Shown: positions 1 through 64,000 of the stretch, one piece after another | Position numbering within the stretch: position 1 is the stretch's first letter | How the letters are laid out: every line of letters begins with the position of its first letter | Assembly: GCF_000024365.1 (NCBI RefSeq) | Contig: NC_013235.1 | Span: forward strand, 2,294,001-2,358,000 | From: Nakamurella multipartita DSM 44233 | Lineage (GTDB): Bacteria; Actinomycetota; Actinomycetes; Mycobacteriales; Nakamurellaceae | Direction of reading: 5' to 3' | DNA length: 64,000 nucleotides | Translations under genes and position numbers: made by a program | Notes under the pieces: model-generated | Seen by the model: only the letters and a program-made list of their open reading frames with translations | Databases searched by the model: none | Told to the model about the DNA's origin: nothing

Positions 1-204
1 GCGGTGCGCGAACAACCTTGCCCACCGGGCGGTCATCTTGATGTTTGTCATGGAGCGACAGAGACGCCGCGGTGTCCGGGGATAGGCGGGCCAGAGGAGA
101 CTTTCGGAGTTCAGCTGACCTTGACTCCACGCTGCAGCGTGGCCGGCGATGCCTTAAGCCAGCGAAACCGCTGGGGGAAACAGTGATGTTCGGGGGACAT
201 TGAG
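1..204. other. Upstream flank of the first gene; possible promoter with internal palindrome
   Basis: I see no convincing gene here. A perfect 16-bp palindrome, CCACGCTGCAGCGTGG, lies at 127-142. It directly follows a TTGACT hexamer (121-126) that could be a -35 box, with only a poor -10 (GGCGAT, 145-150) behind it. A dyad between -35 and -10 would be a classic repressor position, but the promoter itself is weak. Confidence 0.3.
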
Positions 205-1341
205 ATGAGTATGTCTGGGCGTTCGAATGAGCCAGTGCGTGGCCGTCATGGTCGTGCTCGTTTGTTAGTGGCCATGGGGCTCATGGTCTGCGTCGTGGCG
301 ACGGCGTCTGCTTGTGGAAATCGAAGTCAGGCTGCTAATGCGACCGACCCGGCCACCGGGAGATCCTCGATCACCGTCGAGTCAACCGGACCCGCTAACA
401 TCTCAGAAGCTCCACAATCGGCATCAGGTTCGTACTCACCCGATGCTCCGACGTCATGGAACCAAGATCAGAATAGGGATGGCTTCGAGGCTGTTACGTA
501 TGGACGAATGCTATACCTGATGGAAGAAGCGTATGGAGTGAGCTTCAAACCCTCAAAGATCACAGAAGAAGCCAATACTATTGATCCGTTCAATCCGGGA
601 CAGCCCAGTGTTTTCGGCTTCACGTCAGTCGAATACCCGGCCGACATAAGTAACGCAAAAGCGCAGGAGATCTATAATACATGGTTCTCCAAACAAGCAT
701 CTATACTGACCAATCTTCTCATTCAGGCGGGCGACGCACAGTCCACGGTCAAGTCAGGCTCATCTGAGGCAGCAAGCGTAACCTACTCTGTCCAAGACCT
801 GATCTTGGTTGATGCCTCCCGAGCAGGGCTTGGACTCCAATCGCCTGGCCTAGATATGAGAAATTCAAAAGGCGATGCTTACGATGGTCTCCAGAAACAC
901 TTTCTAGACATCGCCAACGACCCCAAGTATGCAGACCAGAATCAATGGGTGGTCTTCTCCGACAAAAAGCCAGCTGGCGATTCGTCCGCATCCGGATACC
1001 CCATCACCAACTCGTTAGCTATCGATCTTAGCTATGAGCAGAAGGTGACTCGTATGGATTTCGAGAAGCACACCGTTCCAGGCATAGCCTTGATCTCCGG
1101 CGCTATGAGTTATGCAAGGCAAGTTCCGGTTGATATCGACCCCGCCATATCATCATCCGATCTGGCAGCCGATAGAATCGTCAAAGATTTAACTGTCGAG
1201 GGACGAGGATGGAGATCGTTGCAGAACGGATCCCTCGAAGATCTGATACAAACCCAAAATGTTGGGAAGGAGCAACTCGCTTTTGTCAACGTCGACGGTC
1301 AACTCAAGGCGGAAATCTATTTGAACCCCAATGCGCGTTAA
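205..1341 (+). CDS. Predicted secreted lipoprotein of unknown function
   Basis: A 378-residue protein that I do not recognise. It begins with a basic stretch (residues 11-19), a hydrophobic segment (about 20-34) and a cysteine at residue 37 in the context TASAC. This resembles a lipoprotein signal peptide, although the -3 residue is Ala instead of the usual Leu. A Ser/Thr/Pro-rich linker follows to about residue 90, and the rest looks like a globular extracytoplasmic domain. The ATG start has GGGGGA upstream (192-197); a second ATG six bases downstream is an alternative. Codon use is more AT-rich than in the genes after 7.4 kb, so it probably belongs to accessory DNA. Function is unknown. Confidence 0.65.
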   Translation: MSMSGRSNEPVRGRHGRARLLVAMGLMVCVVATASACGNRSQAANATDPATGRSSITVESTGPANISEAPQSASGSYSPDAPTSWNQDQNRDGFEAVTYGRMLYLMEEAYGVSFKPSKITEEANTIDPFNPGQPSVFGFTSVEYPADISNAKAQEIYNTWFSKQASILTNLLIQAGDAQSTVKSGSSEAASVTYSVQDLILVDASRAGLGLQSPGLDMRNSKGDAYDGLQKHFLDIANDPKYADQNQWVVFSDKKPAGDSSASGYPITNSLAIDLSYEQKVTRMDFEKHTVPGIALISGAMSYARQVPVDIDPAISSSDLAADRIVKDLTVEGRGWRSLQNGSLEDLIQTQNVGKEQLAFVNVDGQLKAEIYLNPNAR

Positions 1342-1643
1342 AGCAATAGCCTATTGACATCTGGCCGGTAGGCGCCGATGTGAAACCCCTGAAGTCCCAG
1401 CATTCTGTTGCCCGCTGCTTTCAAAATTGCTATAGGGTCAATGACGCTATGAAGGTACGGCTTGCACGTCTGCAGTATTGTTGCAGGTGTCGGCTTCGCG
1501 CCGTTATCGACCGTTCGTCGATCAACTTCTGCCTCACGTTTAACCGCATCAGCCCTTCCCGCTCGAGATGGTAGGTGTCACACCGGTGTCGCACCCTCAC
1601 CAGAGCGGGGAGGACTCACACTTTTTGCCCTAGGCTGGGCTGA
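1342..1643. other. Intergenic stretch without a recognisable gene
   Basis: 302 bases between convergent genes. A TTGACA hexamer occurs at about 1353-1358, without a convincing -10 at the right spacing. The short open frames here have no coding character. I see no strong terminator hairpin. Confidence 0.4.
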
Positions 1644-3104
1644 TCAATTCTGTGGCTGGCTGAACGCCTCCTGAAACTCTTCGGTCGTCCCGAGTCCGCG
1701 GAGTAATGCTCCAATGAGCCTTTTAGCTACGACTCCCGGATGTTCGGTCATTTCGGTGAGTGTCGCCGTTGTCGTTCGCCGGTAGCTGTCTTGGTCGTAG
1801 TGCGGGCCTCGGGGTGGAAATCTCTGAGCCCAGACAAGACTGCGGCGGCCTTCGAGGCCGGTTGCTGCGATACCGAACAGCCACCCCGAGTGGTACCCAG
1901 TGAGTACTGATAGCATCCGCGCCCAATGAACCAGCCGGACCGCATATGCGACTGCGAGGCCGTCGAAAATGACTGACTCTGGCGTGCTTCGACTGTTGCG
2001 ACCAGCATATTCCTCGGTCATGCGGCCGACCATGGCCCGTATCCCACCGTCTTCGTGCACTTCGATATCGACAGTATCACTCTCGAAATCACCGTCGGGT
2101 CGGTATCGTCGGCCATCCGAGAGCGTTTGACTGCAGTACGCACGCCCCGTCGACCGTATCGCGATAGATGACGCATAGCCAGGTGACGGTTCATAGATTC
2201 GAACACTCTGGTGGACGAACTGCTCGGCTCCAGCTGTGATCGTGCGGTACGGTTCCGCCATCGGCCCTTGCGCGCTTTCAAGCAGTGTAAGAGCAAGTTC
2301 GTCGTGGTCGATTTCGGGCTGCGCGACCAGATACAAGTGACCGCGCCGTGCCTGCCCAGCGGCGATGATCGGATCCCGGTCGATCTCGGCCTGCAGCAGG
2401 TCCTCGATCCGGCTCGTCGTGTCGCGACGTGCGGCGTGGTACCGCGTTACCTCCGCGTCGGATAGCCTATTGCGACGGGTCTCACCACGGCCGTAGTAGA
2501 TGCCACCGACCATGTGGGGTGCCCGCGGCGAGACTGGGACCTGGATCACGACGTAGCCCTGAGTTGGGTCTTCCGCAAGCGCCAGTACGCGGATCGCGAT
2601 CGACAGCGGAGGATCGATCTGGCTGTTCGCGATCTGCTCGATGCGCTCCTGCAGGCCCACCAACTTCTGTGGTGTCAGCGTCCAAGTTCTTGTGGCCTTG
2701 TCCTCTTCGACGCCGACGATGACAGCGCCACCATCGATGGCGAACTGAGCGAGGTCGCGCGCCAGCTCGGCCCGGTCGCCCGGTTTGACGCCGATCTCGC
2801 GCTTGATATCCAGGTGGTGAGTCTCTGTCAACATCCCAGCCTCGACCACAGACCGCAATTCGTGCTCAGACTCTGGTGCCCAAGTGCTTTCGACCATAAA
2901 GCAGACACTATCTGGTTGACCGCTTGCGATCCGTGCGCCGCGCTCGGAGCCCAACAGCAACTCGAGCTTTTCTAACGGCAGGCGGCGGTCACCGCCACAC
3001 CTTCCACGCGTTTTGACACCATGGCGACCTGGGAGGCATGCGAATAGCCCACCTTGAAGCGTTTCCGTGAACGGGTTTATGTCTGCCGGTTCAGAAAGAT
3101 GCAT
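1644..3104 (-). CDS. AlbA_2 (Schlafen-type) domain protein
   Basis: Encodes up to 486 residues. If the ATG at 2897 is the true start it is 417 residues, and that start better matches where the conserved domain begins. Shortly after that Met comes the segment LDIKREIG, followed by ELARDLAQFAIDGGAVIVGVE and then a GGIYYGRGETRRNRLSD stretch. This is the pattern of the AlbA_2/Schlafen putative nucleic-acid-binding domain (E/DxKxE motif, a Gly-rich turn, R-G-x-T). The C-terminal 230 residues are unfamiliar. AlbA_2 proteins act as regulators or, in some cases, in phage defence; which applies here cannot be told. The gene stands alone on its strand, among orphan genes of atypical composition. Neither start has a clear ribosome site. 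Confidence 0.7.
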   Translation of the reverse strand: MHLSEPADINPFTETLQGGLFACLPGRHGVKTRGRCGGDRRLPLEKLELLLGSERGARIASGQPDSVCFMVESTWAPESEHELRSVVEAGMLTETHHLDIKREIGVKPGDRAELARDLAQFAIDGGAVIVGVEEDKATRTWTLTPQKLVGLQERIEQIANSQIDPPLSIAIRVLALAEDPTQGYVVIQVPVSPRAPHMVGGIYYGRGETRRNRLSDAEVTRYHAARRDTTSRIEDLLQAEIDRDPIIAAGQARRGHLYLVAQPEIDHDELALTLLESAQGPMAEPYRTITAGAEQFVHQSVRIYEPSPGYASSIAIRSTGRAYCSQTLSDGRRYRPDGDFESDTVDIEVHEDGGIRAMVGRMTEEYAGRNSRSTPESVIFDGLAVAYAVRLVHWARMLSVLTGYHSGWLFGIAATGLEGRRSLVWAQRFPPRGPHYDQDSYRRTTTATLTEMTEHPGVVAKRLIGALLRGLGTTEEFQEAFSQPQN

Positions 3105-3229
3105 CGTTCGAGGCTGGAGAACATGATCCCTTGAGCCAGTCGCACCCTATGCCTTTGGAAAAGACCTGAGCTGGTCAGATCGTATTGGCGTTCCCGACTA
3201 TACTCGTGTCTAAACTACCTCAGAGATGC

Positions 3230-3235
3230 TATACT
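3230..3235 (+). promoter_or_regulatory. -10 element TATACT of a likely leaderless promoter
   Basis: TATACT ends eight bases before the ATG at 3244, which places the transcription start at or next to the start codon. No Shine-Dalgarno sequence precedes the ATG, as expected for a leaderless message. The -35 region (about 3207-3212, TGTCTA) is poor. Confidence 0.5.
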
Positions 3236-3243
3236 GCTAAGCA

Positions 3244-3534
3244 ATGAGTAGTCCAATAGTAGCCATTGTGGTTGAATTCGATCAGGAAAAGAACGCCGGC
3301 CTCGTTGGACTTGATGGCAAGACCTTGCCATTCTCCTATCGTGACGGTGAGTCAGTCGTTTGTAGTAACGGCACAAACGTCCGCTTCTCCGGTAAACACC
3401 ATCAGGCTAATGGCTGCTCCTTAAAGATTCCGACTTCGGGTGATGCTCTTGTTCTCCATTCAGGACAGGAGTACCCGACATGGGCCTATTTCCGATCTTG
3501 GGAGTACGCTCGCGCCCGTCAAGAAACAGTGTAG
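3244..3534 (+). CDS. Small protein with cold-shock-like N-terminus
   Basis: A 96-residue protein. Residues 5-50 read like a degenerate cold-shock/OB-fold strand pattern: a V-EFD--KN-GLVG motif, then LPFSYRDG, then an NGTNVRFSG turn. In bona fide cold-shock proteins this would be K-F---KGFGFI and the FFH motif; the aromatic RNA-binding residues are mostly missing, so nucleic-acid binding is only a suggestion. The remainder is unfamiliar. The message appears leaderless. Codon use is AT-richer than the backbone. Its end overlaps the end of the convergent gene at 3519-3878 by 16 bases. Confidence 0.55.
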   Translation: MSSPIVAIVVEFDQEKNAGLVGLDGKTLPFSYRDGESVVCSNGTNVRFSGKHHQANGCSLKIPTSGDALVLHSGQEYPTWAYFRSWEYARARQETV

Positions 3535-3878
3535 TGTGTGGATTGGTGATATTGGTCGCCATCCATTCCGCGTGCCGTCGAGCACTGAGTCTCGCATTCT
3601 CTTGCGCCATTGGGGGCATCGAGTCGCCATGACGTTTCGATCGAGGATCGACCGTCCGTTCTGCTCGCTGGTTTCGAGGTCAGAATGCGGTTCTCAACAT
3701 CAATGGTCTCGAGAAGAACTTCCGAGTCCGCAATATCAAAGTGCTGATGAAGGAGGGTTACTCCGAATCGCTGCAGCGCACCGTGCCGTTCAAGAACTTC
3801 TCTGATCTCCGCGAACACAGCATCATCAGCAGCGCTCACCGGTCGAACCTCGTTGATGTCCGGGAGACGAGTACTCAT
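3519..3878 (-). CDS. Conserved hypothetical protein
   Basis: A 119-residue protein starting at the ATG at 3878, preceded by GAGAGG at good spacing; a longer frame exists to 3986 but lacks coding character. It has an acidic N-terminus (LPDINEVRPVSAADD), then a predicted helix EIREVLERHGALQRFGVTLL, then HQHFDIADSEVLLE and ETSWRL, and a C-terminal region with two Cys (CETQC). I recall similar short hypothetical proteins in Streptomyces and relatives, but no function is established. It converges on, and overlaps by 16 bases, the cold-shock-like gene. Confidence 0.6.
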   Translation of the reverse strand: MSTRLPDINEVRPVSAADDAVFAEIREVLERHGALQRFGVTLLHQHFDIADSEVLLETIDVENRILTSKPASRTDGRSSIETSWRLDAPNGARECETQCSTARGMDGDQYHQSTHYTVS

Positions 3879-4299
3879 CGGTGATCCTCTCGATCGGCGT
3901 AGGCGAATCGCAAAGCGTGGAAACCAAGCTTCGGATGCGTACAGGATATAGTCGCTTCCTCCTCTCCGCTCGTTGGGCTTTCTCAAACTGTCGGCCGGTG
4001 TCCCCTGTGCTCGTTGGTGGGCCTGTCGTTGCCGTCAACCATGGAAATTTGACTGAGTGTGGCGGCCCCGTGGCGGCCCCGGCGAGGCGCTGTTATCACG
4101 GTTCACACTTTTGGGCGACACGCGTTGGGCAGACCGAGCAGTTGGTAGTCGGTCACGGCCTCATTCGGAATACCGTGACTTGGCGCCCGTGACCATGTCC
4201 CTACTTCTCGGGACTTGCGATGAACTAGAAGGTCGTCCAGACTCCAACACAAGCCACAGTGCCAGGGGGCCACTGTGGTGGACGGAGGGGGCTACAACG
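3879..4299. other. Divergent regulatory region with repeats and an inverted repeat
   Basis: 421 bases between two divergent genes. It contains a tandem duplication of GTGGCGGCCCC (about 4057-4078) and an inverted pair GTCACGG/CCGTGAC with a 14-base loop (about 4153-4180). A perfect 8-bp inverted pair CCACAGTG (4254-4261) and CACTGTGG (4271-4278) lies just before the ribosome site of the next gene. I see no gene in it. Confidence 0.45.
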
Positions 4300-4740
4300 A
4301 TGTCGGTGCTGGATCTGGGTCGGCTGCGCGAGCGCAAGGCTAAACTTCTCAGTGAGCGACAGGCGGCCGTGTCTTGGGGAGAGCAAGTGCTGCGTGAGTT
4401 TCACGCTGCGGCGACCGACCTAGAGACTCCCACGCTCGGTAACCCCGACTTCCTTAGACGCACTTTTGGGACACATGCTCAACGCGGAGTGTGGCCAGTC
4501 TTGCTGGAGTATCGGAGCGATCGGGACCTCATCATCGAAATTTGCTTCGGCGCTGCGGTGACGCGGAGCGGGGTGACCTTTGTCAAGGGGAAGCAGGCCA
4601 ACGCAGCGGATACGTCTCAATGGATCGCGGTCCAGTGCGGATTCTCGATCGAATTGATGCAACGTGCGGTTGAAAGTGCGCTCCTGGGGGATCCGTGGAC
4701 GTCACTTGATGCTGCCAAGCTAGCGCCAAGTAGCCGCTAG
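4300..4740 (+). CDS. Hypothetical protein, first gene of a small operon
   Basis: A 146-residue protein that I do not recognise. The start chosen is the ATG at 4300, which follows GGAGGGG (4284-4290); an upstream in-frame extension lacks coding character. The N-terminal 35 residues are charged and helical (RLRERKAKLLSERQAAV). A mixed domain follows, with EIC (about residue 83) and a C-terminal helix. No signal peptide or membrane segment is seen. It is followed after 26 bases by a tiny Arg/Glu-rich gene, likely co-transcribed. A hairpin-capable inverted repeat sits immediately upstream. Confidence 0.6.
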   Translation: MSVLDLGRLRERKAKLLSERQAAVSWGEQVLREFHAAATDLETPTLGNPDFLRRTFGTHAQRGVWPVLLEYRSDRDLIIEICFGAAVTRSGVTFVKGKQANAADTSQWIAVQCGFSIELMQRAVESALLGDPWTSLDAAKLAPSSR

Positions 4741-4766
4741 ACTTTTCGAGTCCTGCCGAAAGGGGC

Positions 4767-4946
4767 ATGACCATGTCGTACACACCACCGCCAGATCATG
4801 GAATCCACCGCCCGACAGATGCCGAAGCCGCCAAGCGGATTGCCGATCAGCAAAAGAGGCAGCTCGAGGAGGAGCGACGGCGAAGGGAAGAAGCATTGCG
4901 TGCCGAGTCGCGCCGACGCGCGGGTGAATCATCTCAGCAGAAGTAA
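4767..4946 (+). CDS. Tiny charged helical protein
   Basis: A 59-residue protein starting at ATG 4767, with AAAGGGG directly upstream; an ATG two codons later is an alternative. The middle (residues 18-50) is almost continuous Ala/Arg/Glu/Gln helix (AAKRIADQQKRQLEEERRRR), probably a short coiled coil. It lies 26 bases after the previous gene and is likely in the same transcript. There is no homology I can name. Confidence 0.5.
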   Translation: MTMSYTPPPDHGIHRPTDAEAAKRIADQQKRQLEEERRRREEALRAESRRRAGESSQQK

Positions 4947-4975
4947 TTGACGCAGCAGGCGCGACAGCGCATACT
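4947..4975 (+). promoter_or_regulatory. Promoter TTGACG-N17-CATACT
   Basis: A good sigma-70-type promoter: -35 TTGACG at 4947-4952, 17-base spacer, -10 CATACT at 4970-4975. The -10 ends eight bases before an ATG at 4984, so the message would be leaderless or nearly so. The -35 directly abuts the stop codon of the preceding gene. Confidence 0.55.
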
Positions 4976-4983
4976 GCGTAAAG

Positions 4984-5215
4984 ATGAGTCGATCACCGAA
5001 GAGTATTTCCTCAAACGAGGCGTTGGCTTGGCGCAATCCTGTTCATTGTGGGCTTTTGTTGCCTTGCTGTGTTTGTGCTACTCTTCACTGTCGGTCGCAC
5101 GATAAATTGGGTGCTAATTGCCACGGGTGTCGGCGCACTGACATTTGGAGCTGTGCTCACGGGACGGCCACGTGCGCTGATTGACTTCCTAGTTTCAATT
5201 GTGCCTTGGGCGTGA
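4984..5215 (+). pseudogene. Small two-helix membrane protein gene, apparently frameshifted
   Basis: From the ATG at 4984 the first frame gives a polar N-terminus (MSRSPKSISSNEALAWR) and then nonsense. The +1 frame from about 5018 reads RRWLGAILFIVGFCCLAVFV, then a second hydrophobic segment (NWVLIATGVGALTFGAVL) and a short tail ending at the TGA at 5213-5215. Two clean transmembrane segments preceded by basic residues are typical of a real small membrane protein. That frame has no ATG/GTG/TTG start before the first helix, because it is closed by TGA at 4985. The simplest reading is one extra base at about 5010-5030 relative to an intact gene. A non-standard start is the alternative. Confidence 0.4.
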
Positions 5216-5250
5216 CTTCAGTCTTCAACCATTGTCTTGCATCGCCTGAG

Positions 5251-5685
5251 TCACTTCTCTCGTGTGGCCTGCCTACCACCCCGCCTGCCACGCATCTGAA
5301 CACCGTGGCGCTTGAGCGTCTCGTTGACTGTCGACGGATACTCGCCCAGGATCGCAGCGACCTGAGCACAGGACTTGCCTGCCTCGTAGAGCTTGATGGC
5401 CTCCTCGACCTGGGCTCCGCCAAGGCCGGCTGGCCGGAGTGGTATGCCGAGTTCGCGAAGCGCCTCAATGACGGTGTTCTTGGTCAGGTCGTACTTGCGG
5501 GCAACGGCTCGAGCGGAGGATCCGGCTTCGTAGGCCGCAGCGACTTCCTGTTTGATGCCGGCGGAGACCCGCGCACCGATCTTGACTGGTGCACGGCGGC
5601 GAGAGGAGTGGCTGGACTGCGTGACCGTGACCTTCGGGAAGACGGGCATCGGCGGAAGAGTTGAATACCACCCGAGAACGCCCAC
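5251..5685 (-). CDS. Protein with two tandem helix-turn-helix motifs
   Basis: A 144-residue protein. After a 35-residue basic N-terminus come two copies of a recombinase-like HTH: VAAAYEAGSSARAVARKYDL (about 48-67) and AIKLYEAGKSCAQVAAILGE (about 96-115). Each is followed by a recognition-helix-like stretch (TKNTVIEALRELG; YPSTVNETLKRHG). This pattern resembles the DNA-binding tails of serine resolvases and the HTH parts of transposases, but no catalytic domain is present. The start is GTG 5685, preceded by an almost perfect anti-16S sequence, GGAGGTGAT. It lies beside the IS110 element and may be a small regulator or a leftover of a mobile element. Confidence 0.6.
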   Translation of the reverse strand: MGVLGWYSTLPPMPVFPKVTVTQSSHSSRRRAPVKIGARVSAGIKQEVAAAYEAGSSARAVARKYDLTKNTVIEALRELGIPLRPAGLGGAQVEEAIKLYEAGKSCAQVAAILGEYPSTVNETLKRHGVQMRGRRGGRQATREK

Positions 5686-5750
5686 GTCGACGGATCACCT
5701 CCGTTTCCTCCGGACTGTGTGGGATGCCGGCCGCAGGCGCCCAGGCTGAC

Positions 5751-5817
5751 CAACTCGGCGCCGAACCGGGCGAATCGGGCCTGGTTTCGCCGAGTTGACG
5801 CTTCTATGTTTGTCAAC
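5751..5817. repeat. Nested inverted repeats between the HTH gene and IS110
   Basis: A perfect 10-bp inverted pair, CAACTCGGCG (5751-5760) and CGCCGAGTTG (5788-5797), has a further GAACC/GGTTT pairing inside it. It overlaps a second pair GTTGAC/GTCAAC (5794-5799 and about 5812-5817). The stretch 5686-5974 holds no gene. It could be the end of the insertion element, a terminator for the leftward transposase transcript, or an operator of the HTH gene. Confidence 0.4.
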
Positions 5818-5974
5818 CCTGCTAATTGATCTTCTTCGCGGCCCAGTGGTGCACAGCCGGTTGACTTGCACCGGCCGTGCGCCAGGCGCCTTTCGGGCAG
5901 GGCTGAACAGGCCTTCCTCGATCCGCTGGAGAAACGGATGTGGGCCGGCCGGGCGGTGGTGGGCGGGGACTGGG

Positions 5975-7069
5975 TCAGGCGGCCGTGGCGGCCTGACCGT
6001 TGGTCATCGTCGGGTTCAACGCCTCGATGGTGCGCAGGATCTTGAACATCTCGCGGGCGATGTACCGCTTGAGCATCCGGCGGATCTCTTTGGCCGTCAG
6101 GCTGCCGCTGCGCCGGCGGATGTAGTCCTGGGTTCGCTCGTCCCACTGGGCCCGGGTGACCGCGACGGTGTGCAGGGCCCGGTTCAGTTGGCGGTCGCCG
6201 CCCCGGTTGAGCCGGTGCCGCACGATCCGGCCGCTGGACGCCGGGACCGGGCTGGCCCCGGCCAGCGCCGCGAACGCCGCCTCGTCCCGGCAGCGGCCGT
6301 GGTGGCTGTAGGACACGATCAGCTGGGCGGCGACGACCGGGCCGACGCCGACCTGCTTGAGCAGCTGCGGAGCAGCGTCCTGAACGATCGTCGTCAGGCT
6401 CTTGCCGTTGTCCCGGATCTGCTGATCCAACTGGATGATCGCGTTCGCCTTGCGGCGCAGCACGACCAGCCGGGCCTGCTCCTCGATCGGCCGCCCACCC
6501 CGGCAACGAGACTTGGCCAGCTTCTCCAGATCTGTTCCACTCAAACCTTTTCGGCGCAGCGCCTGGTGCTCGGCGGTGCCGGTGAGCAGCTCGGCCAGCA
6601 GCTGGTTGTGCAGCTGGGTCCGGTGCCGGGTCATCTGTTCCCGGTCCACCACCAGCAGCCGCAACGCCTCCCGCACTCCCTCGCCGGTCCGCGGCGCCGG
6701 TACCCGCTCCACCGCCATGGCCAGCACCTTACGAGCGGCTAGCACCGCATCGCCCGGGTCGGACTTGCCGCGCCGGCCCCGCTCCCCGCGGGAGGGCCGC
6801 TCGACCTCGACGACCCGGATCCCGACCGCTTCCAACGCCCGGCACAGCCCCGCACCGTAGCTGCGGGTGCCCTCCAACCCGACCAGGAACCGGCCGGAAG
6901 GCACCACCCGCAGGATCCAGGTCACCACCTGGGCGTAACCCTGCTCGTCGTTGTCGATCGTGATCTGCTCGATCACCGCCCCGACCGGGGACACCACAGA
7001 CAAACTCGTCGTGTCCACATGGGTGTCACCGCCGATGACGGCGTCGACCGAATCTGCCACAGTAGGCAT
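5975..7069 (-). mobile_element. IS110-family transposase (DEDD type)
   Basis: A 364-residue transposase/recombinase. The start is the ATG at 7069, with GGAAGGAG upstream. The N-terminal RuvC-like domain shows the DEDD residues: D15 (GGDTHVDTT), E66 (VGLEGTRSYG), D104 and D107 (GKSDPGDAV). The C-terminal Transposase_20 domain contains LAGASPVPASSGRIVRHRL followed by NRGGDRQLN, where the Ser of PASSG is the candidate nucleophile. IS110 elements move as circular intermediates without terminal inverted repeats and are guided by a bridge RNA encoded beside the transposase. The gene looks intact. The element boundaries cannot be fixed from one copy. Confidence 0.92.
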
Positions 7070-7355
7070 CAGCTCGTGCTCTCCTTCCAGAGCTCGGGTC
7101 AACAAGGGTCGACGCCGGCCTGGAGGACCCACCCACGGCACATCTGTGACGGGTCACCCGGCTCTCCGCGTGAACGGGGAACAGGGACAGGCTTCTTATC
7201 AGGCCAACAGGTGAGCAGGCCGGCGTCGGCGCCCGGGACGACACGTCAACTCAAAGGCACACCGAAGTGGCCGAATCAGCACCGAGCCAATCCCGAACAC
7301 CAACCCCGAATCCTGGTCGAACACCCACCAGAACCGGCCTACCAACACTCACAGA
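7070..7355 (-). ncRNA. Candidate IS110 bridge-RNA region
   Basis: 286 bases without a gene immediately upstream of the transposase start, where IS110-group elements encode their bridge RNA. It can form a long structure: a perfect 13-bp pair, CGACGCCGGCCTG (7110-7122) and CAGGCCGGCGTCG (7216-7228), encloses about 93 bases. Those bases include the palindrome GTGACGGGTCAC (about 7146-7157). The position and structure fit. The target- and donor-binding loops cannot be assigned without the element's ends and target site. Confidence 0.45.
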
Positions 7356-8132
7356 TCAGCTCGACCCAGGGGAGTGGTGGGTGGGAGCGCCGGCGACCAG
7401 CTCGTCCAGGTCGGTCACCGCGGGCAGCTCGTGCAGGGCGGCCATGATGTGTTTCTCCCACAGCTCGCGCAGCCGTTCCAGGATGACCGAGTCCTCGGTG
7501 ATCCGGAACTCGTCCAGGTGCGCGCTGCCGTTGCGATAGATCGCCAGGTCGTAGGGCGGCCCGACGGACAGGTTGGCCCGGGCCGTGCTCATCATCGACG
7601 CGAGCGCGATCTTGGCCGCGACGGCCAGGTTCGCGTGGGCGCGGACGGCGATGTCGAGCATGAACTTTCCGTACTTGGACTCGCCGATCTGCAGGAACGG
7701 CCGGTCGTCGGAGGCCCGGATGTAGTTGCCCTCCGGGTAGATAAGCAGAATGTCGGCGGCCGCGTCACCGATCTGGCCGCCGAGGATGAAGGTGGCGGTG
7801 CCGTCGGCGCCCGAGGACATCAGCCCGGCCCGGTGGGCGTCCACGACGATCCGGCTGACCCGGCCGACGTACAGGGCAGCCTCGTACATGGTGGTCACGG
7901 TGGCCAGCGACTCGGCCGTCCCGGGCGCCTGCAGATCGTGGGCCAGCCGGTCGAGCACCTCCTGGGTGGTGGCCAGGTTGCCGGCCGATTGCAGGACGAA
8001 GGTGCGATCCGGCCCGGGGGTGAAGACATGCAGCTTGCGGTAGGTGCTGATGTTGTCCAGGCCGGCATTGGTCCGGGTGTCGGACATGAAGACCAGACCG
8101 TCGTTCAGTCTGATGGCCAGGCAATACGTCAC
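7356..8132 (-). CDS. Proteasome-type protease, Anbu family
   Basis: A 258-residue Ntn-hydrolase. The start is GTG 8132, with AGGGGG at good spacing. This puts a Thr at position 2 (MTYCLAI), which becomes the N-terminal nucleophile after Met removal, as in Anbu (ancestral beta subunit). Next come GLVFMSDTRTNAG and HVFTPGPDRTFVLQSAGN, typical of the family (COG3484). The gene is alone: the usual Anbu neighbours (transglutaminase-like, alpha-E, and ATP-grasp proteins) are absent. It is transcribed toward the IS110 element and diverges from the SpoIIE-type regulator. Role unknown; cytoplasmic. Confidence 0.85.
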   Translation of the reverse strand: MTYCLAIRLNDGLVFMSDTRTNAGLDNISTYRKLHVFTPGPDRTFVLQSAGNLATTQEVLDRLAHDLQAPGTAESLATVTTMYEAALYVGRVSRIVVDAHRAGLMSSGADGTATFILGGQIGDAAADILLIYPEGNYIRASDDRPFLQIGESKYGKFMLDIAVRAHANLAVAAKIALASMMSTARANLSVGPPYDLAIYRNGSAHLDEFRITEDSVILERLRELWEKHIMAALHELPAVTDLDELVAGAPTHHSPGSS

Positions 8133-8362
8133 GGCGACCCCCTGGTTCTGCTGGCCGGCCCGCGGCAGGCCGGGCACGCAGAGTGGCCCGGTTCCCCGAA
8201 TGCGCCGGTCATCGGATCCGCTTGCCGTGCATGTCGCCGTGATGATCGGGAACAGGGTCATTGGTGGGCGGTGCGCGCGCGATCACCGTCCATCCGGATG
8301 CCCGGCCGGTTCAGCAGCGAGCCGGCCGGGTCATACCAATCACCAGATGCGAGGCTGGAGTC

Positions 8363-10363
8363 GTGAACGGGCCGGACGCAACTGCCGACGAGGATGGAAT
8401 CGACGCCGGGGTGGTCGGTGACGCGTCCGTGCTGGCCCGGGTGTTCGAGGACTCGCCGGCCATTCACGTCGCCCTGCAGGGACCCGAGCACACCATCGTC
8501 GCCATCAATGCGGTGACCCGGCGGCTGCTGGGGGATCGCCCGACGCTCGCCCGGCCGTGTGCGGCCGCCATCCCCGAACTCATCGGCCGGTCATTGCTGG
8601 ACCGCCTGGACGAGGTCTACGCCTCCGGTCAGCCCATCACCGCCCGGGATCGGCGGGTGCACCTGGACGGCGGCGCCGAGGACGAGATCGACCTGGAGTG
8701 GTTCGTCACCTTCATCATCTCGCCGTGGCGGTACGCCGACGGCACGATGCGTGGCGTCATCGTGCAGGCGGTGGACACGACCTCGCAGCTGCAGGCCCGC
8801 CGCCAGGCCACCCAGAGCGGCAGCGAGTTCCGCCGCCGGTACCGGGCCGCCCTGGACGTCATCGACGAGCTGCAACGCACGTTGCTGCCCTCCAGCCTGC
8901 CGGTGCTGCCGCAGCTGGAGCTGGCTGCCCGGTACCTGCTGGCCGACGTCGAGCACGCCGCCGGCGGCGACTGGTTCGACGGGTTCATGCTGGCCGACCA
9001 CCGGCTGGCCGTGGTGGTCGGCGACGTCGTCGGGCACGGGGTGGCCGCGGCCGGGGTGATGAGCCAGCTGCGGTCGGTGCTGTCGTACCTGTTGGACACC
9101 GGGGTGGAGCTGGCCGAGGCGGTCACCCAGCTCGACCGGTTCGCCTCCCGCACGCCGGGTGGGTTCGCGGCCACCGTGTGCGTCGTGCTGGTCGAACCGG
9201 CCAGCGGCGCGATGACGTACGTGACCTGCGGGCATCCCGCGCCGATGGTCGTCGACGCGGACGGGGTGGCCCGATTCCTGCCGCTGTCCGGGCACCGGCC
9301 GCTGGGCGCCGGAGCGTCCGCCGCGCCGATCACCGATTCGCTGGGGATCGGGGAGGTGCTGGTGCTGTTCAGCGACGGTCTGGTCGAGCGGCCGGATCGG
9401 ACCTGGGAATCGGGCCTGGCGCTGCTGGCCACCATCACCGGGGACGCGGTCCTGGGCCGCGACCTGCCGGAGGGTTCACCCGAGTCGGTCCCCGAACGGG
9501 TGTGCGCCCACGCCGTGGAGATGATGACCCGCCCGGGCCACCTGGACGACGTCACCATGGTCGCGGTGCAGCGGCGCGCGGTGCCGGTCGAGCCCTGGTA
9601 CGCCGAGTACCCGGCCCGAGCGGACCGGTTGGAGCTGATCCGGGCCGATCTGCGCAGGTGGCTGCGGGAACGGATGGTCTCCGCCGAGGACGAGACCGCG
9701 CTGACCCTGGCGGTCAGCGAGGCGGCGGCCAACTGCATCGAGCACGCGTACCGGGACGGTGACGAGGGCACGATCCGGATCCAGGTGAACCTGACCACCA
9801 AGGGTGACGCCTTGCTGGTGGTCGCCGACGAAGGCGGGTGGCGGGACCCGATCACCAAGGCCGGTACTCGAGGCCGGGGCCTGGCCATGGTGGCCGACGC
9901 GGTCGACGACTTCTCGATCGACACCGAGACCGGGGGCACCGTGGTGCGGATGCGGCGGCGGTTGCACCGGCCGGTCGGCATGCTCGCCGGAGACGGCGTG
10001 GTCGAGGTCGGCAGCGCCGAATTCCGGGCCGAACCGTCCGGGCCGATCGGGGCCCGGGTCATCACCGTTTCCGGCTCGGTCGACCTGGCCTCGGTGCCGG
10101 TGCTGCGCCAGGAGGTGCTGCGGGCCGGCCGCGGCGGCGAGCTCCCGGTGACCATCGACCTGACCGCGGTGACCCACCTGAGCAGCGCCGGGGTGCAGAT
10201 GCTGCACACCCTGTCTGCGACCGGGCAGCCGGGCGCGTTGCGGCATCCGCCGGTGCTGATCGCCGCGTCCGGATCACCGGCGGCCTACGTGCTGGACCTG
10301 GCCGGGCTGGTCCGGACCAGTGACGTCACCGACCGAAGCGATCGAGCCGACCGGCACGACTGA
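8363..10363 (+). CDS. PAS-SpoIIE phosphatase-HATPase-STAS regulator
   Basis: A 666-residue cytoplasmic signalling protein. The chosen start is GTG 8363, with GAGG and GGAG just upstream; an in-frame extension to 8261 is less likely. A PAS-like domain spans about 25-135. A PP2C/SpoIIE phosphatase follows (about 180-395) with metal motifs GGDWFDGF, VGDVVGHG, FSDGLVE and DDVTMV. An RsbW-type kinase (about 415-530) carries the N-box ALTLAVSEAAANCIEHAYRDG and a degenerate G-box. A C-terminal STAS domain (about 565-655) has the site LTAVTHLSSAGVQML. Having phosphatase, kinase and antagonist in one chain suggests a self-contained partner-switch for sigma-factor control. It converges on a PAS-ANTAR-STAS gene 24 bases away. 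Confidence 0.88.
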   Translation: MNGPDATADEDGIDAGVVGDASVLARVFEDSPAIHVALQGPEHTIVAINAVTRRLLGDRPTLARPCAAAIPELIGRSLLDRLDEVYASGQPITARDRRVHLDGGAEDEIDLEWFVTFIISPWRYADGTMRGVIVQAVDTTSQLQARRQATQSGSEFRRRYRAALDVIDELQRTLLPSSLPVLPQLELAARYLLADVEHAAGGDWFDGFMLADHRLAVVVGDVVGHGVAAAGVMSQLRSVLSYLLDTGVELAEAVTQLDRFASRTPGGFAATVCVVLVEPASGAMTYVTCGHPAPMVVDADGVARFLPLSGHRPLGAGASAAPITDSLGIGEVLVLFSDGLVERPDRTWESGLALLATITGDAVLGRDLPEGSPESVPERVCAHAVEMMTRPGHLDDVTMVAVQRRAVPVEPWYAEYPARADRLELIRADLRRWLRERMVSAEDETALTLAVSEAAANCIEHAYRDGDEGTIRIQVNLTTKGDALLVVADEGGWRDPITKAGTRGRGLAMVADAVDDFSIDTETGGTVVRMRRRLHRPVGMLAGDGVVEVGSAEFRAEPSGPIGARVITVSGSVDLASVPVLRQEVLRAGRGGELPVTIDLTAVTHLSSAGVQMLHTLSATGQPGALRHPPVLIAASGSPAAYVLDLAGLVRTSDVTDRSDRADRHD

Positions 10364-10389
10364 CCCGCCTCGACTGACCCGGCTCGATC
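10340..10389. terminator. Probable bidirectional terminator
   Basis: A perfect 10-bp inverted pair, GATCGAGCCG (10340-10349) and CGGCTCGATC (10380-10389), with a 30-base loop sits where two genes converge. There is no T-tract, which is common for actinobacterial terminators. Confidence 0.4.
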
Positions 10390-11410
10390 AGCCGGCCAGG
10401 GCGGCGTCCAGGGTGGCGTCCAGGGTGGCGAACGAGGTCAAGCCGGCGGAGCGCACCGAGGGCAGCGAGGACAGCTCGCCGAACGCCACCCGCATGGGGG
10501 TGCCCTTGCCCTGGCACCGGCGGTGGAACTGGGTCAGCACAGCCAGGCCGACCGATCCCAGGTGTCCCAGGTCGGTCAGATCGACCACCACCGGGGTCGG
10601 CCGCTCGGCCTGCCCGACCAGGGTCGCCAGCAACGCGGTGAACTGCGGACCCGTGGACAGGTCCACATCGCCGGCGACGTGCAGCACCGGGATCCCGTCG
10701 ATTATCGTCGTGGTGGCGGCCAGATCACCGGCGGCCACCGGCCCCTCGGCCGACTGCTGACCGCCGGCCAGGCCGAAGAAGACCTCGTCGAGCAGGCGGC
10801 GGCTGTCCCCGCTGAGCGGCATCCCCTGGGAGGCCGCCGAGATCAGCGTCTCGGACAGATCGCGGAGCTTGACGTTGGAGCGCTGCGAGTACCACTTGAG
10901 CAGGTCGAAGGCGGCCGCATCGTCCATGCCGTAGACGAGCATCAGCGCGCCCTTGGCCTGGTCGATCGCGGCCCGGGACACCCCGGCGGCCTCCACCGCG
11001 GCATGGGTGGACTCGGCCAGGTCGCGCTGGAAGCTGCCGGTGATGTCGATCATGAACCCACCGATCCCGGTGATCGCCCCGGCGGCGTCGTGTTCGGCGT
11101 TGCCGACGGTCACGATCAGGCGCTCGACCTGCCGGCTGTCCAGGATGCGGTGGCGTGAGGCGAAGGGCGCCCCCTCGCGCAGCGCGGCCAGGACCGACTC
11201 GGCACTGCCGGACCGGTCGTCCGGGTGCTGGTGGGCGATCATCAGCGCCGTGGTCGGCACGATCTCGTGCGGCCCGAACCCGTACATCAGGTAGATCTCG
11301 TCGGACCAGTCCCACGATTGGGCGGCCAGGTCGTAGCTGAAACGACCGATCTGCTCGATGGAGGACCCCGAGACGGCGGCCACCGCGCCCGCCAGCGGGT
11401 CCGTCACCAT
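10388..11410 (-). CDS. PAS-ANTAR-STAS regulator
   Basis: A 340-residue protein. A PAS domain fills about residues 20-130 (SWDWSDEIYLMYGF; HPDDR; GIGGFMIDIT). An ANTAR RNA-binding domain follows at about 145-205 (SRAAIDQAKGALMLVYGMDD, then AFDLLKWYSQRSN). A STAS anti-sigma-antagonist domain (about 235-330) has VVVDLTDLGHLGSVGLAVL, with a Gly-Ser at the phosphorylatable position. ANTAR domains bind paired stem-loops in RNA to prevent termination; STAS domains bind RsbW-like kinases. It lies opposite the SpoIIE/HATPase/STAS protein and may be part of the same signalling network. The ATG at 11410 has only a weak ribosome site. Confidence 0.85.
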   Translation of the reverse strand: MVTDPLAGAVAAVSGSSIEQIGRFSYDLAAQSWDWSDEIYLMYGFGPHEIVPTTALMIAHQHPDDRSGSAESVLAALREGAPFASRHRILDSRQVERLIVTVGNAEHDAAGAITGIGGFMIDITGSFQRDLAESTHAAVEAAGVSRAAIDQAKGALMLVYGMDDAAAFDLLKWYSQRSNVKLRDLSETLISAASQGMPLSGDSRRLLDEVFFGLAGGQQSAEGPVAAGDLAATTTIIDGIPVLHVAGDVDLSTGPQFTALLATLVGQAERPTPVVVDLTDLGHLGSVGLAVLTQFHRRCQGKGTPMRVAFGELSSLPSVRSAGLTSFATLDATLDAALAG

Positions 11411-11654
11411 CCGTCACCAAGCCTGTCGTCCGTGGCCCGTTCGGCCTGTTCGAGTGCCGAACCTGTGCGTCCGGCGGTACTCCGAGCGCATCCAATCATA
11501 GGAAGCGACACGACAGATCACCCGACGGACCTTTACCGAAGTACCGAGAAACGGGTACAAGCTGATGCAGGCGCGTCACCCAGATCCCGGGACAGTGGAA
11601 GCGCGTCAGGCCTGGCCGGTCAAACAGTCGGCCGGTTCAGGCCGCCCCGGCCTG

Positions 11655-11691
11655 ACGACGGCGTCCCGGTGACTCACCGGGACGCCGTCGT
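11655..11691. repeat. 37-bp near-perfect palindrome
   Basis: The arm CGACGGCGTCCCGGTGA (11656-11672) is followed, after one base, by its exact reverse complement (11674-11690); the next outer pair A/T also matches. This is an unusually long perfect palindrome in a non-coding stretch. It may be a terminator for leftward transcription from the tRNA, or a protein-binding site. Confidence 0.75.
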
Positions 11692-11754
11692 ACCCCGGAG
11701 GCAGTCGTACCCCGGAGGCATTCGTGCCCGGGACGCAGTCGTTCCCAGACGCGA
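11687..11754. repeat. Four 17-bp direct repeats, decaying
   Basis: GTCGTACCCCGGAGGCA occurs twice exactly (11687-11703 and 11704-11720). Two diverged copies follow (11721-11737 TTCGTGCCCGGGACGCA and 11738-11754 GTCGTTCCCAGACGCGA). The first copy overlaps the right arm of the palindrome. The rest of 11411-11881 holds no gene that I can see. Confidence 0.75.
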
Positions 11755-11842
11755 AAGTGGCTTCGGAGTGGTTGGGTCGCGCCGGTACCCGGCTGGTCGG
11801 GCGGGGAGGTGGCCGCGATCGCGGAGCCGAGGAGCGGGCGCC

Positions 11843-11868
11843 GATCCGATCGGTGTGGTGATCGGATC
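11843..11868 (-). terminator. Hairpin downstream of tRNA-Arg
   Basis: GATCCGATC and GATCGGATC form a perfect 9-bp stem with an 8-base loop, 14 bases beyond the 3' end of the leftward tRNA gene. No T-tract follows. Confidence 0.4.
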
Positions 11869-11881
11869 AGCCGCGCCATGG

Positions 11882-11953
11882 TGCCCCCGGCAGGATTCGA
11901 ACCTGCGCACCCGCCTCCGGAGGGCGGTGCTCTATCCCCTGAGCTACGGGGGC
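11882..11953 (-). tRNA. tRNA-Arg (anticodon CCG)
   Basis: 72 bases read on the minus strand. The acceptor stem is GCCCCCG/CGGGGGC. The D arm is GCTC-AGGGGATA-GAGC, and the anticodon stem-loop is CCGCC-CTCCGGA-GGCGG, giving anticodon CCG for CGG codons. The T arm is GCAGG-TTCGAAT-CCTGC, and the discriminator base is A. CCA is not encoded. All stems pair. Confidence 0.97.
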
Positions 11954-12080
11954 GCGGCCCGCAACATTACCGCATCGCGGGGGGCCGGTTGACCACCTTT
12001 GCCGGTGCGGCCGCCGATCGGGATCCGACGCCCGCGGCCCGGCGTGATGTGGCGCACAGCCAGCGGGTTTCGGGCCGGCG

Positions 12081-13151
12081 TCAGAGCACGAGAACGGCGA
12101 CGACGGCCACCAGGGCCCCGACCGCGGCGATGCCGCCCACCCACAGTCCGATCCGGGACTGGGTGTCGAACGCGGTGCTCCACCCGGCCCGCCCCAGCGT
12201 CGTCTTGATCAGGGATTGCAGCTCGCCCGAGTCCAGCGTGTAGTCGACGACCTTGCTGACCCCGTCGGGGCCCAGAGCCCAGATCTTCTCGGTGCCCACG
12301 GCCCACACCCGCCCGCCGACCGCCGACCCGCGGCCGGTCAGCCGCGGCTGCAGGCGACCGTCCAGGCCGGCCGACCACTCGAGCTCACTGAGCAGATCCG
12401 ACCGGGCCGCCTTGGCCGCAGCGACCGGGGTCAGGGTGGTGGAGTACGACTTGGTCAACCCCTGCCGCTGCAGCAGCGCCCACCAGCGTTGGTCGGCCAG
12501 GTCGACCCGGACGGTGACCGACGGACCCTGGCGGTCCACCGTGTACGGCGTGCCCGCGGTCCGGCGGGCCAGGTCGCCCACCACCTCGTCGAAGGTCCAG
12601 GGCCGGCCGATGTCGGCGGCCGCCCCGGGATCGCCGGGGAGGGGCCCCGGGCCGGTGCCGGCGGGCACCGGTCCGGCCGCGCCGGCCCGGCGGCGCAGGC
12701 CGAGCACCAGGATGACCGCGCCCAGACCGCCGAACAGCACCGCCATGCCCAGTCCGGCCCACAGCAGCAGGGACGCGCCGCCCTCGACGGTGCTGGCCCA
12801 CACCGCGTCCGCCGGCCGCGCGGGCGGGAAGGCCACGGCGACCACGTCGCCGACGGCCGGGTCGCCGCCGGTCCGGATGCCGCCGATGTCGTCGATCCGG
12901 TAGATCTGCCCGTCGACGGCGAACTGGACGTCGAAGTCCCGGCTGGTCTTGGTCGAGCCGTTGCTGCGGGTGGTGTGCTCCTGCACGTCCACCACGGTGG
13001 CCTGGGCCCGTCCGGTGTAGGCGGAGTAGTCCTTGGACCCGATCAGGACGAACACCACGCCCAGGATCAGGCCGACGGCCAGGAAAACTGCACCGACGAT
13101 GATCATCAGTCGGTTGCGGGGCGCGGGTCGGTCGGGCGTGGTGCTGGTCAT
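12081..13151 (-). CDS. DUF3592-like membrane protein
   Basis: A 356-residue protein with three predicted transmembrane segments (about 14-38, 126-150, and 333-354). The first soluble loop (about 40-120) has the DUF3592 pattern: ARAQATVVDV near the start and later VGDVVAVAFPPARP. A second soluble domain (about 185-330) contains PWTFDEVVGDLARR. It lies downstream of the DUF3105-DUF305 pair on the same strand, separated from it by 78 bases. The start ATG has TGAGGA upstream. No enzymatic motif is visible. Confidence 0.7.
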   Translation of the reverse strand: MTSTTPDRPAPRNRLMIIVGAVFLAVGLILGVVFVLIGSKDYSAYTGRAQATVVDVQEHTTRSNGSTKTSRDFDVQFAVDGQIYRIDDIGGIRTGGDPAVGDVVAVAFPPARPADAVWASTVEGGASLLLWAGLGMAVLFGGLGAVILVLGLRRRAGAAGPVPAGTGPGPLPGDPGAAADIGRPWTFDEVVGDLARRTAGTPYTVDRQGPSVTVRVDLADQRWWALLQRQGLTKSYSTTLTPVAAAKAARSDLLSELEWSAGLDGRLQPRLTGRGSAVGGRVWAVGTEKIWALGPDGVSKVVDYTLDSGELQSLIKTTLGRAGWSTAFDTQSRIGLWVGGIAAVGALVAVVAVLVL

Positions 13152-13229
13152 GGTGGGCGGGTCCTCAGGCGGATGGGGCGGTCGGTCGACCCACGCAGGA
13201 CCGCGGTGCGGGCCGGGAAATACCTTCGC

Positions 13230-14096
13230 TCAGCTGGTCGGGGCGGGGAGCGGCTCGGCGCCCCGCTCCTGCAGCATCTGGGTCATCACCGAGATCTCGG
13301 CCGACTGCGAGTCGGCCATCTTCTGCGCGAAGTTGCGCACCACCGGGTTGGTGGCGTGCTCGGCGGCGTAGGTCATCATGCCGGCCCCGCCCTGGTGATG
13401 ACGGATCATCAGTTGCAGGAAGTAGATGTCGGACTCGGTGCCGCGCAACGCCTTGAGCCGGGCGATCTCGCTGTCGGTGGCCATGCCGGGCATCAGCGGA
13501 ACCTGATCGGCGGAGGTCTGCGGCGCGCTCGGGTTGGTGGCCGCGCCGCCGGCCGTGGTCGACCCGGCGGGCATCGACATCTGCGTCATGGCACCGGCGC
13601 TCGAGCTGGCCGCAGCCATGTCGTGCCCACTGTGGTCGGCGCCCTGCATCCAGCTCATCCGGGTCGCGTCGGTGGACTCGGGCAGGTCCCACAACGACAG
13701 CCAGCCCTGCATCTGACCGATCTGGTCGGTCTGGGTGTAGCCGATGTCGTAGGCCATCACGCCGATCTCAGGGTCCTCGGTGTTCAGCTCGGCGTAATGC
13801 GCCATGAGCACGCCCTGATCGTGATGCACGATCATGTCCCGGGCGAAACCCGCGTCCACCGAGGAACTGTCGGGGTTGGCCGGGGCCGACCGGAAGCTGC
13901 CGCTCAGGGCCAGGCCCAGGGTGGCGCCGACCAGCAGCAGCACGACCGCGCCGGCCGACAGCAGCAGGATCGCCATGCCCCGGGACCGGGCCGGCCGCTC
14001 CCCGGCCGCCCGGCCGGCCGGGGTGTCGACCCGCGGATCGACTCCGGGACCCGCCGGTTCGGCGGGCCGGTCGGGTGGGGGCGGCGTGTTCGTCAT
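13230..14096 (-). CDS. DUF305 protein, membrane-anchored
   Basis: A 288-residue protein with a Pro-rich cytoplasmic N-terminus (1-38), one transmembrane helix (about 42-66) and an extracytoplasmic DUF305 domain. It has the characteristic double His-rich helices: FARDMIVHHDQGVLMA (about 84-99) and FLQLMIRHHQGGAGMM (about 224-239). A Met/His-rich linker (MSWMQGADHSGHDM) lies between them. DUF305 proteins are ferritin-like bundles often linked to metals such as copper, and the Met/His spacing here would suit that; this part is inference. It lies 8 bases after the DUF3105 gene and has no ribosome site of its own, so it is probably translationally coupled. Confidence 0.85.
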   Translation of the reverse strand: MTNTPPPPDRPAEPAGPGVDPRVDTPAGRAAGERPARSRGMAILLLSAGAVVLLLVGATLGLALSGSFRSAPANPDSSSVDAGFARDMIVHHDQGVLMAHYAELNTEDPEIGVMAYDIGYTQTDQIGQMQGWLSLWDLPESTDATRMSWMQGADHSGHDMAAASSSAGAMTQMSMPAGSTTAGGAATNPSAPQTSADQVPLMPGMATDSEIARLKALRGTESDIYFLQLMIRHHQGGAGMMTYAAEHATNPVVRNFAQKMADSQSAEISVMTQMLQERGAEPLPAPTS

Positions 14097-14104
14097 GGCC
14101 GGGC

Positions 14105-15013
14105 TCAGCCCGCGCTCGGTGTCTCGACGGCCGAGGTGGCCGCCGGCGCCTCCGCCGTGGACACGGGGGCGGACGCGGTGGCGTCCACCGACTGATCACT
14201 GCTGGCCACCGACATCTCGGTGGAGTTGACCACGCCGCCGGTGCCCGACATCGGCACCGCGTCGGCCCCCGGCGGGTTCGGATCGAACGCCGGCGGGTTG
14301 GTCACGTCGAACGAGGGCTGCTGGCAGGTCGCGCCGGTCTCCGGGTAGACCCACCGGTTCTGCCGCAGCGCGGTGACGAACTGCTTGACCCGTTCGTCGG
14401 AGGCCGAGTCGACCTTGAGCTGGTGGGCCCAGGCCTGCAGCGAGATCGTCGAGTCCAGACCCGGGTAGGGGGTCAGCGTGGTGAACGGCTGGCCCTGCAC
14501 CAGGCTCTTGAGGGTGGCCAGGTCGGCCGCGGAGATGGTGTCCGGGTTGTAGGTGATCCAGACGGCGCCGTGCTCCAGGGTGTGCACCATGTTCTCGCTG
14601 CGCACCGCGCTGTCGTAGACGATGCCCATGCAGTTGGCCCAGGTGCCGTCGTGCGGGCCGCCCACCGGGGGATACCGGTTGTAGGCCACCCGCTGGTCGG
14701 CGTTGATGTGGATCGCGGCCTTGTAGTCGACGTAGCTGGCCGGCCCGTCGGCGGTGGCCGGGGTGTTGGCGCCGATGTAGATGCCGGGAATGTTCACCGA
14801 CGGATCGGGATTCTCGACCGACGGCGTCCACGGGGCGAGCGCGTCGGCGACGGCGTTCTTCTCCTGGGTCTTGCTGAAGACGACGTAGAAGATGCCGGCC
14901 GCCAGGGCGACGACCACCAGCACCGCGCCGATCGTGAGCCACGGCAGGCCCTGGCGTCGGCTCACCACGGGGGCCGGGCTGCGGGTCTTCTTCGTGCTCT
15001 TGCCACTGACCAT
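14105..15013 (-). CDS. DUF3105 protein, membrane-anchored
   Basis: A 302-residue protein starting at ATG 15013, with AAGGA upstream; a longer frame to 15193 runs into the argS promoter and is unlikely. One transmembrane helix (about 26-47) is followed by an extracytoplasmic DUF3105 domain with YNRYPPVGGPHDGTW, NCMGIVYD, and HTLEHGAVWITYNP. The conserved His, Cys and Glu could bind metal. A Ser/Ala/Thr-rich tail closes the protein. DUF3105 and DUF305 genes commonly sit side by side in Actinobacteria near argS, as here. Confidence 0.85.
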   Translation of the reverse strand: MVSGKSTKKTRSPAPVVSRRQGLPWLTIGAVLVVVALAAGIFYVVFSKTQEKNAVADALAPWTPSVENPDPSVNIPGIYIGANTPATADGPASYVDYKAAIHINADQRVAYNRYPPVGGPHDGTWANCMGIVYDSAVRSENMVHTLEHGAVWITYNPDTISAADLATLKSLVQGQPFTTLTPYPGLDSTISLQAWAHQLKVDSASDERVKQFVTALRQNRWVYPETGATCQQPSFDVTNPPAFDPNPPGADAVPMSGTGGVVNSTEMSVASSDQSVDATASAPVSTAEAPAATSAVETPSAG

Positions 15014-15251
15014 GAGCGGTGCTGTCCTTGCTGTCGATCGGTCTGTCGAATGGAGCGTGATTCGGGCGATCGAATCGAGCGGCCCGACACCCGGGGTCGT
15101 CTGCGCGGCTCGCCCGCCGGCCACTTGCGCGAGCCGACCGCCCAGTTTACGAGCCGGCCCGTGGCTTTTGTGTGAGCGTGCCGTGGCGCACATTCGGGAT
15201 CGGCCGGGCCCGGCCCCGCGGGCCGTGGCAATTCGGGTGGCCAGAGCTTCC

Positions 15252-15257
15252 TAGAAT
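15252..15257 (+). promoter_or_regulatory. -10 element TAGAAT, leaderless argS promoter
   Basis: TAGAAT ends six bases before the GTG start at 15264, so transcription should begin at the start codon. No Shine-Dalgarno sequence is present. No clear -35 is seen. Confidence 0.55.
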
Positions 15258-15263
15258 GACCCG

Positions 15264-16928
15264 GTGGATCCCGTGCAGTTGGCCGATGCCGTTCGGCGTG
15301 CCCTGACGTCGGCGGTCGCCGCCGGCGACCTCGCGGTCGAGGTGCCGGCCGACATTCCGTTGGACCGACCCAAGTCCCGGGAGCACGGCGACTACGCCAC
15401 CCCGGTGGCGATGAAGCTGGCCAAGGCGGCTCACCGGCCGCCGCGGCAGATCGCCGAGATCATCGCCGCGCACCTGGCCGACGAGCCCGGGATCGCCGGC
15501 GTGAGCATCGCCGGGCCGGGCTTTTTGAACATCTCGGTGGAGACCGCGGCCGCCGCCTCGCTGGTCGGCCGGATCGTGGCCGACGGCGCCGCCTACGGCC
15601 ACGGGGACGCGCTGGCCGGCCGCCAGGTCAACCTGGAGTTCGTCTCGGCCAACCCGACCGGGCCGATCCATATCGGCGGCGCCCGTTGGGCCGCCGTCGG
15701 CGACGCGTTGGGCCGGATCCTGAGCACCCAGGGCGCCACGGTCATCCGCGAGTACTACTTCAACGACGCCGGCGCGCAGATCGACCGGTTCGCGCGCTCG
15801 CTACTGGCCGCCGCCCGGCAGCAGCCGGCGCCCGAGGACGGTTACGGCGGGGACTACATCGTCGAGATCGCCGGCCGGATCACGGCGGCCAACCCGGGCG
15901 CGCCGCAGCTGCCCGACGACCAGGCCACCGAGCTGTACCGCGCGCAGGGCGTCGAGCTGATGTTCGACGAGATCAAGGCCACCCTGCACACCTTCCGCAC
16001 CGACTTCGACGTCTACTTCCACGAGAACTCGCTGCACGAGAGCGGGGCGGTGGGCCAGGCGGTGCAGCGGCTCAAGGATTCCGGGCACCTGACCTTCAAT
16101 GACGGCGCCTGGTGGCTGAACTCCAAGGCCTACGGCGACGACAAGGACCGGGTGGTCATCAAGTCCGACGGCCAGCCCGCGTACATCGCCGGCGACCTGG
16201 CCTACTTCCTGGACAAGCGGGCCCGCGGCTTCGACCTGTGCATCTACATGCTCGGGGCCGATCACCACGGGTATATCGCCCGGCTCAAGGCCGCCGCCGC
16301 CGCGTTCGGCGACGATCCGGATGTGGTCGAGGTGCTCATCGGCCAGATGGTCAACCTGGTCCGCGACGGCGAGCCGATCCGGATGAGCAAGCGCGCCGGC
16401 ACCGTCATCACCCTGGACGACCTGATCGAGGCGCTCGGGGTGGACGCCGCCCGGTACGCGCTGATCCGCTACTCGGTGGACACCACGCTGGACCTGGACC
16501 TGGACCTGTGGACCCGGCAGACCAGCGACAACCCGGTGTTCTACGTCCAGTACGCGCACGCCCGGCTGGCCTCGCTGGCCCGCAATGCGGCCGACCTGGG
16601 CATCGAGCTGGGCCTGCGATCGGGAGGGGCCTACGACCCCGCTCTGCTGGACACCGCCCGCGAGTCCGAGCTGATCGCCCTGCTGGCCGCCTGGCCGGGA
16701 GTGCTGGCCACCGCCGCAGAGCTGCGCGAACCGCACCGGGTCGCCCGCTACCTGGAGGATCTGGCCTCCGGCTACCACAAGTTCTACGACTCGGTCCGGG
16801 TGCTTCCGATGGGTGACGAGGAGGCCGGGCCGGCGACGATCGCCCGGCTGTGGCTGTGTGCCGCCACCCGGCAGGTGCTGGCCAACGGTCTGGCCGTGCT
16901 GGGCGTCGACGCGCCGGAGCGGATGTGA
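15264..16928 (+). CDS. argS: Arginyl-tRNA synthetase
   Basis: A 554-residue class I synthetase charging tRNA-Arg. The signature [13 protein letters not shown] (131-143) contains a HIGG version of the HIGH motif, as is usual for actinobacterial ArgRS. RMSKRAG (about 372-378) is the KMSKS loop. The C-terminal anticodon-binding helical domain contains [20 protein letters not shown]. Length matches the family (about 550). It starts a likely long operon: lysA begins inside its stop codon. The start is GTG, probably leaderless. Confidence 0.97.
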
Positions 16929-18379
16929 GGACGCACCCCGCGGGGCCGCGTTCGGGGGAACTGCACCCCGACCGCCCCGGACACGGAGCCCCCACCGACC
17001 TCAACCGGCTCGACCCGCTGGTCTGGCCGCGCGGGGCCACCCGCAGCCAGGACGGGGCCCTGAACCTGGCCGGCCTGGACGCCCGCGACCTGACCGCGCG
17101 GCACGGCACCCCGCTGATGGTCATCGACGAGGCCGACTTCCGCAGCCGGTGCCAGGACTTCGCCGACGCGTTCGGCGGCGCGGCCAGCGTGCACTACGCG
17201 GGCAAGGCGTTCCTGTGCAGCGAGATCGTGCGCTGGCTGGCCGACGAGGGACTCTCGCTGGACGTGTGCACCTCCGGCGAGCTGCGGCTGGCCCTGCGGG
17301 CGGGGTTCCCGCCGGAGCGGATCGCGCTGCACGGTTCCAACAAGTCCGACGCCGAACTGGCCATGGCCGTGCAGCACCGGATCGGCGCGATCGTCGTCGA
17401 TTCGTTCCACGAGATCGCCCGGCTGGCCGGGCTGGTCGAGGACCGCGCGTCGGATCCGGTGCCGGTGATGATCCGGGTCACCGTCGGCGTCGAGGCCCAC
17501 ACCCACGAGTTCATCGCCACCGCGCACGAGGACCAGAAGTTCGGGTTCTCGCTGACCGGTGGGGACGCGGCCGAGGCGGCCCGCCGGGTGCTGGCCCTGT
17601 CCGGTCTGCGGCTGATCGGGCTGCACTCGCACATCGGTTCGCAGATCTTCGACCCGTCCGGCTTCGAGGTGGCCGCGCACCGGGTGGTCGGCCTGCTGCG
17701 CACCATCGTGGAGGAATTCCCGGCGGCCGCGGACACCATCACCACCCTGGACCTGGGTGGTGGCCTGGGCATCGCCTACACCTCCGACGACGATCCGCCG
17801 GCGCCGGACGTCATGGCCAAGTCGCTGATCGAGATCGTCACCCGCGAGTGCCAGCTGGCCGGGCTGACCGTGCCCGCGGTCATGGTCGAACCGGGGCGGG
17901 CCATCGCCGGCCCGGGCACGGTCACCCTCTACGAGGTGGGCACCATCAAGGACGTGACCCTGGACGGCGGGCTGACCCGCCGGTACGTCTCGGTGGACGG
18001 CGGGATGAGCGACAACATCCGGACCGCCCTGTACGACGCCGAGTACACGGTCACCCTGGCGTCCCGGTCCTCGGACGCCACCCCGGTGCTGTCCCGGGTC
18101 GTCGGCAAGCACTGCGAGAGCGGCGACATCGTCGTCCGCGAGTGCTACCTGCCGGCCGACCTGGCCATCGGCGACCTGCTGGCGGTGGCGGCGACCGGCG
18201 CGTACTGCTACGCCATGTCCAGCAACTACAACCGGGTGCCCCGCCCGGCCGTGGTGGCGGTGTCCGGCCAGGGAACCGGCGGATCGGCCGGAACCGACGG
18301 AGCTGCCGGCGGTGCCACCGACCGGGTGGTGCTGCGCCGCGAGACCGACGACGACCTGATGCTCTTGGAGACCCGGTGA
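16925..18379 (+). CDS. lysA: Diaminopimelate decarboxylase
   Basis: A 484-residue PLP enzyme making lysine from meso-diaminopimelate. The start is GTG 16925 within the argS stop (GTGA overlap), with GGAG just before. The PLP Lys is K94 in [10 protein letters not shown]. The barrel domain carries [15 protein letters not shown] and GLHSHIGSQ, and the C-terminal domain carries CESGDIVV and [14 protein letters not shown] Gly/Ala-rich insertion sits near residues 440-460. It is coupled by overlaps to argS and to the small membrane protein downstream. Confidence 0.96.
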
Positions 18380-18627
18380 CCAGTCCGAACGACGACCGCC
18401 CCGATCGGGACGGCGCCGACGCGCCCGCCAAGCCGCCGTCGCTGGTGCCCGGCGTGGTGCTGCTGATCCTGGCCGGCGTGCTGATCGTGATCACGCTGAT
18501 CAAGCCGGACCTGCCGCAGTGGCTGACCATCACCATCGCGGTCGCGGCGATCGTCGTGGTCATCGCGCTGTTGATGTACGCGTTCCGGGTGTTCCGTGAC
18601 GTCACCCGGCCGGGAGGCTCGCGATGA
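18376..18627 (+). CDS. Small two-helix membrane protein between lysA and hom
   Basis: An 83-residue protein. The start GTG 18376 overlaps the lysA stop, and its own stop overlaps the hom start (ATGA). A polar, Asp/Pro-rich N-terminus of about 24 residues is followed by two transmembrane helices ([19 protein letters not shown]; a second, Val/Ala/Ile-rich one) and a short basic tail. Unknown function; the tight overlaps on both sides support that it is real. Confidence 0.7.
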
Positions 18628-19943
18628 GCGCGGGTTCGACCCGGGCCGTGCGGGTCGGCGTGCTGGGTGCCGGCGTGGTCGGGTCCCAGGTGGTCCGCCT
18701 GCTGATCGAGCAGGCCGACGAGCTGACCGCGCGGGTCGGCGCGACGCTGGAGCTGGCCGCGGTGGCCGTGCGCCGCCCCGAGCGGCACGCCGACATCCCC
18801 GCCGCGCTGCTGACCACCGACGCCGCCGCGGTGGTCGCCGACCCGGAGATCGACGTCGTGGTCGAGGTGATCGGCGGCATCGAGCCCACCAAGGACCTGC
18901 TGCTGACCGCGCTGAACCGCGGCGCCGGCGTGGTCACCGCGAACAAGGCCCTGCTGGCCGAGCACGGGCCGCAGCTGTACCAGGCGGCGGACGCGGCCGG
19001 TGCGGACCTGTACTACGAGGCCGCCGTGGCCGGCGCCATCCCGCTGATCCGGCCGCTGCGCGAGTCGCTGGCCGGTGACCGGATCCAGCGGATCATGGGC
19101 ATCGTCAACGGCACCACCAACTTCATCCTCTCGGCCATGGTGGAAAGCGGGATGGGCTACCAGGAGGCGCTGGCCGAGGCGACCCGGCTGGGTTACGCCG
19201 AGGCCGACCCGACCGCCGACGTGGACGGGTTCGACGCCGCGGCCAAGGCCGCCATCCTGGCCTCCATCGGCTTTCACACCCGGGTCGGCGCCTCCGACGT
19301 CTACCGCGAGGGCATCGCCGCGGTGTCCGCCGCCGACATCGCCGCCGCGCGTGAGATCGGCTGCACGGTGAAGCTTCTGGCCATCTGCGAGCGGGTCCCC
19401 GGGCCCGACGGCAGCCCCGGCGGGGACGCCGTCTCGGCCCGCGTGCACCCGGTCATGATGCCGACCAGCCACCCACTGGCCACCGTCGACGGCGCCTACA
19501 ATGCCGTCTACGTGGAGGCCGAGGCGGCCGGCCGGTTGATGTTCTACGGGCCCGGCGCCGGCGGGGCGCCGACCGCGTCGGCCGTGCTGGGCGACCTGGT
19601 CGCGGTGGCCCGCAACCGGGTCGCCGGCGGGCGCGGGCCGCGCGAATCCTCCTACGCGGCCCTGCCGATCCTGCCGATGGGCGACGTGCTGGCCAAGTAC
19701 CACATCAGCCTGGACGTGGACGACAAGGCCGGCGTGCTGGCCGCGGTGGCGACCGCATTCGCCGATGCCGGGGTGTCGATCTCGACGGTCCGGCAGGAGG
19801 GCCGAGGGGACGACGCCCGGCTGGTCGTGGTGACCCACAGCGCACCGGACGCCGCCCTGGCCTCCACGGTGCGGCGGCTGGCCGACCTGGATTCGGTCCG
19901 CGCGGTCACCTCGGTGATGCGGGTGACCGGAGACATGCGATGA
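18624..19943 (+). CDS. hom: Homoserine dehydrogenase with ACT domain
   Basis: A 439-residue enzyme reducing aspartate semialdehyde to homoserine, the branch to threonine and methionine. An NAD(P)-binding domain with [12 protein letters not shown] (about 12-23) comes first. The catalytic region contains [12 protein letters not shown]-like [10 protein letters not shown] and [13 protein letters not shown], then [12 protein letters not shown]. The C-terminal ACT domain (about 355-435; [18 protein letters not shown]) is the threonine feedback site known for this family. ATGA overlap with the gene before it and with thrC after it. Confidence 0.96.
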
Positions 19944-21064
19944 GGAGCCCGATGGATGCACCCGTGTCGGACGCGAGCGTGACCGGGATCGCCGGCGGGG
20001 CCGGGGCCGGGTGGCCGGGGCTGATCGCCGCCTACGCCGACCGGGTCGCCGTGCCGCCCGGGGCCCGGGTGGTCACGTTGCTGGAGGGCGGCACGCCGCT
20101 GCTGCCGGCGCACACCCTGTCCGACCGGCTGGGCGTGCAGGTCTACCTCAAGGTCGAGGGGGCCAACCCGACCGGCTCGTTCAAGGACCGGGGGATGACG
20201 GTCGCGGTCACCCACGCGCTGGCCCGCGGTGCCCGCGCGGTGATCTGCGCCTCCACCGGCAACACCTCGGCCTCGGCGGCCGCCTATGCGGCCCGGGCCG
20301 GACTGACCAGCGCGGTGCTGATCCCGCAGGGCAAGATCGCCAGCGGCAAGCTGGCCCAGGCCGTGGCCTACGGGGCCCGGATCCTGCAGGTCGAGGGCAA
20401 CTTCGACGACTGCCTGGAGCTGGCCCGCAAGACCGCGGCCACCACCGACGAGATCGAGCTGGTGAACTCGGTCAACCCGGTGCGGATCGAAGGGCAGAAG
20501 ACCGCCGCGTTCGAGATCTGCGACGTGCTGGGCCGGGCCCCGGACGTGCACTTCCTGCCGGTCGGCAACGCGGGCAACATCACCGCGTACTGGAAGGGGT
20601 ACCGCGAGTACCACGCGGACGGCGTCATCGACGCTCTGCCCCGGATGTTCGGCTTCCAGGCCGCCGGCGCCGCGCCGCTGGTGCTGGGCCATCCGGTGCG
20701 CGACCCGGACACCATCGCGACCGCGATCCGGATCGGCGCCCCGGCGTCTTGGAGCGGGGCGATCGGCGCCCGGGACGAGTCCGGCGGTCTGATCGACATG
20801 GTCACCGACGACCAGATCCTGGACGCCTACCGGCTGCTCGCCTCGACCGAGGGCGTCTTCGTCGAGCCCGCGTCGGCCGCGTCGGTGGCCGGGCTGACCG
20901 CCACCGTCGCCGACGGCCGGTTGCCGGCCGGGTCGCTGGTGGTCTGCACCGTCACCGGCAACGGGCTCAAGGACCCGGACACCGCGATGTCGTTCATGAC
21001 CGAACCGGTCGTCCTGCCGGTCGCGGCCGAGGCGGTCACCGACGCCCTGGGGCTCACCGGATGA
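19940..21064 (+). CDS. thrC: Threonine synthase
   Basis: A 374-residue PLP enzyme converting O-phosphohomoserine to threonine. The PLP Lys is K82 in [11 protein letters not shown]. The phosphate-binding and cofactor loops [14 protein letters not shown] and [15 protein letters not shown] are clear. The ATG at 19940 overlaps the hom stop and has GGAG upstream; an ATG at 19952 is possible. It ends in an ATGA-type overlap with thrB. Confidence 0.96.
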
Positions 21065-21963
21065 CCCACGGCGACGGGCCGTCGTTCGCCCTGCAGGTCC
21101 CGGCCACCTCGGCCAACCTCGGACCGGGGTTCGACAGTTTCGGGCTGGCGCTGGCCCGCTACGACGAGGTCACCGTGTGCCGTACGGACGGTCCGCTCGA
21201 GGTCTGGGTGTCCGGCCACGGCGCCGGGCAGGTCCCGCTGGACGGGCGGCACCTGGTCGTCCGGGCGATGACCGAGGCCTGCCACGCCGCCGGGATCGAG
21301 CTGCCCGGGGTCCGGCTGACCTGCCTGAATCGGATCCCGCACGGCGGGGGACTGGGCTCCTCGGCCTCGGCCATCGTCGCCGGGCTGCTGCTGGGCCGGG
21401 AGCTGGCCGCCGCGGCCGGCGCCCCGCGGTTGACCGACGAGACGGTGCTGGCCCTGGGCACGGCGATGGAGGGCCATCCCGACAACGTTGCCCCCGCGCT
21501 GTTCGGCGGTTTCACCCTGGCCTTCACCGACGACACCGGGCAGCCGGTCGCGATCCGCCGGGAGGTGCACCCCGACATCCGGGTGGTCGTCTTCGCGGCC
21601 GAGGAGGCCAGCTCCACGCACCACACCCGCGGGCTGCTGCCGGCAACCGTGCCGCACGCCGACGCCAGCGCCAACGCCGCCGCCGCCGCGGTGCTCGTGC
21701 ACGCTCTGACCTGCGATCCGGCCTTCCTGTACGCCGGTACCCGGGACCGATTGCACCAGCACTATCGCGCCGCGTCGATGCCGGCGACGGCGCAGCTGAT
21801 GGCCGAGCTGCGCGAGGCCGGGTACGCCGCGGTGGTCTCCGGGGCCGGGCCGTCCGTGATCGCCCTGGTCACCGGCGAGTTCGACGTCTCTCGTTGGCGG
21901 CGAGCGGGTTTCGACGTCGACTTCGTGCCGGTCTGCACCACCGGCGCCCACCTGCTGCCGTAG
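21061..21963 (+). CDS. thrB: Homoserine kinase
   Basis: A 300-residue GHMP kinase phosphorylating homoserine for Thr[18 protein letters not shown] near the N-terminus and the ATP loop [19 protein letters not shown] are diagnostic; the C-terminal GAGPSVIAL is the third GHMP motif. The ATG overlaps the thrC stop. It is the last gene of the argS-thrB overlapping run; a 349-base gap follows. Confidence 0.96.
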
Positions 21964-22312
21964 TGCCCTCGCGACACGCTCACCCTTAGTTGCCGTTGCG
22001 CCGGCAAAGCGGTTACTGTTGAAGGCGATCACCGGCTGTACCCGCCGCAACGAGGGCGTTCAACCGAACGACACCGACTGCGAGCCGGACGTCGACGGTG
22101 GGTTATTCCCGCCGCTCCCATCCTGAGCGATTTCGCTGGCCTCGACCACACTGACGGCCGCGGAAGCACCACAGGTCCGGTTCGCTGCATGGCGACCTCA
22201 GACCGGGTGATCGAGGAATGTGGCGCATCCCGTGACGGGTGCGTCGTGGCAGCCGCCGGACGGCGGCGCTCAATCCCGGTCGAGCATATTCGGCCGGACA
22301 GGAAGGATCTTC
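21964..22312 (+). promoter_or_regulatory. rho promoter and long leader
   Basis: 349 bases with no gene. A plausible promoter has TTGCCG (21990-21995) and TACTGT (22014-22019) with an 18-base spacer, which would give an untranslated leader near 290 bases. Long leaders upstream of rho are known sites of Rho autoregulation in other bacteria. Whether this one acts so is inference. Confidence 0.4.
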
Positions 22313-24466
22313 GTGACGGAAACCACGGAGTCGCTCGAAGTTCCCACCCAGGACGCCTCCTCCGAGGCGCCACGCGCGGGCCGGGGACGGTCCCGCAAGG
22401 GCGAGGGACTGTCGGGCATGGTGCTGACCGACCTCAAGGCGATGGCCTCCCAGCTGGGCATTCGCGGCACGTCGGGCATGCGCAAGGGCGATCTGGTCGC
22501 CGCGATCACCGCCAAGCAGAGCGGTGGTCACGCCGGCGCGCCGGCCGCCCACGAACCCGCCGGCCCGACCAACGGGTCGGCTCCGGCCACCAACGGTCAT
22601 GCCCGCGAGCCCGAACTGCCGCTGGGCGAGATCGCCCCGCCGGCCCAGGCGGCGCCCGAACGCAGCGCGCCCACCCAGGACCGCTCGCCGGCCGAGCCCG
22701 AGGGCGGCCGGACGGCCGACCACGGCGCCGACACCGCCGGGCCGGGCGAGCCGGATCGCAGTGCCGACCGGGGGACCGACAACGGTCCCGCCGAGGGCGC
22801 CGACGGGGCCGACGGTGGCGAGGACGGCCAGCGCAACCGCCGCAACCGGCGCGGACGCCGTGACGGCCGGGACAACCGCAACGAGGGCCGGACCGACAAC
22901 CGGTCCGAGGTTCGCACCGAGAACCGCCCCGAGGCCGCGGCCGACGGCGGCTCGGCCAACGGCGTCGCCACCGCCAGCGGTGACCGGGCCCAGCAGGGCC
23001 GTGACCAGCAGCGGGACCAGAACCGTGACCAGGGCCGGGACCGGGACCAGAACCGGGACGCCAACCGCGGCCAGGCCGGCAACCGCTCGGACAATCGCTC
23101 GGACAGCCGTCCGGACAATCGTTCCGACAACCGGTCGGACAGCCGTCCGGACAATCGTTCCGACAGCCGTTCCGACAGCCGTTCCGACAACCGGTCGGAC
23201 AACCGGCGCGACGACGATGAGGACGACGGCCGCGGCCGCCGGGGTCGCCGCTACCGCGACCGCAACCGGCGGGGCAGCAGCCGCGAGCGCTACGCCGAGG
23301 GCCCCAGCGAGCCGGAACTGCGCGACGACGACGTGCTGGTGCCGGTCGCCGGCATCCTGGACGTGCTCGACTCGTACGCCTTCATCCGCACCTCCGGGTA
23401 CCTGACCGGCCCGAACGATGTGTACGTCTCGCTGTCCCAGGTCCGCAAGAACGGCCTGCGCCGCGGCGACGCGGTCACCGGCGCGGTCCGGGCGCAGCGC
23501 GAGGGGGAGCAGCAGCGGCAGAAGTTCAACGCCCTGGTGCGGCTCGACTCGGTCAACGGCCTGGATCCCGAGCAGGCCCGCAACCGGCCCGAGTTCACCA
23601 AGCTGACCCCGCTCTACCCGAACGAGCGGCTGCGGCTGGAGACCGAATCGCACCTGCTCACCACCCGGGTCATCGACCTGGTCATGCCGGTCGGCAAGGG
23701 TCAGCGCGCGCTGATCGTCTCGCCGCCCAAGGCCGGCAAGACGATGGTGATGCAGGCCATCGCCAACGCGATTGCCAAGAACAACCCCGAGTGCCACCTG
23801 ATGGTCGTCCTGGTCGACGAGCGTCCGGAAGAGGTCACCGACATGCAGCGATCGGTCAAGGGTGAGGTCATCGCCTCCACCTTCGACCGGCCGCCGGCCG
23901 ACCACACCATGGTCGCCGAGCTGTCCATCGAGCGGGCCAAGCGCCTGGTCGAGATGGGCCGCGACGTGGTCGTGCTGCTGGACTCGATCACCCGGCTGGG
24001 TCGGGCCTACAACCTGGCCGCCCCCGCGTCCGGCCGGATCCTGTCCGGTGGGGTCGACTCGACGGCGCTGTTCCCGCCCAAGCGGTTCCTGGGCGCGGCC
24101 CGCAACATCGAGAACGGCGGCTCGCTGACCATTTTCGCCTCCGCTCTGGTGGAGACCGGATCGGCCGGCGACACGGTGATCTTCGAGGAGTTCAAGGGCA
24201 CCGGCAACGCCGAGCTCAAGCTGGACCGGCGGCTGGCCGACAAGCGGATCTTCCCGGCGATCGACGTCGATCAGTCCTCGACCCGTAAGGAAGACCTGCT
24301 CATGTCGCCCGACGAGCTGGCCGTCGTGGTCAAGCTGCGCCGGGTGCTCGCCGCGCTGGACACCCAGCAGTCGATCGAGCTGGTCCTGGACCGGTTGCGC
24401 AAGACCCGCAGCAACATCGAGTTCCTGATGCAGGTGGCCAAGAACACGCCGGGCGGCAGTGACTGA
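22313..24466 (+). CDS. rho: Transcription termination factor Rho
   Basis: A 717-residue hexameric RNA helicase. The start is GTG 22313, preceded by GGAAGGA. The N-terminal Rho_N domain (about 33-70) is followed by a very long low-complexity Arg/Asp/Asn/Gly-rich insertion (about 75-335), with RSDN/RSDS repeats at about 259-299. The RNA-binding OB domain starts near 342 ([19 protein letters not shown]). Walker A PPKAGKT is near 470, and Walker B with [14 protein letters not shown] is near 553. Such inserted domains are typical of actinobacterial Rho and add RNA binding. The next gene starts 8 bases inside its end. Confidence 0.97.
23088..23208 (+). repeat. Tandem 12-bp repeats coding [12 protein letters not shown]
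   Basis: About ten imperfect 12-base units, each coding Arg-Ser/Pro-Asp-Asn/Ser, within the rho insertion. Tandem coding repeats like this can change copy number by slippage. Confidence 0.75.
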
Positions 24467-24887
24467 TCACGCGCCGGGTCCGGCCGAGCTGCTCGGCCGG
24501 GCCTCGTACATGCTGCTGACCACCTTTCGCCGGGACGGCACCCCCGTGCCGACCCCGGTGTGGGTGATGCCGGCCGACACCGCCTGGCCGGGCACCGCCG
24601 GCGATCAGCTGTGGGTGTGGACCAACCCGAGCGCCGGCAAGGTCAAACGGCTGCGCCGGGACGGGCGCTGCGAGGTGGCGCCGTGCACCATGCGCGGCGA
24701 ACCGCTGGGCCGCTCGGTGCCGGCCGTCGGGCGGGTGCTGCCGGAATCGTCGGTGCCCCGGGTGCTGGCCGCCCTGACCCGCAAGTACCGGCTCTCGGGC
24801 CTGCTGGCCACCCTCGGCCCCCGCCTGGGCCTGTCCCCGGTCGGCGTCCTGGGCATCCGGCTGGCTCCCGCAGCCGCCCCGGAATAG
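24459..24887 (+). CDS. PPOX-class (F420-binding split-barrel) protein
   Basis: A 142-residue protein overlapping the end of rho by 8 bases, GTG start. The N-terminal motif ASYMLLTTFRRDGTPVPTPVWV, then DQLWVWTNPSAGKVKRLRRDGRCEVAPC, is characteristic of pyridoxamine-oxidase-like split-barrel proteins that bind F420 or FMN in Actinobacteria. Substrate unknown. It is not part of the usual rho-rpmE neighbourhood. Confidence 0.8.
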   Translation: MTDHAPGPAELLGRASYMLLTTFRRDGTPVPTPVWVMPADTAWPGTAGDQLWVWTNPSAGKVKRLRRDGRCEVAPCTMRGEPLGRSVPAVGRVLPESSVPRVLAALTRKYRLSGLLATLGPRLGLSPVGVLGIRLAPAAAPE

Positions 24888-25031
24888 GCCGCGCGGTCGC
24901 GGCGTTTGGCATAACGACCGTCCGATCTGGCACACTGGTCGGTCGAGCCCGGCTCCGGTTCACGCCCGCGCGCAACGACGCGGGCGACCCGGCGGCCCCC
25001 TGCAAGGCTCTCCCAGGAAGAGGAACGCACG

Positions 25032-25244
25032 ATGAAGACTGGCATCCACCCGACCTACGTGACCACCGAGGTCCACTGCGGTTGCGGTAACACCTTCACC
25101 ACCCGCAGCACCGAGACCAGCGGTCAGATCCACGTCGAGGTCTGCTCCAACTGCCACCCGTTCTACACCGGCAAGCAGAAGATCCTGGACACCGGCGGCC
25201 GGGTCGCGCGCTTCGAGGCGCGGTACGGCAAGCGCAGCCGTTAG
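25032..25244 (+). CDS. rpmE: 50S ribosomal protein L31
   Basis: A 70-residue ribosomal protein with ATG start and AGGAAGAGGAA upstream. HCGCGNTF (Cys16, Cys18) and [11 protein letters not shown] (Cys37, Cys40) supply the four zinc-binding Cys of the zinc-containing L31 form. Actinobacteria often hold a second, zinc-free paralogue elsewhere, used in zinc shortage. Confidence 0.96.
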
Positions 25245-25252
25245 CACGTTCA

Positions 25253-25294
25253 CGGCGCCCGCCAGCGCTCTCTCCGGAGAGCCGGCGGGCGCCG
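25253..25294 (+). terminator. Hairpin after rpmE
   Basis: CGGCGCCCGCC and GGCGGGCGCCG form an 11-bp GC stem with a further inner stem CTCTC/GAGAG. It begins 9 bases after the rpmE stop and is followed by TTGCGCGTT. A good intrinsic terminator of the T-poor type. Confidence 0.6.
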
Positions 25295-25325
25295 TTGCGC
25301 GTTCCGGGGCCTCCCCCCGTTGCGC

Positions 25326-25380
25326 TGATCAAAGCCGGGCGCAACCGGACGGATCGCCCGCGGCGATGCGGCTTTGATCA
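25326..25380. repeat. 11-bp inverted repeat upstream of prfA
   Basis: TGATCAAAGCC (25326-25336) and GGCTTTGATCA (25370-25380) are exact reverse complements, enclosing 33 bases with an inner GGGCG/CGCCC pair. It lies 160 bases before the prfA start. It could be a regulator site or a structured leader; nothing else is seen in 25295-25542. Confidence 0.6.
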
Positions 25381-25542
25381 GTCACCCTGTCCCTTCCGGT
25401 GACGCCACAGAGGCGTGAAAATGTGCACCAGCAGCACCACCAGCCTCATGCGTACCTATTTTCCGGTCAGCGAAGCAGGGCGGCGAGTCGCGAGGACGGC
25501 GGGATCCAGGCAGGCGGATCGGCAGACAGGAGGAGCGGGCAG

Positions 25543-26628
25543 ATGAGTACGCAGAGCGCACCGGCAGTGGATGCCCTCGTCGCCGAATACGAGGATCTGC
25601 AGGTCAAGCTGTCGGACCCGGCGGTGCACGCGGATCAGGCGGTCAGCCGCAAGCTGGGCCGCCGCTACGCCGAGCTGACCCCCATCGTGACGACCGCCCG
25701 CGACCTGGCCGCCACCCGCGGCGACCTGCAGGCGGCCCAGGAACTCGGCGCCGAGGACGCCGGGTTCGCCGAGGAGGCCCGGACGCTGGCCGGCCGGGTC
25801 GACGAACTCGAGCAGCGGCTGTCCGAGCTGCTCGCGCCCCGCGATCCGGACGACGGCAAGGACGTGCTGGTCGAGGTCAAGGCGGGGGAGGGCGGCGAGG
25901 AGTCGGCCCTGTTCGCCGGCGACCTGCTGCGGATGTACCTGCGCTACGCCGAGCGGCGCGGCTGGAAGACCGAGGTGCTCTCGGCTACCGAGTCCGACCT
26001 GGGCGGCTACAAGGACGTCACCGTGGCGGTGAAGTCGCCGGCCGCGACCCCGGACGGGGTCTGGGCCCGGCTCAAGTTCGAAGGTGGCGTGCACCGCGTG
26101 CAGCGAGTCCCGGTCACCGAATCGCAGGGTCGCGTGCACACCTCGGCCGCCGGCGTGTTCGTCGCGCCCGAGGTGGAGGACGTCAACGACGTCGAGATCG
26201 CCGACGCCGACCTGCGGATCGACGTGTTCCGCTCGTCCGGACCGGGCGGCCAGTCGGTCAACACCACCGACTCCGCGGTGCGCATCACCCACCTGCCGAC
26301 CGGCATCGTCGTGTCCTGCCAGAACGAGAAGTCGCAGCTGCAGAACAAGGAACAGGCCATGCGGATCCTGCGCGCGCGGATGCTCGCGGCCGCCCGGGCC
26401 ACCGCGGACGCCGCCGCGGCCGACGCCCGCCGTTCGCAGGTGCGCACCGTCGACCGGTCCGAGCGGGTCCGCACGTACAACTACCCCGAGAACCGGATCG
26501 CCGACCACCGGGTGGGCTACAAGGCCTACAACCTGGACGCGGTGCTCGACGGCGATCTGGACGCGGTCCTGGACGCGCTCTCGGCGGCCGACCGGGCCGA
26601 GCGACTGGCCGGCGCCGGGTCCGCATGA
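25543..26628 (+). CDS. prfA: Peptide chain release factor 1
   Basis: A 361-residue factor ending translation at UAA and UAG. The ATG at 25543 has AGGAGCGGG upstream. The GGQ motif that reaches the peptidyl-transferase centre is in [17 protein letters not shown]. Next comes the methyltransferase PrmC, which modifies that Gln; its ATG overlaps the prfA stop (ATGA). Confidence 0.97.
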
Positions 26629-27521
26629 GCCGGCATTCGCTGCGCGCGGCCATCCTGGACGCCACCCGCACCCTGGAGGCGGCGGGGGTGGCCAGCGCGG
26701 ACGTCGACGCGCAGGAACTGGCCGCGCATCTGATGGGCGTGCCGCGAACCCGGCTGGGCCTGACCCCGCTGGTCGAGCAGTCCTTCCTGACCGACTACCA
26801 GGCCCTGGTGGAGCGCCGTGCGCAGCGGATCCCGCTGCAGCACCTGACCGGGTCGGTCCAGCTGGGCCGGGCCACCGTTGCGGTCGGACCCGGGGTGTTC
26901 GTCCCCCGCCCGGAGACCGAGTCGCTGCTGGTCTGGGCCCTGCATGCGATCGCCGCCGTGGAACGGCCGGTCGTGGTCGACCTGTGCACCGGCAGCGGAG
27001 TGCTGGCCCTGGCCATCGCCGCCGAACGGCCCGACGCCCGGGTGATCGGAGTGGAACGCTCCTCCGCCGCCCTGGCCTGGGCCCGGCGCAACGTGACCAA
27101 CGCCGGGGCCGGCCGGACCAAAGTCGAGCTGCGCGGAGGGGACATCTTCGACGAGCGGTTGCTGGTCGACCTGGAGGGTCTGGCCGACCTGGTCACCGCC
27201 AACCCGCCCTACGTGCCCGAGGGCACCGCGGTCGAACCCGAGGTGGCTGACCACGATCCGCCCGAGGCGGTGTTCGCCGGACCGGACGGGCTGGCGGTCA
27301 TCCGGCCGCTGCTCTCGGTGGCCGCGAGCCTGCTCAAGCTCGGGGGAGTGCTGGCCATCGAGCACGACGACAGCCACGGCGAGACGGTGCCCGCGTTGCT
27401 CCGGTCGCGGCGGGTGCTCACCGACGTCGAGGACCACTCCGACCTGGCCGGCCGCCCGCGGTTCGTCACCGCCACCCGGGTGCGGATGACGACGGGCGCC
27501 GGGAAGACTGGCACACCGTGA
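26625..27521 (+). CDS. prmC: Release factor glutamine N5-methyltransferase
   Basis: A 298-residue SAM methyltransferase acting on the GGQ Gln of release factors. The N-terminal helical domain is followed by a SAM-binding motif [16 protein letters not shown] and the catalytic NPPY in [11 protein letters not shown]. It overlaps both prfA and the next gene by 4 bases. Confidence 0.95.
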
Positions 27522-28168
27522 CCACCTTCGACTGCTCCGACCCGATCGAACGGCGGGCCGGCCTGGAGGCCGCCGCGCACGCGGCGACGTCCGGCCACCT
27601 CGTCGTGCTGCCCACCGACACCGTCTACGGCATCGGCGCCGATGCCTTCAACGCGGCCGCCGTCCGGGCCCTGCTGGCCGCCAAGGGCCGCGGTCCCGAC
27701 ATGCCCGTGCCGGTGCTCGTCGGCTCCTGGACGACCATCGACGGCCTGGTGATGGCCGTGCCGCCGGTGGCCCGCACCCTGGTCGAGGCGTTCTGGCCGG
27801 GTGGGTTGTCCCTGGTGGTGGAGCATGCGCCCTCACTGCAGTGGGACCTGGGCGATGCCAAGGGCACGGTGATGCTGCGGATGCCGCTGCATCCGGTGGC
27901 GATCGACCTGTTGCGGCTGGTCGGGCCGATGGCCGTGTCCAGCGCCAACCGCAGCGGCAACCCACCGGCCACCACCGCCGCCGATGCGCAGGCTCAGCTG
28001 GGCGAGCAGGTGTCGGTCTATCTGGACGGCGGGCCGTCGCCGATCGGCGTGGCCTCCACCGTCGTCGACGTGACCGGGGAGATCCCGCGGGTGTTGCGAG
28101 TGGGGGCGGTCCCGTTGGATCGGCTGCGGGACGTGGTCGGCGCGGTCGAGGACGCCACCGCCCGCTGA
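27518..28168 (+). CDS. L-threonylcarbamoyladenylate synthase (Sua5/YrdC)
   Basis: A 216-residue enzyme making threonylcarbamoyl-AMP for t6A in ANN-decoding tRNAs. The signature PTDTVYGIGADAFN and the C-terminal SSANRSGNPPATT and STVVDVTG are clear. Single YrdC domain plus short tail. The GTG start overlaps the prmC stop. In the conserved order the next gene should be wecA; here the 13.5-kb catabolic locus intervenes. Confidence 0.93.
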   Translation: MTTFDCSDPIERRAGLEAAAHAATSGHLVVLPTDTVYGIGADAFNAAAVRALLAAKGRGPDMPVPVLVGSWTTIDGLVMAVPPVARTLVEAFWPGGLSLVVEHAPSLQWDLGDAKGTVMLRMPLHPVAIDLLRLVGPMAVSSANRSGNPPATTAADAQAQLGEQVSVYLDGGPSPIGVASTVVDVTGEIPRVLRVGAVPLDRLRDVVGAVEDATAR

Positions 28169-28191
28169 CGTCGGGCGCTCGTCGATCTCTG

Positions 28192-28239
28192 TTCACACCG
28201 GCGTCGTGCACGCTACGCTCTTTTCGAACACGGGTGTTC
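28192..28239 (+). promoter_or_regulatory. Promoter and candidate operator of the XRE-cupin gene
   Basis: -35 TTCACA (28192-28197), 16-base spacer, -10 TACGCT (28214-28219). Just after it lies the perfect dyad GAACAC-GG-GTGTTC (28226-28239), a likely repressor site at the transcription start. The -35 is within TGTTCACA, a sequence repeated at the promoter of the ABC operon. Confidence 0.5.
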
Positions 28240-28268
28240 TGTCGTGGCGCACAAGGGGGGTTGCCGAC

Positions 28269-29018
28269 GTGACCGGTGCGGAGTCTGCGGCCCCCGAACC
28301 GGCCGGGACGGCGCGTGGCGGGGTGGGCGAACGCATTCGCGCGGCCCGCGAGGCGGCCCGCATCAGCGTGCGGGAACTGGCCCGCCGGGTCGAGGTCTCG
28401 CCCAGTCACGTCTCCCAGGTCGAACGGGGGCTGGCCTCGTTCAGCGTGCGCACGCTGTACAACGTGGCCAGCGAACTGGGCCTGTCCATGGACACGCTGT
28501 TCGACGACACCCCGGCGGTGGCCAGCCGGCCCCGGGAGCGCAGGGACGCGATCGACCCGCCGTCCGGCCCGGCCCGGGCCGAGGGCGAGGACTCGCTGGT
28601 CGACAGCGGCATCGTGCTCCGGGTGGCCGACCGTCCGGCCATCCCGCTGGCCGGCGGCACCCGGTGGGAGCGGCTGACCGCCCGACCGGAACGGGACGCG
28701 GAGTTCATCGAGGTGGTCTACCCGCCGGCCGGCCCGGCCTCGGCCCGTCCCAAGGACTTCATCCAGCACGCCAGCCGCGAGTACGGGCTCGTGGTGGCCG
28801 GGACGTTGACGGTGCAGGTCGGCTTCGACGTGACCACCCTGCGCGCCGGTGACTCGATCGCCTTCGACTCCGTGGTCCCGCACCGCTTCTGGAACGAGAC
28901 CGCCGAGGAAGTCCGCGCCGTCTGGTTCATCCGCGACCTGCCCAAGGCGCCCGCGGACGGGCTGCCGGCTCAGGACCCGCACTCGATCCTGCGGGCGCAC
29001 GGGGCGGTCCCCTCCTAG
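28269..29018 (+). CDS. XRE-family regulator with cupin domain
   Basis: A 249-residue transcription factor. The GTG 28269 follows a GGGGGG ribosome site. The N-terminal HTH_3 (about 20-77) includes ISVRELARRVEVSPSHVSQVERG. The C-terminal cupin (about 165-235) includes EYGLVVAGTLTVQVG and GDSIAFDSVVPHRFWNE. Regulators of this type usually bind a small ligand in the cupin and control the adjacent catabolic operon. It is transcribed in the same direction as, and 217 bases before, the ABC operon. Confidence 0.9.
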   Translation: MTGAESAAPEPAGTARGGVGERIRAAREAARISVRELARRVEVSPSHVSQVERGLASFSVRTLYNVASELGLSMDTLFDDTPAVASRPRERRDAIDPPSGPARAEGEDSLVDSGIVLRVADRPAIPLAGGTRWERLTARPERDAEFIEVVYPPAGPASARPKDFIQHASREYGLVVAGTLTVQVGFDVTTLRAGDSIAFDSVVPHRFWNETAEEVRAVWFIRDLPKAPADGLPAQDPHSILRAHGAVPS

Positions 29019-29094
29019 GAGGCTCCGGCCCCACCCGACGGTAGGCCTCTCGCCGCCGCGCCTCCGCGGATCCGGCACGCTCGCCGTGTGCACT

Positions 29095-29169
29095 GTGTTC
29101 TGTCATAGCGAACGTTTCCGATATTTGACCTCGAGAAGTGTTCACAAGTGTGTTGCCAGTATGTACAGT
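29095..29169 (+). promoter_or_regulatory. Promoter of the ABC/catabolic operon with GTGTTC sites
   Basis: -35 TTCACA (29141-29146), 17-base spacer, -10 TACAGT (29164-29169). GTGTTC occurs at 29095-29100 and again at 29138-29143, overlapping the -35. The first pairs with a downstream GAAC (GTTC-N9-GAAC). The same half-site forms the dyad at the XRE-cupin promoter, which suggests a shared regulator. Confidence 0.5.
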
Positions 29170-29235
29170 CTGCGTGACGCCCACCACACGAACTCGGTGG
29201 GGAAGTGACCTTCGGTGCGGAAGGAAACGCGCGGA

Positions 29236-30788
29236 ATGACTGATCAGTCCTCCCTGCTGGAGGGGCCGGACGTGATCCCGGACGAGATCCCCACCGTGAT
29301 CGAGGCCCGGTCGATCACCAAACGGTTCGGGGGCGCGGTCGCGGTGAGCGACGTCAGCGTCGCCGTCTCGGCCGGCGAGATCTACGCGATTGTCGGTGAG
29401 AACGGGGCCGGCAAATCGACGCTGATGCGGGTGCTGGCCGGACTGCTGCACCCGGAGGAGGGCGAGGTCCGGGTCAACGGGCAGGACATCACCGGCGATG
29501 CCCGCGCCGCCCTGGACGCCGGGGTGTCCCTGGTGCACCAGGAACTGAGCCTGGTGCCGGAGATGACCGTGGCCGAGAACATCATGCTGGGCGCGTTCCC
29601 GACCAGGAGCGGGTTCATCTCCGGCCGCCAGCTGCACGCCTACGCCGGTGACGCACTGCGCGAGATCGGCGTCTCGATCGACCTGGACGAGCCGGTGGCC
29701 CGGCTGTCGGTGTCGCTGCGCCAGTTCATTGAGATCGCCCGGGCGGTGGCCCGCAAGCCCAAGGTGCTGATCCTGGACGAGCCCACCGCGACGCTGACCC
29801 CGTCCGAGACCACCTATCTGCTGCAGATGTTGCGTCGGCTGGCCGAGGGCGGGCTGGCCATCATCTACATCTCGCACCGGCTGCCGGAAATCTTCAGCAT
29901 CTGCGACCGGATCACCGTGCTGCGTGACGGCCGGTTCATCGACACCATGCGCACCGCCCAGACCACCGCGGACGAGCTGGTCACCAAGATGGTCGGCCGA
30001 GAACTCAAGCGGGACCTGCAGATCGACCGGGTGAGTCACCCGGGCGAGGTCGTGCTCAGCGCTCGCGGGGTCAGCGCGCCGCGGGTGCACGGGGTGGACC
30101 TGCAGGTCCGGGCCGGCGAGATCGTCGGCCTGGGCGGACTGGTCGGCGCCGGCCGCACCGAGCTGGTTCGGGCGATCCTGGGAGTCGACCCGCGTACGGC
30201 CGGCGAGGTGACGGTGACCGTCGACGGCACGCGACGCCGGATCGGGGGCTACCAGTCGCGGTCACCAGTGGGGTCGCCTACGTGCCCGAGGAGCGCCGGT
30301 CCGACGGCCTGGCCCTGACCATGTCGGTCAGCGACAACATCGCGCTGCCCAACCGGCGGTTCCTGGCCCGGGCCGGTGTGCTCAACCCCAAGCGACAGCA
30401 CGGGTATGCCATGGAACTGGCCGACACGGTCGGCCTGCGCCCGCCGAACGTCAAGCGCGACGCCGGCGACTACAGCGGCGGCAACCAGCAGAAGGTGGTG
30501 CTGGCCAAGTGGTTGGGCCGCAAGCCCCGGGTGATCGTCCTGGACGAACCCACCCGCGGTGTCGACGTCGGCGCGAAGGCCGAGATCCACCGCCTGATCA
30601 GGGATCTGGCCGACGGCGGGACCGCCGTGCTGATCATCAGCTCGGACCTGCCCGAACTGCTCGATCTCGCCGACGTCATCCATGTCATCCGCGACGGCCG
30701 CATCGCCGGCACGCTGGCCCAAGACGAGGCCGACGAGCGCACCGTGATGTCGCTGGCCGCGGGCGGAAGCAAGGTGAGCTCCTCATGA
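29236..30788 (+). pseudogene. Sugar-type ABC importer ATPase (RbsA-like), frameshifted
   Basis: A two-domain ATPase of an importer. The first half shows Walker A GENGAGKST, VHQELSLVPEMTVAENI and Walker B KVLILDEPTA. The second half shows YVPEERRSDGL, the signature YSGGNQQKVVLAKWL and LDEPTRGVDVG. The two halves are in different frames. Frame one runs to 30318; the second half is open from before 30282 to 30788. A run of five G at 30244-30248 is the probable site: six G would restore a continuous protein of about 517 residues reading RIGGLPVAVTSGVAYVPEE. All motifs are intact, so a sequencing error or slippage is as likely as true loss. The chosen ATG has GGAAGGA upstream, and the end overlaps the next gene (ATGA). 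Confidence 0.8.
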
Positions 30789-31795
30789 CCGCGTCTGCCG
30801 TGACCCCGCCGCCGGCGCCGGCGGTCGCCCCGGCCGAGCCCCGCGTACCCACCGCGACCAGGGTGATCGGCTGGATCGCCACCAACGGCATCTTCGTCTT
30901 CACCGTCGTGCTCGTGGTGGGCGCATCGCTGCTGGTCGACGGATTCGCCTCGGCCACCAACATCGGCGATGTGTTCCATCGGGCCGCGCCGATCGGCATC
31001 GTCGCCGTCGGCATGACCTTCGTCGTGATCAGCGGCAACTACCTGGACCTGTCCGTGGTTGCCCAGGTCGCCACGGCGGCGGTCATCCTCATCGGGGTCA
31101 GCAATGGCCACGGGATCGGGCTGGCGATCCTGGCCGCGCTGGTCGTGGCCGGGCTCTATGCCCTGGTCAACGGGGTGGCGGTGGGGTATTTCAAGGCCAA
31201 CGCGGTGATCGTCACCCTGTCCACCACCTATATCGGTCTGGGCGTGCTGCGCTGGCTTTCCGGTGGGAGCATCTTCTTCGGCCCGCCCGACGGCCCGATC
31301 GCCACCTTCGGCGACATCAAGGTGGGGCCGGTGCCGATCTCGGCCGTGGTACTGCTGCTGATGGCCGGGGTGCTCGGATTCGTGTTGAGCCGCACCACCT
31401 TCGGTTTCGTGATCCGCTCGTTCGGGTCGAACAAGGAGGCCACCAGGCTGGCCGGAGTGGCCACCGGTCGGGTGGTGCTGGGCGCGTTCCTGATCACTTC
31501 GATCTCGGCGATGGTGGCCGGCTTCGTGCTGGCCGCGTTCTCCAACACGGCGGTGTCCTCGATGTCGCAGGGCTACGACTTCGGTGCCCTGGCCGCCATC
31601 ATCATCGGCGGCACCAGCGTGTTCGGCGGCCGGGGCAGCGTGTTGCGCACGCTGCTCGGGGTGATCTTCGTCAGCGTGCTGACCAACATCCTGGTGCTCG
31701 CGAACCTGAGCTACGGCTGGCAGCAGGTCGTGATCGGGTCCCTGATCGTGCTGGCTGTTTCGGTGGACGCGCTGGCCCGGCGGGTGAGCGCATGA
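30785..31795 (+). CDS. Sugar-type ABC importer permease 1 (RbsC-like)
   Basis: A 336-residue membrane protein with about nine hydrophobic helices after a Pro/Ala-rich cytoplasmic N-terminus of about 28 residues. The family motifs GMTFVVISGNYLDLSVVAQ, NAVIVTLSTTYIGLG and AAIIIGGTSVFGGRGSVLRT are present. It overlaps the ATPase gene and the second permease gene by 4 bases each. The importer would use a heterodimer of two permeases. Confidence 0.92.
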   Translation: MTASAVTPPPAPAVAPAEPRVPTATRVIGWIATNGIFVFTVVLVVGASLLVDGFASATNIGDVFHRAAPIGIVAVGMTFVVISGNYLDLSVVAQVATAAVILIGVSNGHGIGLAILAALVVAGLYALVNGVAVGYFKANAVIVTLSTTYIGLGVLRWLSGGSIFFGPPDGPIATFGDIKVGPVPISAVVLLLMAGVLGFVLSRTTFGFVIRSFGSNKEATRLAGVATGRVVLGAFLITSISAMVAGFVLAAFSNTAVSSMSQGYDFGALAAIIIGGTSVFGGRGSVLRTLLGVIFVSVLTNILVLANLSYGWQQVVIGSLIVLAVSVDALARRVSA

Positions 31796-32856
31796 GCTCC
31801 GCCAACCTGGTCTTCGGTGCCCCGCCGGAGACGACCCGCGGGCAGCGCTGGACCCGCGCGCTCAAGCGCCGCACCGAGTGGCGCGGAGCCATCCTGCTCA
31901 CGATCGTCGTCGTGGTCGCGTTGCTGTTCGAGCCGCTGGTGTTCAGCGCCTACGACGTCACTTTGAGCCGGGTGGCGCTGGTCGGCCTGGTCGCGATCGG
32001 GCTGACCGTGGTGATCATCATGGGCGAACTGGATCTGAGCGTGGCCAGCACCGTGGTGCTCTCCGGCGTGGTGATGGCCTCGATGCCGAACCTGGTCCTG
32101 GGCGTGCTGGCCGCCCTGGCCACCGGCCTGGTGGTCGGCGCCGTCAACGCCTTCTTCGTCGTCAAGATCGGCATCAACTCCTTCATCGCCACCTTGGGCA
32201 TGCTGTTCGTGCTCCGCGGCCTGGCCCTGGTCCTGTCCAACGCCAAACCCGTGCCGCTGGCCGACATCAGCACGGCGATCGCGTTCGGCATGCCCTTCCT
32301 GGGCCCGCTGACGCCGCGGATCCTGCTGTTCGCCGTGGTCTTCGTGCTTTTGTTGATCTTCCTCACCCGGGTCCGCGCCGGCCGCGAGATCTACGCGGTC
32401 GGCGGCAACCGGCAGGCGGCGCGCGACGCCGGCATTCCGGTCAACCTCCGCTTGGTCACCGGGTTCATGCTCTGTGGTTTCGTCGCCGCACTGGCCGGCG
32501 TGGTCGACACCATGGAGCGCACCGCGGCCGATCCGACCGCCGGTTCCACCATCCTGCTCTCGAGCATCGCCGCGGCCATCATCGGCGGTGTCGCGCTGAA
32601 CGGCGGCCGCGGCTCGATCCTGGGCACCCTGATCGGGGCCCTGTCGCTGGCCATCCTGGAAGTCGGGCTCACCCTCACCGGGGTCCAGGTCGACATCCAG
32701 CAGATCTTCATCGGCGGCGTGCTCCTGCTCGCGGTCATCACCGACCCCGCGAGTCTGCGCGCCGCCGGCGCCTCCGTGCGCACCGTCTTCGCGGGCCGCC
32801 GGGCCCGCGGCACCAAGCCCGATGTCTCCGTCCCGACCACCGCGTCGTCATCCTGA
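31792..32856 (+). CDS. Sugar-type ABC importer permease 2 (RbsC-like)
   Basis: A 354-residue membrane protein. Motifs include GLTVVIIMGELDLSVASTV, INSFIATLGMLFVLRGLALV and AAAIIGGVALNGGRGSILGT. Also near the C-terminus of the membrane part is VRAGREIYAVGGNRQAARDAGI, the loop that contacts the ATPase. A cytoplasmic basic N-terminus (about 1-33) and a C-terminal polar tail frame the helices. ATGA overlap with permease 1. Confidence 0.92.
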   Translation: MSSANLVFGAPPETTRGQRWTRALKRRTEWRGAILLTIVVVVALLFEPLVFSAYDVTLSRVALVGLVAIGLTVVIIMGELDLSVASTVVLSGVVMASMPNLVLGVLAALATGLVVGAVNAFFVVKIGINSFIATLGMLFVLRGLALVLSNAKPVPLADISTAIAFGMPFLGPLTPRILLFAVVFVLLLIFLTRVRAGREIYAVGGNRQAARDAGIPVNLRLVTGFMLCGFVAALAGVVDTMERTAADPTAGSTILLSSIAAAIIGGVALNGGRGSILGTLIGALSLAILEVGLTLTGVQVDIQQIFIGGVLLLAVITDPASLRAAGASVRTVFAGRRARGTKPDVSVPTTASSS

Positions 32857-32875
32857 CGACCGAAAGGACCCGTCC

Positions 32876-33874
32876 ATGCGCGCCACCCGTGTCGCTGTCG
32901 CGACCCTGTCCCTGATCGCCGCCGCCGCCCTGGTTGCCGGTTGCTCCTCCGGCTCGTCCAGCGCGTCGGGCAGCAGCAGTGGTGCCGCAGAGGGCAAGAA
33001 GGTCTACGCCCTGCTGCCGCAGGGCACCGACCAGCCCTACGGCACCGAGTACCTCAAGGCGATGCAGGCCGAGGCCGACAAGGACGGCATCGACCTGACC
33101 ATCACCAACTCGCAGTACGACGCCGACAAGCAGGCCAGCGACTGCCAGGTCGCGGTGGCGGCCAAACCGAATCTGATCATCCTGTGGCCCGCGGTGGCCG
33201 ATGCGGTCCGGCCCTGCCTGGAGCGGGCCAAGGCGGCCGGAATCCCGGTGACGGTCACCAACTCCGACGTCGAGGCCGACGACAAGTCCCTGGTCGTCGC
33301 CTATTCCGGCCCCGACACGATCGGTCAGGGAGCCGCGTCGGCCGAGATCATGTGCGATCTGGCCAAGGGGCAGGCCCTGAACATCCTGGAGATCGACGGG
33401 CTCACCGGCAACACCACCGCCATCAACCGAGCCAAGGGCTTCGCCGACACCATCGCCAGCACGTGCCCGAACGTCAAGGTGCTGGCCGCCCAACCCGGCG
33501 ACTGGAACAAGGACGATGCGCAGACCGTGACCTCGGAAATGCTGACCTCGGTCGGCGCGGCCAACGTCCAGGGCATCTACGCCGCGGACGACACCATGGT
33601 GGCCGGCGCGATCGACGCGCTCAAGGCGCAGAACATCGACCCGAAGTCGTTGATCATCACCTCCATCGGCAACACCAAACTGGGTAATCCGCTGGTGATC
33701 TCGGGTGAGCTGGACGGCACCGTCTTCCAGTCCTCCTCGTGGGACGGGCAGAACGCGATCGTGGTCGCCAACAAGGTGCTCTCGGGGGAGCAGGTCTCCG
33801 GCGATCTGTTCATGCCCTCGGTCAAGGTGACCTCGGCCAACGCGACGGACCCCTCCGTCACCCCGGAGTGGTAA
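32876..33874 (+). CDS. Substrate-binding lipoprotein of the ABC importer
   Basis: A 332-residue extracytoplasmic protein with AAAGGA before its ATG. The signal peptide ends at the lipobox LVAGC with C23, then a Ser/Gly linker. The rest is a type I periplasmic binding fold: KVYALLPQGTDQPYGTEYLKAM, ASDCQVAVAAKPNLIILWP, ILEIDGLTGNTTAINRAKGF and GIYAADDTMVAGAIDALK. This class binds sugars, polyols and some other small molecules; the ligand here is unknown. It is followed by a very stable hairpin. Confidence 0.93.
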   Translation: MRATRVAVATLSLIAAAALVAGCSSGSSSASGSSSGAAEGKKVYALLPQGTDQPYGTEYLKAMQAEADKDGIDLTITNSQYDADKQASDCQVAVAAKPNLIILWPAVADAVRPCLERAKAAGIPVTVTNSDVEADDKSLVVAYSGPDTIGQGAASAEIMCDLAKGQALNILEIDGLTGNTTAINRAKGFADTIASTCPNVKVLAAQPGDWNKDDAQTVTSEMLTSVGAANVQGIYAADDTMVAGAIDALKAQNIDPKSLIITSIGNTKLGNPLVISGELDGTVFQSSSWDGQNAIVVANKVLSGEQVSGDLFMPSVKVTSANATDPSVTPEW

Positions 33875-33901
33875 TCGTCGGACCCATCAGCGTCGGGGGC
33901 G

Positions 33902-33931
33902 GGGTGGGTGCCGGTTCGCCGGCACCCACCC
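33902..33931 (+). promoter_or_regulatory. 13-bp hairpin with TTCG loop inside the operon
   Basis: GGGTGGGTGCCGG and CCGGCACCCACCC pair perfectly around a TTCG tetraloop, 27 bases after the binding-protein stop and before the M24-like gene. No T-tract follows. Such hairpins often protect the 3' end of a binding-protein message and reduce read-through into the next genes. Confidence 0.7.
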
Positions 33932-33968
33932 GGAACGCCCACCGGCCCCTGTCCTTCGGAGTGCACAC

Positions 33969-35255
33969 GTGACGATCACCAGCCCCGCCGCGCCACCCCG
34001 GCCGGCCGCCCCGACCGGGGCGCTCACCCTGGCCGCCCCTGGGCACATGGGTGTCGACTACGAGGCCCGGGTCGACTTCGACCGGTTGCGCCGGTACCGG
34101 ATCGATCGGGCCCGGGCGGCACTGGCGGCCAGCGAGTGCGGCGCGTTCCTGTTGTTCGACTTCTACAACATCCGGTACACGACCTCCACCTGGATCGGTG
34201 GGGCGTTGGGCGACAAGATGATTCGCTACGCGCTGATCACCCGGGACAGCGATCCGGTGCTGTGGGATTTCGGGTCGGCGGTCAAGCATCACCAGTTGCA
34301 CTCGCGGTGGATCCCGGAGCAGAACTACCGGGCCGGGTTCCTGGGATTCCGCGGCGCGGTGGCGCCGACCGTAGGGTTGATGCAGGCCGCCGTGGCCGAG
34401 ATCAAGGGCCTGCTGGTCGAGGCCGGGGTGGCCGACCAGCCGGTCGGGGTGGACATCGTGGAGCCGCCGTTCCTGTTCGAGCTGCAGCGGCAGGGCCTGC
34501 GGGTGGTGGACGCGCAGCAGTCCATGCTGGATGCGCGGTGTATCAAGTCGCCCGACGAGATCGTGCTGCTCAACCAGGCCGCGGCGATGGTCGACGGGGT
34601 CTATCAGGACATCGTGGAGGTCCTCAAGCCGGGGATCCGGGAGAACCAGATCGTGGCGTTGGCCAACCAGCGGCTCTACGAGATGGGCTCCGATCAGGTC
34701 GAGGCGGTCAACGCGATCTCCGGGGAGCGGTGCAACCCGCATCCGCACAACTTCACCGACCGGTTGATCCGCCCGGGTGATCAGGCGTTCTTCGACATCA
34801 TCCACTCCTACAACGGGTATCGGACCTGCTACTACCGCACGTTCGCGGTCGGCAAGGCCACCGCGGCGCAGCGGGACGCCTACACCCGGGCCCGAGAATG
34901 GATGGACCGGGGGATCGCCGGGATCAGGGCCGGGATCGGCACCGACGAGGTCGCCGCATTGTTGCCGCCCGCGCAGGAGTTCGGGTTCGGCACCGAGATG
35001 GACGCGTTCGGCCTGCAGTTCGCGCACGGGCTGGGGCTGGGTCTGCACGAGCGACCGATCATCTCGCGGCTCAACTCGTTCAAGGAACCGGTGGAACTGC
35101 AGGTCGGCATGGTCTTCGCGTTGGAGACCTACTGCCCGGCCAGCGACGGCGTCTCGGCCGCCCGCATCGAGGAGGAGATCGTCATCACCGACACCGGCCC
35201 GAAGATCTTGACCCTGTTCCCGGCCGAGGAACTGTTCGTGGCCAACCCCTACTGA
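33969..35255 (+). CDS. M24-fold protein (creatinase/aminopeptidase-P/DddP superfamily) with an altered metal site
   Basis: A 428-residue cytoplasmic protein with GTG start and GGAG upstream. An N-terminal creatinase-like domain (about 35-190) precedes the pita-bread domain. Canonical M24 metal ligands are two Asp, one His and two Glu. Visible are D276 (FFDIIHSYNGYRTCYYRTF), H353/H360 (FAHGLGLGLHERP), E386 (ALETYCP) and E402 region (ARIEEEIVI). The second Asp is replaced by Tyr (CYYRTF at 287-292). A normal two-metal peptidase is therefore unlikely. M24-fold enzymes that are not peptidases include creatinase, DMSP lyase DddP and ectoine hydrolase DoeA/EutD, so it may open or cleave the imported substrate. 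Confidence 0.85.
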   Translation: MTITSPAAPPRPAAPTGALTLAAPGHMGVDYEARVDFDRLRRYRIDRARAALAASECGAFLLFDFYNIRYTTSTWIGGALGDKMIRYALITRDSDPVLWDFGSAVKHHQLHSRWIPEQNYRAGFLGFRGAVAPTVGLMQAAVAEIKGLLVEAGVADQPVGVDIVEPPFLFELQRQGLRVVDAQQSMLDARCIKSPDEIVLLNQAAAMVDGVYQDIVEVLKPGIRENQIVALANQRLYEMGSDQVEAVNAISGERCNPHPHNFTDRLIRPGDQAFFDIIHSYNGYRTCYYRTFAVGKATAAQRDAYTRAREWMDRGIAGIRAGIGTDEVAALLPPAQEFGFGTEMDAFGLQFAHGLGLGLHERPIISRLNSFKEPVELQVGMVFALETYCPASDGVSAARIEEEIVITDTGPKILTLFPAEELFVANPY

Positions 35256-35347
35256 GCACCGCGCATCCGACCACCCTACGACCGACCACACTGTCACTCC
35301 AGCAACATTTCTCGCCAGCACCGCTCACTCCAGGAAAGGCAAGCTCG

Positions 35348-36151
35348 ATGGATACCACCCGCCTCGCCGGCAAGAACGTGCTCATCACCGGTGGCGCACA
35401 GGGCATGGGCGCCGCCGTCGCCCACTACTACGCCGAGCAGGGCGCCAAGGTGTGCGTGGGGGACGTCAACGTGGACGGCGTCGCCCAGGTCGCGGATGAG
35501 ATCACCGCCAAGGGCGGCACGGCCACCTTCGTCAAGCTCGACGTGACCAGCGAGCAGGACGCGGCTGCCGCCGTCGCGCACACGGTCGAACAGTTCGGCA
35601 GCATCAACGTGCTGCTGAACAACGCGGGCATCAACAAGCCCTTGTTCTTCCTCGACATCACCCGCGAGAACTGGCAGCGCATCATGGATGTCAACGCCTG
35701 GGGGACGATGAACTGCATGCAGGCGGCGGCCCGCCAGATGAAGGCGCAGGGCCGGCAGGACTACCCCTACAAGATCATCAACGTCGGTTCGATCCTGTCC
35801 CGGGACGTCTTTGACGACGTGGTTGTCTACGGCGCGTCCAAGCATGCGGTGCTGGCCCTGATCAAGGGCGGGGCCAAGGCGCTGATCGAACACAACATCA
35901 CCGTCAACGGGTACGGCCCGGGGGTGGTGCGCACGGAGCTGTGGGAGCAACTGGACAAGGACCTGGTGGCGATCGGCAAGTTCGACGCGCCGGGTAAGTC
36001 CATGGACCAGCTGGCCGAGACGATGATCTTGATGAAGCGCTACTCCTACCCCAAGGACGTCGTGGGCACGGCGGCCTTCCTGGCCAGCCCGGAGAGCGAC
36101 TACATGACCGGTCAGCTGCTGATGATCGACGGCGGCATGGTGATCCAGTGA
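35348..36151 (+). CDS. Short-chain dehydrogenase/reductase
   Basis: A 267-residue NAD(P)-dependent SDR. GGAAAGG precedes the ATG. The cofactor loop is TGGAQGMG (14-21), and D39 (VGDVN) suggests NAD. NNAG is present, and the catalytic residues are S148, Y161 and K165 (VVYGASK). C-terminal IDGG. It resembles butanediol/acetoin and polyol dehydrogenases. It lies between the M24-like protein and an aldehyde dehydrogenase and probably oxidises an alcohol intermediate of this pathway. Its stop overlaps the next start (GTGA). Confidence 0.93.
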   Translation: MDTTRLAGKNVLITGGAQGMGAAVAHYYAEQGAKVCVGDVNVDGVAQVADEITAKGGTATFVKLDVTSEQDAAAAVAHTVEQFGSINVLLNNAGINKPLFFLDITRENWQRIMDVNAWGTMNCMQAAARQMKAQGRQDYPYKIINVGSILSRDVFDDVVVYGASKHAVLALIKGGAKALIEHNITVNGYGPGVVRTELWEQLDKDLVAIGKFDAPGKSMDQLAETMILMKRYSYPKDVVGTAAFLASPESDYMTGQLLMIDGGMVIQ

Positions 36152-37608
36152 CCGCACCACCGACCGTCGAGATCGTCGGCGGCGTGGAAGTTCCCACCGG
36201 TTTGTTCATCGGGGGGCAGTGGATTCCGGGCGAGCGGACGCTGGATGTCCGCGACCCGGCCGCGGACCGCCGGTTGTCCGGGGTGGCCGACGCCGGCGTG
36301 ACCGACGCCCTGGACGCGGTCTCCGCCGCGCACGCGGCGTTCGGGCCGTGGGCGAGCGCGGCCCTACGGACCAGAGCGGAGATCCTGCGCCGGGCCTTCG
36401 AGATCATGACCGCCGAACTGGACGAGTGCGCGCGGCTGATCGTGCTGGAGAACGGCAAGTCCTGGGCCGACGCCCGCGGGGAGGCGGCCTACGCCGCCGA
36501 GTTCTTCCGCTGGTTCAGCGAGGAGGCCTGCCGGGTGCCGGGTGACTTCCGGATGGCGCCGGCCGGCGACAAGACCATCGTGGTCGACCACCGGCCGGTG
36601 GGGGTGGCCTACCTGATCACCCCGTGGAACTTTCCGGCCGCCATGGCCACCCGCAAGCTGGCTCCGGCGCTGGCCGCCGGCTGTACCGCGGTGCTCAAGC
36701 CGGCCGGGGAAACCCCGCTCACCGCACTGTGGGTCGCGCGAGTACTGCAACGAGCCGGTGTGCCCGACGGGGTGGTCAACGTGATCGCGACCTCCCGGCC
36801 GGGACCGGTCTCGGAGTTGGTGCTGGCCGACCGGCGGGTCGGTGCGCTCTCGTTCACCGGATCGACGCCGGTCGGCAAGATCCTGCTCGGCCAGACCGCT
36901 CGGCGCGCCTTGCCCTCGTCGATGGAACTGGGTGGCAACGCGCCCCTGCTGGTGCTCGAAGGGGCCGATGTGCAGGACGCCGTGGCCGGCGCGATGGTGG
37001 CCAAGATGCGCAACGGCGGCAGCGCCTGCACGGCGGCCAACCGGTTCTACGTCCACGAGTCGCTGGTCACCGAGTTCGCCGATGCGTTCGAAAAGGCCTT
37101 GAGCACACTGTCGATCGGTTCCGGCCTGGACCCGGCGAACGACCTGGGCGCGCTGGTCAGCGTGCGCGAGCGGGACAAGGTACTCGACCTGGTCCGGCGG
37201 GCCGAGCAGGAGGGCGGCCGCCCATCGGCCTCGGGTACGGCGCCGACCACGGGTGCGTTCCTGTCGCCGTACGTGGTGCGTGGCGTACGGCACGGGCAGA
37301 CGCTGACCCGCGAGGAGATTTTCGGTCCGGTGGCGCCGATCGTCACGGTGGACAGCACCGACCAGGCGATCGCGATGGCCAACGACACCGACTACGGGCT
37401 CATCTCCTACGTTTTCGCCAAGGACCGGGCCGAGGGCATCTCGGTGGCCCGGCGGCTGGAGTCGGCCATGGTCGCGGTGAACCGCGGCGTGGCCTCGGAT
37501 CCGGCCGCTCCGTTCGGCGGGATGAAGGAGTCAGGCCTGGGCCGGGAGGGCGGCTTCGCGGGGATCCACGAGTTCCTGGAAACCCAGTACATTGCCGTCG
37601 ATCTCTGA
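36148..37608 (+). CDS. NAD(P)-dependent aldehyde dehydrogenase (succinate-semialdehyde type)
   Basis: A 486-residue ALDH. The oxyanion Asn is in TPWNFP. E260 (SSMELGGNAP) is the general base and C294 (NGGSACTAANRF) the nucleophile. SFTGSTPVGK is the cofactor turn. The order of motifs and the C-terminal GGMKESGLGREGG place it near succinate-semialdehyde dehydrogenases, but substrate cannot be set from sequence. GTG start overlapping the SDR stop. The next gene begins close to or inside its end. Confidence 0.93.
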   Translation: MTAPPTVEIVGGVEVPTGLFIGGQWIPGERTLDVRDPAADRRLSGVADAGVTDALDAVSAAHAAFGPWASAALRTRAEILRRAFEIMTAELDECARLIVLENGKSWADARGEAAYAAEFFRWFSEEACRVPGDFRMAPAGDKTIVVDHRPVGVAYLITPWNFPAAMATRKLAPALAAGCTAVLKPAGETPLTALWVARVLQRAGVPDGVVNVIATSRPGPVSELVLADRRVGALSFTGSTPVGKILLGQTARRALPSSMELGGNAPLLVLEGADVQDAVAGAMVAKMRNGGSACTAANRFYVHESLVTEFADAFEKALSTLSIGSGLDPANDLGALVSVRERDKVLDLVRRAEQEGGRPSASGTAPTTGAFLSPYVVRGVRHGQTLTREEIFGPVAPIVTVDSTDQAIAMANDTDYGLISYVFAKDRAEGISVARRLESAMVAVNRGVASDPAAPFGGMKESGLGREGGFAGIHEFLETQYIAVDL

Positions 37609-38206
37609 TCAGCCGGGGACCGGGGAGGTCCCCGGTCCCGGGTTGCCGGGACTGACCGGCCTGGACCACATCGGTGTCACTGTGCCCGATCTCGAGGCGG
37701 CCCGGCGGTTCTTCGTCGACGTGCTTGGCTGCGAGTTCCTCTACGCCCTCGGACCCAAGCGCGACCCGACCGGTGACTGGATGCAGCGCACCCTGAACGT
37801 GCATCCCCGGGCCACCATCGACCAGATCTACTTCTTCCGGTGCGGGGGCCAGGCCGTCTTCGAGGTGTTCGAGTACTCGGCGCCGGACCAGCACACCGAC
37901 TGGCCCCGTAACAGCGACCTGGGCGGCCACCACGTGGCCCTGTATGTGACCGATCTGGACGCCGCCGTCGAGTTTCTGCGGGGGCGGCCCGAGGTCACGG
38001 TGCTCGGTGAGCCCGTGGTCAGCTCGGGCCATCACCTGGGCCAGCGCTGGATCTATTTCCTTTCCCCCTGGGGCATGCAGTTCGAGCTGGTGTCCTACCC
38101 GCAGGGCAAGGCCTTCTTCCGCCGGCCGGCGGCCGAGGCTTCCGCCCCGGGCGCACCGCCGCCGCGGGATCCCGATCGCAAGGACAGTGATGACGGCACG
38201 ACATGA
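37592..38206 (+). CDS. VOC-superfamily protein (glyoxalase/extradiol dioxygenase fold)
   Basis: Up to 204 residues. The start is uncertain. TTG 37592 would overlap the aldehyde dehydrogenase by 17 bases and has no ribosome site. TTG 37643 follows GGGGAGG and gives 187 residues. Two beta-alpha-beta modules are visible: LDHIGVTVPDLEAARRFFVD (metal His) and HHVALYVTDLDAAVEFL (second His), ending with MQFELVSYP (metal Glu). The H-H-E set fits a metal-dependent VOC enzyme. Reaction unknown; possibly a lyase or isomerase of the same pathway. Confidence 0.8.
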   Translation: MPSISDQPGTGEVPGPGLPGLTGLDHIGVTVPDLEAARRFFVDVLGCEFLYALGPKRDPTGDWMQRTLNVHPRATIDQIYFFRCGGQAVFEVFEYSAPDQHTDWPRNSDLGGHHVALYVTDLDAAVEFLRGRPEVTVLGEPVVSSGHHLGQRWIYFLSPWGMQFELVSYPQGKAFFRRPAAEASAPGAPPPRDPDRKDSDDGTT

Positions 38207-40370
38207 TTTGACCCCGGCCGCGCCGTGGACCGAGATCGAAGTCACGGACGCGGACTGGGAGGCCGCGGATCCCGACCTGCTCACGGCCATGTACAGCCAG
38301 CTGGTGCTCATCCGGACGTTCGAGGAGACCGTGCTCGAGCTGTCGGCGGCCGGGCTGATCCACGGGCCGGCCCATTCCAGCATCGGCCAGGAGGGCGGCG
38401 CGGTCGGTTCGACGATCGGGCTGACCAGTCAGGACACGGTCAACGGCACGCATCGAGGCCACCACCAGTTCCTGGCCAAGGTGCTCGGCCACCTGGCCCC
38501 GGCCGGCATCGACCCGCGCGCGCCGATCCCGACCGACGTGCGCGCCGAGCTGCTCCGCACCCTGGCCGAAATCTGCGGCTTGGAAAGGGGTTTCAGTCAC
38601 GGCCGGGGCGGCTCGATGCACCTGATGAGCAAGCCGGCCGGGGCGATCGGCACCAACGCCATCGTCGGCGGGGGAGTGCCGCTGGCAGCTGGGTCGGCCT
38701 GGGCGCACCGGCAGGCCGGGACCGATGCGGTGGCCGTCACCTACTTCGGCGACGGCGCCGCCAATATCGGGTCCACGCTGGAGACCTTCAACCTGGCCGC
38801 CGCGTGGAACCTGCCGCTGTGCTTCTTCATCGAGAACAACCGCTACGCCGTGTCCACCTCGGTGCACGAGGCGACCAAGGAGCCTCGGCTGTCCGCGCGG
38901 GGCCCCGGATTCGGCATCGCCAGCTGGAAGGTCGACGGGATGAACCCGTTCGCGGTCTTCCTGACCATGCAGGAGGCGTTGGCGCACATGCGGTCCGGGC
39001 GCGGCCCGACGGTGATCGAGGCCGACGTGTACCGGTTCTTCCACCAGAACGGCGCCTTCCCCGGCAGCGCCTTCGGCTATCGCAGCAAGGCCGAGGAACA
39101 GCAGTGGCGCGAGCGCGACCCGATCGCCCAGGTCGCCGGCCAGCTGGTGCGCCGGCACATCCTCACGCCCGCGGACCTGGACGCCTTCGGTACGCAGGCC
39201 GCGACGGTGCTGGCCGAGCTGGCCGATGTGCTGGTCGAGCCGGTGCCCGGAGGGCGGGCGGGGCAGCGGCGGATCAGGGCGGCCGAGTGGCCGGACCCGG
39301 CATTCGTCGACGTCGGGGTCCGCGGCGACCTGTCCGAGTTCGCCGGCGCACCGCTGGCCGACGTGGACAGCTACGCCGGCTCGCTCCAACCGGACACCGT
39401 CTTCGTCGAGGCCATCGCCGCCGTGCTGGGCCGGCAGCTGGCGACCGATCCGCGCGTCCTGGTGCTGGGGGAGGATGTTCACCGGCTCAACGGCGGCACC
39501 AACGGGGCCACCCGGGGCCTGGCCGAACGCTTTCCCGACCGCATCCTGGGCACCCCCATCAGCGAGAACGCGTTCACCGGACTGGCCGGCGGGATCGCCC
39601 TGGACGGCCGGTTCCGGCCGATCGTCGAGTTCATGTACGCCGACTTCATGTGGGTGGCCGCCGACCAGCTGTTCAACCAGATCGGCAAGGCCCGGCACAT
39701 GTTCGGCGGCGACGACCCCGTTCCCTTCGTGCTGCGCAGCAAGGTGGCCATGGGCACCGGGTACGGCTCCCAGCACTCGATGGACCCGGCCGGCATCTTC
39801 GCCACCGCGGCCGGATGGCGGATCGTCGCACCCTCGACCCCGTTCGACTACGTCGGCCTGATGAACAGCGCCCTGCGCTGCGCGGACCCGGTCCTGGTGC
39901 TCGAACACGTCGATCTGTACCGCAGCACCGGGCCCGGTCCGGTCGACGACCTGGACTACTGCCTGCCGGTCGGCCGGGCAGCGATCCGCCGAGCCGGCAC
40001 GCAGCTCACGGTGCTGACCTACCTAGCGATGACCAACTACGTGCTGACTGCGGTCCAGGACCTGGGCACCGTCGACGCCGAGGTCATCGACCTGCGCTGG
40101 CTGGACCGGGCCAGCATCGACTGGGACACCATCGGCGCCAGCATCCGCAAGACCGGCAACGTGGTGATCGCCGAGCAGGGCGCCCTGGGCACCTCCTACG
40201 GCAGCTGGCTGGGCGATGAGATCCAGCGGCGGTACTTCGACTGGCTCGACCAGCCGGTGCAACGGATCACCGGCGGCGAGGCCTCGCCCAGCATCAGCAA
40301 GGTGCTCGAGCGCGCAGCCATCGCCCAGGACGCCGAGGTCGTGGCCACCCTCACCGAGATCATGAAGTAG
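38190..40370 (+). CDS. Thiamine-dependent dehydrogenase E1, alpha and beta fused
   Basis: A 726-residue protein starting at ATG 38190 (AAGGA upstream), overlapping the VOC gene by 17 bases. The N-terminal half is an E1-alpha, with the TPP motif GDGAANIGSTLETFNLAAAW ending in ENN (about 187-217) and HRGHHQFL. The C-terminal half (from about 400) is an E1-beta: VLVLGEDVHRLNGGTNGATRGL, GTPISENAFTGLAGGIAL, PTGGEASP-like TGGEASPSI. Most relatives use two separate chains. Fused forms exist in acetoin- and branched-chain-type complexes. It should act on a 2-oxoacid or acetoin-like ketone, passing the acyl group to the E2 encoded next. Confidence 0.92.
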   Translation: MTARHDLTPAAPWTEIEVTDADWEAADPDLLTAMYSQLVLIRTFEETVLELSAAGLIHGPAHSSIGQEGGAVGSTIGLTSQDTVNGTHRGHHQFLAKVLGHLAPAGIDPRAPIPTDVRAELLRTLAEICGLERGFSHGRGGSMHLMSKPAGAIGTNAIVGGGVPLAAGSAWAHRQAGTDAVAVTYFGDGAANIGSTLETFNLAAAWNLPLCFFIENNRYAVSTSVHEATKEPRLSARGPGFGIASWKVDGMNPFAVFLTMQEALAHMRSGRGPTVIEADVYRFFHQNGAFPGSAFGYRSKAEEQQWRERDPIAQVAGQLVRRHILTPADLDAFGTQAATVLAELADVLVEPVPGGRAGQRRIRAAEWPDPAFVDVGVRGDLSEFAGAPLADVDSYAGSLQPDTVFVEAIAAVLGRQLATDPRVLVLGEDVHRLNGGTNGATRGLAERFPDRILGTPISENAFTGLAGGIALDGRFRPIVEFMYADFMWVAADQLFNQIGKARHMFGGDDPVPFVLRSKVAMGTGYGSQHSMDPAGIFATAAGWRIVAPSTPFDYVGLMNSALRCADPVLVLEHVDLYRSTGPGPVDDLDYCLPVGRAAIRRAGTQLTVLTYLAMTNYVLTAVQDLGTVDAEVIDLRWLDRASIDWDTIGASIRKTGNVVIAEQGALGTSYGSWLGDEIQRRYFDWLDQPVQRITGGEASPSISKVLERAAIAQDAEVVATLTEIMK

Positions 40371-40380
40371 GGCGACGACG

Positions 40381-41694
40381 ATGGCACACCTGTTGCGCAT
40401 GCCCGAGGTCGCCGCCGGCGGCACCCGCGCCGTGCTGGCCACCTGGTCGGTCGCCGAGAACGCCGCCTACACGGAACGGGACACCCTGGCCGAGATCGAG
40501 ACCGACAAGGCGACCGTTGATCTGGACGCCGACGCGGACGGCGTCGTGCTGCGACTGCTGGTCGCCGCCGGGGCCGAGGTCGGCGTCGGCGACCCGATCG
40601 CGCTGCTCGGCGGCCCGGACGAGCGGGAGGGGGACGTTGCCGCCCTGCTCGCCGGATTCGGTGTGCCCACGAACCCGGCCAGCGGCCCGGGACCGCAGAC
40701 GCGGGCCGAGCCGGACGCGGCCGGGTCGGTCGGGGGCTCGCCAGCGGCCGAGGGCACCTCGCCCGAGGAGGGTCCGGCGCGCCTGTTCGCCAGCCCGCTG
40801 GCCCGAACGCTGGCCCGGGCGGCCGGGCTCGACCTCACGCGTCTGGCACCCGACTCGGGCCCGGGTGGCCGGATCCGCCGGGTCGACGTCCAGGCGGCCC
40901 TGGCCGACCGCGACGGCGCTTCGGAGTCGCGGGCGCCGTCCGGCCCGGGGGACGGGGCCCCGCCGGGCGGCCGGCCGGTGTCCGATGGACGCACCGAGCC
41001 GGTGCCGCCCGGTGCCGGCTTCGTCGACCTGCCGCACTCCCGATCGCGTCGGGCCATCGCCACCCGGTTGACCGAGAGCGCCCGGACGGTGCCGCACTTC
41101 TACCTGGAGGGCACCGCCCGGGTGGACGCGTTGCTAGCCCTCCGGCGCGAGCTCAACGAGGACGCTCCGCGACGGATCTCGATCAACGACCTGATCGTCA
41201 AGGCGGCCGCGCGGGCTCACCGGCTGGTGCCCGAGCTGAACGTGATCTGGACCCCGCAGGCGGTGCGCCGCTTCGACCATGTCGACATCGGGGTGGCGGT
41301 CGCCGCCGAGCGCGGACTGGTCACCCCGACCCTGCGGGGGGTGGACACGCTGTCCATCGGCGCGGTCGCCGAGCAGACCGCCGATCTGATCCGGCGGGCG
41401 GACGCCGGCCGGCTCCGACCCGAGGAACTGACCGGCGGGGCCTTGTGCGTGACCAACCTGGGCATGTTCGGCACCGAGCGGTTCAGCGCGATCATCAACC
41501 CGCCGCAGTCGGCCATCCTGGCGGTCGGCGCGGCCCGCGAGGAGCCGATCGTGGTCGACGGGCGGCTGGCGGTGGGCACCGTGCTGAAGGTGACGGTGTC
41601 GGTGGATCATCGGGCGGTCGACGGCCGGGAGGCGGCCGGCTGGCTGCGGACCTTCCTGGCGATCCTGGAAAAGCCGGTGCGCATCCTGACCTGA
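40381..41694 (+). CDS. Dihydrolipoamide acyltransferase (E2)
   Basis: A 437-residue E2. The lipoyl domain carries K43 in EIETDKATVDL. A peripheral-subunit-binding domain (about 136-178) contains ASPLARTLARAAGLDLTRL and GPGGRIRRVDV. Two Pro/Gly/Ala-rich linkers flank it. The acyltransferase core ends with H410 and D414 in SVDHRAVDG. It lies 10 bases after the E1 gene. No lipoamide dehydrogenase (E3) gene is in the window, so it must use one encoded elsewhere. Last gene of the operon. Confidence 0.93.
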   Translation: MAHLLRMPEVAAGGTRAVLATWSVAENAAYTERDTLAEIETDKATVDLDADADGVVLRLLVAAGAEVGVGDPIALLGGPDEREGDVAALLAGFGVPTNPASGPGPQTRAEPDAAGSVGGSPAAEGTSPEEGPARLFASPLARTLARAAGLDLTRLAPDSGPGGRIRRVDVQAALADRDGASESRAPSGPGDGAPPGGRPVSDGRTEPVPPGAGFVDLPHSRSRRAIATRLTESARTVPHFYLEGTARVDALLALRRELNEDAPRRISINDLIVKAAARAHRLVPELNVIWTPQAVRRFDHVDIGVAVAAERGLVTPTLRGVDTLSIGAVAEQTADLIRRADAGRLRPEELTGGALCVTNLGMFGTERFSAIINPPQSAILAVGAAREEPIVVDGRLAVGTVLKVTVSVDHRAVDGREAAGWLRTFLAILEKPVRILT

Positions 41695-41710
41695 GCCGGT
41701 CGCGGCCTCT

Positions 41711-41768
41711 TCCTGAGCCGGCTCAGGAATGCCGAAGGCCCGATCCGACGGCATGTCGTGATCGGGCC
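41711..41768 (+). terminator. Double hairpin ending the catabolic operon
   Basis: An 18-bp perfect palindrome, TCCTGAGCC-GGCTCAGGA (41711-41728), is followed by GGCCCGATC (41737-41745) pairing with GATCGGGCC (41760-41768). An inner CGAC/GTCG stem extends that second hairpin. Together they make a strong T-poor terminator 16 bases after the E2 stop. Confidence 0.65.
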
Positions 41769-42106
41769 TGCGGGCAGCTCCCGGCGTGGGGCTCGTGTTC
41801 AGTGCGGCATTTCACTGCTTCAACTCACTGCGCAACGCTGACCCGCCTGGCGTGCTGTCGGGGGCGATGGCCGGGTCCGGGCATCGGACCCGATCGCCTC
41901 CTGGCGAATCGGAGCTACATCATGGGGACGGACGAGTCGGGCGGCCGTTGCGTGGTTTCTCGGTCTCGGTTGGGTAAAGCCGGCCGGACCGGGGCGATGG
42001 TGACTGCCCGTGACCTGCCGGTGGCGCTGCGGCCCCGACGCGGCCGTCGGACGACACCCGTTGATCACCGGCCGGCACTTGGCCCCGGGATCGGTGGCCC
42101 CGCCAC

Positions 42107-42112
42107 TACCCT
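42107..42112 (+). promoter_or_regulatory. -10 element TACCCT, leaderless wecA promoter
   Basis: TACCCT ends six bases before the GTG start at 42119, the same spacing as at argS and nucS. No ribosome site precedes the GTG. Confidence 0.5.
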
Positions 42113-42118
42113 GGGCGG

Positions 42119-43294
42119 GTGACGGGCTACACGCTTCCGCTCCCGGAATACGCCTTGGGGTTCGGGGCTGCGGTGGTCGTGACGTTCCTGCTGACCGGGG
42201 TGGTCCGGCTGGTCGCGGTGCGGGTCGGCGCGGTCTCGCCGATCCGGGAGCGCGACGTGCACTCGTTGCCGACGCCGCGGATGGGCGGGCTGGCGGTCTA
42301 CCTGGGCTTCGCCGCGGCCGTGCTGATGGCCCTGCAGCTGCCGGCGTTGGGGGCGGCCTTCTACACCTCCTCCGAGATCGTCGGGGTGCTGGCCGCAGGC
42401 GGCGTCATCTGCCTGGTCGGGGTGATCGACGACCGTTTCGACCTGGATGCGGTGGCCAAACTGGCCGGACAGATCCTGGCCGCGGGCGTCATGGTGATGT
42501 TCGGCGTGCAATGGCAGGTGCTGTGGTTGCCCAGCAGCGGACCGTCCGGCGGCAGCCTGGTCAGCCTGGACCAGACGCAGGGCATCGTGCTGACCGTGCT
42601 GCTGACCGTCGTGCTGACCAACGCGATGAACTTCATCGACGGGCTCGACGGCCTGCTCGCCGGGGTCGCCGCGATCAGCGCGTTCGCCCTGTTCATCTTC
42701 TCCGCGCGACAACTGGTGCTCTCCGGCGACGACGCGTCTGCCTCCCAGCCGCCGCTGATCGCCGCCGCCCTGCTCGGGGCCTGCATCGGATTCCTGCCGC
42801 ACAACTTCTCGCCGGCCCGGATCTTCATGGGCGATTCCGGATCCATGTTCATCGGGCTGGCCATGGCCGGCGCGACCATCAGCGCCGGCGGCAAGCTGGA
42901 TCCGTCCTCGTTCGGTCCGCGGTCCACCATCGCCCTGCTGGCCCCGCTGATCGTGGCGCTAGCCGTGGTGTTCATCCCGGTATTGGATTTCCTGCTCGCG
43001 GTGATCCGGCGGACCAAGGAGGGGCGGCACCCGTTCAGCGCGGACAACCGGCATCTGCACCACCGCATGCTGGCCATTGGCCACACCCACCGGCAGGCGG
43101 TGCTCATCTTCTACTACTGGGCGTTCGCGTTGGCCGCGGCCGCGGTGGCGCTGAGCTTCGTCAGCTGGCAGGTCGCCATCATCCCCACCGCCGTGCTGTT
43201 CCTGGTGGGACTGATGTTCTCGGTGTGGCCCAGGGTGCGGGCCGGGCGGTTGGCCCGGCGCGAACGGGACCGGATTCCTGCCACACTGCCTTGA
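42119..43294 (+). CDS. wecA: Undecaprenyl-phosphate GlcNAc-1-phosphate transferase
   Basis: A 391-residue polytopic enzyme that loads a sugar phosphate on the lipid carrier, the first step of arabinogalactan-type or related cell-wall polymer synthesis. Motifs of the MraY/WecA family: PTPRMGGLAVY, the Asp pair VGVIDDRFDLDA, NAMNFIDGLDGLLAG, FMGDSGSMFIG, and the cytoplasmic HLHHRML. About eleven hydrophobic helices. It stands directly upstream of the ATP synthase locus, as in mycobacteria (Rv1302). Confidence 0.92.
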   Translation: MTGYTLPLPEYALGFGAAVVVTFLLTGVVRLVAVRVGAVSPIRERDVHSLPTPRMGGLAVYLGFAAAVLMALQLPALGAAFYTSSEIVGVLAAGGVICLVGVIDDRFDLDAVAKLAGQILAAGVMVMFGVQWQVLWLPSSGPSGGSLVSLDQTQGIVLTVLLTVVLTNAMNFIDGLDGLLAGVAAISAFALFIFSARQLVLSGDDASASQPPLIAAALLGACIGFLPHNFSPARIFMGDSGSMFIGLAMAGATISAGGKLDPSSFGPRSTIALLAPLIVALAVVFIPVLDFLLAVIRRTKEGRHPFSADNRHLHHRMLAIGHTHRQAVLIFYYWAFALAAAAVALSFVSWQVAIIPTAVLFLVGLMFSVWPRVRAGRLARRERDRIPATLP

Positions 43295-43348
43295 GTGCCC
43301 TGACCGCCGGCACCGCCCGACCGCGCCGGCCCCGCCCGACCGCCATGA

Positions 43349-43894
43349 GTGCCTGACCGTCCCGATCAGGACCCGACCGGAACCCGAAGTGACGTGACGC
43401 AACCAGACCAGCCGCCCCCGCCCGAACAGGCCCGTCCCCAGGTCGACCTGTCCGAGCACATCAAGGCCGCCGCGGCCATCGCCGACCGGAGCCGCTCGGC
43501 CGGCGCCTGGTCCCTGGCCCACCTGCGGTTGTGCCTGATCGCCCTGATCAGCGGCGGGCTCGTGCTGGGCGTGGTCGGCGCCCTGGTCGACGGGTGGGGC
43601 GCCGTGTTGGGTGTGCTGATCGGCACCGTCATCGTCGGCGCCTTCTTCACCTTCTCGGCGGTGGTCATCGCCTGGGTGGGCAAGACCAACCCGAATACGG
43701 TGATGATCGCGGCCCTTTTCGCTTACGTGATCAAGGTCTTCGTGCTGGCGTTGATCCTGATGACGATGCCCATCGACGGGCCGGTCAGCGTGCGCTGGAT
43801 GGCCGGCGCGATCGGTTTGGGGGTGTTCCTGTGGCTCGCGGCACACATGCGGTATGTCTGGACATTGAAGCTCTACTACGTCGACCCGAAGTAA
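43349..43894 (+). CDS. AtpI-like membrane protein (Rv1303-type)
   Basis: Up to 181 residues; GTG 43349, or GTG 43394 giving 166 residues. Neither has a strong ribosome site. A Pro-rich hydrophilic N-terminus of about 50 residues is followed by four transmembrane helices, with the charged motif WVGKTNPNTVMIAALFAYVIKV-like core (split by helices 2-3). It is the counterpart of the small gene between wecA and atpB in mycobacteria, thought to assist assembly of the ATP synthase c-ring. Confidence 0.75.
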   Translation: MPDRPDQDPTGTRSDVTQPDQPPPPEQARPQVDLSEHIKAAAAIADRSRSAGAWSLAHLRLCLIALISGGLVLGVVGALVDGWGAVLGVLIGTVIVGAFFTFSAVVIAWVGKTNPNTVMIAALFAYVIKVFVLALILMTMPIDGPVSVRWMAGAIGLGVFLWLAAHMRYVWTLKLYYVDPK

Positions 43895-44016
43895 CCGCAG
43901 CGTTGCCCGTCGGGAGGTCTTCGGATCGGCAAACCTGCAGGCCACAAGGTTGCGAAAGCGTTGCGCCGGTCGGCACGCCGGGTTCCCCGGGTGCGGCGCC
44001 GCCCCTAGGCAACTGA

Positions 44017-44022
44017 TAAGGT
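44017..44022 (+). promoter_or_regulatory. Extended -10 TG-A-TAAGGT before the ATP synthase genes
   Basis: TGATAAGGT (TAAGGT at 44017-44022) lies 10 bases before the ATG at 44033, so the leader would be only a few bases. The TG dinucleotide one base upstream makes it an extended -10, which explains the lack of a clear -35. Confidence 0.45.
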
Positions 44023-44032
44023 CCGGGGCGCC

Positions 44033-44425
44033 ATGAAGATGTTTCCCCGGGCCAAGCCCCCATCGCCGGGAGCGGACGAAGGATGGGCCGTGCTCGGCAG
44101 CCTGATCTCCGGGCTGATCCTGTTCGGCGGTCTTGGGCTGATCTTGGACCACTGGTGGGGCATACGGGTGATGGCGCCGGTCGGCGCGATCCTCGGCATG
44201 GCGTTGGGCATCTATGCGGTGGTCATGCGGCACGGTCATCGTGTCGGCACCGACGAGGTGTCCGGTGATCTGACTTCGTCCGCGCAGGCGAGCGCGGACG
44301 CGGCCCGTGCACTACGAGAAGCGAAGACGGCGAACCGAATGAGAGCGATGCGCACGACCGGGTCCCCGGCCCGGGAGCGCGTCTCCTCCTCGGTCGACCC
44401 GCGAAGGGAAAGGGAGACCGCGTGA
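44033..44425 (+). CDS. AtpZ/AtpI-family protein
   Basis: A 130-residue protein with two transmembrane helices. GWAVLGSLISGLILFGGLGL (about 17-36) is followed by LDHWWG and the second helix (about 47-64); GxG-rich helix-DHWWG is the AtpZ/AtpI pattern. A charged cytoplasmic tail of about 65 residues follows. Encoded just upstream of atpB and probably the first gene of the main atp transcript. Confidence 0.75.
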   Translation: MKMFPRAKPPSPGADEGWAVLGSLISGLILFGGLGLILDHWWGIRVMAPVGAILGMALGIYAVVMRHGHRVGTDEVSGDLTSSAQASADAARALREAKTANRMRAMRTTGSPARERVSSSVDPRRERETA

Positions 44426-44516
44426 GCGAGCCTCGGCGAGCGAACCATGAGCTCAGTCGCCGGTGTGCCCAGCCAGTTGGCCGCATTCGTCCGGCCACCT
44501 CGAAGGGGGCGGCGGC

Positions 44517-45329
44517 GTGAGCCTGCTGTCAGCAGTGATGCTGGCCGCCGAGGACGGCGGCAGCGAGTTCGAGGCACCGACCGTCGAGCATTCCTTCTTC
44601 TTCGACAAGATCGCCAATGGCGAGGTCGTCTCGTCGGTCAAGGCGATGGTGCTGCTGGGCCTGGGCGTGATCCTGATCATGGCCTTCTACCTGGCCGCGT
44701 CCCGCAAGGCCGCGATCGTGCCCGGAAAGATGCAGTTCGCCGGCGAGAGTGCCTACGGGTTCGTCCGCAACGGCGTCGCGATCGAGATCCTGGGCGGCAC
44801 CAACGGGCGCAAGTGGGCCGGCTTCCTGGCCACCCTGTTCTCTTTCATCATCATCCAGAACCTCTGGGGCATCGTGCCTTTCGCGCAGATGCCGGTGACC
44901 TCGCACTTCGCGATCCCGGTCCTGCTGGCGCTGACGGTCTGGTTCATCTACATGTTCGTGGGGATCCAGAAGCACGGGTTCTTCGGATTCTTCAAGCTCA
45001 TGTGCTACATCCCGGGCATTCCGGCGGCCATGCACTTGCTGCTGATCCCGATCGAATTCCTGTCGAACATCATCCTGCGGCCGTTCACCCTGGCCATCCG
45101 GTTGTTTGCCAACATGTTCGCCGGGCACATGCTGATCACCATCGCGGCGGTCGGCACCCTGTACCTGTGGGGTGAGGGCGGCGTCCTGAACTACATCCTG
45201 GGCGTGCTGCCGTTCGTCGGCAGCCTCGGCCTGGTGTTCTTCGAGTTGCTGATCTGTTCGCTGCAGGCCTACGTCTTCGTTCTGCTGACCGCCATCTACC
45301 TGGAATCGTCGTTGGCGGATTCGCACTGA
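44517..45329 (+). CDS. atpB: ATP synthase subunit a
   Basis: A 270-residue Fo subunit forming the proton half-channels. The chosen start is GTG 44517 with GAAGGGGG upstream; ATG 44535 is possible. The essential arginine is R195 in PFTLAIRLFANMFAGH. Six hydrophobic helices; the C-terminal LLICSLQAYVFVLLTAIY is typical. Confidence 0.95.
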   Translation: MSLLSAVMLAAEDGGSEFEAPTVEHSFFFDKIANGEVVSSVKAMVLLGLGVILIMAFYLAASRKAAIVPGKMQFAGESAYGFVRNGVAIEILGGTNGRKWAGFLATLFSFIIIQNLWGIVPFAQMPVTSHFAIPVLLALTVWFIYMFVGIQKHGFFGFFKLMCYIPGIPAAMHLLLIPIEFLSNIILRPFTLAIRLFANMFAGHMLITIAAVGTLYLWGEGGVLNYILGVLPFVGSLGLVFFELLICSLQAYVFVLLTAIYLESSLADSH

Positions 45330-45408
45330 CCGAACCCGTACCCCGGGACCCACCACCAGACCATTACCGACCGCACCACCTGGCCCGTATCGGCGGGCCA
45401 GCGAATGA

Positions 45409-45684
<276 letters not shown>

Positions 45685-45718
45685 TCCGACACCGACCGCG
45701 GGAGAGTGCAGGATCGTC

Positions 45719-46264
45719 ATGACCCAATTCATTGCCTCTGGAGTAGCCACGGCTGCCGCTGAGGAAGGCACGACCAACCCCATCGGCCTGCCCTGGGGCG
45801 AGGTCGTGATCGCGGCCATCGGCTTCGCGCTGTTGCTGGTCGTGCTGGGCAAGTTCGTCTGGCCGCAGTTCGAGAAGGCGTTCGCCGCTCGGACCAAGGC
45901 CATCGAAGGCGGCATCGCCAAGGCCGAGGAGGCCCAGAACGAGGCCAAGGCGGCGCTGGATCGCTACAACCAGCAGCTGGCCGGGGCTCGCGAAGAGGCC
46001 GCCAAGATCCGCGAGGACGCCCGGGCGCAGGCCCAGGCGATCCGCGACGACATGCTCGCTCAGGCGCACGCCGAGACCGAGCGCATCGCCGCGGCCGGTC
46101 GGGCCCAGCTCGACGCCCAGCGGGCGCAGATCGTCGCCGAGCTGCGCAGCGACCTCGGTCGCGTCTCGGTCGACCTGGCCGGCCGGATCGTCGGCGAGTC
46201 GCTGGACGACGACGCCCGCCAGAACCGGACGGTCGAGCGGTTCCTGGCCGAGCTGGACCGCTGA
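45719..46264 (+). CDS. atpF: ATP synthase subunit b
   Basis: A 181-residue stator subunit with one transmembrane helix (about 29-47) followed by a long charged coiled coil (about 55-165). It is a separate gene from atpH, unlike the fused b-delta of mycobacteria. The stop overlaps the atpH start by one base (TGATG). Confidence 0.95.
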   Translation: MTQFIASGVATAAAEEGTTNPIGLPWGEVVIAAIGFALLLVVLGKFVWPQFEKAFAARTKAIEGGIAKAEEAQNEAKAALDRYNQQLAGAREEAAKIREDARAQAQAIRDDMLAQAHAETERIAAAGRAQLDAQRAQIVAELRSDLGRVSVDLAGRIVGESLDDDARQNRTVERFLAELDR

Positions 46265-47088
46265 TGATCCAGCACATCGCCAGCCGCGAGGCCCTGGTCG
46301 CGACCAACCAGCACCTGCTGGAGGTCTCGGAGCCGCTCAGCGGGGTCGGCCTGGCCGCGCTGGGCAGCGATCTGGACGGCGTGTCCGACCTGTTGCTCAC
46401 CCAGGTCTCGCTGCGGCGAACCCTGTCGGAGAACACGCTGTCGCCCGATGCCCGCTCGGGCATCGTGCAGCAGCTGCTCGGCAGCAAGATCAGCGCGCCG
46501 GCGCTCGAGGTGGTGCAGTTCGCCGTCCGGCAGGAGTGGGCCTCGTCCCGCGACCTGCAGGACGCGCTGCGCCGGCTGAGCCGGACCGCGATGTTCCGGC
46601 GGGCCGAACGCACCGGCGAACTCGACGAGGTCGAGGACCAGCTGTTCCGGTTCGGCCGCATCGTGGACGCCAACCCCGAGCTGTCGGTGATCCTGGACGA
46701 CCCGACCGCCGATCCGGCGGCGCGGTCGGCGCTGGTGCATCAGCTGCTCTCGGGCCGGGCGCACACCCTGGTGACCGAGCTGGTCGATGCGCTGGCCCGC
46801 GACACCGCCGGGCGTTCGTTCACCCACGGGGTGCGGGAGCTGCTCGATCAGGCCGCGCAGCGGCGCGACAAGATCGTCGCCTTCGTCAAGACCGCCCGAC
46901 CGTTGACCGCGGCGCAGCTGGACCGGCTGCGGGCCTCGCTCGCCCGGATCTACGGCCGTGAGGTCACCACTCACGTCGATGTCGAGCCGGGCATCCTGGG
47001 CGGTATCCGGGTGCAGATCGGTGACGAAGTGATCGACGGCACCGTGGCCGGGCGGCTCGACGAGCTGCGCCGGCGAATGGCCGGCTAG
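46264..47088 (+). CDS. atpH: ATP synthase subunit delta
   Basis: A 274-residue stator subunit. It has the longer actinobacterial form: an extra N-terminal helical part of about 90 residues, then the conserved delta core ending with VDVEPGILGGIRVQIGDEVI-type pattern (LGG-R--IGD, about 240-255). Directly follows atpF. Confidence 0.95.
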   Translation: MIQHIASREALVATNQHLLEVSEPLSGVGLAALGSDLDGVSDLLLTQVSLRRTLSENTLSPDARSGIVQQLLGSKISAPALEVVQFAVRQEWASSRDLQDALRRLSRTAMFRRAERTGELDEVEDQLFRFGRIVDANPELSVILDDPTADPAARSALVHQLLSGRAHTLVTELVDALARDTAGRSFTHGVRELLDQAAQRRDKIVAFVKTARPLTAAQLDRLRASLARIYGREVTTHVDVEPGILGGIRVQIGDEVIDGTVAGRLDELRRRMAG

Positions 47089-47155
47089 CACCCCCGCACA
47101 GGGCAGTTCAGGCAGACTCGCACCAGTACCACCGAAGACATAGAACGGGAACCCG

Positions 47156-48799
47156 ATGACCGAGTTGACGATCTCACCCGACGAGATCCGCTCTGCGATC
47201 GAGACGTACGTCTCCAACTACGCACCAGAGGTGACGCGGGAGGAGGTCGGCATCGTCGCGGAGACCGGTGACGGCATCGCGACCGTGGAGGGCCTGCCCT
47301 CGGCCATGGCCAACGAGCTGCTCTCGTTCCCGGGTGGGGTGCTGGGCGTCGCGCTGAACCTCGACGTCCGCCACATCGGTGCGGTGCTGCTCGGCGACGC
47401 CACCTCCATCGAGGAGGGCCAGCAGGTCACCCGGACCGGCGAGGTGCTCTCGGTGCCGGTCGGCGACGCCTTCCTGGGCCGGGTCGTCAACCCGCTCGGG
47501 CAGCCGATCGACGGCCTGGGCGAGATCGCCTCCGACGAGGTCCGCGCCCTGGAGCTGCAGGCCGCCACCGTGGTCGAGCGGCAGGGCGTGAGTGAGCCGC
47601 TGCAGACCGGCATCAAGGCGATCGACGCGATGACGCCGATCGGCCGGGGTCAGCGCCAGCTGATCATCGGTGACCGCAAGACCGGCAAGACCGCGGTCTG
47701 CGTCGACACCATCATCAACCAGAAGCAGTTCTGGGAGACCGGCGATCCCAAGCAGCAGGTGCGCTGCATCTACGTCGCCGTCGGCCAGAAGGGCACCACG
47801 ATCGCCGGTGTCCGGCAGTCGCTGGAGGATGCCGGCGCGCTGGAGTACACCACTATCGTGGCGTCCCCGGCCTCGGACTCGGCGGGGTTCAAGTGGCTGG
47901 CCCCGTACACCGGTTCGGCCCTGGGCCAGCACTGGATGTACCAGGGCAAGCACGTCCTGATCATCTTCGACGACCTGTCCAAGCAGGCCGAGGCCTACCG
48001 CGCGATCTCGCTGCTGCTGCGCCGCCCGCCGGGCCGCGAGGCCTACCCGGGTGACGTCTTCTACTTGCACTCCCGGCTGCTCGAGCGTTGCGCCAAGCTC
48101 TCCGACGAGCTGGGCGCAGGATCGATGACCGGTCTGCCGATCATCGAGACCAAGGCCGGTGACGTCTCGGCGTACATCCCGACCAACGTTATCTCCATCA
48201 CCGACGGACAGTGCTTCCTGGAAGGCGACCTGTTCAACGCCGGTGTCCGCCCGGCCGTGAACGTCGGCATCTCGGTCTCCCGCGTCGGTGGCGCCGCCCA
48301 GATCAAGGCCATGCGGTCGGTGTCCGGCACGCTGCGTCTGGACCTGTCGGCCTACCGCGAGCTGGAGGCGTTTGCCGCCTTCGGTTCCGACCTGGACGAC
48401 GTGTCCAAGCGCGCCCTGTCCCGCGGCTCCCGCCTGGTCGAGCTGCTCAAGCAGCCGCAGTTCACCCCGTACCCGGTGGAGGAGCAGGTCGTCTCGATCT
48501 GGGCCGGCACCCGTGGTCACCTGGATCGCGTCCCGGTCGAGGACGTGCGCCGCTTCGAGACCGAGTTCCTGCAGTACCTGCGGCACGCCTCCGGCAGCCC
48601 GCTGCAGGCCATCCGCGAGTCCAAGGTGCTCTCCGGGGATTCCGAGGACGCGCTCAAGGCCGCGCTGGCCGAGTTCGCCGACACCTTCACCACCTCCGAA
48701 GGCACCATCCTGGGCCGCGAGCCCGCGGTGAAGCCGATGGATGCGGCCGCGGTCGGCCAGGAGAAGGTGCAGGTCCAGCGGCCCGCTCCGAAGAAGTGA
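47156..48799 (+). CDS. atpA: ATP synthase subunit alpha
   Basis: A 547-residue F1 subunit with regulatory nucleotide site. Walker A is GDRKTGKT (172-179). Catalytic arginine region: [15 protein letters not shown]. Length and extended C-terminal tail (about 35 residues beyond the core) are usual in Actinobacteria. Confidence 0.97.
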
Positions 48800-48842
48800 G
48801 GCTGTTCATCATGTCGGTCGTCGGAATGCAGGGAGGTGAGTC

Positions 48843-49769
48843 ATGGCGGCACAGGTTCGTGTACTGCGTCAACGGGTGAAGTCGGTCAAGTCGACCCAGA
48901 AGATCACCAAGGCGCAGGAAATGATCGCCACGTCGCGGATCGCCAAGGCTCAGGCCAAGGTGGCGGCGGCGGCCCCGTACTCGCGCCAGATCACCCAGGT
49001 GTTGTCGTCCCTGGCCTCCGCCTCCACGCTGGACCACCCGTTGCTCAACGAGCGGGACGACGCCAAGCGGGCCGGCATCCTGCTGATCACCGCGGATCGT
49101 GGCCTGTGTGGCGGGTACAACGCGATGGCCATCAAGGCGGCCGAGGAACTGGCCGCCCTGTTGCGCTCGCAGGGCAAGGAGTCGGTGCTCTACGTCATCG
49201 GACGCAAGGGCGTGGGCTACTACACCTTCCGCAACCGGCCGCTGGCCGCGACGTGGACCGGGTTCTCCGAACGCCCCACCTACGCGCACGCCGAGGCGGC
49301 GACCGAGGCGATCCTGCCCTCGTTCCTGGCCGGATCGGCCGGGCAGTCCAGCGACGGACAGCCGGGCATCGACGAGATCCACCTGGTCTCGACGCATTTC
49401 GTCTCGATGATCACCCAGCGGCCGCAGGCGCGGCGGATGGCGCCGATGGAGATCGAGTACGTCGAGCGGGACGAGGCGACCCCGCTGTTGCCGGCCTACG
49501 AGTTCGAGCCGTCCTCGGACCAGCTGCTGGACGAGATGCTGCCCAAGTACCTCAAGACGCGGATCTACGCCGCCTTGCTGGACGCGGCGGCCTCGGAATC
49601 CGCCGCTCGGCGGGCCGCCTGCAAGGCGGCCACCGACAACGCCAACGACATCATCCGGAATCTGAGCCGCCAGGCCAACCAGGCGCGGCAGGCCCAGATC
49701 ACCCAGGAACTGACCGAGATCGTCGGCGGCGCAGACGCTCTGGCCGCACTTGGGAACGAAGAGGACTGA
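48843..49769 (+). CDS. atpG: ATP synthase subunit gamma
   Basis: A 308-residue central stalk. The N-terminal helix RQRVKSVKSTQKITKAQEMI and the C-terminal helix NANDIIRNLSRQANQARQAQ form the rotor coiled coil. Between them is TADRGLCGGYNAMAIK. GGAGGTG stands directly before the ATG. Confidence 0.96.
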   Translation: MAAQVRVLRQRVKSVKSTQKITKAQEMIATSRIAKAQAKVAAAAPYSRQITQVLSSLASASTLDHPLLNERDDAKRAGILLITADRGLCGGYNAMAIKAAEELAALLRSQGKESVLYVIGRKGVGYYTFRNRPLAATWTGFSERPTYAHAEAATEAILPSFLAGSAGQSSDGQPGIDEIHLVSTHFVSMITQRPQARRMAPMEIEYVERDEATPLLPAYEFEPSSDQLLDEMLPKYLKTRIYAALLDAAASESAARRAACKAATDNANDIIRNLSRQANQARQAQITQELTEIVGGADALAALGNEED

Positions 49770-51194
<1,425 letters not shown>

Positions 51195-51209
51195 TCCGGT
51201 CAGTCGCCC

Positions 51210-51253
51210 ACGGCGGCCGCCTCAGCCCGGATTCGGGTTGGGGCGGCCGCCGT
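51210..51253. terminator. Terminator between atpD and the convergent lipoprotein gene
   Basis: ACGGCGGCCGCC (51210-51221) pairs exactly with GGCGGCCGCCGT (51242-51253), with an inner CCCG/CGGG stem. It starts 15 bases after the atpD stop and can serve both converging genes. Confidence 0.65.
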
Positions 51254-51316
51254 TGTCGTGTCGCGCTCGAGCTCGCGGCCGGGCCAGGGTGGGGCAGGAA
51301 CCGGGGCGGGGCGGGC

Positions 51317-53791
51317 TCAGCCGGACGCCGGCATCCCGGCCATGACCGTGGCGATGTCCGGCACGCGCCACGCCTGCGAATCGGTGGCCGAGGAGCACAG
51401 GATCACCACGTCCTGGTCGACCACGCTGACCAGCGACCACGAGTCCGGCCGGTGGACCCGCAGGGGCACCCACCGCCAGCGCTGCGCGTCGGGCGAGACC
51501 CAGAGCACCGGCCCGGTGTAGGTGGCCGAGTCGATGCGGCCGGAGGCCACGTAGCCCGATCCGGCTGACTGGACCGACCGCAGCTCGCTGCGCTGCTGGT
51601 CGGCCGCGCCCGGGTCGGTCGCGCCCTCGGTGGTTGACGGCGCGGACCCGTCGCCGGCCCGGTCGACCCGAGGTGGGGCGAGCAGCTGGAAGCCCGCGGG
51701 CGCCGACCAGCTCCACCGCTCGGACCGGTAGCCGAGGTCGCCGTCGATCACCAGCACCCCGTCCTCGACGGCGCAGGCGGAAAAGGAACTGCCGGCGGCG
51801 GGCGGATTCGGCAGATCGGTGCGCACCCACCGGCCATCCTGCTCGGTCCAGAGCGCGGCGACGCCGGTGCCCTGGGCATCCTCGATCTGGCCGACCGCCA
51901 GCGGGGTGCCGTCGGGACCGGCGCAGATGTCGATGACGGCCGAGTGTCCGTCACCGACCGCGAAGTCACCCGGCGCGCTGGTGAAGCTGACCCCGTCGTC
52001 GGAGCTCCAGATCATCGCCTGATCGTCCGCAGCGCCCTGATCGTCGGCCCCGCCGTCGGTCGCGGACCGTCCCCACCCGCCGACGAACCAGCGGGAGCCG
52101 ACCTTATCCGCCGTGGCCACTTGTTGCTGGGTTCCGGAGCCGGCGAAGCCGGTGACCGGGGTCCAGGGCTGGCCCAGCGCGGGCCGGAACCAACCCGCGA
52201 TGTGCCAGAACCCCTGGTCGCTGTCACGCGCGGCGGCCATCGCCAGCTCGGCGTCGCCGGTCGAGCTGCGGACCACGTTGCTCAGGTCGCTCAGTCCGGT
52301 CAGTTCGGCCGGATCCCAGGGCAGATCCGCGATGGCTCCCGGGACCAACCCGACCTCGGTCGGCTGCCACCACATGGCCCACCCACTGTCCTGCCACGGC
52401 TCCAGATGACGCTGCCGGACGATTGCTCGCCAGCGCTCGGCGGAACTGGATCGGGTCCGGTTGAAGAACGGTAGGGGGGCAGCGGCGTCCGGGGTGAGCA
52501 GGGTGTCCCAGAGGCCGGATGCGAACCGCCCCAGCGACAGGCCGGCCGCGCCCTCGATGGCGACCAGGGTAGACCCCGGGGCCTGGCCGCCGGTCGGTTC
52601 GGTCAGTGGGACCACGGTGCCGGCAGCGCCGGTGCCGCGCGCGACCTTGTCGGTCGCGCCCATGTCGATCCACTGCCCTGACGGCAACCGTTCCAGCAGG
52701 CGCGAGTACAGCGCCGAGGTGCTGTCGATCAGCACCAGCAGGTGCCCGTTGGCCGCCGTCGGCGCCCCGGCCGCACTGGAGTAGTCGTCCCACCGGAAGC
52801 CGTCCGCCTCGGGCACGCTCTCGGCGGCCCAGGTCACGGCGTCCGCGGAGAACCACGCCGCGGCCCGCATCCCCGTCTGGTCCACACCGTCCGCCGTCTG
52901 CGCGCCGGTGATCATGAACCCGCCCGGTAGGGCGGCGATCCCGCTGACCGAGACGGTGCGGGCGGCCGAGATCTCGGCCGGATCGGTCCAGGTCGCACCG
53001 CCGTCGATGGAGCGCAGGACCTGGGGCCGCTCGCTGCCGGCGGGTCCCTGGCCACCGATGACCACGACGGTGCCGCCGGAAACGGCCAGCCCGGTGAGGT
53101 CGCGATCCTGGCCGGCGGGCCGATCGGGCAACGGATGCAGGGTGAGGGCGCCCCCGGCGTCCAGGCTGACGACGACCGCTGATCCGCTCGGGTGCTGGGC
53201 CAATGCGACGAGCTGGCCGCCGTCGGCGGCCACGGCCACGATGCGGTAGCCGGCCAGCTCGACGGGCAGGTCGACCGGCGTCCAGGACCGGCGGTCGGTC
53301 GAGATGAGCAGGAACGGGGCGATCGACCCGGTCTGCCAGGTCCAGCCGGCTAGGGCGGTCACCGTCGCGTTGCCGGCGGCCGCGACGGCCTGCACCGAAC
53401 CGGGCGCCGGCGGGGTGACCGACCCGTGCTCGAACCCGGTGCCGGTCCATCGGGAGACCCGGAGATACCGCTCGCCGCCGGGCCGGGTGCCGACCGCGGC
53501 GACCAGGGCCGGGTTGCTCGGGGTGCCACTGACCATGGCGCCCCCGTCGAAGCGGTCGGCCGGTGCCACCATCTCGGCCGGAACCGTCAACGGCTCCAGC
53601 GGGACGGTCCGGCGCCATTCGTCCGGACCGGTCGGCCGGACGTCGGCGATGGCCGCGCCGGCGGTGCTCGGCCCGGGATCGACCACCAGGTTGCCGGTGC
53701 AACCGCCAAGCCCGAGCCCGAGCCCGATCACCGCCAGCGCGGTGACCACCCGGCGACCGCGGGACGCGGGTCCCCTTCTGCGGGCCCCCAT
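51317..53791 (-). CDS. Large lipoprotein with beta-propeller-like repeats, inserted in the atp locus
   Basis: An 824-residue predicted lipoprotein from ATG 53791. The signal peptide has RRR and RGRR before a hydrophobic core, and the lipobox is LGGC with C31. The body contains repeated beta-rich units ending in patterns such as STDRRSWTPV, SIDGGATWTDP, SADAVTWAAE, SSDDGVSFTSA and SPDAQRWRW. These are BNR/Asp-box-like repeats (S-D-G--W) expected for one or two beta-propellers on the cell surface. No catalytic residues can be named. It is antisense to the atp genes and separates atpD from atpC. The start has no good ribosome site; a longer reading to 54115 is unlikely. Confidence 0.75.
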   Translation of the reverse strand: MGARRRGPASRGRRVVTALAVIGLGLGLGGCTGNLVVDPGPSTAGAAIADVRPTGPDEWRRTVPLEPLTVPAEMVAPADRFDGGAMVSGTPSNPALVAAVGTRPGGERYLRVSRWTGTGFEHGSVTPPAPGSVQAVAAAGNATVTALAGWTWQTGSIAPFLLISTDRRSWTPVDLPVELAGYRIVAVAADGGQLVALAQHPSGSAVVVSLDAGGALTLHPLPDRPAGQDRDLTGLAVSGGTVVVIGGQGPAGSERPQVLRSIDGGATWTDPAEISAARTVSVSGIAALPGGFMITGAQTADGVDQTGMRAAAWFSADAVTWAAESVPEADGFRWDDYSSAAGAPTAANGHLLVLIDSTSALYSRLLERLPSGQWIDMGATDKVARGTGAAGTVVPLTEPTGGQAPGSTLVAIEGAAGLSLGRFASGLWDTLLTPDAAAPLPFFNRTRSSSAERWRAIVRQRHLEPWQDSGWAMWWQPTEVGLVPGAIADLPWDPAELTGLSDLSNVVRSSTGDAELAMAAARDSDQGFWHIAGWFRPALGQPWTPVTGFAGSGTQQQVATADKVGSRWFVGGWGRSATDGGADDQGAADDQAMIWSSDDGVSFTSAPGDFAVGDGHSAVIDICAGPDGTPLAVGQIEDAQGTGVAALWTEQDGRWVRTDLPNPPAAGSSFSACAVEDGVLVIDGDLGYRSERWSWSAPAGFQLLAPPRVDRAGDGSAPSTTEGATDPGAADQQRSELRSVQSAGSGYVASGRIDSATYTGPVLWVSPDAQRWRWVPLRVHRPDSWSLVSVVDQDVVILCSSATDSQAWRVPDIATVMAGMPASG

Positions 53792-54226
53792 CACGACGCG
53801 ACCCGGGCGGACGCGATCGCCGCGGCGGCCGCGGCCAGCAGGCGACCGGAACCCCGGTTCGAACCGTGGTGGAAACGGTCCGGTGAATTCCATGCGGCGT
53901 TCATGCCGCGGAACCGTACGACTTTCGGCCGACAGCCCCGTCGAGTTGTCCACAACGCCCAGGTCGGACCACATCCGGCCGGACCGGTCCGGCCGATCGA
54001 CGTGGCCAAGCGCACAGCGGTGCTCCCGGCGCCGCGCCGAGGCCGGGCCGGACCGCGCCGGGGCGTCGGCTAGACTCCACGGGTCCGATCCGTCACGGGT
54101 CGGGGCTCTGGGCACGCCGCGCCATCAGCCGGACCGTGCCGCCGTGGTCCCGTGGTCGTGAGTCGGATTGCCTGCGTGACCAAGGCGAGTTCACCGAGAC
54201 GACATCGAGCGGAAGGCCAGGCGTTC
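53792..54226. other. Divergent promoter region of lipoprotein gene and atpC
   Basis: 435 bases without a gene. A -10-like TAGACT at 54071-54076 points toward atpC and would give it its own message with a leader near 145 bases. No -35 is evident. Nothing else is recognised. Confidence 0.4.
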
Positions 54227-54619
54227 GTGGCAGAGATTCAGGTCCATCTGGTCGCCGTCGAGCGCGAGCTGTGGTCGGGTCCGGCGCAATTGGTCGTCGC
54301 CCGCACCGTGGACGGTGACATCGGCGTGATGGCCGGCCATTCGCCGCTGCTGGCGCAGCTGCGCGAGGGTTACGCGGCCCGGATCATCGAACCCAGCGGC
54401 AACGTCCTCGGTGTCGCGGTGCACGGTGGCTTCCTCTCCGTCACCAAGGAGGGCGTCTCCATCCTGGCCGAGGACGCTCAGCTGTCCGACGAGATCGACG
54501 TGACCAAGGCCCGAGCCGCCTACGAGCGGGCGAGGTCCAGCGGTGGCGACTCGGCCGATACCGAGGCGGACCTGCGCCGGGCCCAGGCTCAGCTGCTGGC
54601 CACCGGCAACGAGATCTAG
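54227..54619 (+). CDS. atpC: ATP synthase subunit epsilon
   Basis: A 130-residue F1 subunit, GTG start. The N-terminal beta sandwich (AEIQVHLVAVERELWSGPAQL; GDIGVMAGHSPLLAQL) is followed by the two-helix C-terminal domain (AYERARSSGG... ADLRRAQAQLLA) that can inhibit ATP hydrolysis. It is 3 kb from atpD, cut off by an oppositely oriented gene, and must be transcribed separately. DUF2550 follows 24 bases later, as in mycobacteria. Confidence 0.93.
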   Translation: MAEIQVHLVAVERELWSGPAQLVVARTVDGDIGVMAGHSPLLAQLREGYAARIIEPSGNVLGVAVHGGFLSVTKEGVSILAEDAQLSDEIDVTKARAAYERARSSGGDSADTEADLRRAQAQLLATGNEI

Positions 54620-54643
54620 CAGCCGAATCGGCCCGTTCCCGAC

Positions 54644-55108
54644 ATGGACTTCGCGTCGCTGGCCCAGTTGCTTGGTGTGGCGGTGCTGGTTGTCGTCGTG
54701 GTCTCGATCTGTGTGATCGCCCTGCGACGCTCCGTACTGATCCGGTCCGGGGCGATCGACATCAGCTGGCGGCGCAAGCTGCGGCCCGACGGCAGCGGCT
54801 GGGTGCTGGGCCAAGGCCGCTATCACGGCAACGAACTCCTGCTCTACCGGGCGTTTTCGCCCTGGCCGGGGGCGGCGCGACGGCTGCACCGTGAGTCGCT
54901 GCGGCTGGGCCGGCGCCGCACCGCCGTCGGCACCGAACCGGATCTGTTGCCGGTCGACGCGGTCATCGTGCGATGTACGCACGGCGGCACCGAACTCGAG
55001 TTGGCCGTGGCCGAGGAAGCACTCACCGGGCTGCGATCCTGGCTCGAGTCGATGCCGCCGGCCAGCCGCTCCGTCCGGTTGTTCCACCGGGGCGTCCGCA
55101 AGAGCTGA
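54644..55108 (+). CDS. DUF2550 membrane protein
   Basis: A 154-residue protein with one N-terminal transmembrane helix (about 7-27). A basic soluble domain follows: RRSVLIRSGAIDISWRRKL, then YRAFSPWPGAARRLHRESL. It matches the small gene next to atpC in mycobacteria (Rv1312). Function unknown. Confidence 0.85.
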   Translation: MDFASLAQLLGVAVLVVVVVSICVIALRRSVLIRSGAIDISWRRKLRPDGSGWVLGQGRYHGNELLLYRAFSPWPGAARRLHRESLRLGRRRTAVGTEPDLLPVDAVIVRCTHGGTELELAVAEEALTGLRSWLESMPPASRSVRLFHRGVRKS

Positions 55109-55121
55109 CCCATCCCGCCGA

Positions 55122-55709
55122 TCAGTCGGCGGCGCGTTCGCCGCCCGGAACCCAGAGCACGTCGCCGTCCGGGTTGGCGGCCCGGCCCAGAATGAACAGC
55201 AGGTCCGACAGCCGGTTCAGGTACGCCGCGGCCAGCGGGTTCGACCCGTCCGGATCGGCCGCCCGCAGCGCCCACGCGCTGCGCTCGGCCCGCCGCGCCA
55301 CCGTCCGGGCCAGATGCAGCAATGCCCCGCTCGGCGTCCCGCCGGGCAGGATGAACGATTTCAACGTCTGCAGGTCGGCGTTGAACGTGTCGCAGTCGGC
55401 CTCCAACCGGTCGATGTAGGCCTGGGTGATCCGCAGTTCGTGGGCCGGCGCCGGCCGGTCGGTCCGGATCGGCGTGGCCAGATCGGCACCCAGATCGAAC
55501 AGTTCGTTCTGCACCCGGCGGATCACCGCGGCCACCGGTTCGGCGGGCGCGCCGAGCGCGATCACCAGCCCCAACGTCGCGTTGGTCTCGTCGCAGTCGG
55601 CGTAGGCGACCAGCCGCGGATCGGTCTTGGGCACCCGGCTGAAATCGGCCAGACCGGTCGTGCCGTCGTCGCCCGTCCGGGTGTAGATGCGGGTCAGATG
55701 CACGGCCAT
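55122..55709 (-). CDS. PduO-type cob(I)alamin adenosyltransferase
   Basis: A 195-residue enzyme making adenosylcobalamin from ATP and cob(I)alamin. The N-terminal ATP loop [20 protein letters not shown] and the helices with [35 protein letters not shown] and [17 protein letters not shown] are characteristic. Convergent with DUF2550 and divergent from murA, as in mycobacteria (Rv1314c). Confidence 0.93.
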
Positions 55710-55803
55710 GCGCCCACCCTACGGCCCCAACCGGTCCCGTCCGGGGCAGCCTGGGCCGCTCGGACCGAACGCGCTTCGGTCGTGACCAGTGCGCGGCGCC
55801 GGA

Positions 55804-55809
55804 TACAGT
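55804..55809 (+). promoter_or_regulatory. -10 element TACAGT, leaderless murA promoter
   Basis: TACAGT ends seven bases before the GTG start at 55817; no ribosome site is present. Confidence 0.5.
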
Positions 55810-55816
55810 TCCTGGC

Positions 55817-57082
55817 GTGGAACGCTTCCTGGTGACCGGAGGATCACGCCTGTCCGGCACGGTCCGGGTGGCCGGGGCCAAGAACAGCGTTCTCAAGCTG
55901 ATGGCCGCGGCGCTACTGGCCGAGGGCACGACCGAGATCTCCAACTGCCCCGAGATCCTGGACGTGCCGCTGATGGCCGACGTGCTGCGCGGGCTGGGCG
56001 CGGAGGTGGCTCTGGCCGGGGACACGGTCACCATCACCACGCCGGCCGAACTGTCCTTCCACGCCGATTTCCCGGCCGTCGGCCGGTTGCGGGCCTCGGT
56101 CTGCGTGCTCGGTCCGTTGATGGGCCGCTGCCGGCGGGCCCAGGTCGCGCTGCCCGGAGGCGACGCGATCGGCTCGCGTCCGCTGGACATGCACCAGTCC
56201 GGTCTGCGGGCCATGGGCGCCTCGATGAGCATCGAGCACGGCAAGGTGGTCGGTTCCGCCGCCGAACTGCACGGCGCCCTGATCGGTCTGGACTTCCCCA
56301 GTGTCGGCGCGACCGAGAACATCCTGATGGCCGCCGTGCTGGCCCGGGGGACCACGGTGATCGACAACGCCGCCCGGGAGCCGGAGATCATCGACCTGGC
56401 CCGCCTGCTGCAGCAGATGGGGGCCCAGATCGAGGGCGCCGGGACCGCGACGATCACCATCGACGGGGTCGACCGGCTGCACCCGACGAGTCACCGCACC
56501 GTTGGTGACCGGGTGGTGGGCGGGACCTGGGCGTACGCCGCCGCAATCACCCAGGGCTCGGTCCGGGTCGAGGGGGTCGACCCGGCGTTCCTGACCGCAC
56601 CGTTGGAACGGTTGAGCAGCGCCGGTGCCCAGATCGAGACCGAGCCGGACGCCGTCCGGGTCACCATGGCCCAGCGGGCCAAGGCGGTCGACTTCATCAC
56701 CATGCCCTACCCCGGTTTCCCGACCGATCTGCAACCGATGGCGCTGGCCCTGGCCGCGGTCGCCGACGGACATTCGTTGATCACCGAGAACGTCTTCGAG
56801 GCCCGTTTCCGCTTCGTCGACGAGCTGATCCGGATGGGCGCCGACGCCCGGACCGACGGCCACCATGCCTCGCTGCGGGGGCGCGAGCAGCTTTCCAGTG
56901 CCCCGGTCTGGGCGACCGACATCCGCGCCGGCGCCGGCCTGGTGCTGGCCGGGCTGGCCGCGGACGGAGTCACCGAGGTGCACGAGGTCTTCCACATCGA
57001 CCGGGGCTACCCGCATTTCGTCGAGGACATGACCGCGCTGGGTGGCCGGATCCAACGAGTCGATTCCGCCGACGAGTCCTGA
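55817..57082 (+). CDS. murA: UDP-GlcNAc 1-carboxyvinyltransferase
   Basis: A 421-residue enzyme for the first committed step of peptidoglycan synthesis. [17 protein letters not shown] near the N-terminus binds UDP-GlcNAc. The catalytic loop reads [13 protein letters not shown], with D116 where most bacteria have the Cys alkylated by fosfomycin. The Asp form is known in mycobacteria and gives intrinsic fosfomycin resistance. Likely leaderless GTG start. Confidence 0.96.
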
Positions 57083-57108
57083 TCGGATCGATCGGGTCGC
57101 GTTCGTCG

Positions 57109-57200
57109 ATGGTGGCCTCGCCCGCTCGGCCAACTGCTCGATGGTGGCCTCGCCCGCTCGGCCAACTGCTCGATGGTGGCCTCGCCCACTCGGCCAACTA
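57109..57200 (+). repeat. Three tandem 32-bp repeats between murA and nucS
   Basis: Units begin at 57109, 57141 and 57173, each starting ATGGTGGCCTCGCCC and ending GGCCAACTGCTCG; the third is 28 bases and ends CCAACTA. Within each, TGGCC and GGCCA form a small inverted pair. The third unit ends in the nucS -10 region. Confidence 0.85.
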
Positions 57201-57204
57201 AGGT
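57199..57204 (+). promoter_or_regulatory. -10 element TAAGGT, leaderless nucS promoter
   Basis: TAAGGT ends six bases before the GTG start at 57211. Its first two bases belong to the last 32-bp repeat, so the repeats occupy the whole upstream promoter region. Confidence 0.5.
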
Positions 57205-57210
57205 GTCCGG

Positions 57211-57954
57211 GTGCGTCTGGTCGTGGCTCGGTGTTCAGTGGATTACGTCGGCCGGTTGACGGCCCATCTGGACCCGGCGGTCCGGTTGCTGATGGTCAAG
57301 GCCGACGGGTCGGTGCTGGTGCATGCCGACGGCGGGTCCTACAAACCCCTGAACTGGATGTCCCCGCCGTGCCGGCTGGTCGAATCCGACGAACGCTGGA
57401 CCGTCGAGAACAAGGCCGGCGAACGGTTGGTCATCACCCTGGACGAGGTGCTGCACGATTCCACGCACGACCTGGGGGCCGATCCCGGCTTGGTCAAGGA
57501 CGGCGTCGAGGCGCACCTGCAGGCGCTGTTGGCCGAGCACGTGGGCACGCTGGGGGACGGCTGGACCCTGGTCCGGCGCGAGTTCCCGACGCCCATCGGT
57601 CCGGTCGATCTGATGTGCCGGGACGGCGGCCCGGAGATCGTCCTGGACGCGCCCGGCGACGGTCCCGGCGAGCTGCCGGCCGACGGCGCCGTGGTGGTCG
57701 CCCCGGCGCCGGTCCGGTCCGGTTACGTGGCCGTCGAGGTCAAGCGTCGGGCGACCATTGATGCCGTCGAGCAGCTCACCCGCTACCTGGACTACCTCAA
57801 CCGAGATCCGCTGCTGGCGCCGGTCTCCGGGGTGCTGGCCGCGCAGAGCATCGCCCCGCAGGCCCGCACGCTGGCGCAGACCCGGGGCATCCGGTGCGTG
57901 GTGCTGGACTACGAGTCGCTGCGCGGCATCGAGGTCGACGGCACCCTGTTCTGA
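57211..57954 (+). CDS. nucS: Endonuclease NucS (non-canonical mismatch repair)
   Basis: A 247-residue nuclease that cuts at mismatches and replaces MutS/MutL in most Actinobacteria. The N-terminal domain contains [16 protein letters not shown] and [12 protein letters not shown]. The C-terminal RecB-like domain has the active-site set: E of [17 protein letters not shown] (GPVDL Asp), VAVEVKRR (Glu and Lys) and Gln/Tyr of [10 protein letters not shown]. The GTG start is leaderless. Confidence 0.95.
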
Positions 57955-58042
57955 GCGCGGCGGATTGCCGTGGGCGCCGGGGCTGATGTCCCTGTTCGCG
58001 GTCGGCGGACGGGCGGCGGCCAGAACCTCCGCCGCGCTGCAC

Positions 58043-58077
58043 TAGCCTGGGGTGCGACCCGCCCGGTGACCGGGCGG
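58043..58077 (+). promoter_or_regulatory. Promoter with hairpin at the 5' end of the DUF3107 message
   Basis: A -10-like TAGCCT (58043-58048) is followed at 58059-58077 by a perfect dyad CCGCCCGGT-G-ACCGGGCGG. If transcription starts near 58055 the message begins with this hairpin, which may stabilise it. Confidence 0.4.
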
Positions 58078-58115
58078 CGTGATCGAGCACGGTGACAGGA
58101 CGATGGAGGTCTGGC

Positions 58116-58346
58116 GTGGACGTCAAGATCGGTGTGACGGACACCGGGCGTGAGCTGGTGGTCAGTTCGGCATCCGAACCCGCCGAGATCGAAGCGCTGG
58201 TCGCCGAATCGCTCAAGGACCCCAGTGGGACGCTCGTGCTGGTGGACGAAAAGGGCCGCCGGGTGATCGTGCCGTCCTCGCGGATCGGCTATGTGGAGAT
58301 CGCTCCGGCCGACAGCCGCCGGGTGGGGTTCAGCTACTCGCCCTGA
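58116..58346 (+). CDS. DUF3107 protein
   Basis: A 76-residue protein starting at GTG 58116, with GGAGG at good spacing. VDVKIGVTDTGRELVV, then helix EIEALVAES, then GRRVIVPSSRIGYVEI matches the DUF3107 family (mycobacterial Rv3208A/TB9.4). It overlaps the convergent TetR gene by 13 bases; the same pairing is found in mycobacteria. Confidence 0.85.
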   Translation: MDVKIGVTDTGRELVVSSASEPAEIEALVAESLKDPSGTLVLVDEKGRRVIVPSSRIGYVEIAPADSRRVGFSYSP

Positions 58347-58993
58347 GTCGAGAACGATTGGCCCGGTTCGGCCCCCGCCGCCTCGTGCTGGCGGGGGAAC
58401 CGGGAAATGCCGCGCCACATCAGCGTGGAAAGCAGTTCGATGGCCTCGGCCCGGGACACGTGCGGCGACTGCTGGATCCAGTAGCGGGCGCTGACCTGGG
58501 ACAGGCCCACCATGCCCGAGGCCAGCAGTCGCGCCCGTTCCACGTCGACGCCGGTGTCGGTGGTGATCGTCTCGGTGATCGCCGAGATGCATTTGTCCCA
58601 CGCGTGTTCGACGATGTACTCGACCTCGGGCTGGCCCCGCAGGTCTGATTCGAAGATCAGCCGGTAGGCCTCGCCGTTGTCGGCGACGAAGTTGAAATAG
58701 GCAGCCACCGCGTTGTCGACCCGCACATGGTTGTCGGTCGAGGCCCGCAGCGCTTCGCGCACCAATCGCACCATCTCGTCGGCCGACTCGCCCAGCAGGG
58801 CCAGGTACAGCTCGAGCTTGGACGGAAAGTGCTGGTACAGCACGGGCTTGCTGACCCCGGCCTGGACGGCGATGTCGTCCATTGCGGCCGCGTGATACCC
58901 CTGGGCGACGAACACGGCCTTGGCCGCGGCCAGCAGCTGGGTCCGACGGGCGGACTTGCTCAGCCGCGGCGTCACCCGCGTCGCGTCGGTCAT
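58334..58993 (-). CDS. TetR-family regulator
   Basis: A 219-residue repressor. The HTH (about 15-60) reads RRTQLLAAAKAVFVAQGYHAA and IAVQAGVSKPVLYQHFPSKLEL. The ligand domain is all-helical. Mycobacterial homologues beside DUF3107 (Rv3208) are TetR proteins too. Ligand and targets are unknown. Confidence 0.9.
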   Translation of the reverse strand: MTDATRVTPRLSKSARRTQLLAAAKAVFVAQGYHAAAMDDIAVQAGVSKPVLYQHFPSKLELYLALLGESADEMVRLVREALRASTDNHVRVDNAVAAYFNFVADNGEAYRLIFESDLRGQPEVEYIVEHAWDKCISAITETITTDTGVDVERARLLASGMVGLSQVSARYWIQQSPHVSRAEAIELLSTLMWRGISRFPRQHEAAGAEPGQSFSTQGE

Positions 58994-59051
58994 CGAAGCC
59001 CAGCGTCCCTTCTCGTTCGCCCGCGCTCACCCTACGCGGCCGCCGGCGACA

Positions 59052-59099
59052 CTCCGGACCTCAGCGGCCCGGCCGCTCCGGACCTCAGCGGCCCGGCCG
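59052..59099. repeat. 24-bp tandem duplication at the 3' end of the DUF1023 gene
   Basis: Two exact copies (59052-59075 and 59076-59099), each starting CTCCGGACCTCAGCGG. The second copy contains the stop codon and last codons of the leftward gene; the first lies just beyond the stop. Confidence 0.75.
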
Positions 59100-60728
59100 C
59101 AGTGGTACCGCGTCGTAGTCGCCGACGACCACCGCGGCCACCGCGTCCAAGCTCGGTCCCGACAGGTAATTGCCCTGCTGATGATTCAGTTGCAGGTCGA
59201 GCATCTCGTTGGCCGCTGCCGAGGTCAGCAGTCCGAACGGTCCGCCCAGCTGTACCGAAACGTCCGGGGCGTTCGAGGTCAGGTCCATCACCCGGGCCCC
59301 GAAGTCGGCGTCGGCCGGGTCGGGTCCGAACGGGGTGGGTTGGAAGGGATTGAGACCGAGCCCGTTGAGCAGCTCGGCGGCACCATCGGTGATGCCCTTG
59401 GTGATGGGGTCGTTGTCCAGCGAACCCACCCACACGTGGTCCGGGGTCATCCCCGGATAGTCGTCCGCCGTCTCGACCTCGACGCTGGCCCCGGGTGAGC
59501 CCAGCATGACCAGGTCGTCGAACCCCGCGCGGCGCGCGGCCGCGGCCGACACCGTGGTCGACCCCATGGAAAAGCCGATGCCGATGAACCGGGCGTCCGG
59601 CGGCGCCCATTGCCGGAAGGTGTCCAGATCCTGCACCAGTTGGCCGCCGCCCGCCCGGGCGGCCATGTCGTTCACCGTGGTCGCCAGGTCGGCCACGGTC
59701 GCTCCGGGGGTCATCGGCGAGCCGCCCAGCGCGGCCAGTGGCACGTCGTAGCCGTACCAGGCGACCACCGCGGTCCGGCTGGACCCCTCGAGCTGCTGCG
59801 CGCGATCGCGCAGCGCGACGGCGTCGTCGATGCCTTCGATCATCGAGGTCGGCGAGCTGCCCACCCCCGGGGCCAGCGCGGCCACGTTGTCGGCGGTGGT
59901 GATGTCGCCGATGCTGATCGCCGCCCGGCCCTGGCTGGACGAGCTGGCCGACTCGTAGACCAGCAGCTGGGCGTTCCCGCCGGCCGTCCGGGCCTGATCC
60001 AGGGCGGCCTGGACGCCACGGGCGGCGATGAGCACGCTGATGTCGCTGGACCGGAGGTCGACGGCGAGTCGGTCCAGGTTGTCCTGGTCGACGGGCGCGC
60101 GGGCGGGTTCACGGGGCGGGGACGCACCGGGAAACGCCGCCGGCATGATGGCCCGCAGGGTGTCCACCGGTGCCGACGGGTCCTCCCGCAGGGCCGCGGT
60201 CAACGCTTCCAGCGCCGCGTCGTTGCGCCGGCCGAGCTGCTGGACGGTCTGGGCCAGGCCGCCGATGGTCGCCGCGATGGTCGGCAGGCAGCCGGTGGTG
60301 GTCGCCCAGGTGAGCAGGTCCTCGCTCGGTGGCCAACCGGTGCCCACGATGCGGTCCTCGGCCCGGTCCAGCTCGGCCGACGCCGAGATCCTGGTCGATT
60401 CCAGCGTGCCGATCGTGTCCAGAGCGACGTCGAGCTGACGGCCGATCACCTCGTGGGCCTCCCGTGCGGCCTGCCGATGAAGGTCCACCGATGCCCGCGG
60501 GACCGGGCTGGACCAGGCCTGGGCCACCGCCGACACCGCCCGGCCGAGCCGATCGGCGCCGGTCGACAGCGATTGCCCGGCGGCGGCGCTGAGCTCGTGC
60601 CAGGCCCGCAGCCCCCGCACGTCGACCTCGGCCAACTCGTCGACCAGCGCGACCGGGTCCGCATGCCCCAGGCGCCGGGCCGTGTCGGCGATGGCCAGGC
60701 GGGCCAACGACCCGCCGGAGCCCGTCAT
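59085..60728 (-). CDS. DUF1023 alpha/beta hydrolase with N-terminal helical domain
   Basis: A 547-residue protein. The first 190 residues are Ala-rich helices resembling a WXG100/ESX-like substrate domain. The C-terminal hydrolase has the nucleophile S387 in GFSMGSTT, preceded by VVAWYGYDVPLAALGG, the DUF1023 pattern. DPITKGI is a candidate site for the acid. It overlaps the small upstream gene by 4 bases. Actinobacterial DUF1023 proteins are often secreted or envelope-associated; no signal peptide is seen here, which would fit type VII export together with its partner. Confidence 0.85.
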   Translation of the reverse strand: MTGSGGSLARLAIADTARRLGHADPVALVDELAEVDVRGLRAWHELSAAAGQSLSTGADRLGRAVSAVAQAWSSPVPRASVDLHRQAAREAHEVIGRQLDVALDTIGTLESTRISASAELDRAEDRIVGTGWPPSEDLLTWATTTGCLPTIAATIGGLAQTVQQLGRRNDAALEALTAALREDPSAPVDTLRAIMPAAFPGASPPREPARAPVDQDNLDRLAVDLRSSDISVLIAARGVQAALDQARTAGGNAQLLVYESASSSSQGRAAISIGDITTADNVAALAPGVGSSPTSMIEGIDDAVALRDRAQQLEGSSRTAVVAWYGYDVPLAALGGSPMTPGATVADLATTVNDMAARAGGGQLVQDLDTFRQWAPPDARFIGIGFSMGSTTVSAAAARRAGFDDLVMLGSPGASVEVETADDYPGMTPDHVWVGSLDNDPITKGITDGAAELLNGLGLNPFQPTPFGPDPADADFGARVMDLTSNAPDVSVQLGGPFGLLTSAAANEMLDLQLNHQQGNYLSGPSLDAVAAVVVGDYDAVPLRPGR

Positions 60729-61030
60729 CGCAGGGCGCCGATCGTCGAGTCGACGATGTCGAAGAAGGTGGCCGCGGTGGTCATCGCTCCGGCAATGGTG
60801 TGCGTGCGTTCGGCCAGGCCGAGCGTGGCGTCCTGGCCGCGGGCCAGCTGGCGCGCCGCAGCGGCGACCGCGGCCTGCGCGGCCGCCGAGGCCCCCAGGC
60901 TCCCGTCGGTCAACGGCGACGCCGGGCGCTGCGCGGTGCCGCCGCCGGCGAACGCGGCGGCCGCCTGGTCCACGATGGTCGCCGCCGCGCGGATCGATTC
61001 GCTGTCCACGGCCAGCGTGGGTCCTGTCAT
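60725..61030 (-). CDS. Small WXG100/ESX-like helical protein
   Basis: A 101-residue protein starting at ATG 61030 with a strong GGGAGGG site. It is two long Ala-rich helices (about 10-28 and 45-98) linked by a Gly/Pro stretch (FAGGGTAQRPASPLTDG); no Trp-x-Gly is present at the turn. Stop and next start overlap (ATGA), so it is translated together with the DUF1023 hydrolase. Small helical proteins encoded just upstream of larger helical substrates are typical of type VII secretion pairs; the assignment is inference. Confidence 0.65.
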   Translation of the reverse strand: MTGPTLAVDSESIRAAATIVDQAAAAFAGGGTAQRPASPLTDGSLGASAAAQAAVAAAARQLARGQDATLGLAERTHTIAGAMTTAATFFDIVDSTIGALR

Positions 61031-61364
61031 GGCCGGTCCCTCCCGGATGGGGTCGTCAGGGGATGTCATCGCTGATGTCATTGGGGGTGTCGTCGGGCGT
61101 GTTCGGCGGTGGGGCAGCGGGTGTGGCAAAGGGGTGGTGCCGGTGTCGAACGGGTGATCCCGGCCATGGCCGGTGAATCGGTCGACCAGGCCAGCGTGAT
61201 CGGTTGGCCGCACCCGTGGCGCGGATTCGGGCCGGATGTGGACGGAATTCGGACATGTGGACAAGTCCGGGAGGCGGACGAGGGGTGAAGCCGGGGTGAG
61301 CCGGCGACCGGATCACCGGCCGGGCCACACGAGCGCGGTACTCGGATCGGAGCACCATGAGGTC
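61031..61364. other. Divergent promoter region
   Basis: 334 bases between divergent genes. It is GT-rich on the plus strand. I see no clear promoter pair, repeat or gene. Confidence 0.35.
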
Positions 61365-62456
61365 ATGACCTCGACGCCGTCCTGGCACGTGGCCGGGCCG
61401 CCGGCGCGCGATGACCTGGCGGAATGGACCACCGCGACCCTGGACCAGGGCGAGCTGGGGCCGATCCCTCCGCTCGCGCAGCCGGCCCCGGCCGGCCGCA
61501 CCCACCTGATCCTGGGCGGGGGCGTGCACGTCCGCCGGCAGCCGGGTCCGGCCGGGGCCCCGCCGGTCTGGTACGTCCACGGGCTGGGTGGATCGTCCAC
61601 CGACTGGACCAGGTTGTCCGCCGCGCTGGCCTCGCGGGCCACCGGGTACAGCCTGGACCTGCCGGGCAGCGGCCGCTCGGATCCGCCACCGGGCGGCCGG
61701 TACTCACCTCAGGTGGACGCACGGGTCGTGGCCGCGACCATCGAGCGCGTCGGCGATGGCCCGGTTCACCTGGTCGGCAACTCCTACGGGGGGGTCGTGG
61801 TGACCGAGGTGGCCGCCGGGTGGCCGCATCTGGTGCGCACCCTGACCGTGCTGGCGCCGGCGGTACCGGACCTGCGTCTCACCGGCGATCGTGGGGCCGA
61901 TCCTCGGCTCGGGATGTTGCTGATGCCCGGCACGGCCGGATTGGCCTACCAACGGCTGGGGTCGATCGCACCGACGGCGCGAGCTCGCGGCATGGGTGAG
62001 CTGTGCTTCGGCCGGCCCGAGGTGGTCACCGAGCAGGACTACGCATTGGCCGCCCGGGAGCACGCCTGGCGGGCCCGGCTGCCGTGGGTGTACGAGTCGA
62101 TGATCGGTAATCTGCGCGGCCTGATGAGCTCCTACCTGCGAACCGGCCAGCGCTCGTTCGCGGCGGTGGCCGGGCGGATTACGGTGCCCACGCTGGTGGT
62201 GTGGGGTACCCGGGACCGGCTGGTGGACGTGCGACTGTCCCGGCGGGCGGCGGCCGCCTATCCCGATGCGCAACTCCTGGTGATCGCCGGCTGCGGACAT
62301 GTGCCGCAAATGGAGGAACCCGAGACCACCGCCCGGGCGATGCTGGCCCACTGGGCTCGGACCGTGACCGGATCCGACTTCGCCCCGACCGAGCCGGATC
62401 TCGCGGGCGCGCCATCGCGGTCCGTCCCGGCCGCTGTGGGAACCTCATCATCGTGA
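61365..62456 (+). CDS. Alpha/beta hydrolase
   Basis: A 363-residue hydrolase; ATG 61365 with GAGG close before. Oxyanion loop VHGLGGSSTDW (71-81), nucleophile S140 in VGNSYGGVV, acid in VVWGTRDRLVD, and catalytic His in GCGHVPQMEEP. An extra 45-residue N-terminal part and a lid between about 165 and 250. Substrate unknown. It overlaps the DUF3152 gene (GTGA). Confidence 0.88.
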   Translation: MTSTPSWHVAGPPARDDLAEWTTATLDQGELGPIPPLAQPAPAGRTHLILGGGVHVRRQPGPAGAPPVWYVHGLGGSSTDWTRLSAALASRATGYSLDLPGSGRSDPPPGGRYSPQVDARVVAATIERVGDGPVHLVGNSYGGVVVTEVAAGWPHLVRTLTVLAPAVPDLRLTGDRGADPRLGMLLMPGTAGLAYQRLGSIAPTARARGMGELCFGRPEVVTEQDYALAAREHAWRARLPWVYESMIGNLRGLMSSYLRTGQRSFAAVAGRITVPTLVVWGTRDRLVDVRLSRRAAAAYPDAQLLVIAGCGHVPQMEEPETTARAMLAHWARTVTGSDFAPTEPDLAGAPSRSVPAAVGTSSS

Positions 62457-64000
62457 CCTGGGAATCCGGCGGTCCTCGCCGGCCCGATACCGGCGACGGG
62501 CCACCGGATAGCAGCTCCGGTCGGTTCGGCTCGCGCCCGTACGAATCGCGGCCGTACGACTCGCGCAGCTACGACGACCGCGCGTGGCGGCCGTCCACGC
62601 CGCGATCCTCCACTCCGCGATCCTCTGCGCCGCGATCGTCCGCGCCGCGATCGTCCAGGTCTGCGTCGTCGGCGTCGAGCTCGACTTCGCCCGCATCCTC
62701 GTCGCTGTCGTCCTCGTCGCTCTGGGACGAGCAGGATTCGCCCTGGATCCATGCCGAGGCGCCCCGACGCCGGGGCTCCGGCACCGGCTCGTCGCGGCGA
62801 GACCCGGCCGCGGCACGACGGGACGGCACCACGGCACGCCGGGACGCCCCGGCCGGGAAGTCCGGAGCCGACCCGACCGGATCCGGCAGTACCCGCTCGT
62901 CGGGCGCTCGACCCGGGTCCCGGGCCGGGCGATCGGCCAGTGGGGGTGACCCGGCTCGGTCCCCGCGTTCGACCACGGCCGGGGCGAACGATCCCGAGCG
63001 GGGGAGCGCCGCCCGAGCGGGGGCGAGCCGGCCCGCCTCGCGGTCGCGCCGGCGGACCGATCCGCCCGCCCGGTCGGGGGCCTACGGCGAGCGATTCAGC
63101 CGGCGCAATCGATGGCGCCTGGTGTCGATCAGCGTGCTGGCGGTGCTGACCCTGCTCGTGCTGGTGCAGACCGCCGGCCAGTCCAACACTCCGACCACCG
63201 CCGCGGCGGTGCAGCCCTCGACCGGCCCGGTCTCGACCGGCGGGCTCAGCAGCGGCTCCGGACCGGGATCGGTGACGAGCTCGGTGGCCACCCCCAGTGC
63301 CAGTGTCGAATCCAGTCCGGCCTCCCCGGCGGCAGTGGCCGACCCGAACAACCGGGACGCCGACGGGCACGTGGCGGGCTCGATCGCCGCTGCCGCACTG
63401 CCGGCCGGCGCCGATTTCGCGACCACCGGCAACGGCACCTGGCACACGGTCCCGGGGACCAGCCCGACCGTGGGCACCGGCTCGCGGGCGCTGACCTACA
63501 CCGTCGAGGTGGAGGACGGGCTGCCCGCGGACATGGACCAGCAGTTCGCCCAGGTGGTCGATGCCACCCTGGCCGACCCCCGGTCCTGGATCGGTGGCGG
63601 CCAGGTGAGCTTCACCCGGATCGACAGCGGCGATCCCGACATCCGCATCTCGCTGACCAGCCAGCAGAGCATCCGCGATCCCGGCCGATGCGGCTGGGAC
63701 ATCCCGCTGGAGGCGTCCTGCTTCAACGGCTGGATGGACCGGGTGATGATCAACGACGCGCGGTGGGTTCGCGGCGCGATGTCCTACAACGGGGACATCA
63801 ATTCCTACCGGGCGTACGCGATCAACCACGAAGTCGGTCACGCCCTGGGCAACCGCCATCAGCCGTGCCCGGCCAACGGTGCTCCCGCGCCGATCATGAT
63901 GCAGCAGTCCTGGAGCACCTCGAACAACGATCTGGCGGTGCTGGATCCGCAGACGATCCCGCCCGACGGCAGTGTCTGCGCACCGAACCCCTACCGGTTC
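62453..64000 (+). CDS. DUF3152 membrane-anchored metallopeptidase-like protein (3' end missing)
   Basis: 516 codons are present and the frame is still open at the window edge, so the C-terminus is missing. A long Arg/Ser/Pro-rich cytoplasmic N-terminus (about 1-215, with repeats TPRSS/APRSS) precedes one transmembrane helix (about 218-242) and a Ser/Thr/Pro-rich linker. The extracytoplasmic DUF3152 domain follows. It contains HEVGHALGNRH (459-469), a zinc-binding HExGHxxGxxH motif of the metzincin type. The gene order with TetR/DUF3107 nearby matches mycobacterial Rv3207c. The GTG start overlaps the hydrolase stop. Confidence 0.85.
   Translation, partial: MTWESGGPRRPDTGDGPPDSSSGRFGSRPYESRPYDSRSYDDRAWRPSTPRSSTPRSSAPRSSAPRSSRSASSASSSTSPASSSLSSSSLWDEQDSPWIHAEAPRRRGSGTGSSRRDPAAARRDGTTARRDAPAGKSGADPTGSGSTRSSGARPGSRAGRSASGGDPARSPRSTTAGANDPERGSAARAGASRPASRSRRRTDPPARSGAYGERFSRRNRWRLVSISVLAVLTLLVLVQTAGQSNTPTTAAAVQPSTGPVSTGGLSSGSGPGSVTSSVATPSASVESSPASPAAVADPNNRDADGHVAGSIAAAALPAGADFATTGNGTWHTVPGTSPTVGTGSRALTYTVEVEDGLPADMDQQFAQVVDATLADPRSWIGGGQVSFTRIDSGDPDIRISLTSQQSIRDPGRCGWDIPLEASCFNGWMDRVMINDARWVRGAMSYNGDINSYRAYAINHEVGHALGNRHQPCPANGAPAPIMMQQSWSTSNNDLAVLDPQTIPPDGSVCAPNPYRF

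Follow-up and report, generated by a model that had tools for sequence, protein, structure and literature searches.

The window, a 64,000-nucleotide stretch of the Nakamurella multipartita DSM 44233 genome (NC_013235.1), contains a catabolic block of about 14 kb. It is flanked by two housekeeping genes, tsaC (27518–28168) and a wecA-like gene (42119–43294), which lie 13,951 bases apart, and comprises the following genes and features.

28206–29018, forward strand: XRE-type helix-turn-helix regulator with a C-terminal cupin domain (Pfam HTH_3, Cupin_2)
29215–30318, forward strand: N-terminal part of a ribose-type (CUT2) ABC transporter ATPase (profile matches)
30509–31795, forward strand: CUT2 permease (BPD_transp_2 at 153–417)
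31792–32856, forward strand: CUT2 permease (profile matches)
32822–33874, forward strand: sugar-type substrate-binding protein, Peripla_BP_4 (profile matches)
33906–33927, forward strand: perfect inverted repeat in the gap that separates the binding-protein gene from the M24 gene; its loop is TTCG (read from the sequence)
33969–35255, forward strand: M24-fold protein with Cys287 at the second metal-Asp position, GTG start, 428 aa (profile and alignments)
35348–36151, forward strand: short-chain dehydrogenase (SDR); best NCBIfam match acetoin reductase, 207.9 bits, under the cut-off of 304
36148–37608, forward strand: aldehyde dehydrogenase (ALDH); best NCBIfam match succinate-semialdehyde dehydrogenase (SSADH), 473.8 bits, under the cut-off of 646
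37592–38206, forward strand: VOC/glyoxalase-superfamily protein (Glyoxalase_4)
38190–40370, forward strand: fused alpha/beta E1 of a 2-oxo-acid (or acetoin-type) dehydrogenase, TPP-dependent, 726 aa
40381–41694, forward strand: E2 dihydrolipoamide acyltransferase (profile matches)

The CUT2 ATPase (29215–30820) shifts frame near 30250, its second half running in another frame at about 30250–30800; the transporter may thus be broken, or the sequence may contain an error. The first 100 or so codons of the 30509–31795 open reading frame overlap this second half, and the true start of the permease lies further in. The inverted repeat at 33906–33927 possibly corresponds to a transcript hairpin. In all 16 congeners compared, the block is absent from this site and tsaC is separated from the wecA-like gene by 68 to 2,523 bases. 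The block was thus either inserted here or lost by the congeners, and its absence from them suggests that it moves as a unit. At the block ends, where traces of mobile elements were looked for, the best direct repeat shared by the two compared stretches measured 10 bases, and no tRNA was found within 26000–44000. Two short tandem repeats lie inside the block. With its transporter, regulator, SDR, ALDH, VOC protein, E1 and E2, this self-contained set supports the small-molecule catabolic role that the original prediction had assigned to the M24 protein, and as an island-like block it offers candidate pathway genes for a substrate search.

The frame proposed for the M24 gene proved correct: it starts with GTG, encodes 428 residues and matches the Peptidase_M24 profile (PF00557) over residues 201–408 with 122 bits against a cut-off of 23. 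In five phmmer alignments with solved prolidases, the best of which places the query segment GYRTCYYRT opposite GYCSDITRT, Cys287 (codon 34827–34829) occupies the second metal-Asp column, Tyr288 the next, and Tyr289 the column usually held by Thr or Ser. The ligand set is therefore D276, C287, H353, E386 and E401, with Y289 in the Thr position and a C-x-Y-R motif following D276. Of the D, D, H, E, E ligands of catalytic M24 metallopeptidases, only the second Asp is missing. The original prediction had rightly called the loss of this Asp and the retention of the first Asp, the His and the two Glu; the replacement, which it took to be Tyr, is in fact Cys, accompanied by the coupled change of Thr/Ser to Tyr at position 289. 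Residues 277–291 hold no Asp, D276 being the first metal Asp, so the ligand has not simply shifted to a neighbouring position, which the prediction had named as the counter-evidence to look for. The observation as a whole is thus partly confirmed.

A first scan of genome contigs, from which the best 80 loci (74–88% identity) were taken, led to an alignment of 94 rows with 86 Cys, 6 Asp and 2 gaps at the C287 column. Rows were later added from 396 phylum genomes (42 matching at E 1e-40 or better), 41 closer genomes and annotated plasmids. The resulting 189 aligned M24 rows, some of which represent the same gene fetched twice, comprise 166 with Cys (139 distinct sequences), 22 with Asp and one with Gln. 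With Cys in 166 of the 189 rows, the motif was judged to be neither a chance event nor a sequencing error, and its conservation in homologues also led to a pseudogene being rejected. Residues D276, Y289, R290, H353, E386, R399 and E401 are kept in every one of the 166 Cys rows. In the 22 Asp rows, position 289 is Ser, Val, Gly, Thr or Ala and never Tyr, so that Cys287 and Tyr289 vary in concert within this sample. The Cys-type members come from Actinomycetota, Rhodobacterales and haloarchaea; all eight haloarchaeal ones read carry GYRSCYYRTF, and Asp stands at the C287 column in one further relative from the haloarchaea (L106).

The sampled members fall into three levels of identity, namely the clade of the window protein together with Rhodobacterales (at least 60%), a second clade (52–57%), and distant Actinomycetota and haloarchaea (33–36%). 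In a 79-row tree, a branch with support of 97/90 sets the 56 Cys rows apart as a single clade from the 22 Asp rows; the Gln row was assigned to neither group. A control tree, made by a fast search with no bootstrap after eleven columns of the motif and the longest three rows had been taken out, again grouped the Cys rows together and required a single change, yet the SH-aLRT of the split was only 11. A single origin of the Cys rows is consequently likely and the simplest reading, short of proof. Judged by its sequences, the Cys branch is a variant of the known M24 superfamily, a separate family in which an altered metal site is fixed. The Cys287–Tyr289 pair provides a simple two-residue rule for telling this branch apart. 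A search of titles and abstract openings, which covered few subscription papers, found nothing on a Cys-type M24 branch or its function.

The metal-free AlphaFold2 model, built from a 36-row alignment, has a pLDDT of 79.8 and a pTM of 0.80, its weak stretches being residues 1–33, 66–69, 71–80 and 255–259. It adopts the pita-bread fold, with VIA-align Z scores of up to 34.7 against M24 chains. The four top Foldseek matches are all chains of the DMSP lyase DddP (E 1.6e-25 to 5e-25). In VIA-align, the ectoine hydrolase DoeA (34.7), an Xaa-Pro dipeptidase (34.5) and DddP (33.6) are about tied, and creatinase (1chm) scores 31.5. The non-peptidases DddP and DoeA, cited as members in the original prediction, do rank with the closest folds, but Xaa-Pro dipeptidases lie just as close.

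This nearness bears on whether the protein could be a conventional Xaa-Pro dipeptidase or aminopeptidase in which Cys is tolerated at a single ligand position. The window protein shares with the Xaa-Pro dipeptidase/aminopeptidase P group (M24B) the fold, four of the five ligands, and H260 and H360, the His residues typical of M24 peptidases, which its own clade also retains and which leave peptidase activity conceivable. Bacterial plasmid records name the homologues Xaa-Pro peptidase, aminopeptidase P or Xaa-Pro aminopeptidase, and the haloarchaeal ones are called M24 family metallopeptidase. However, the window protein differs from that group by the Asp-to-Cys and Thr-to-Tyr changes and by its catabolic block. 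Among the Cys rows, H360 is replaced by Trp in 28/166 and by Tyr in 9/166, and H260 is replaced in 11/166, whereas the Cys–Tyr pair is fixed within a single tree group. Moreover, the annotation next to three Rhodobacterales members shows a catabolic block and neither a peptidase nor a peptide transporter. We consider the peptidase reading quite improbable, and the peptidase name attached to Cys-type M24 proteins is probably wrong.

DddP (NF043017; 4b28, 4rzy) shares similarity over residues 36–421, an N-terminal FDxxNIRY motif and the D/H/E/E ligands; the window protein, however, scores 95.9 bits against the equivalog cut-off of 600, and the DddP-labelled row (L104) and its relatives L103 and L105 have Asp at the C287 column within a D-T-D motif. 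According to a DddP study (PMC4108388), the metal-binding residues common to M24 are invariant within the DddP family, and the window protein has Cys at one of them. DoeA/EutD (TIGR02993; 6twj, 6twk) shares the two-domain fold and a catabolic context, but the score of 56.7 bits lies far below the cut-off of 613, and the profile models scanned named no ectoine gene in the block. Betaine-, ectoine- and creatine-like substrates, suggested in the original prediction, accordingly gain no specific support from these scores, nor from the transporter, which resembles the ribose/arabinose type. Creatinase has in common with the window protein the fold and a catabolic role; it works metal-free and has lost metal ligands, whereas four of five remain here.

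The creatinase precedent nevertheless lends some weight to another chemistry, in which Cys287 is a catalytic nucleophile or base and not a ligand, the site binds one metal or none, and the reaction runs through a thiol intermediate. Invariance of Cys287 and Tyr289 in all 166 Cys rows is what one would expect of catalytic residues. On the other side, D276, H353, E386 and E401 are just as invariant and would be needless in an enzyme devoid of metals; we regard this alternative as unlikely. In the reading we prefer, Cys287 would instead be a metal ligand, its thiolate replacing the bridging carboxylate, as homology suggests. Tyr289 probably faces the same pocket, since alternate residues of one predicted strand would point to the same side. 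To our knowledge, a thiolate-ligated metal site would be the first in the M24 superfamily. Should Cys287 indeed bind metal, it would illustrate how exchanging a single ligand can re-tune a widespread dinuclear hydrolase site.

Such a site might also serve oxygen or radical chemistry, the Cys–Tyr pair tuning a redox-active non-heme-iron enzyme that does not act by hydrolysis. Iron is present in DddP, which has the same fold (PMC4108388). A thiolate and a tyrosine near a dinuclear site would amount to a large electronic change, and annotation places LLM flavin monooxygenases close to some members. Nonetheless, we know of no M24 oxygenase, and the sequence holds nothing that demands a redox role, so that this possibility appears very remote compared with metal-dependent hydrolysis or elimination.

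The neighbours of other members were counted by tblastn (1e-15, at least 45% query coverage, waived for the fused E1) anywhere in each fetched locus, with non-exclusive categories and with the later haloarchaeal loci left out; absences are weak because many loci have short flanks, and the ABC ATPase counts were set aside owing to cross-matching between transporter types. The 84 loci with at least 74% identity contain a HIBADH-type dehydrogenase (79), ALDH (68), VOC protein (37), E1 (37), E2 (22) and RidA (5). The corresponding numbers for the 17 loci at 60–68% are E1 16, HIBADH 11, ALDH 10, SDR 8, E2 4 and RidA 1, and for the 18 loci of the second clade (52–57%) XRE-cupin regulator 11, HIBADH 9, SDR 6, E1 5, ALDH 4 and RidA 2. 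Among the 11 distant loci (33–36%), six contain a PEP-utiliser/PPDK-like gene, and none was found to contain E1 or ALDH. The M24 gene was called separately in 67 of the best 80 contig loci, and in 52 of these 67 a gene of the HIBADH cluster lies directly upstream on the same strand. Partners vary by clade; the window carries an SDR where 79 of the 84 close loci carry the HIBADH-type gene. The recurrence of catabolic partners in the close homologue loci further supports the catabolic setting originally claimed.

Three annotated Rhodobacterales plasmids carry, in a row, SDR, M24, E1 alpha, E1 beta, a lipoyl protein, an ALDH named SSADH, and E2, with LpdA within that stretch in one of them. The fetched loci L138–L150 (60–68%) have E1 mostly without E2; taken with L137 and these three plasmids, E1 is found in 16/17 and E2 in 4/17. 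Of the stretches fetched from eight haloarchaeal plasmids, five have an annotated TPP-binding protein, six an LLM monooxygenase and one RidA. A Pfam scan confirmed the TPP enzyme in both haloarchaeal neighbourhoods scanned and placed Glyoxalase_4 and RidA beside one member. TPP chemistry thus recurs near bacterial and haloarchaeal members, through different TPP families and not at every member. Transporters near the members also differ, being of the CUT2, branched-chain-amino-acid or other types, which makes one substrate shared by the whole family unlikely.

Building on the observed substitution, the co-occurrence of Cys and Tyr, the four retained ligands, the predicted fold and the catabolic block, we propose as somewhat probable that the window protein belongs to a distinct Cys/Tyr branch of M24 and acts as a metal-dependent non-peptidase hydrolase or lyase feeding a TPP enzyme. 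Its substrate is most likely a small polar compound, perhaps nitrogen-containing, that is being broken down. The M24 step would probably be either a metal-assisted elimination as in DddP or an amide hydrolysis as in DoeA, and the data fit either. Its product might then yield a 2-oxo acid or acyloin, directly or via the SDR/HIBADH-type dehydrogenase and ALDH, which the adjacent TPP-dependent E1/E2 could convert to an acyl-CoA. An SDR, an ALDH and an acyl-CoA-forming TPP complex together resemble an acetoin-type or 2-oxo-acid pathway, and RidA near some members suits an enamine or imine intermediate. Overall, the original interpretation is partly supported. A more far-reaching version, offered tentatively and in our judgement doubtful, holds that the bacterial and archaeal members constitute one family of single origin with a D-C-H-E-E plus Y centre, in which a bridging thiolate and a facing tyrosine would carry out a new C–N or C–O/S cleavage whose product would be an enamine or a 2-oxo acid; RidA and TPP enzymes would be its recurrent partners downstream.

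As a specific pathway, we weighed pantothenate breakdown, in which the M24 protein would be a pantothenase (EC 3.5.1.22) releasing pantoate and beta-alanine, and the SDR/HIBADH, ALDH and E1/E2 would convert pantoate into 2-oxoisovalerate and isobutyryl-CoA. The M24 fold is suited to an amide bond with a beta-amino acid, and the alcohol, aldehyde and 2-oxo-acid dehydrogenases of the pantothenate route correspond to the activities of the block genes. However, the E1 alpha part is nearer to human pyruvate dehydrogenase than to the human branched-chain enzyme (134 versus 107 bits), and the Rhodobacterales E1 beta exceeds the cut-off of the pyruvate dehydrogenase E1 beta model (394 versus 321 bits); the window E1 beta part, best matched by a Thermus 2-oxo-acid dehydrogenase among solved structures (187 bits), discriminates less well. 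A decarboxylating dimethylmalate dehydrogenase was not found among the genes scanned, and we give the pantothenase route very little credence beside the general hydrolase or lyase role.

Other pathways were considered in view of RidA, amidohydrolases, flavin monooxygenases and xanthine-dehydrogenase-like genes near some members. No gene set fitted the Rut-like pyrimidine, nicotine, pyrazine or vitamin B6 pathways as we know them. Sulfonamide degradation was likewise rejected: two Paenarthrobacter plasmids carry a 53–56% relative, in one case (L107) near the SulR flavin reductase, which was judged a coincidence. Ten variable neighbours scanned for NCBIfam names all scored under the curated cut-offs among the matches listed. 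The distant Cys-type M24 genes near a PEP-utiliser/PPDK-like gene (L158, L159 and L161–L164), three of the six also near an HMGL-like gene, perhaps represent a separate pathway of the same Cys branch. Halorussus plasmids (L102, L188, L190) have sugE, EthD-domain and LLM monooxygenase genes in the vicinity of their Cys-type M24 gene.
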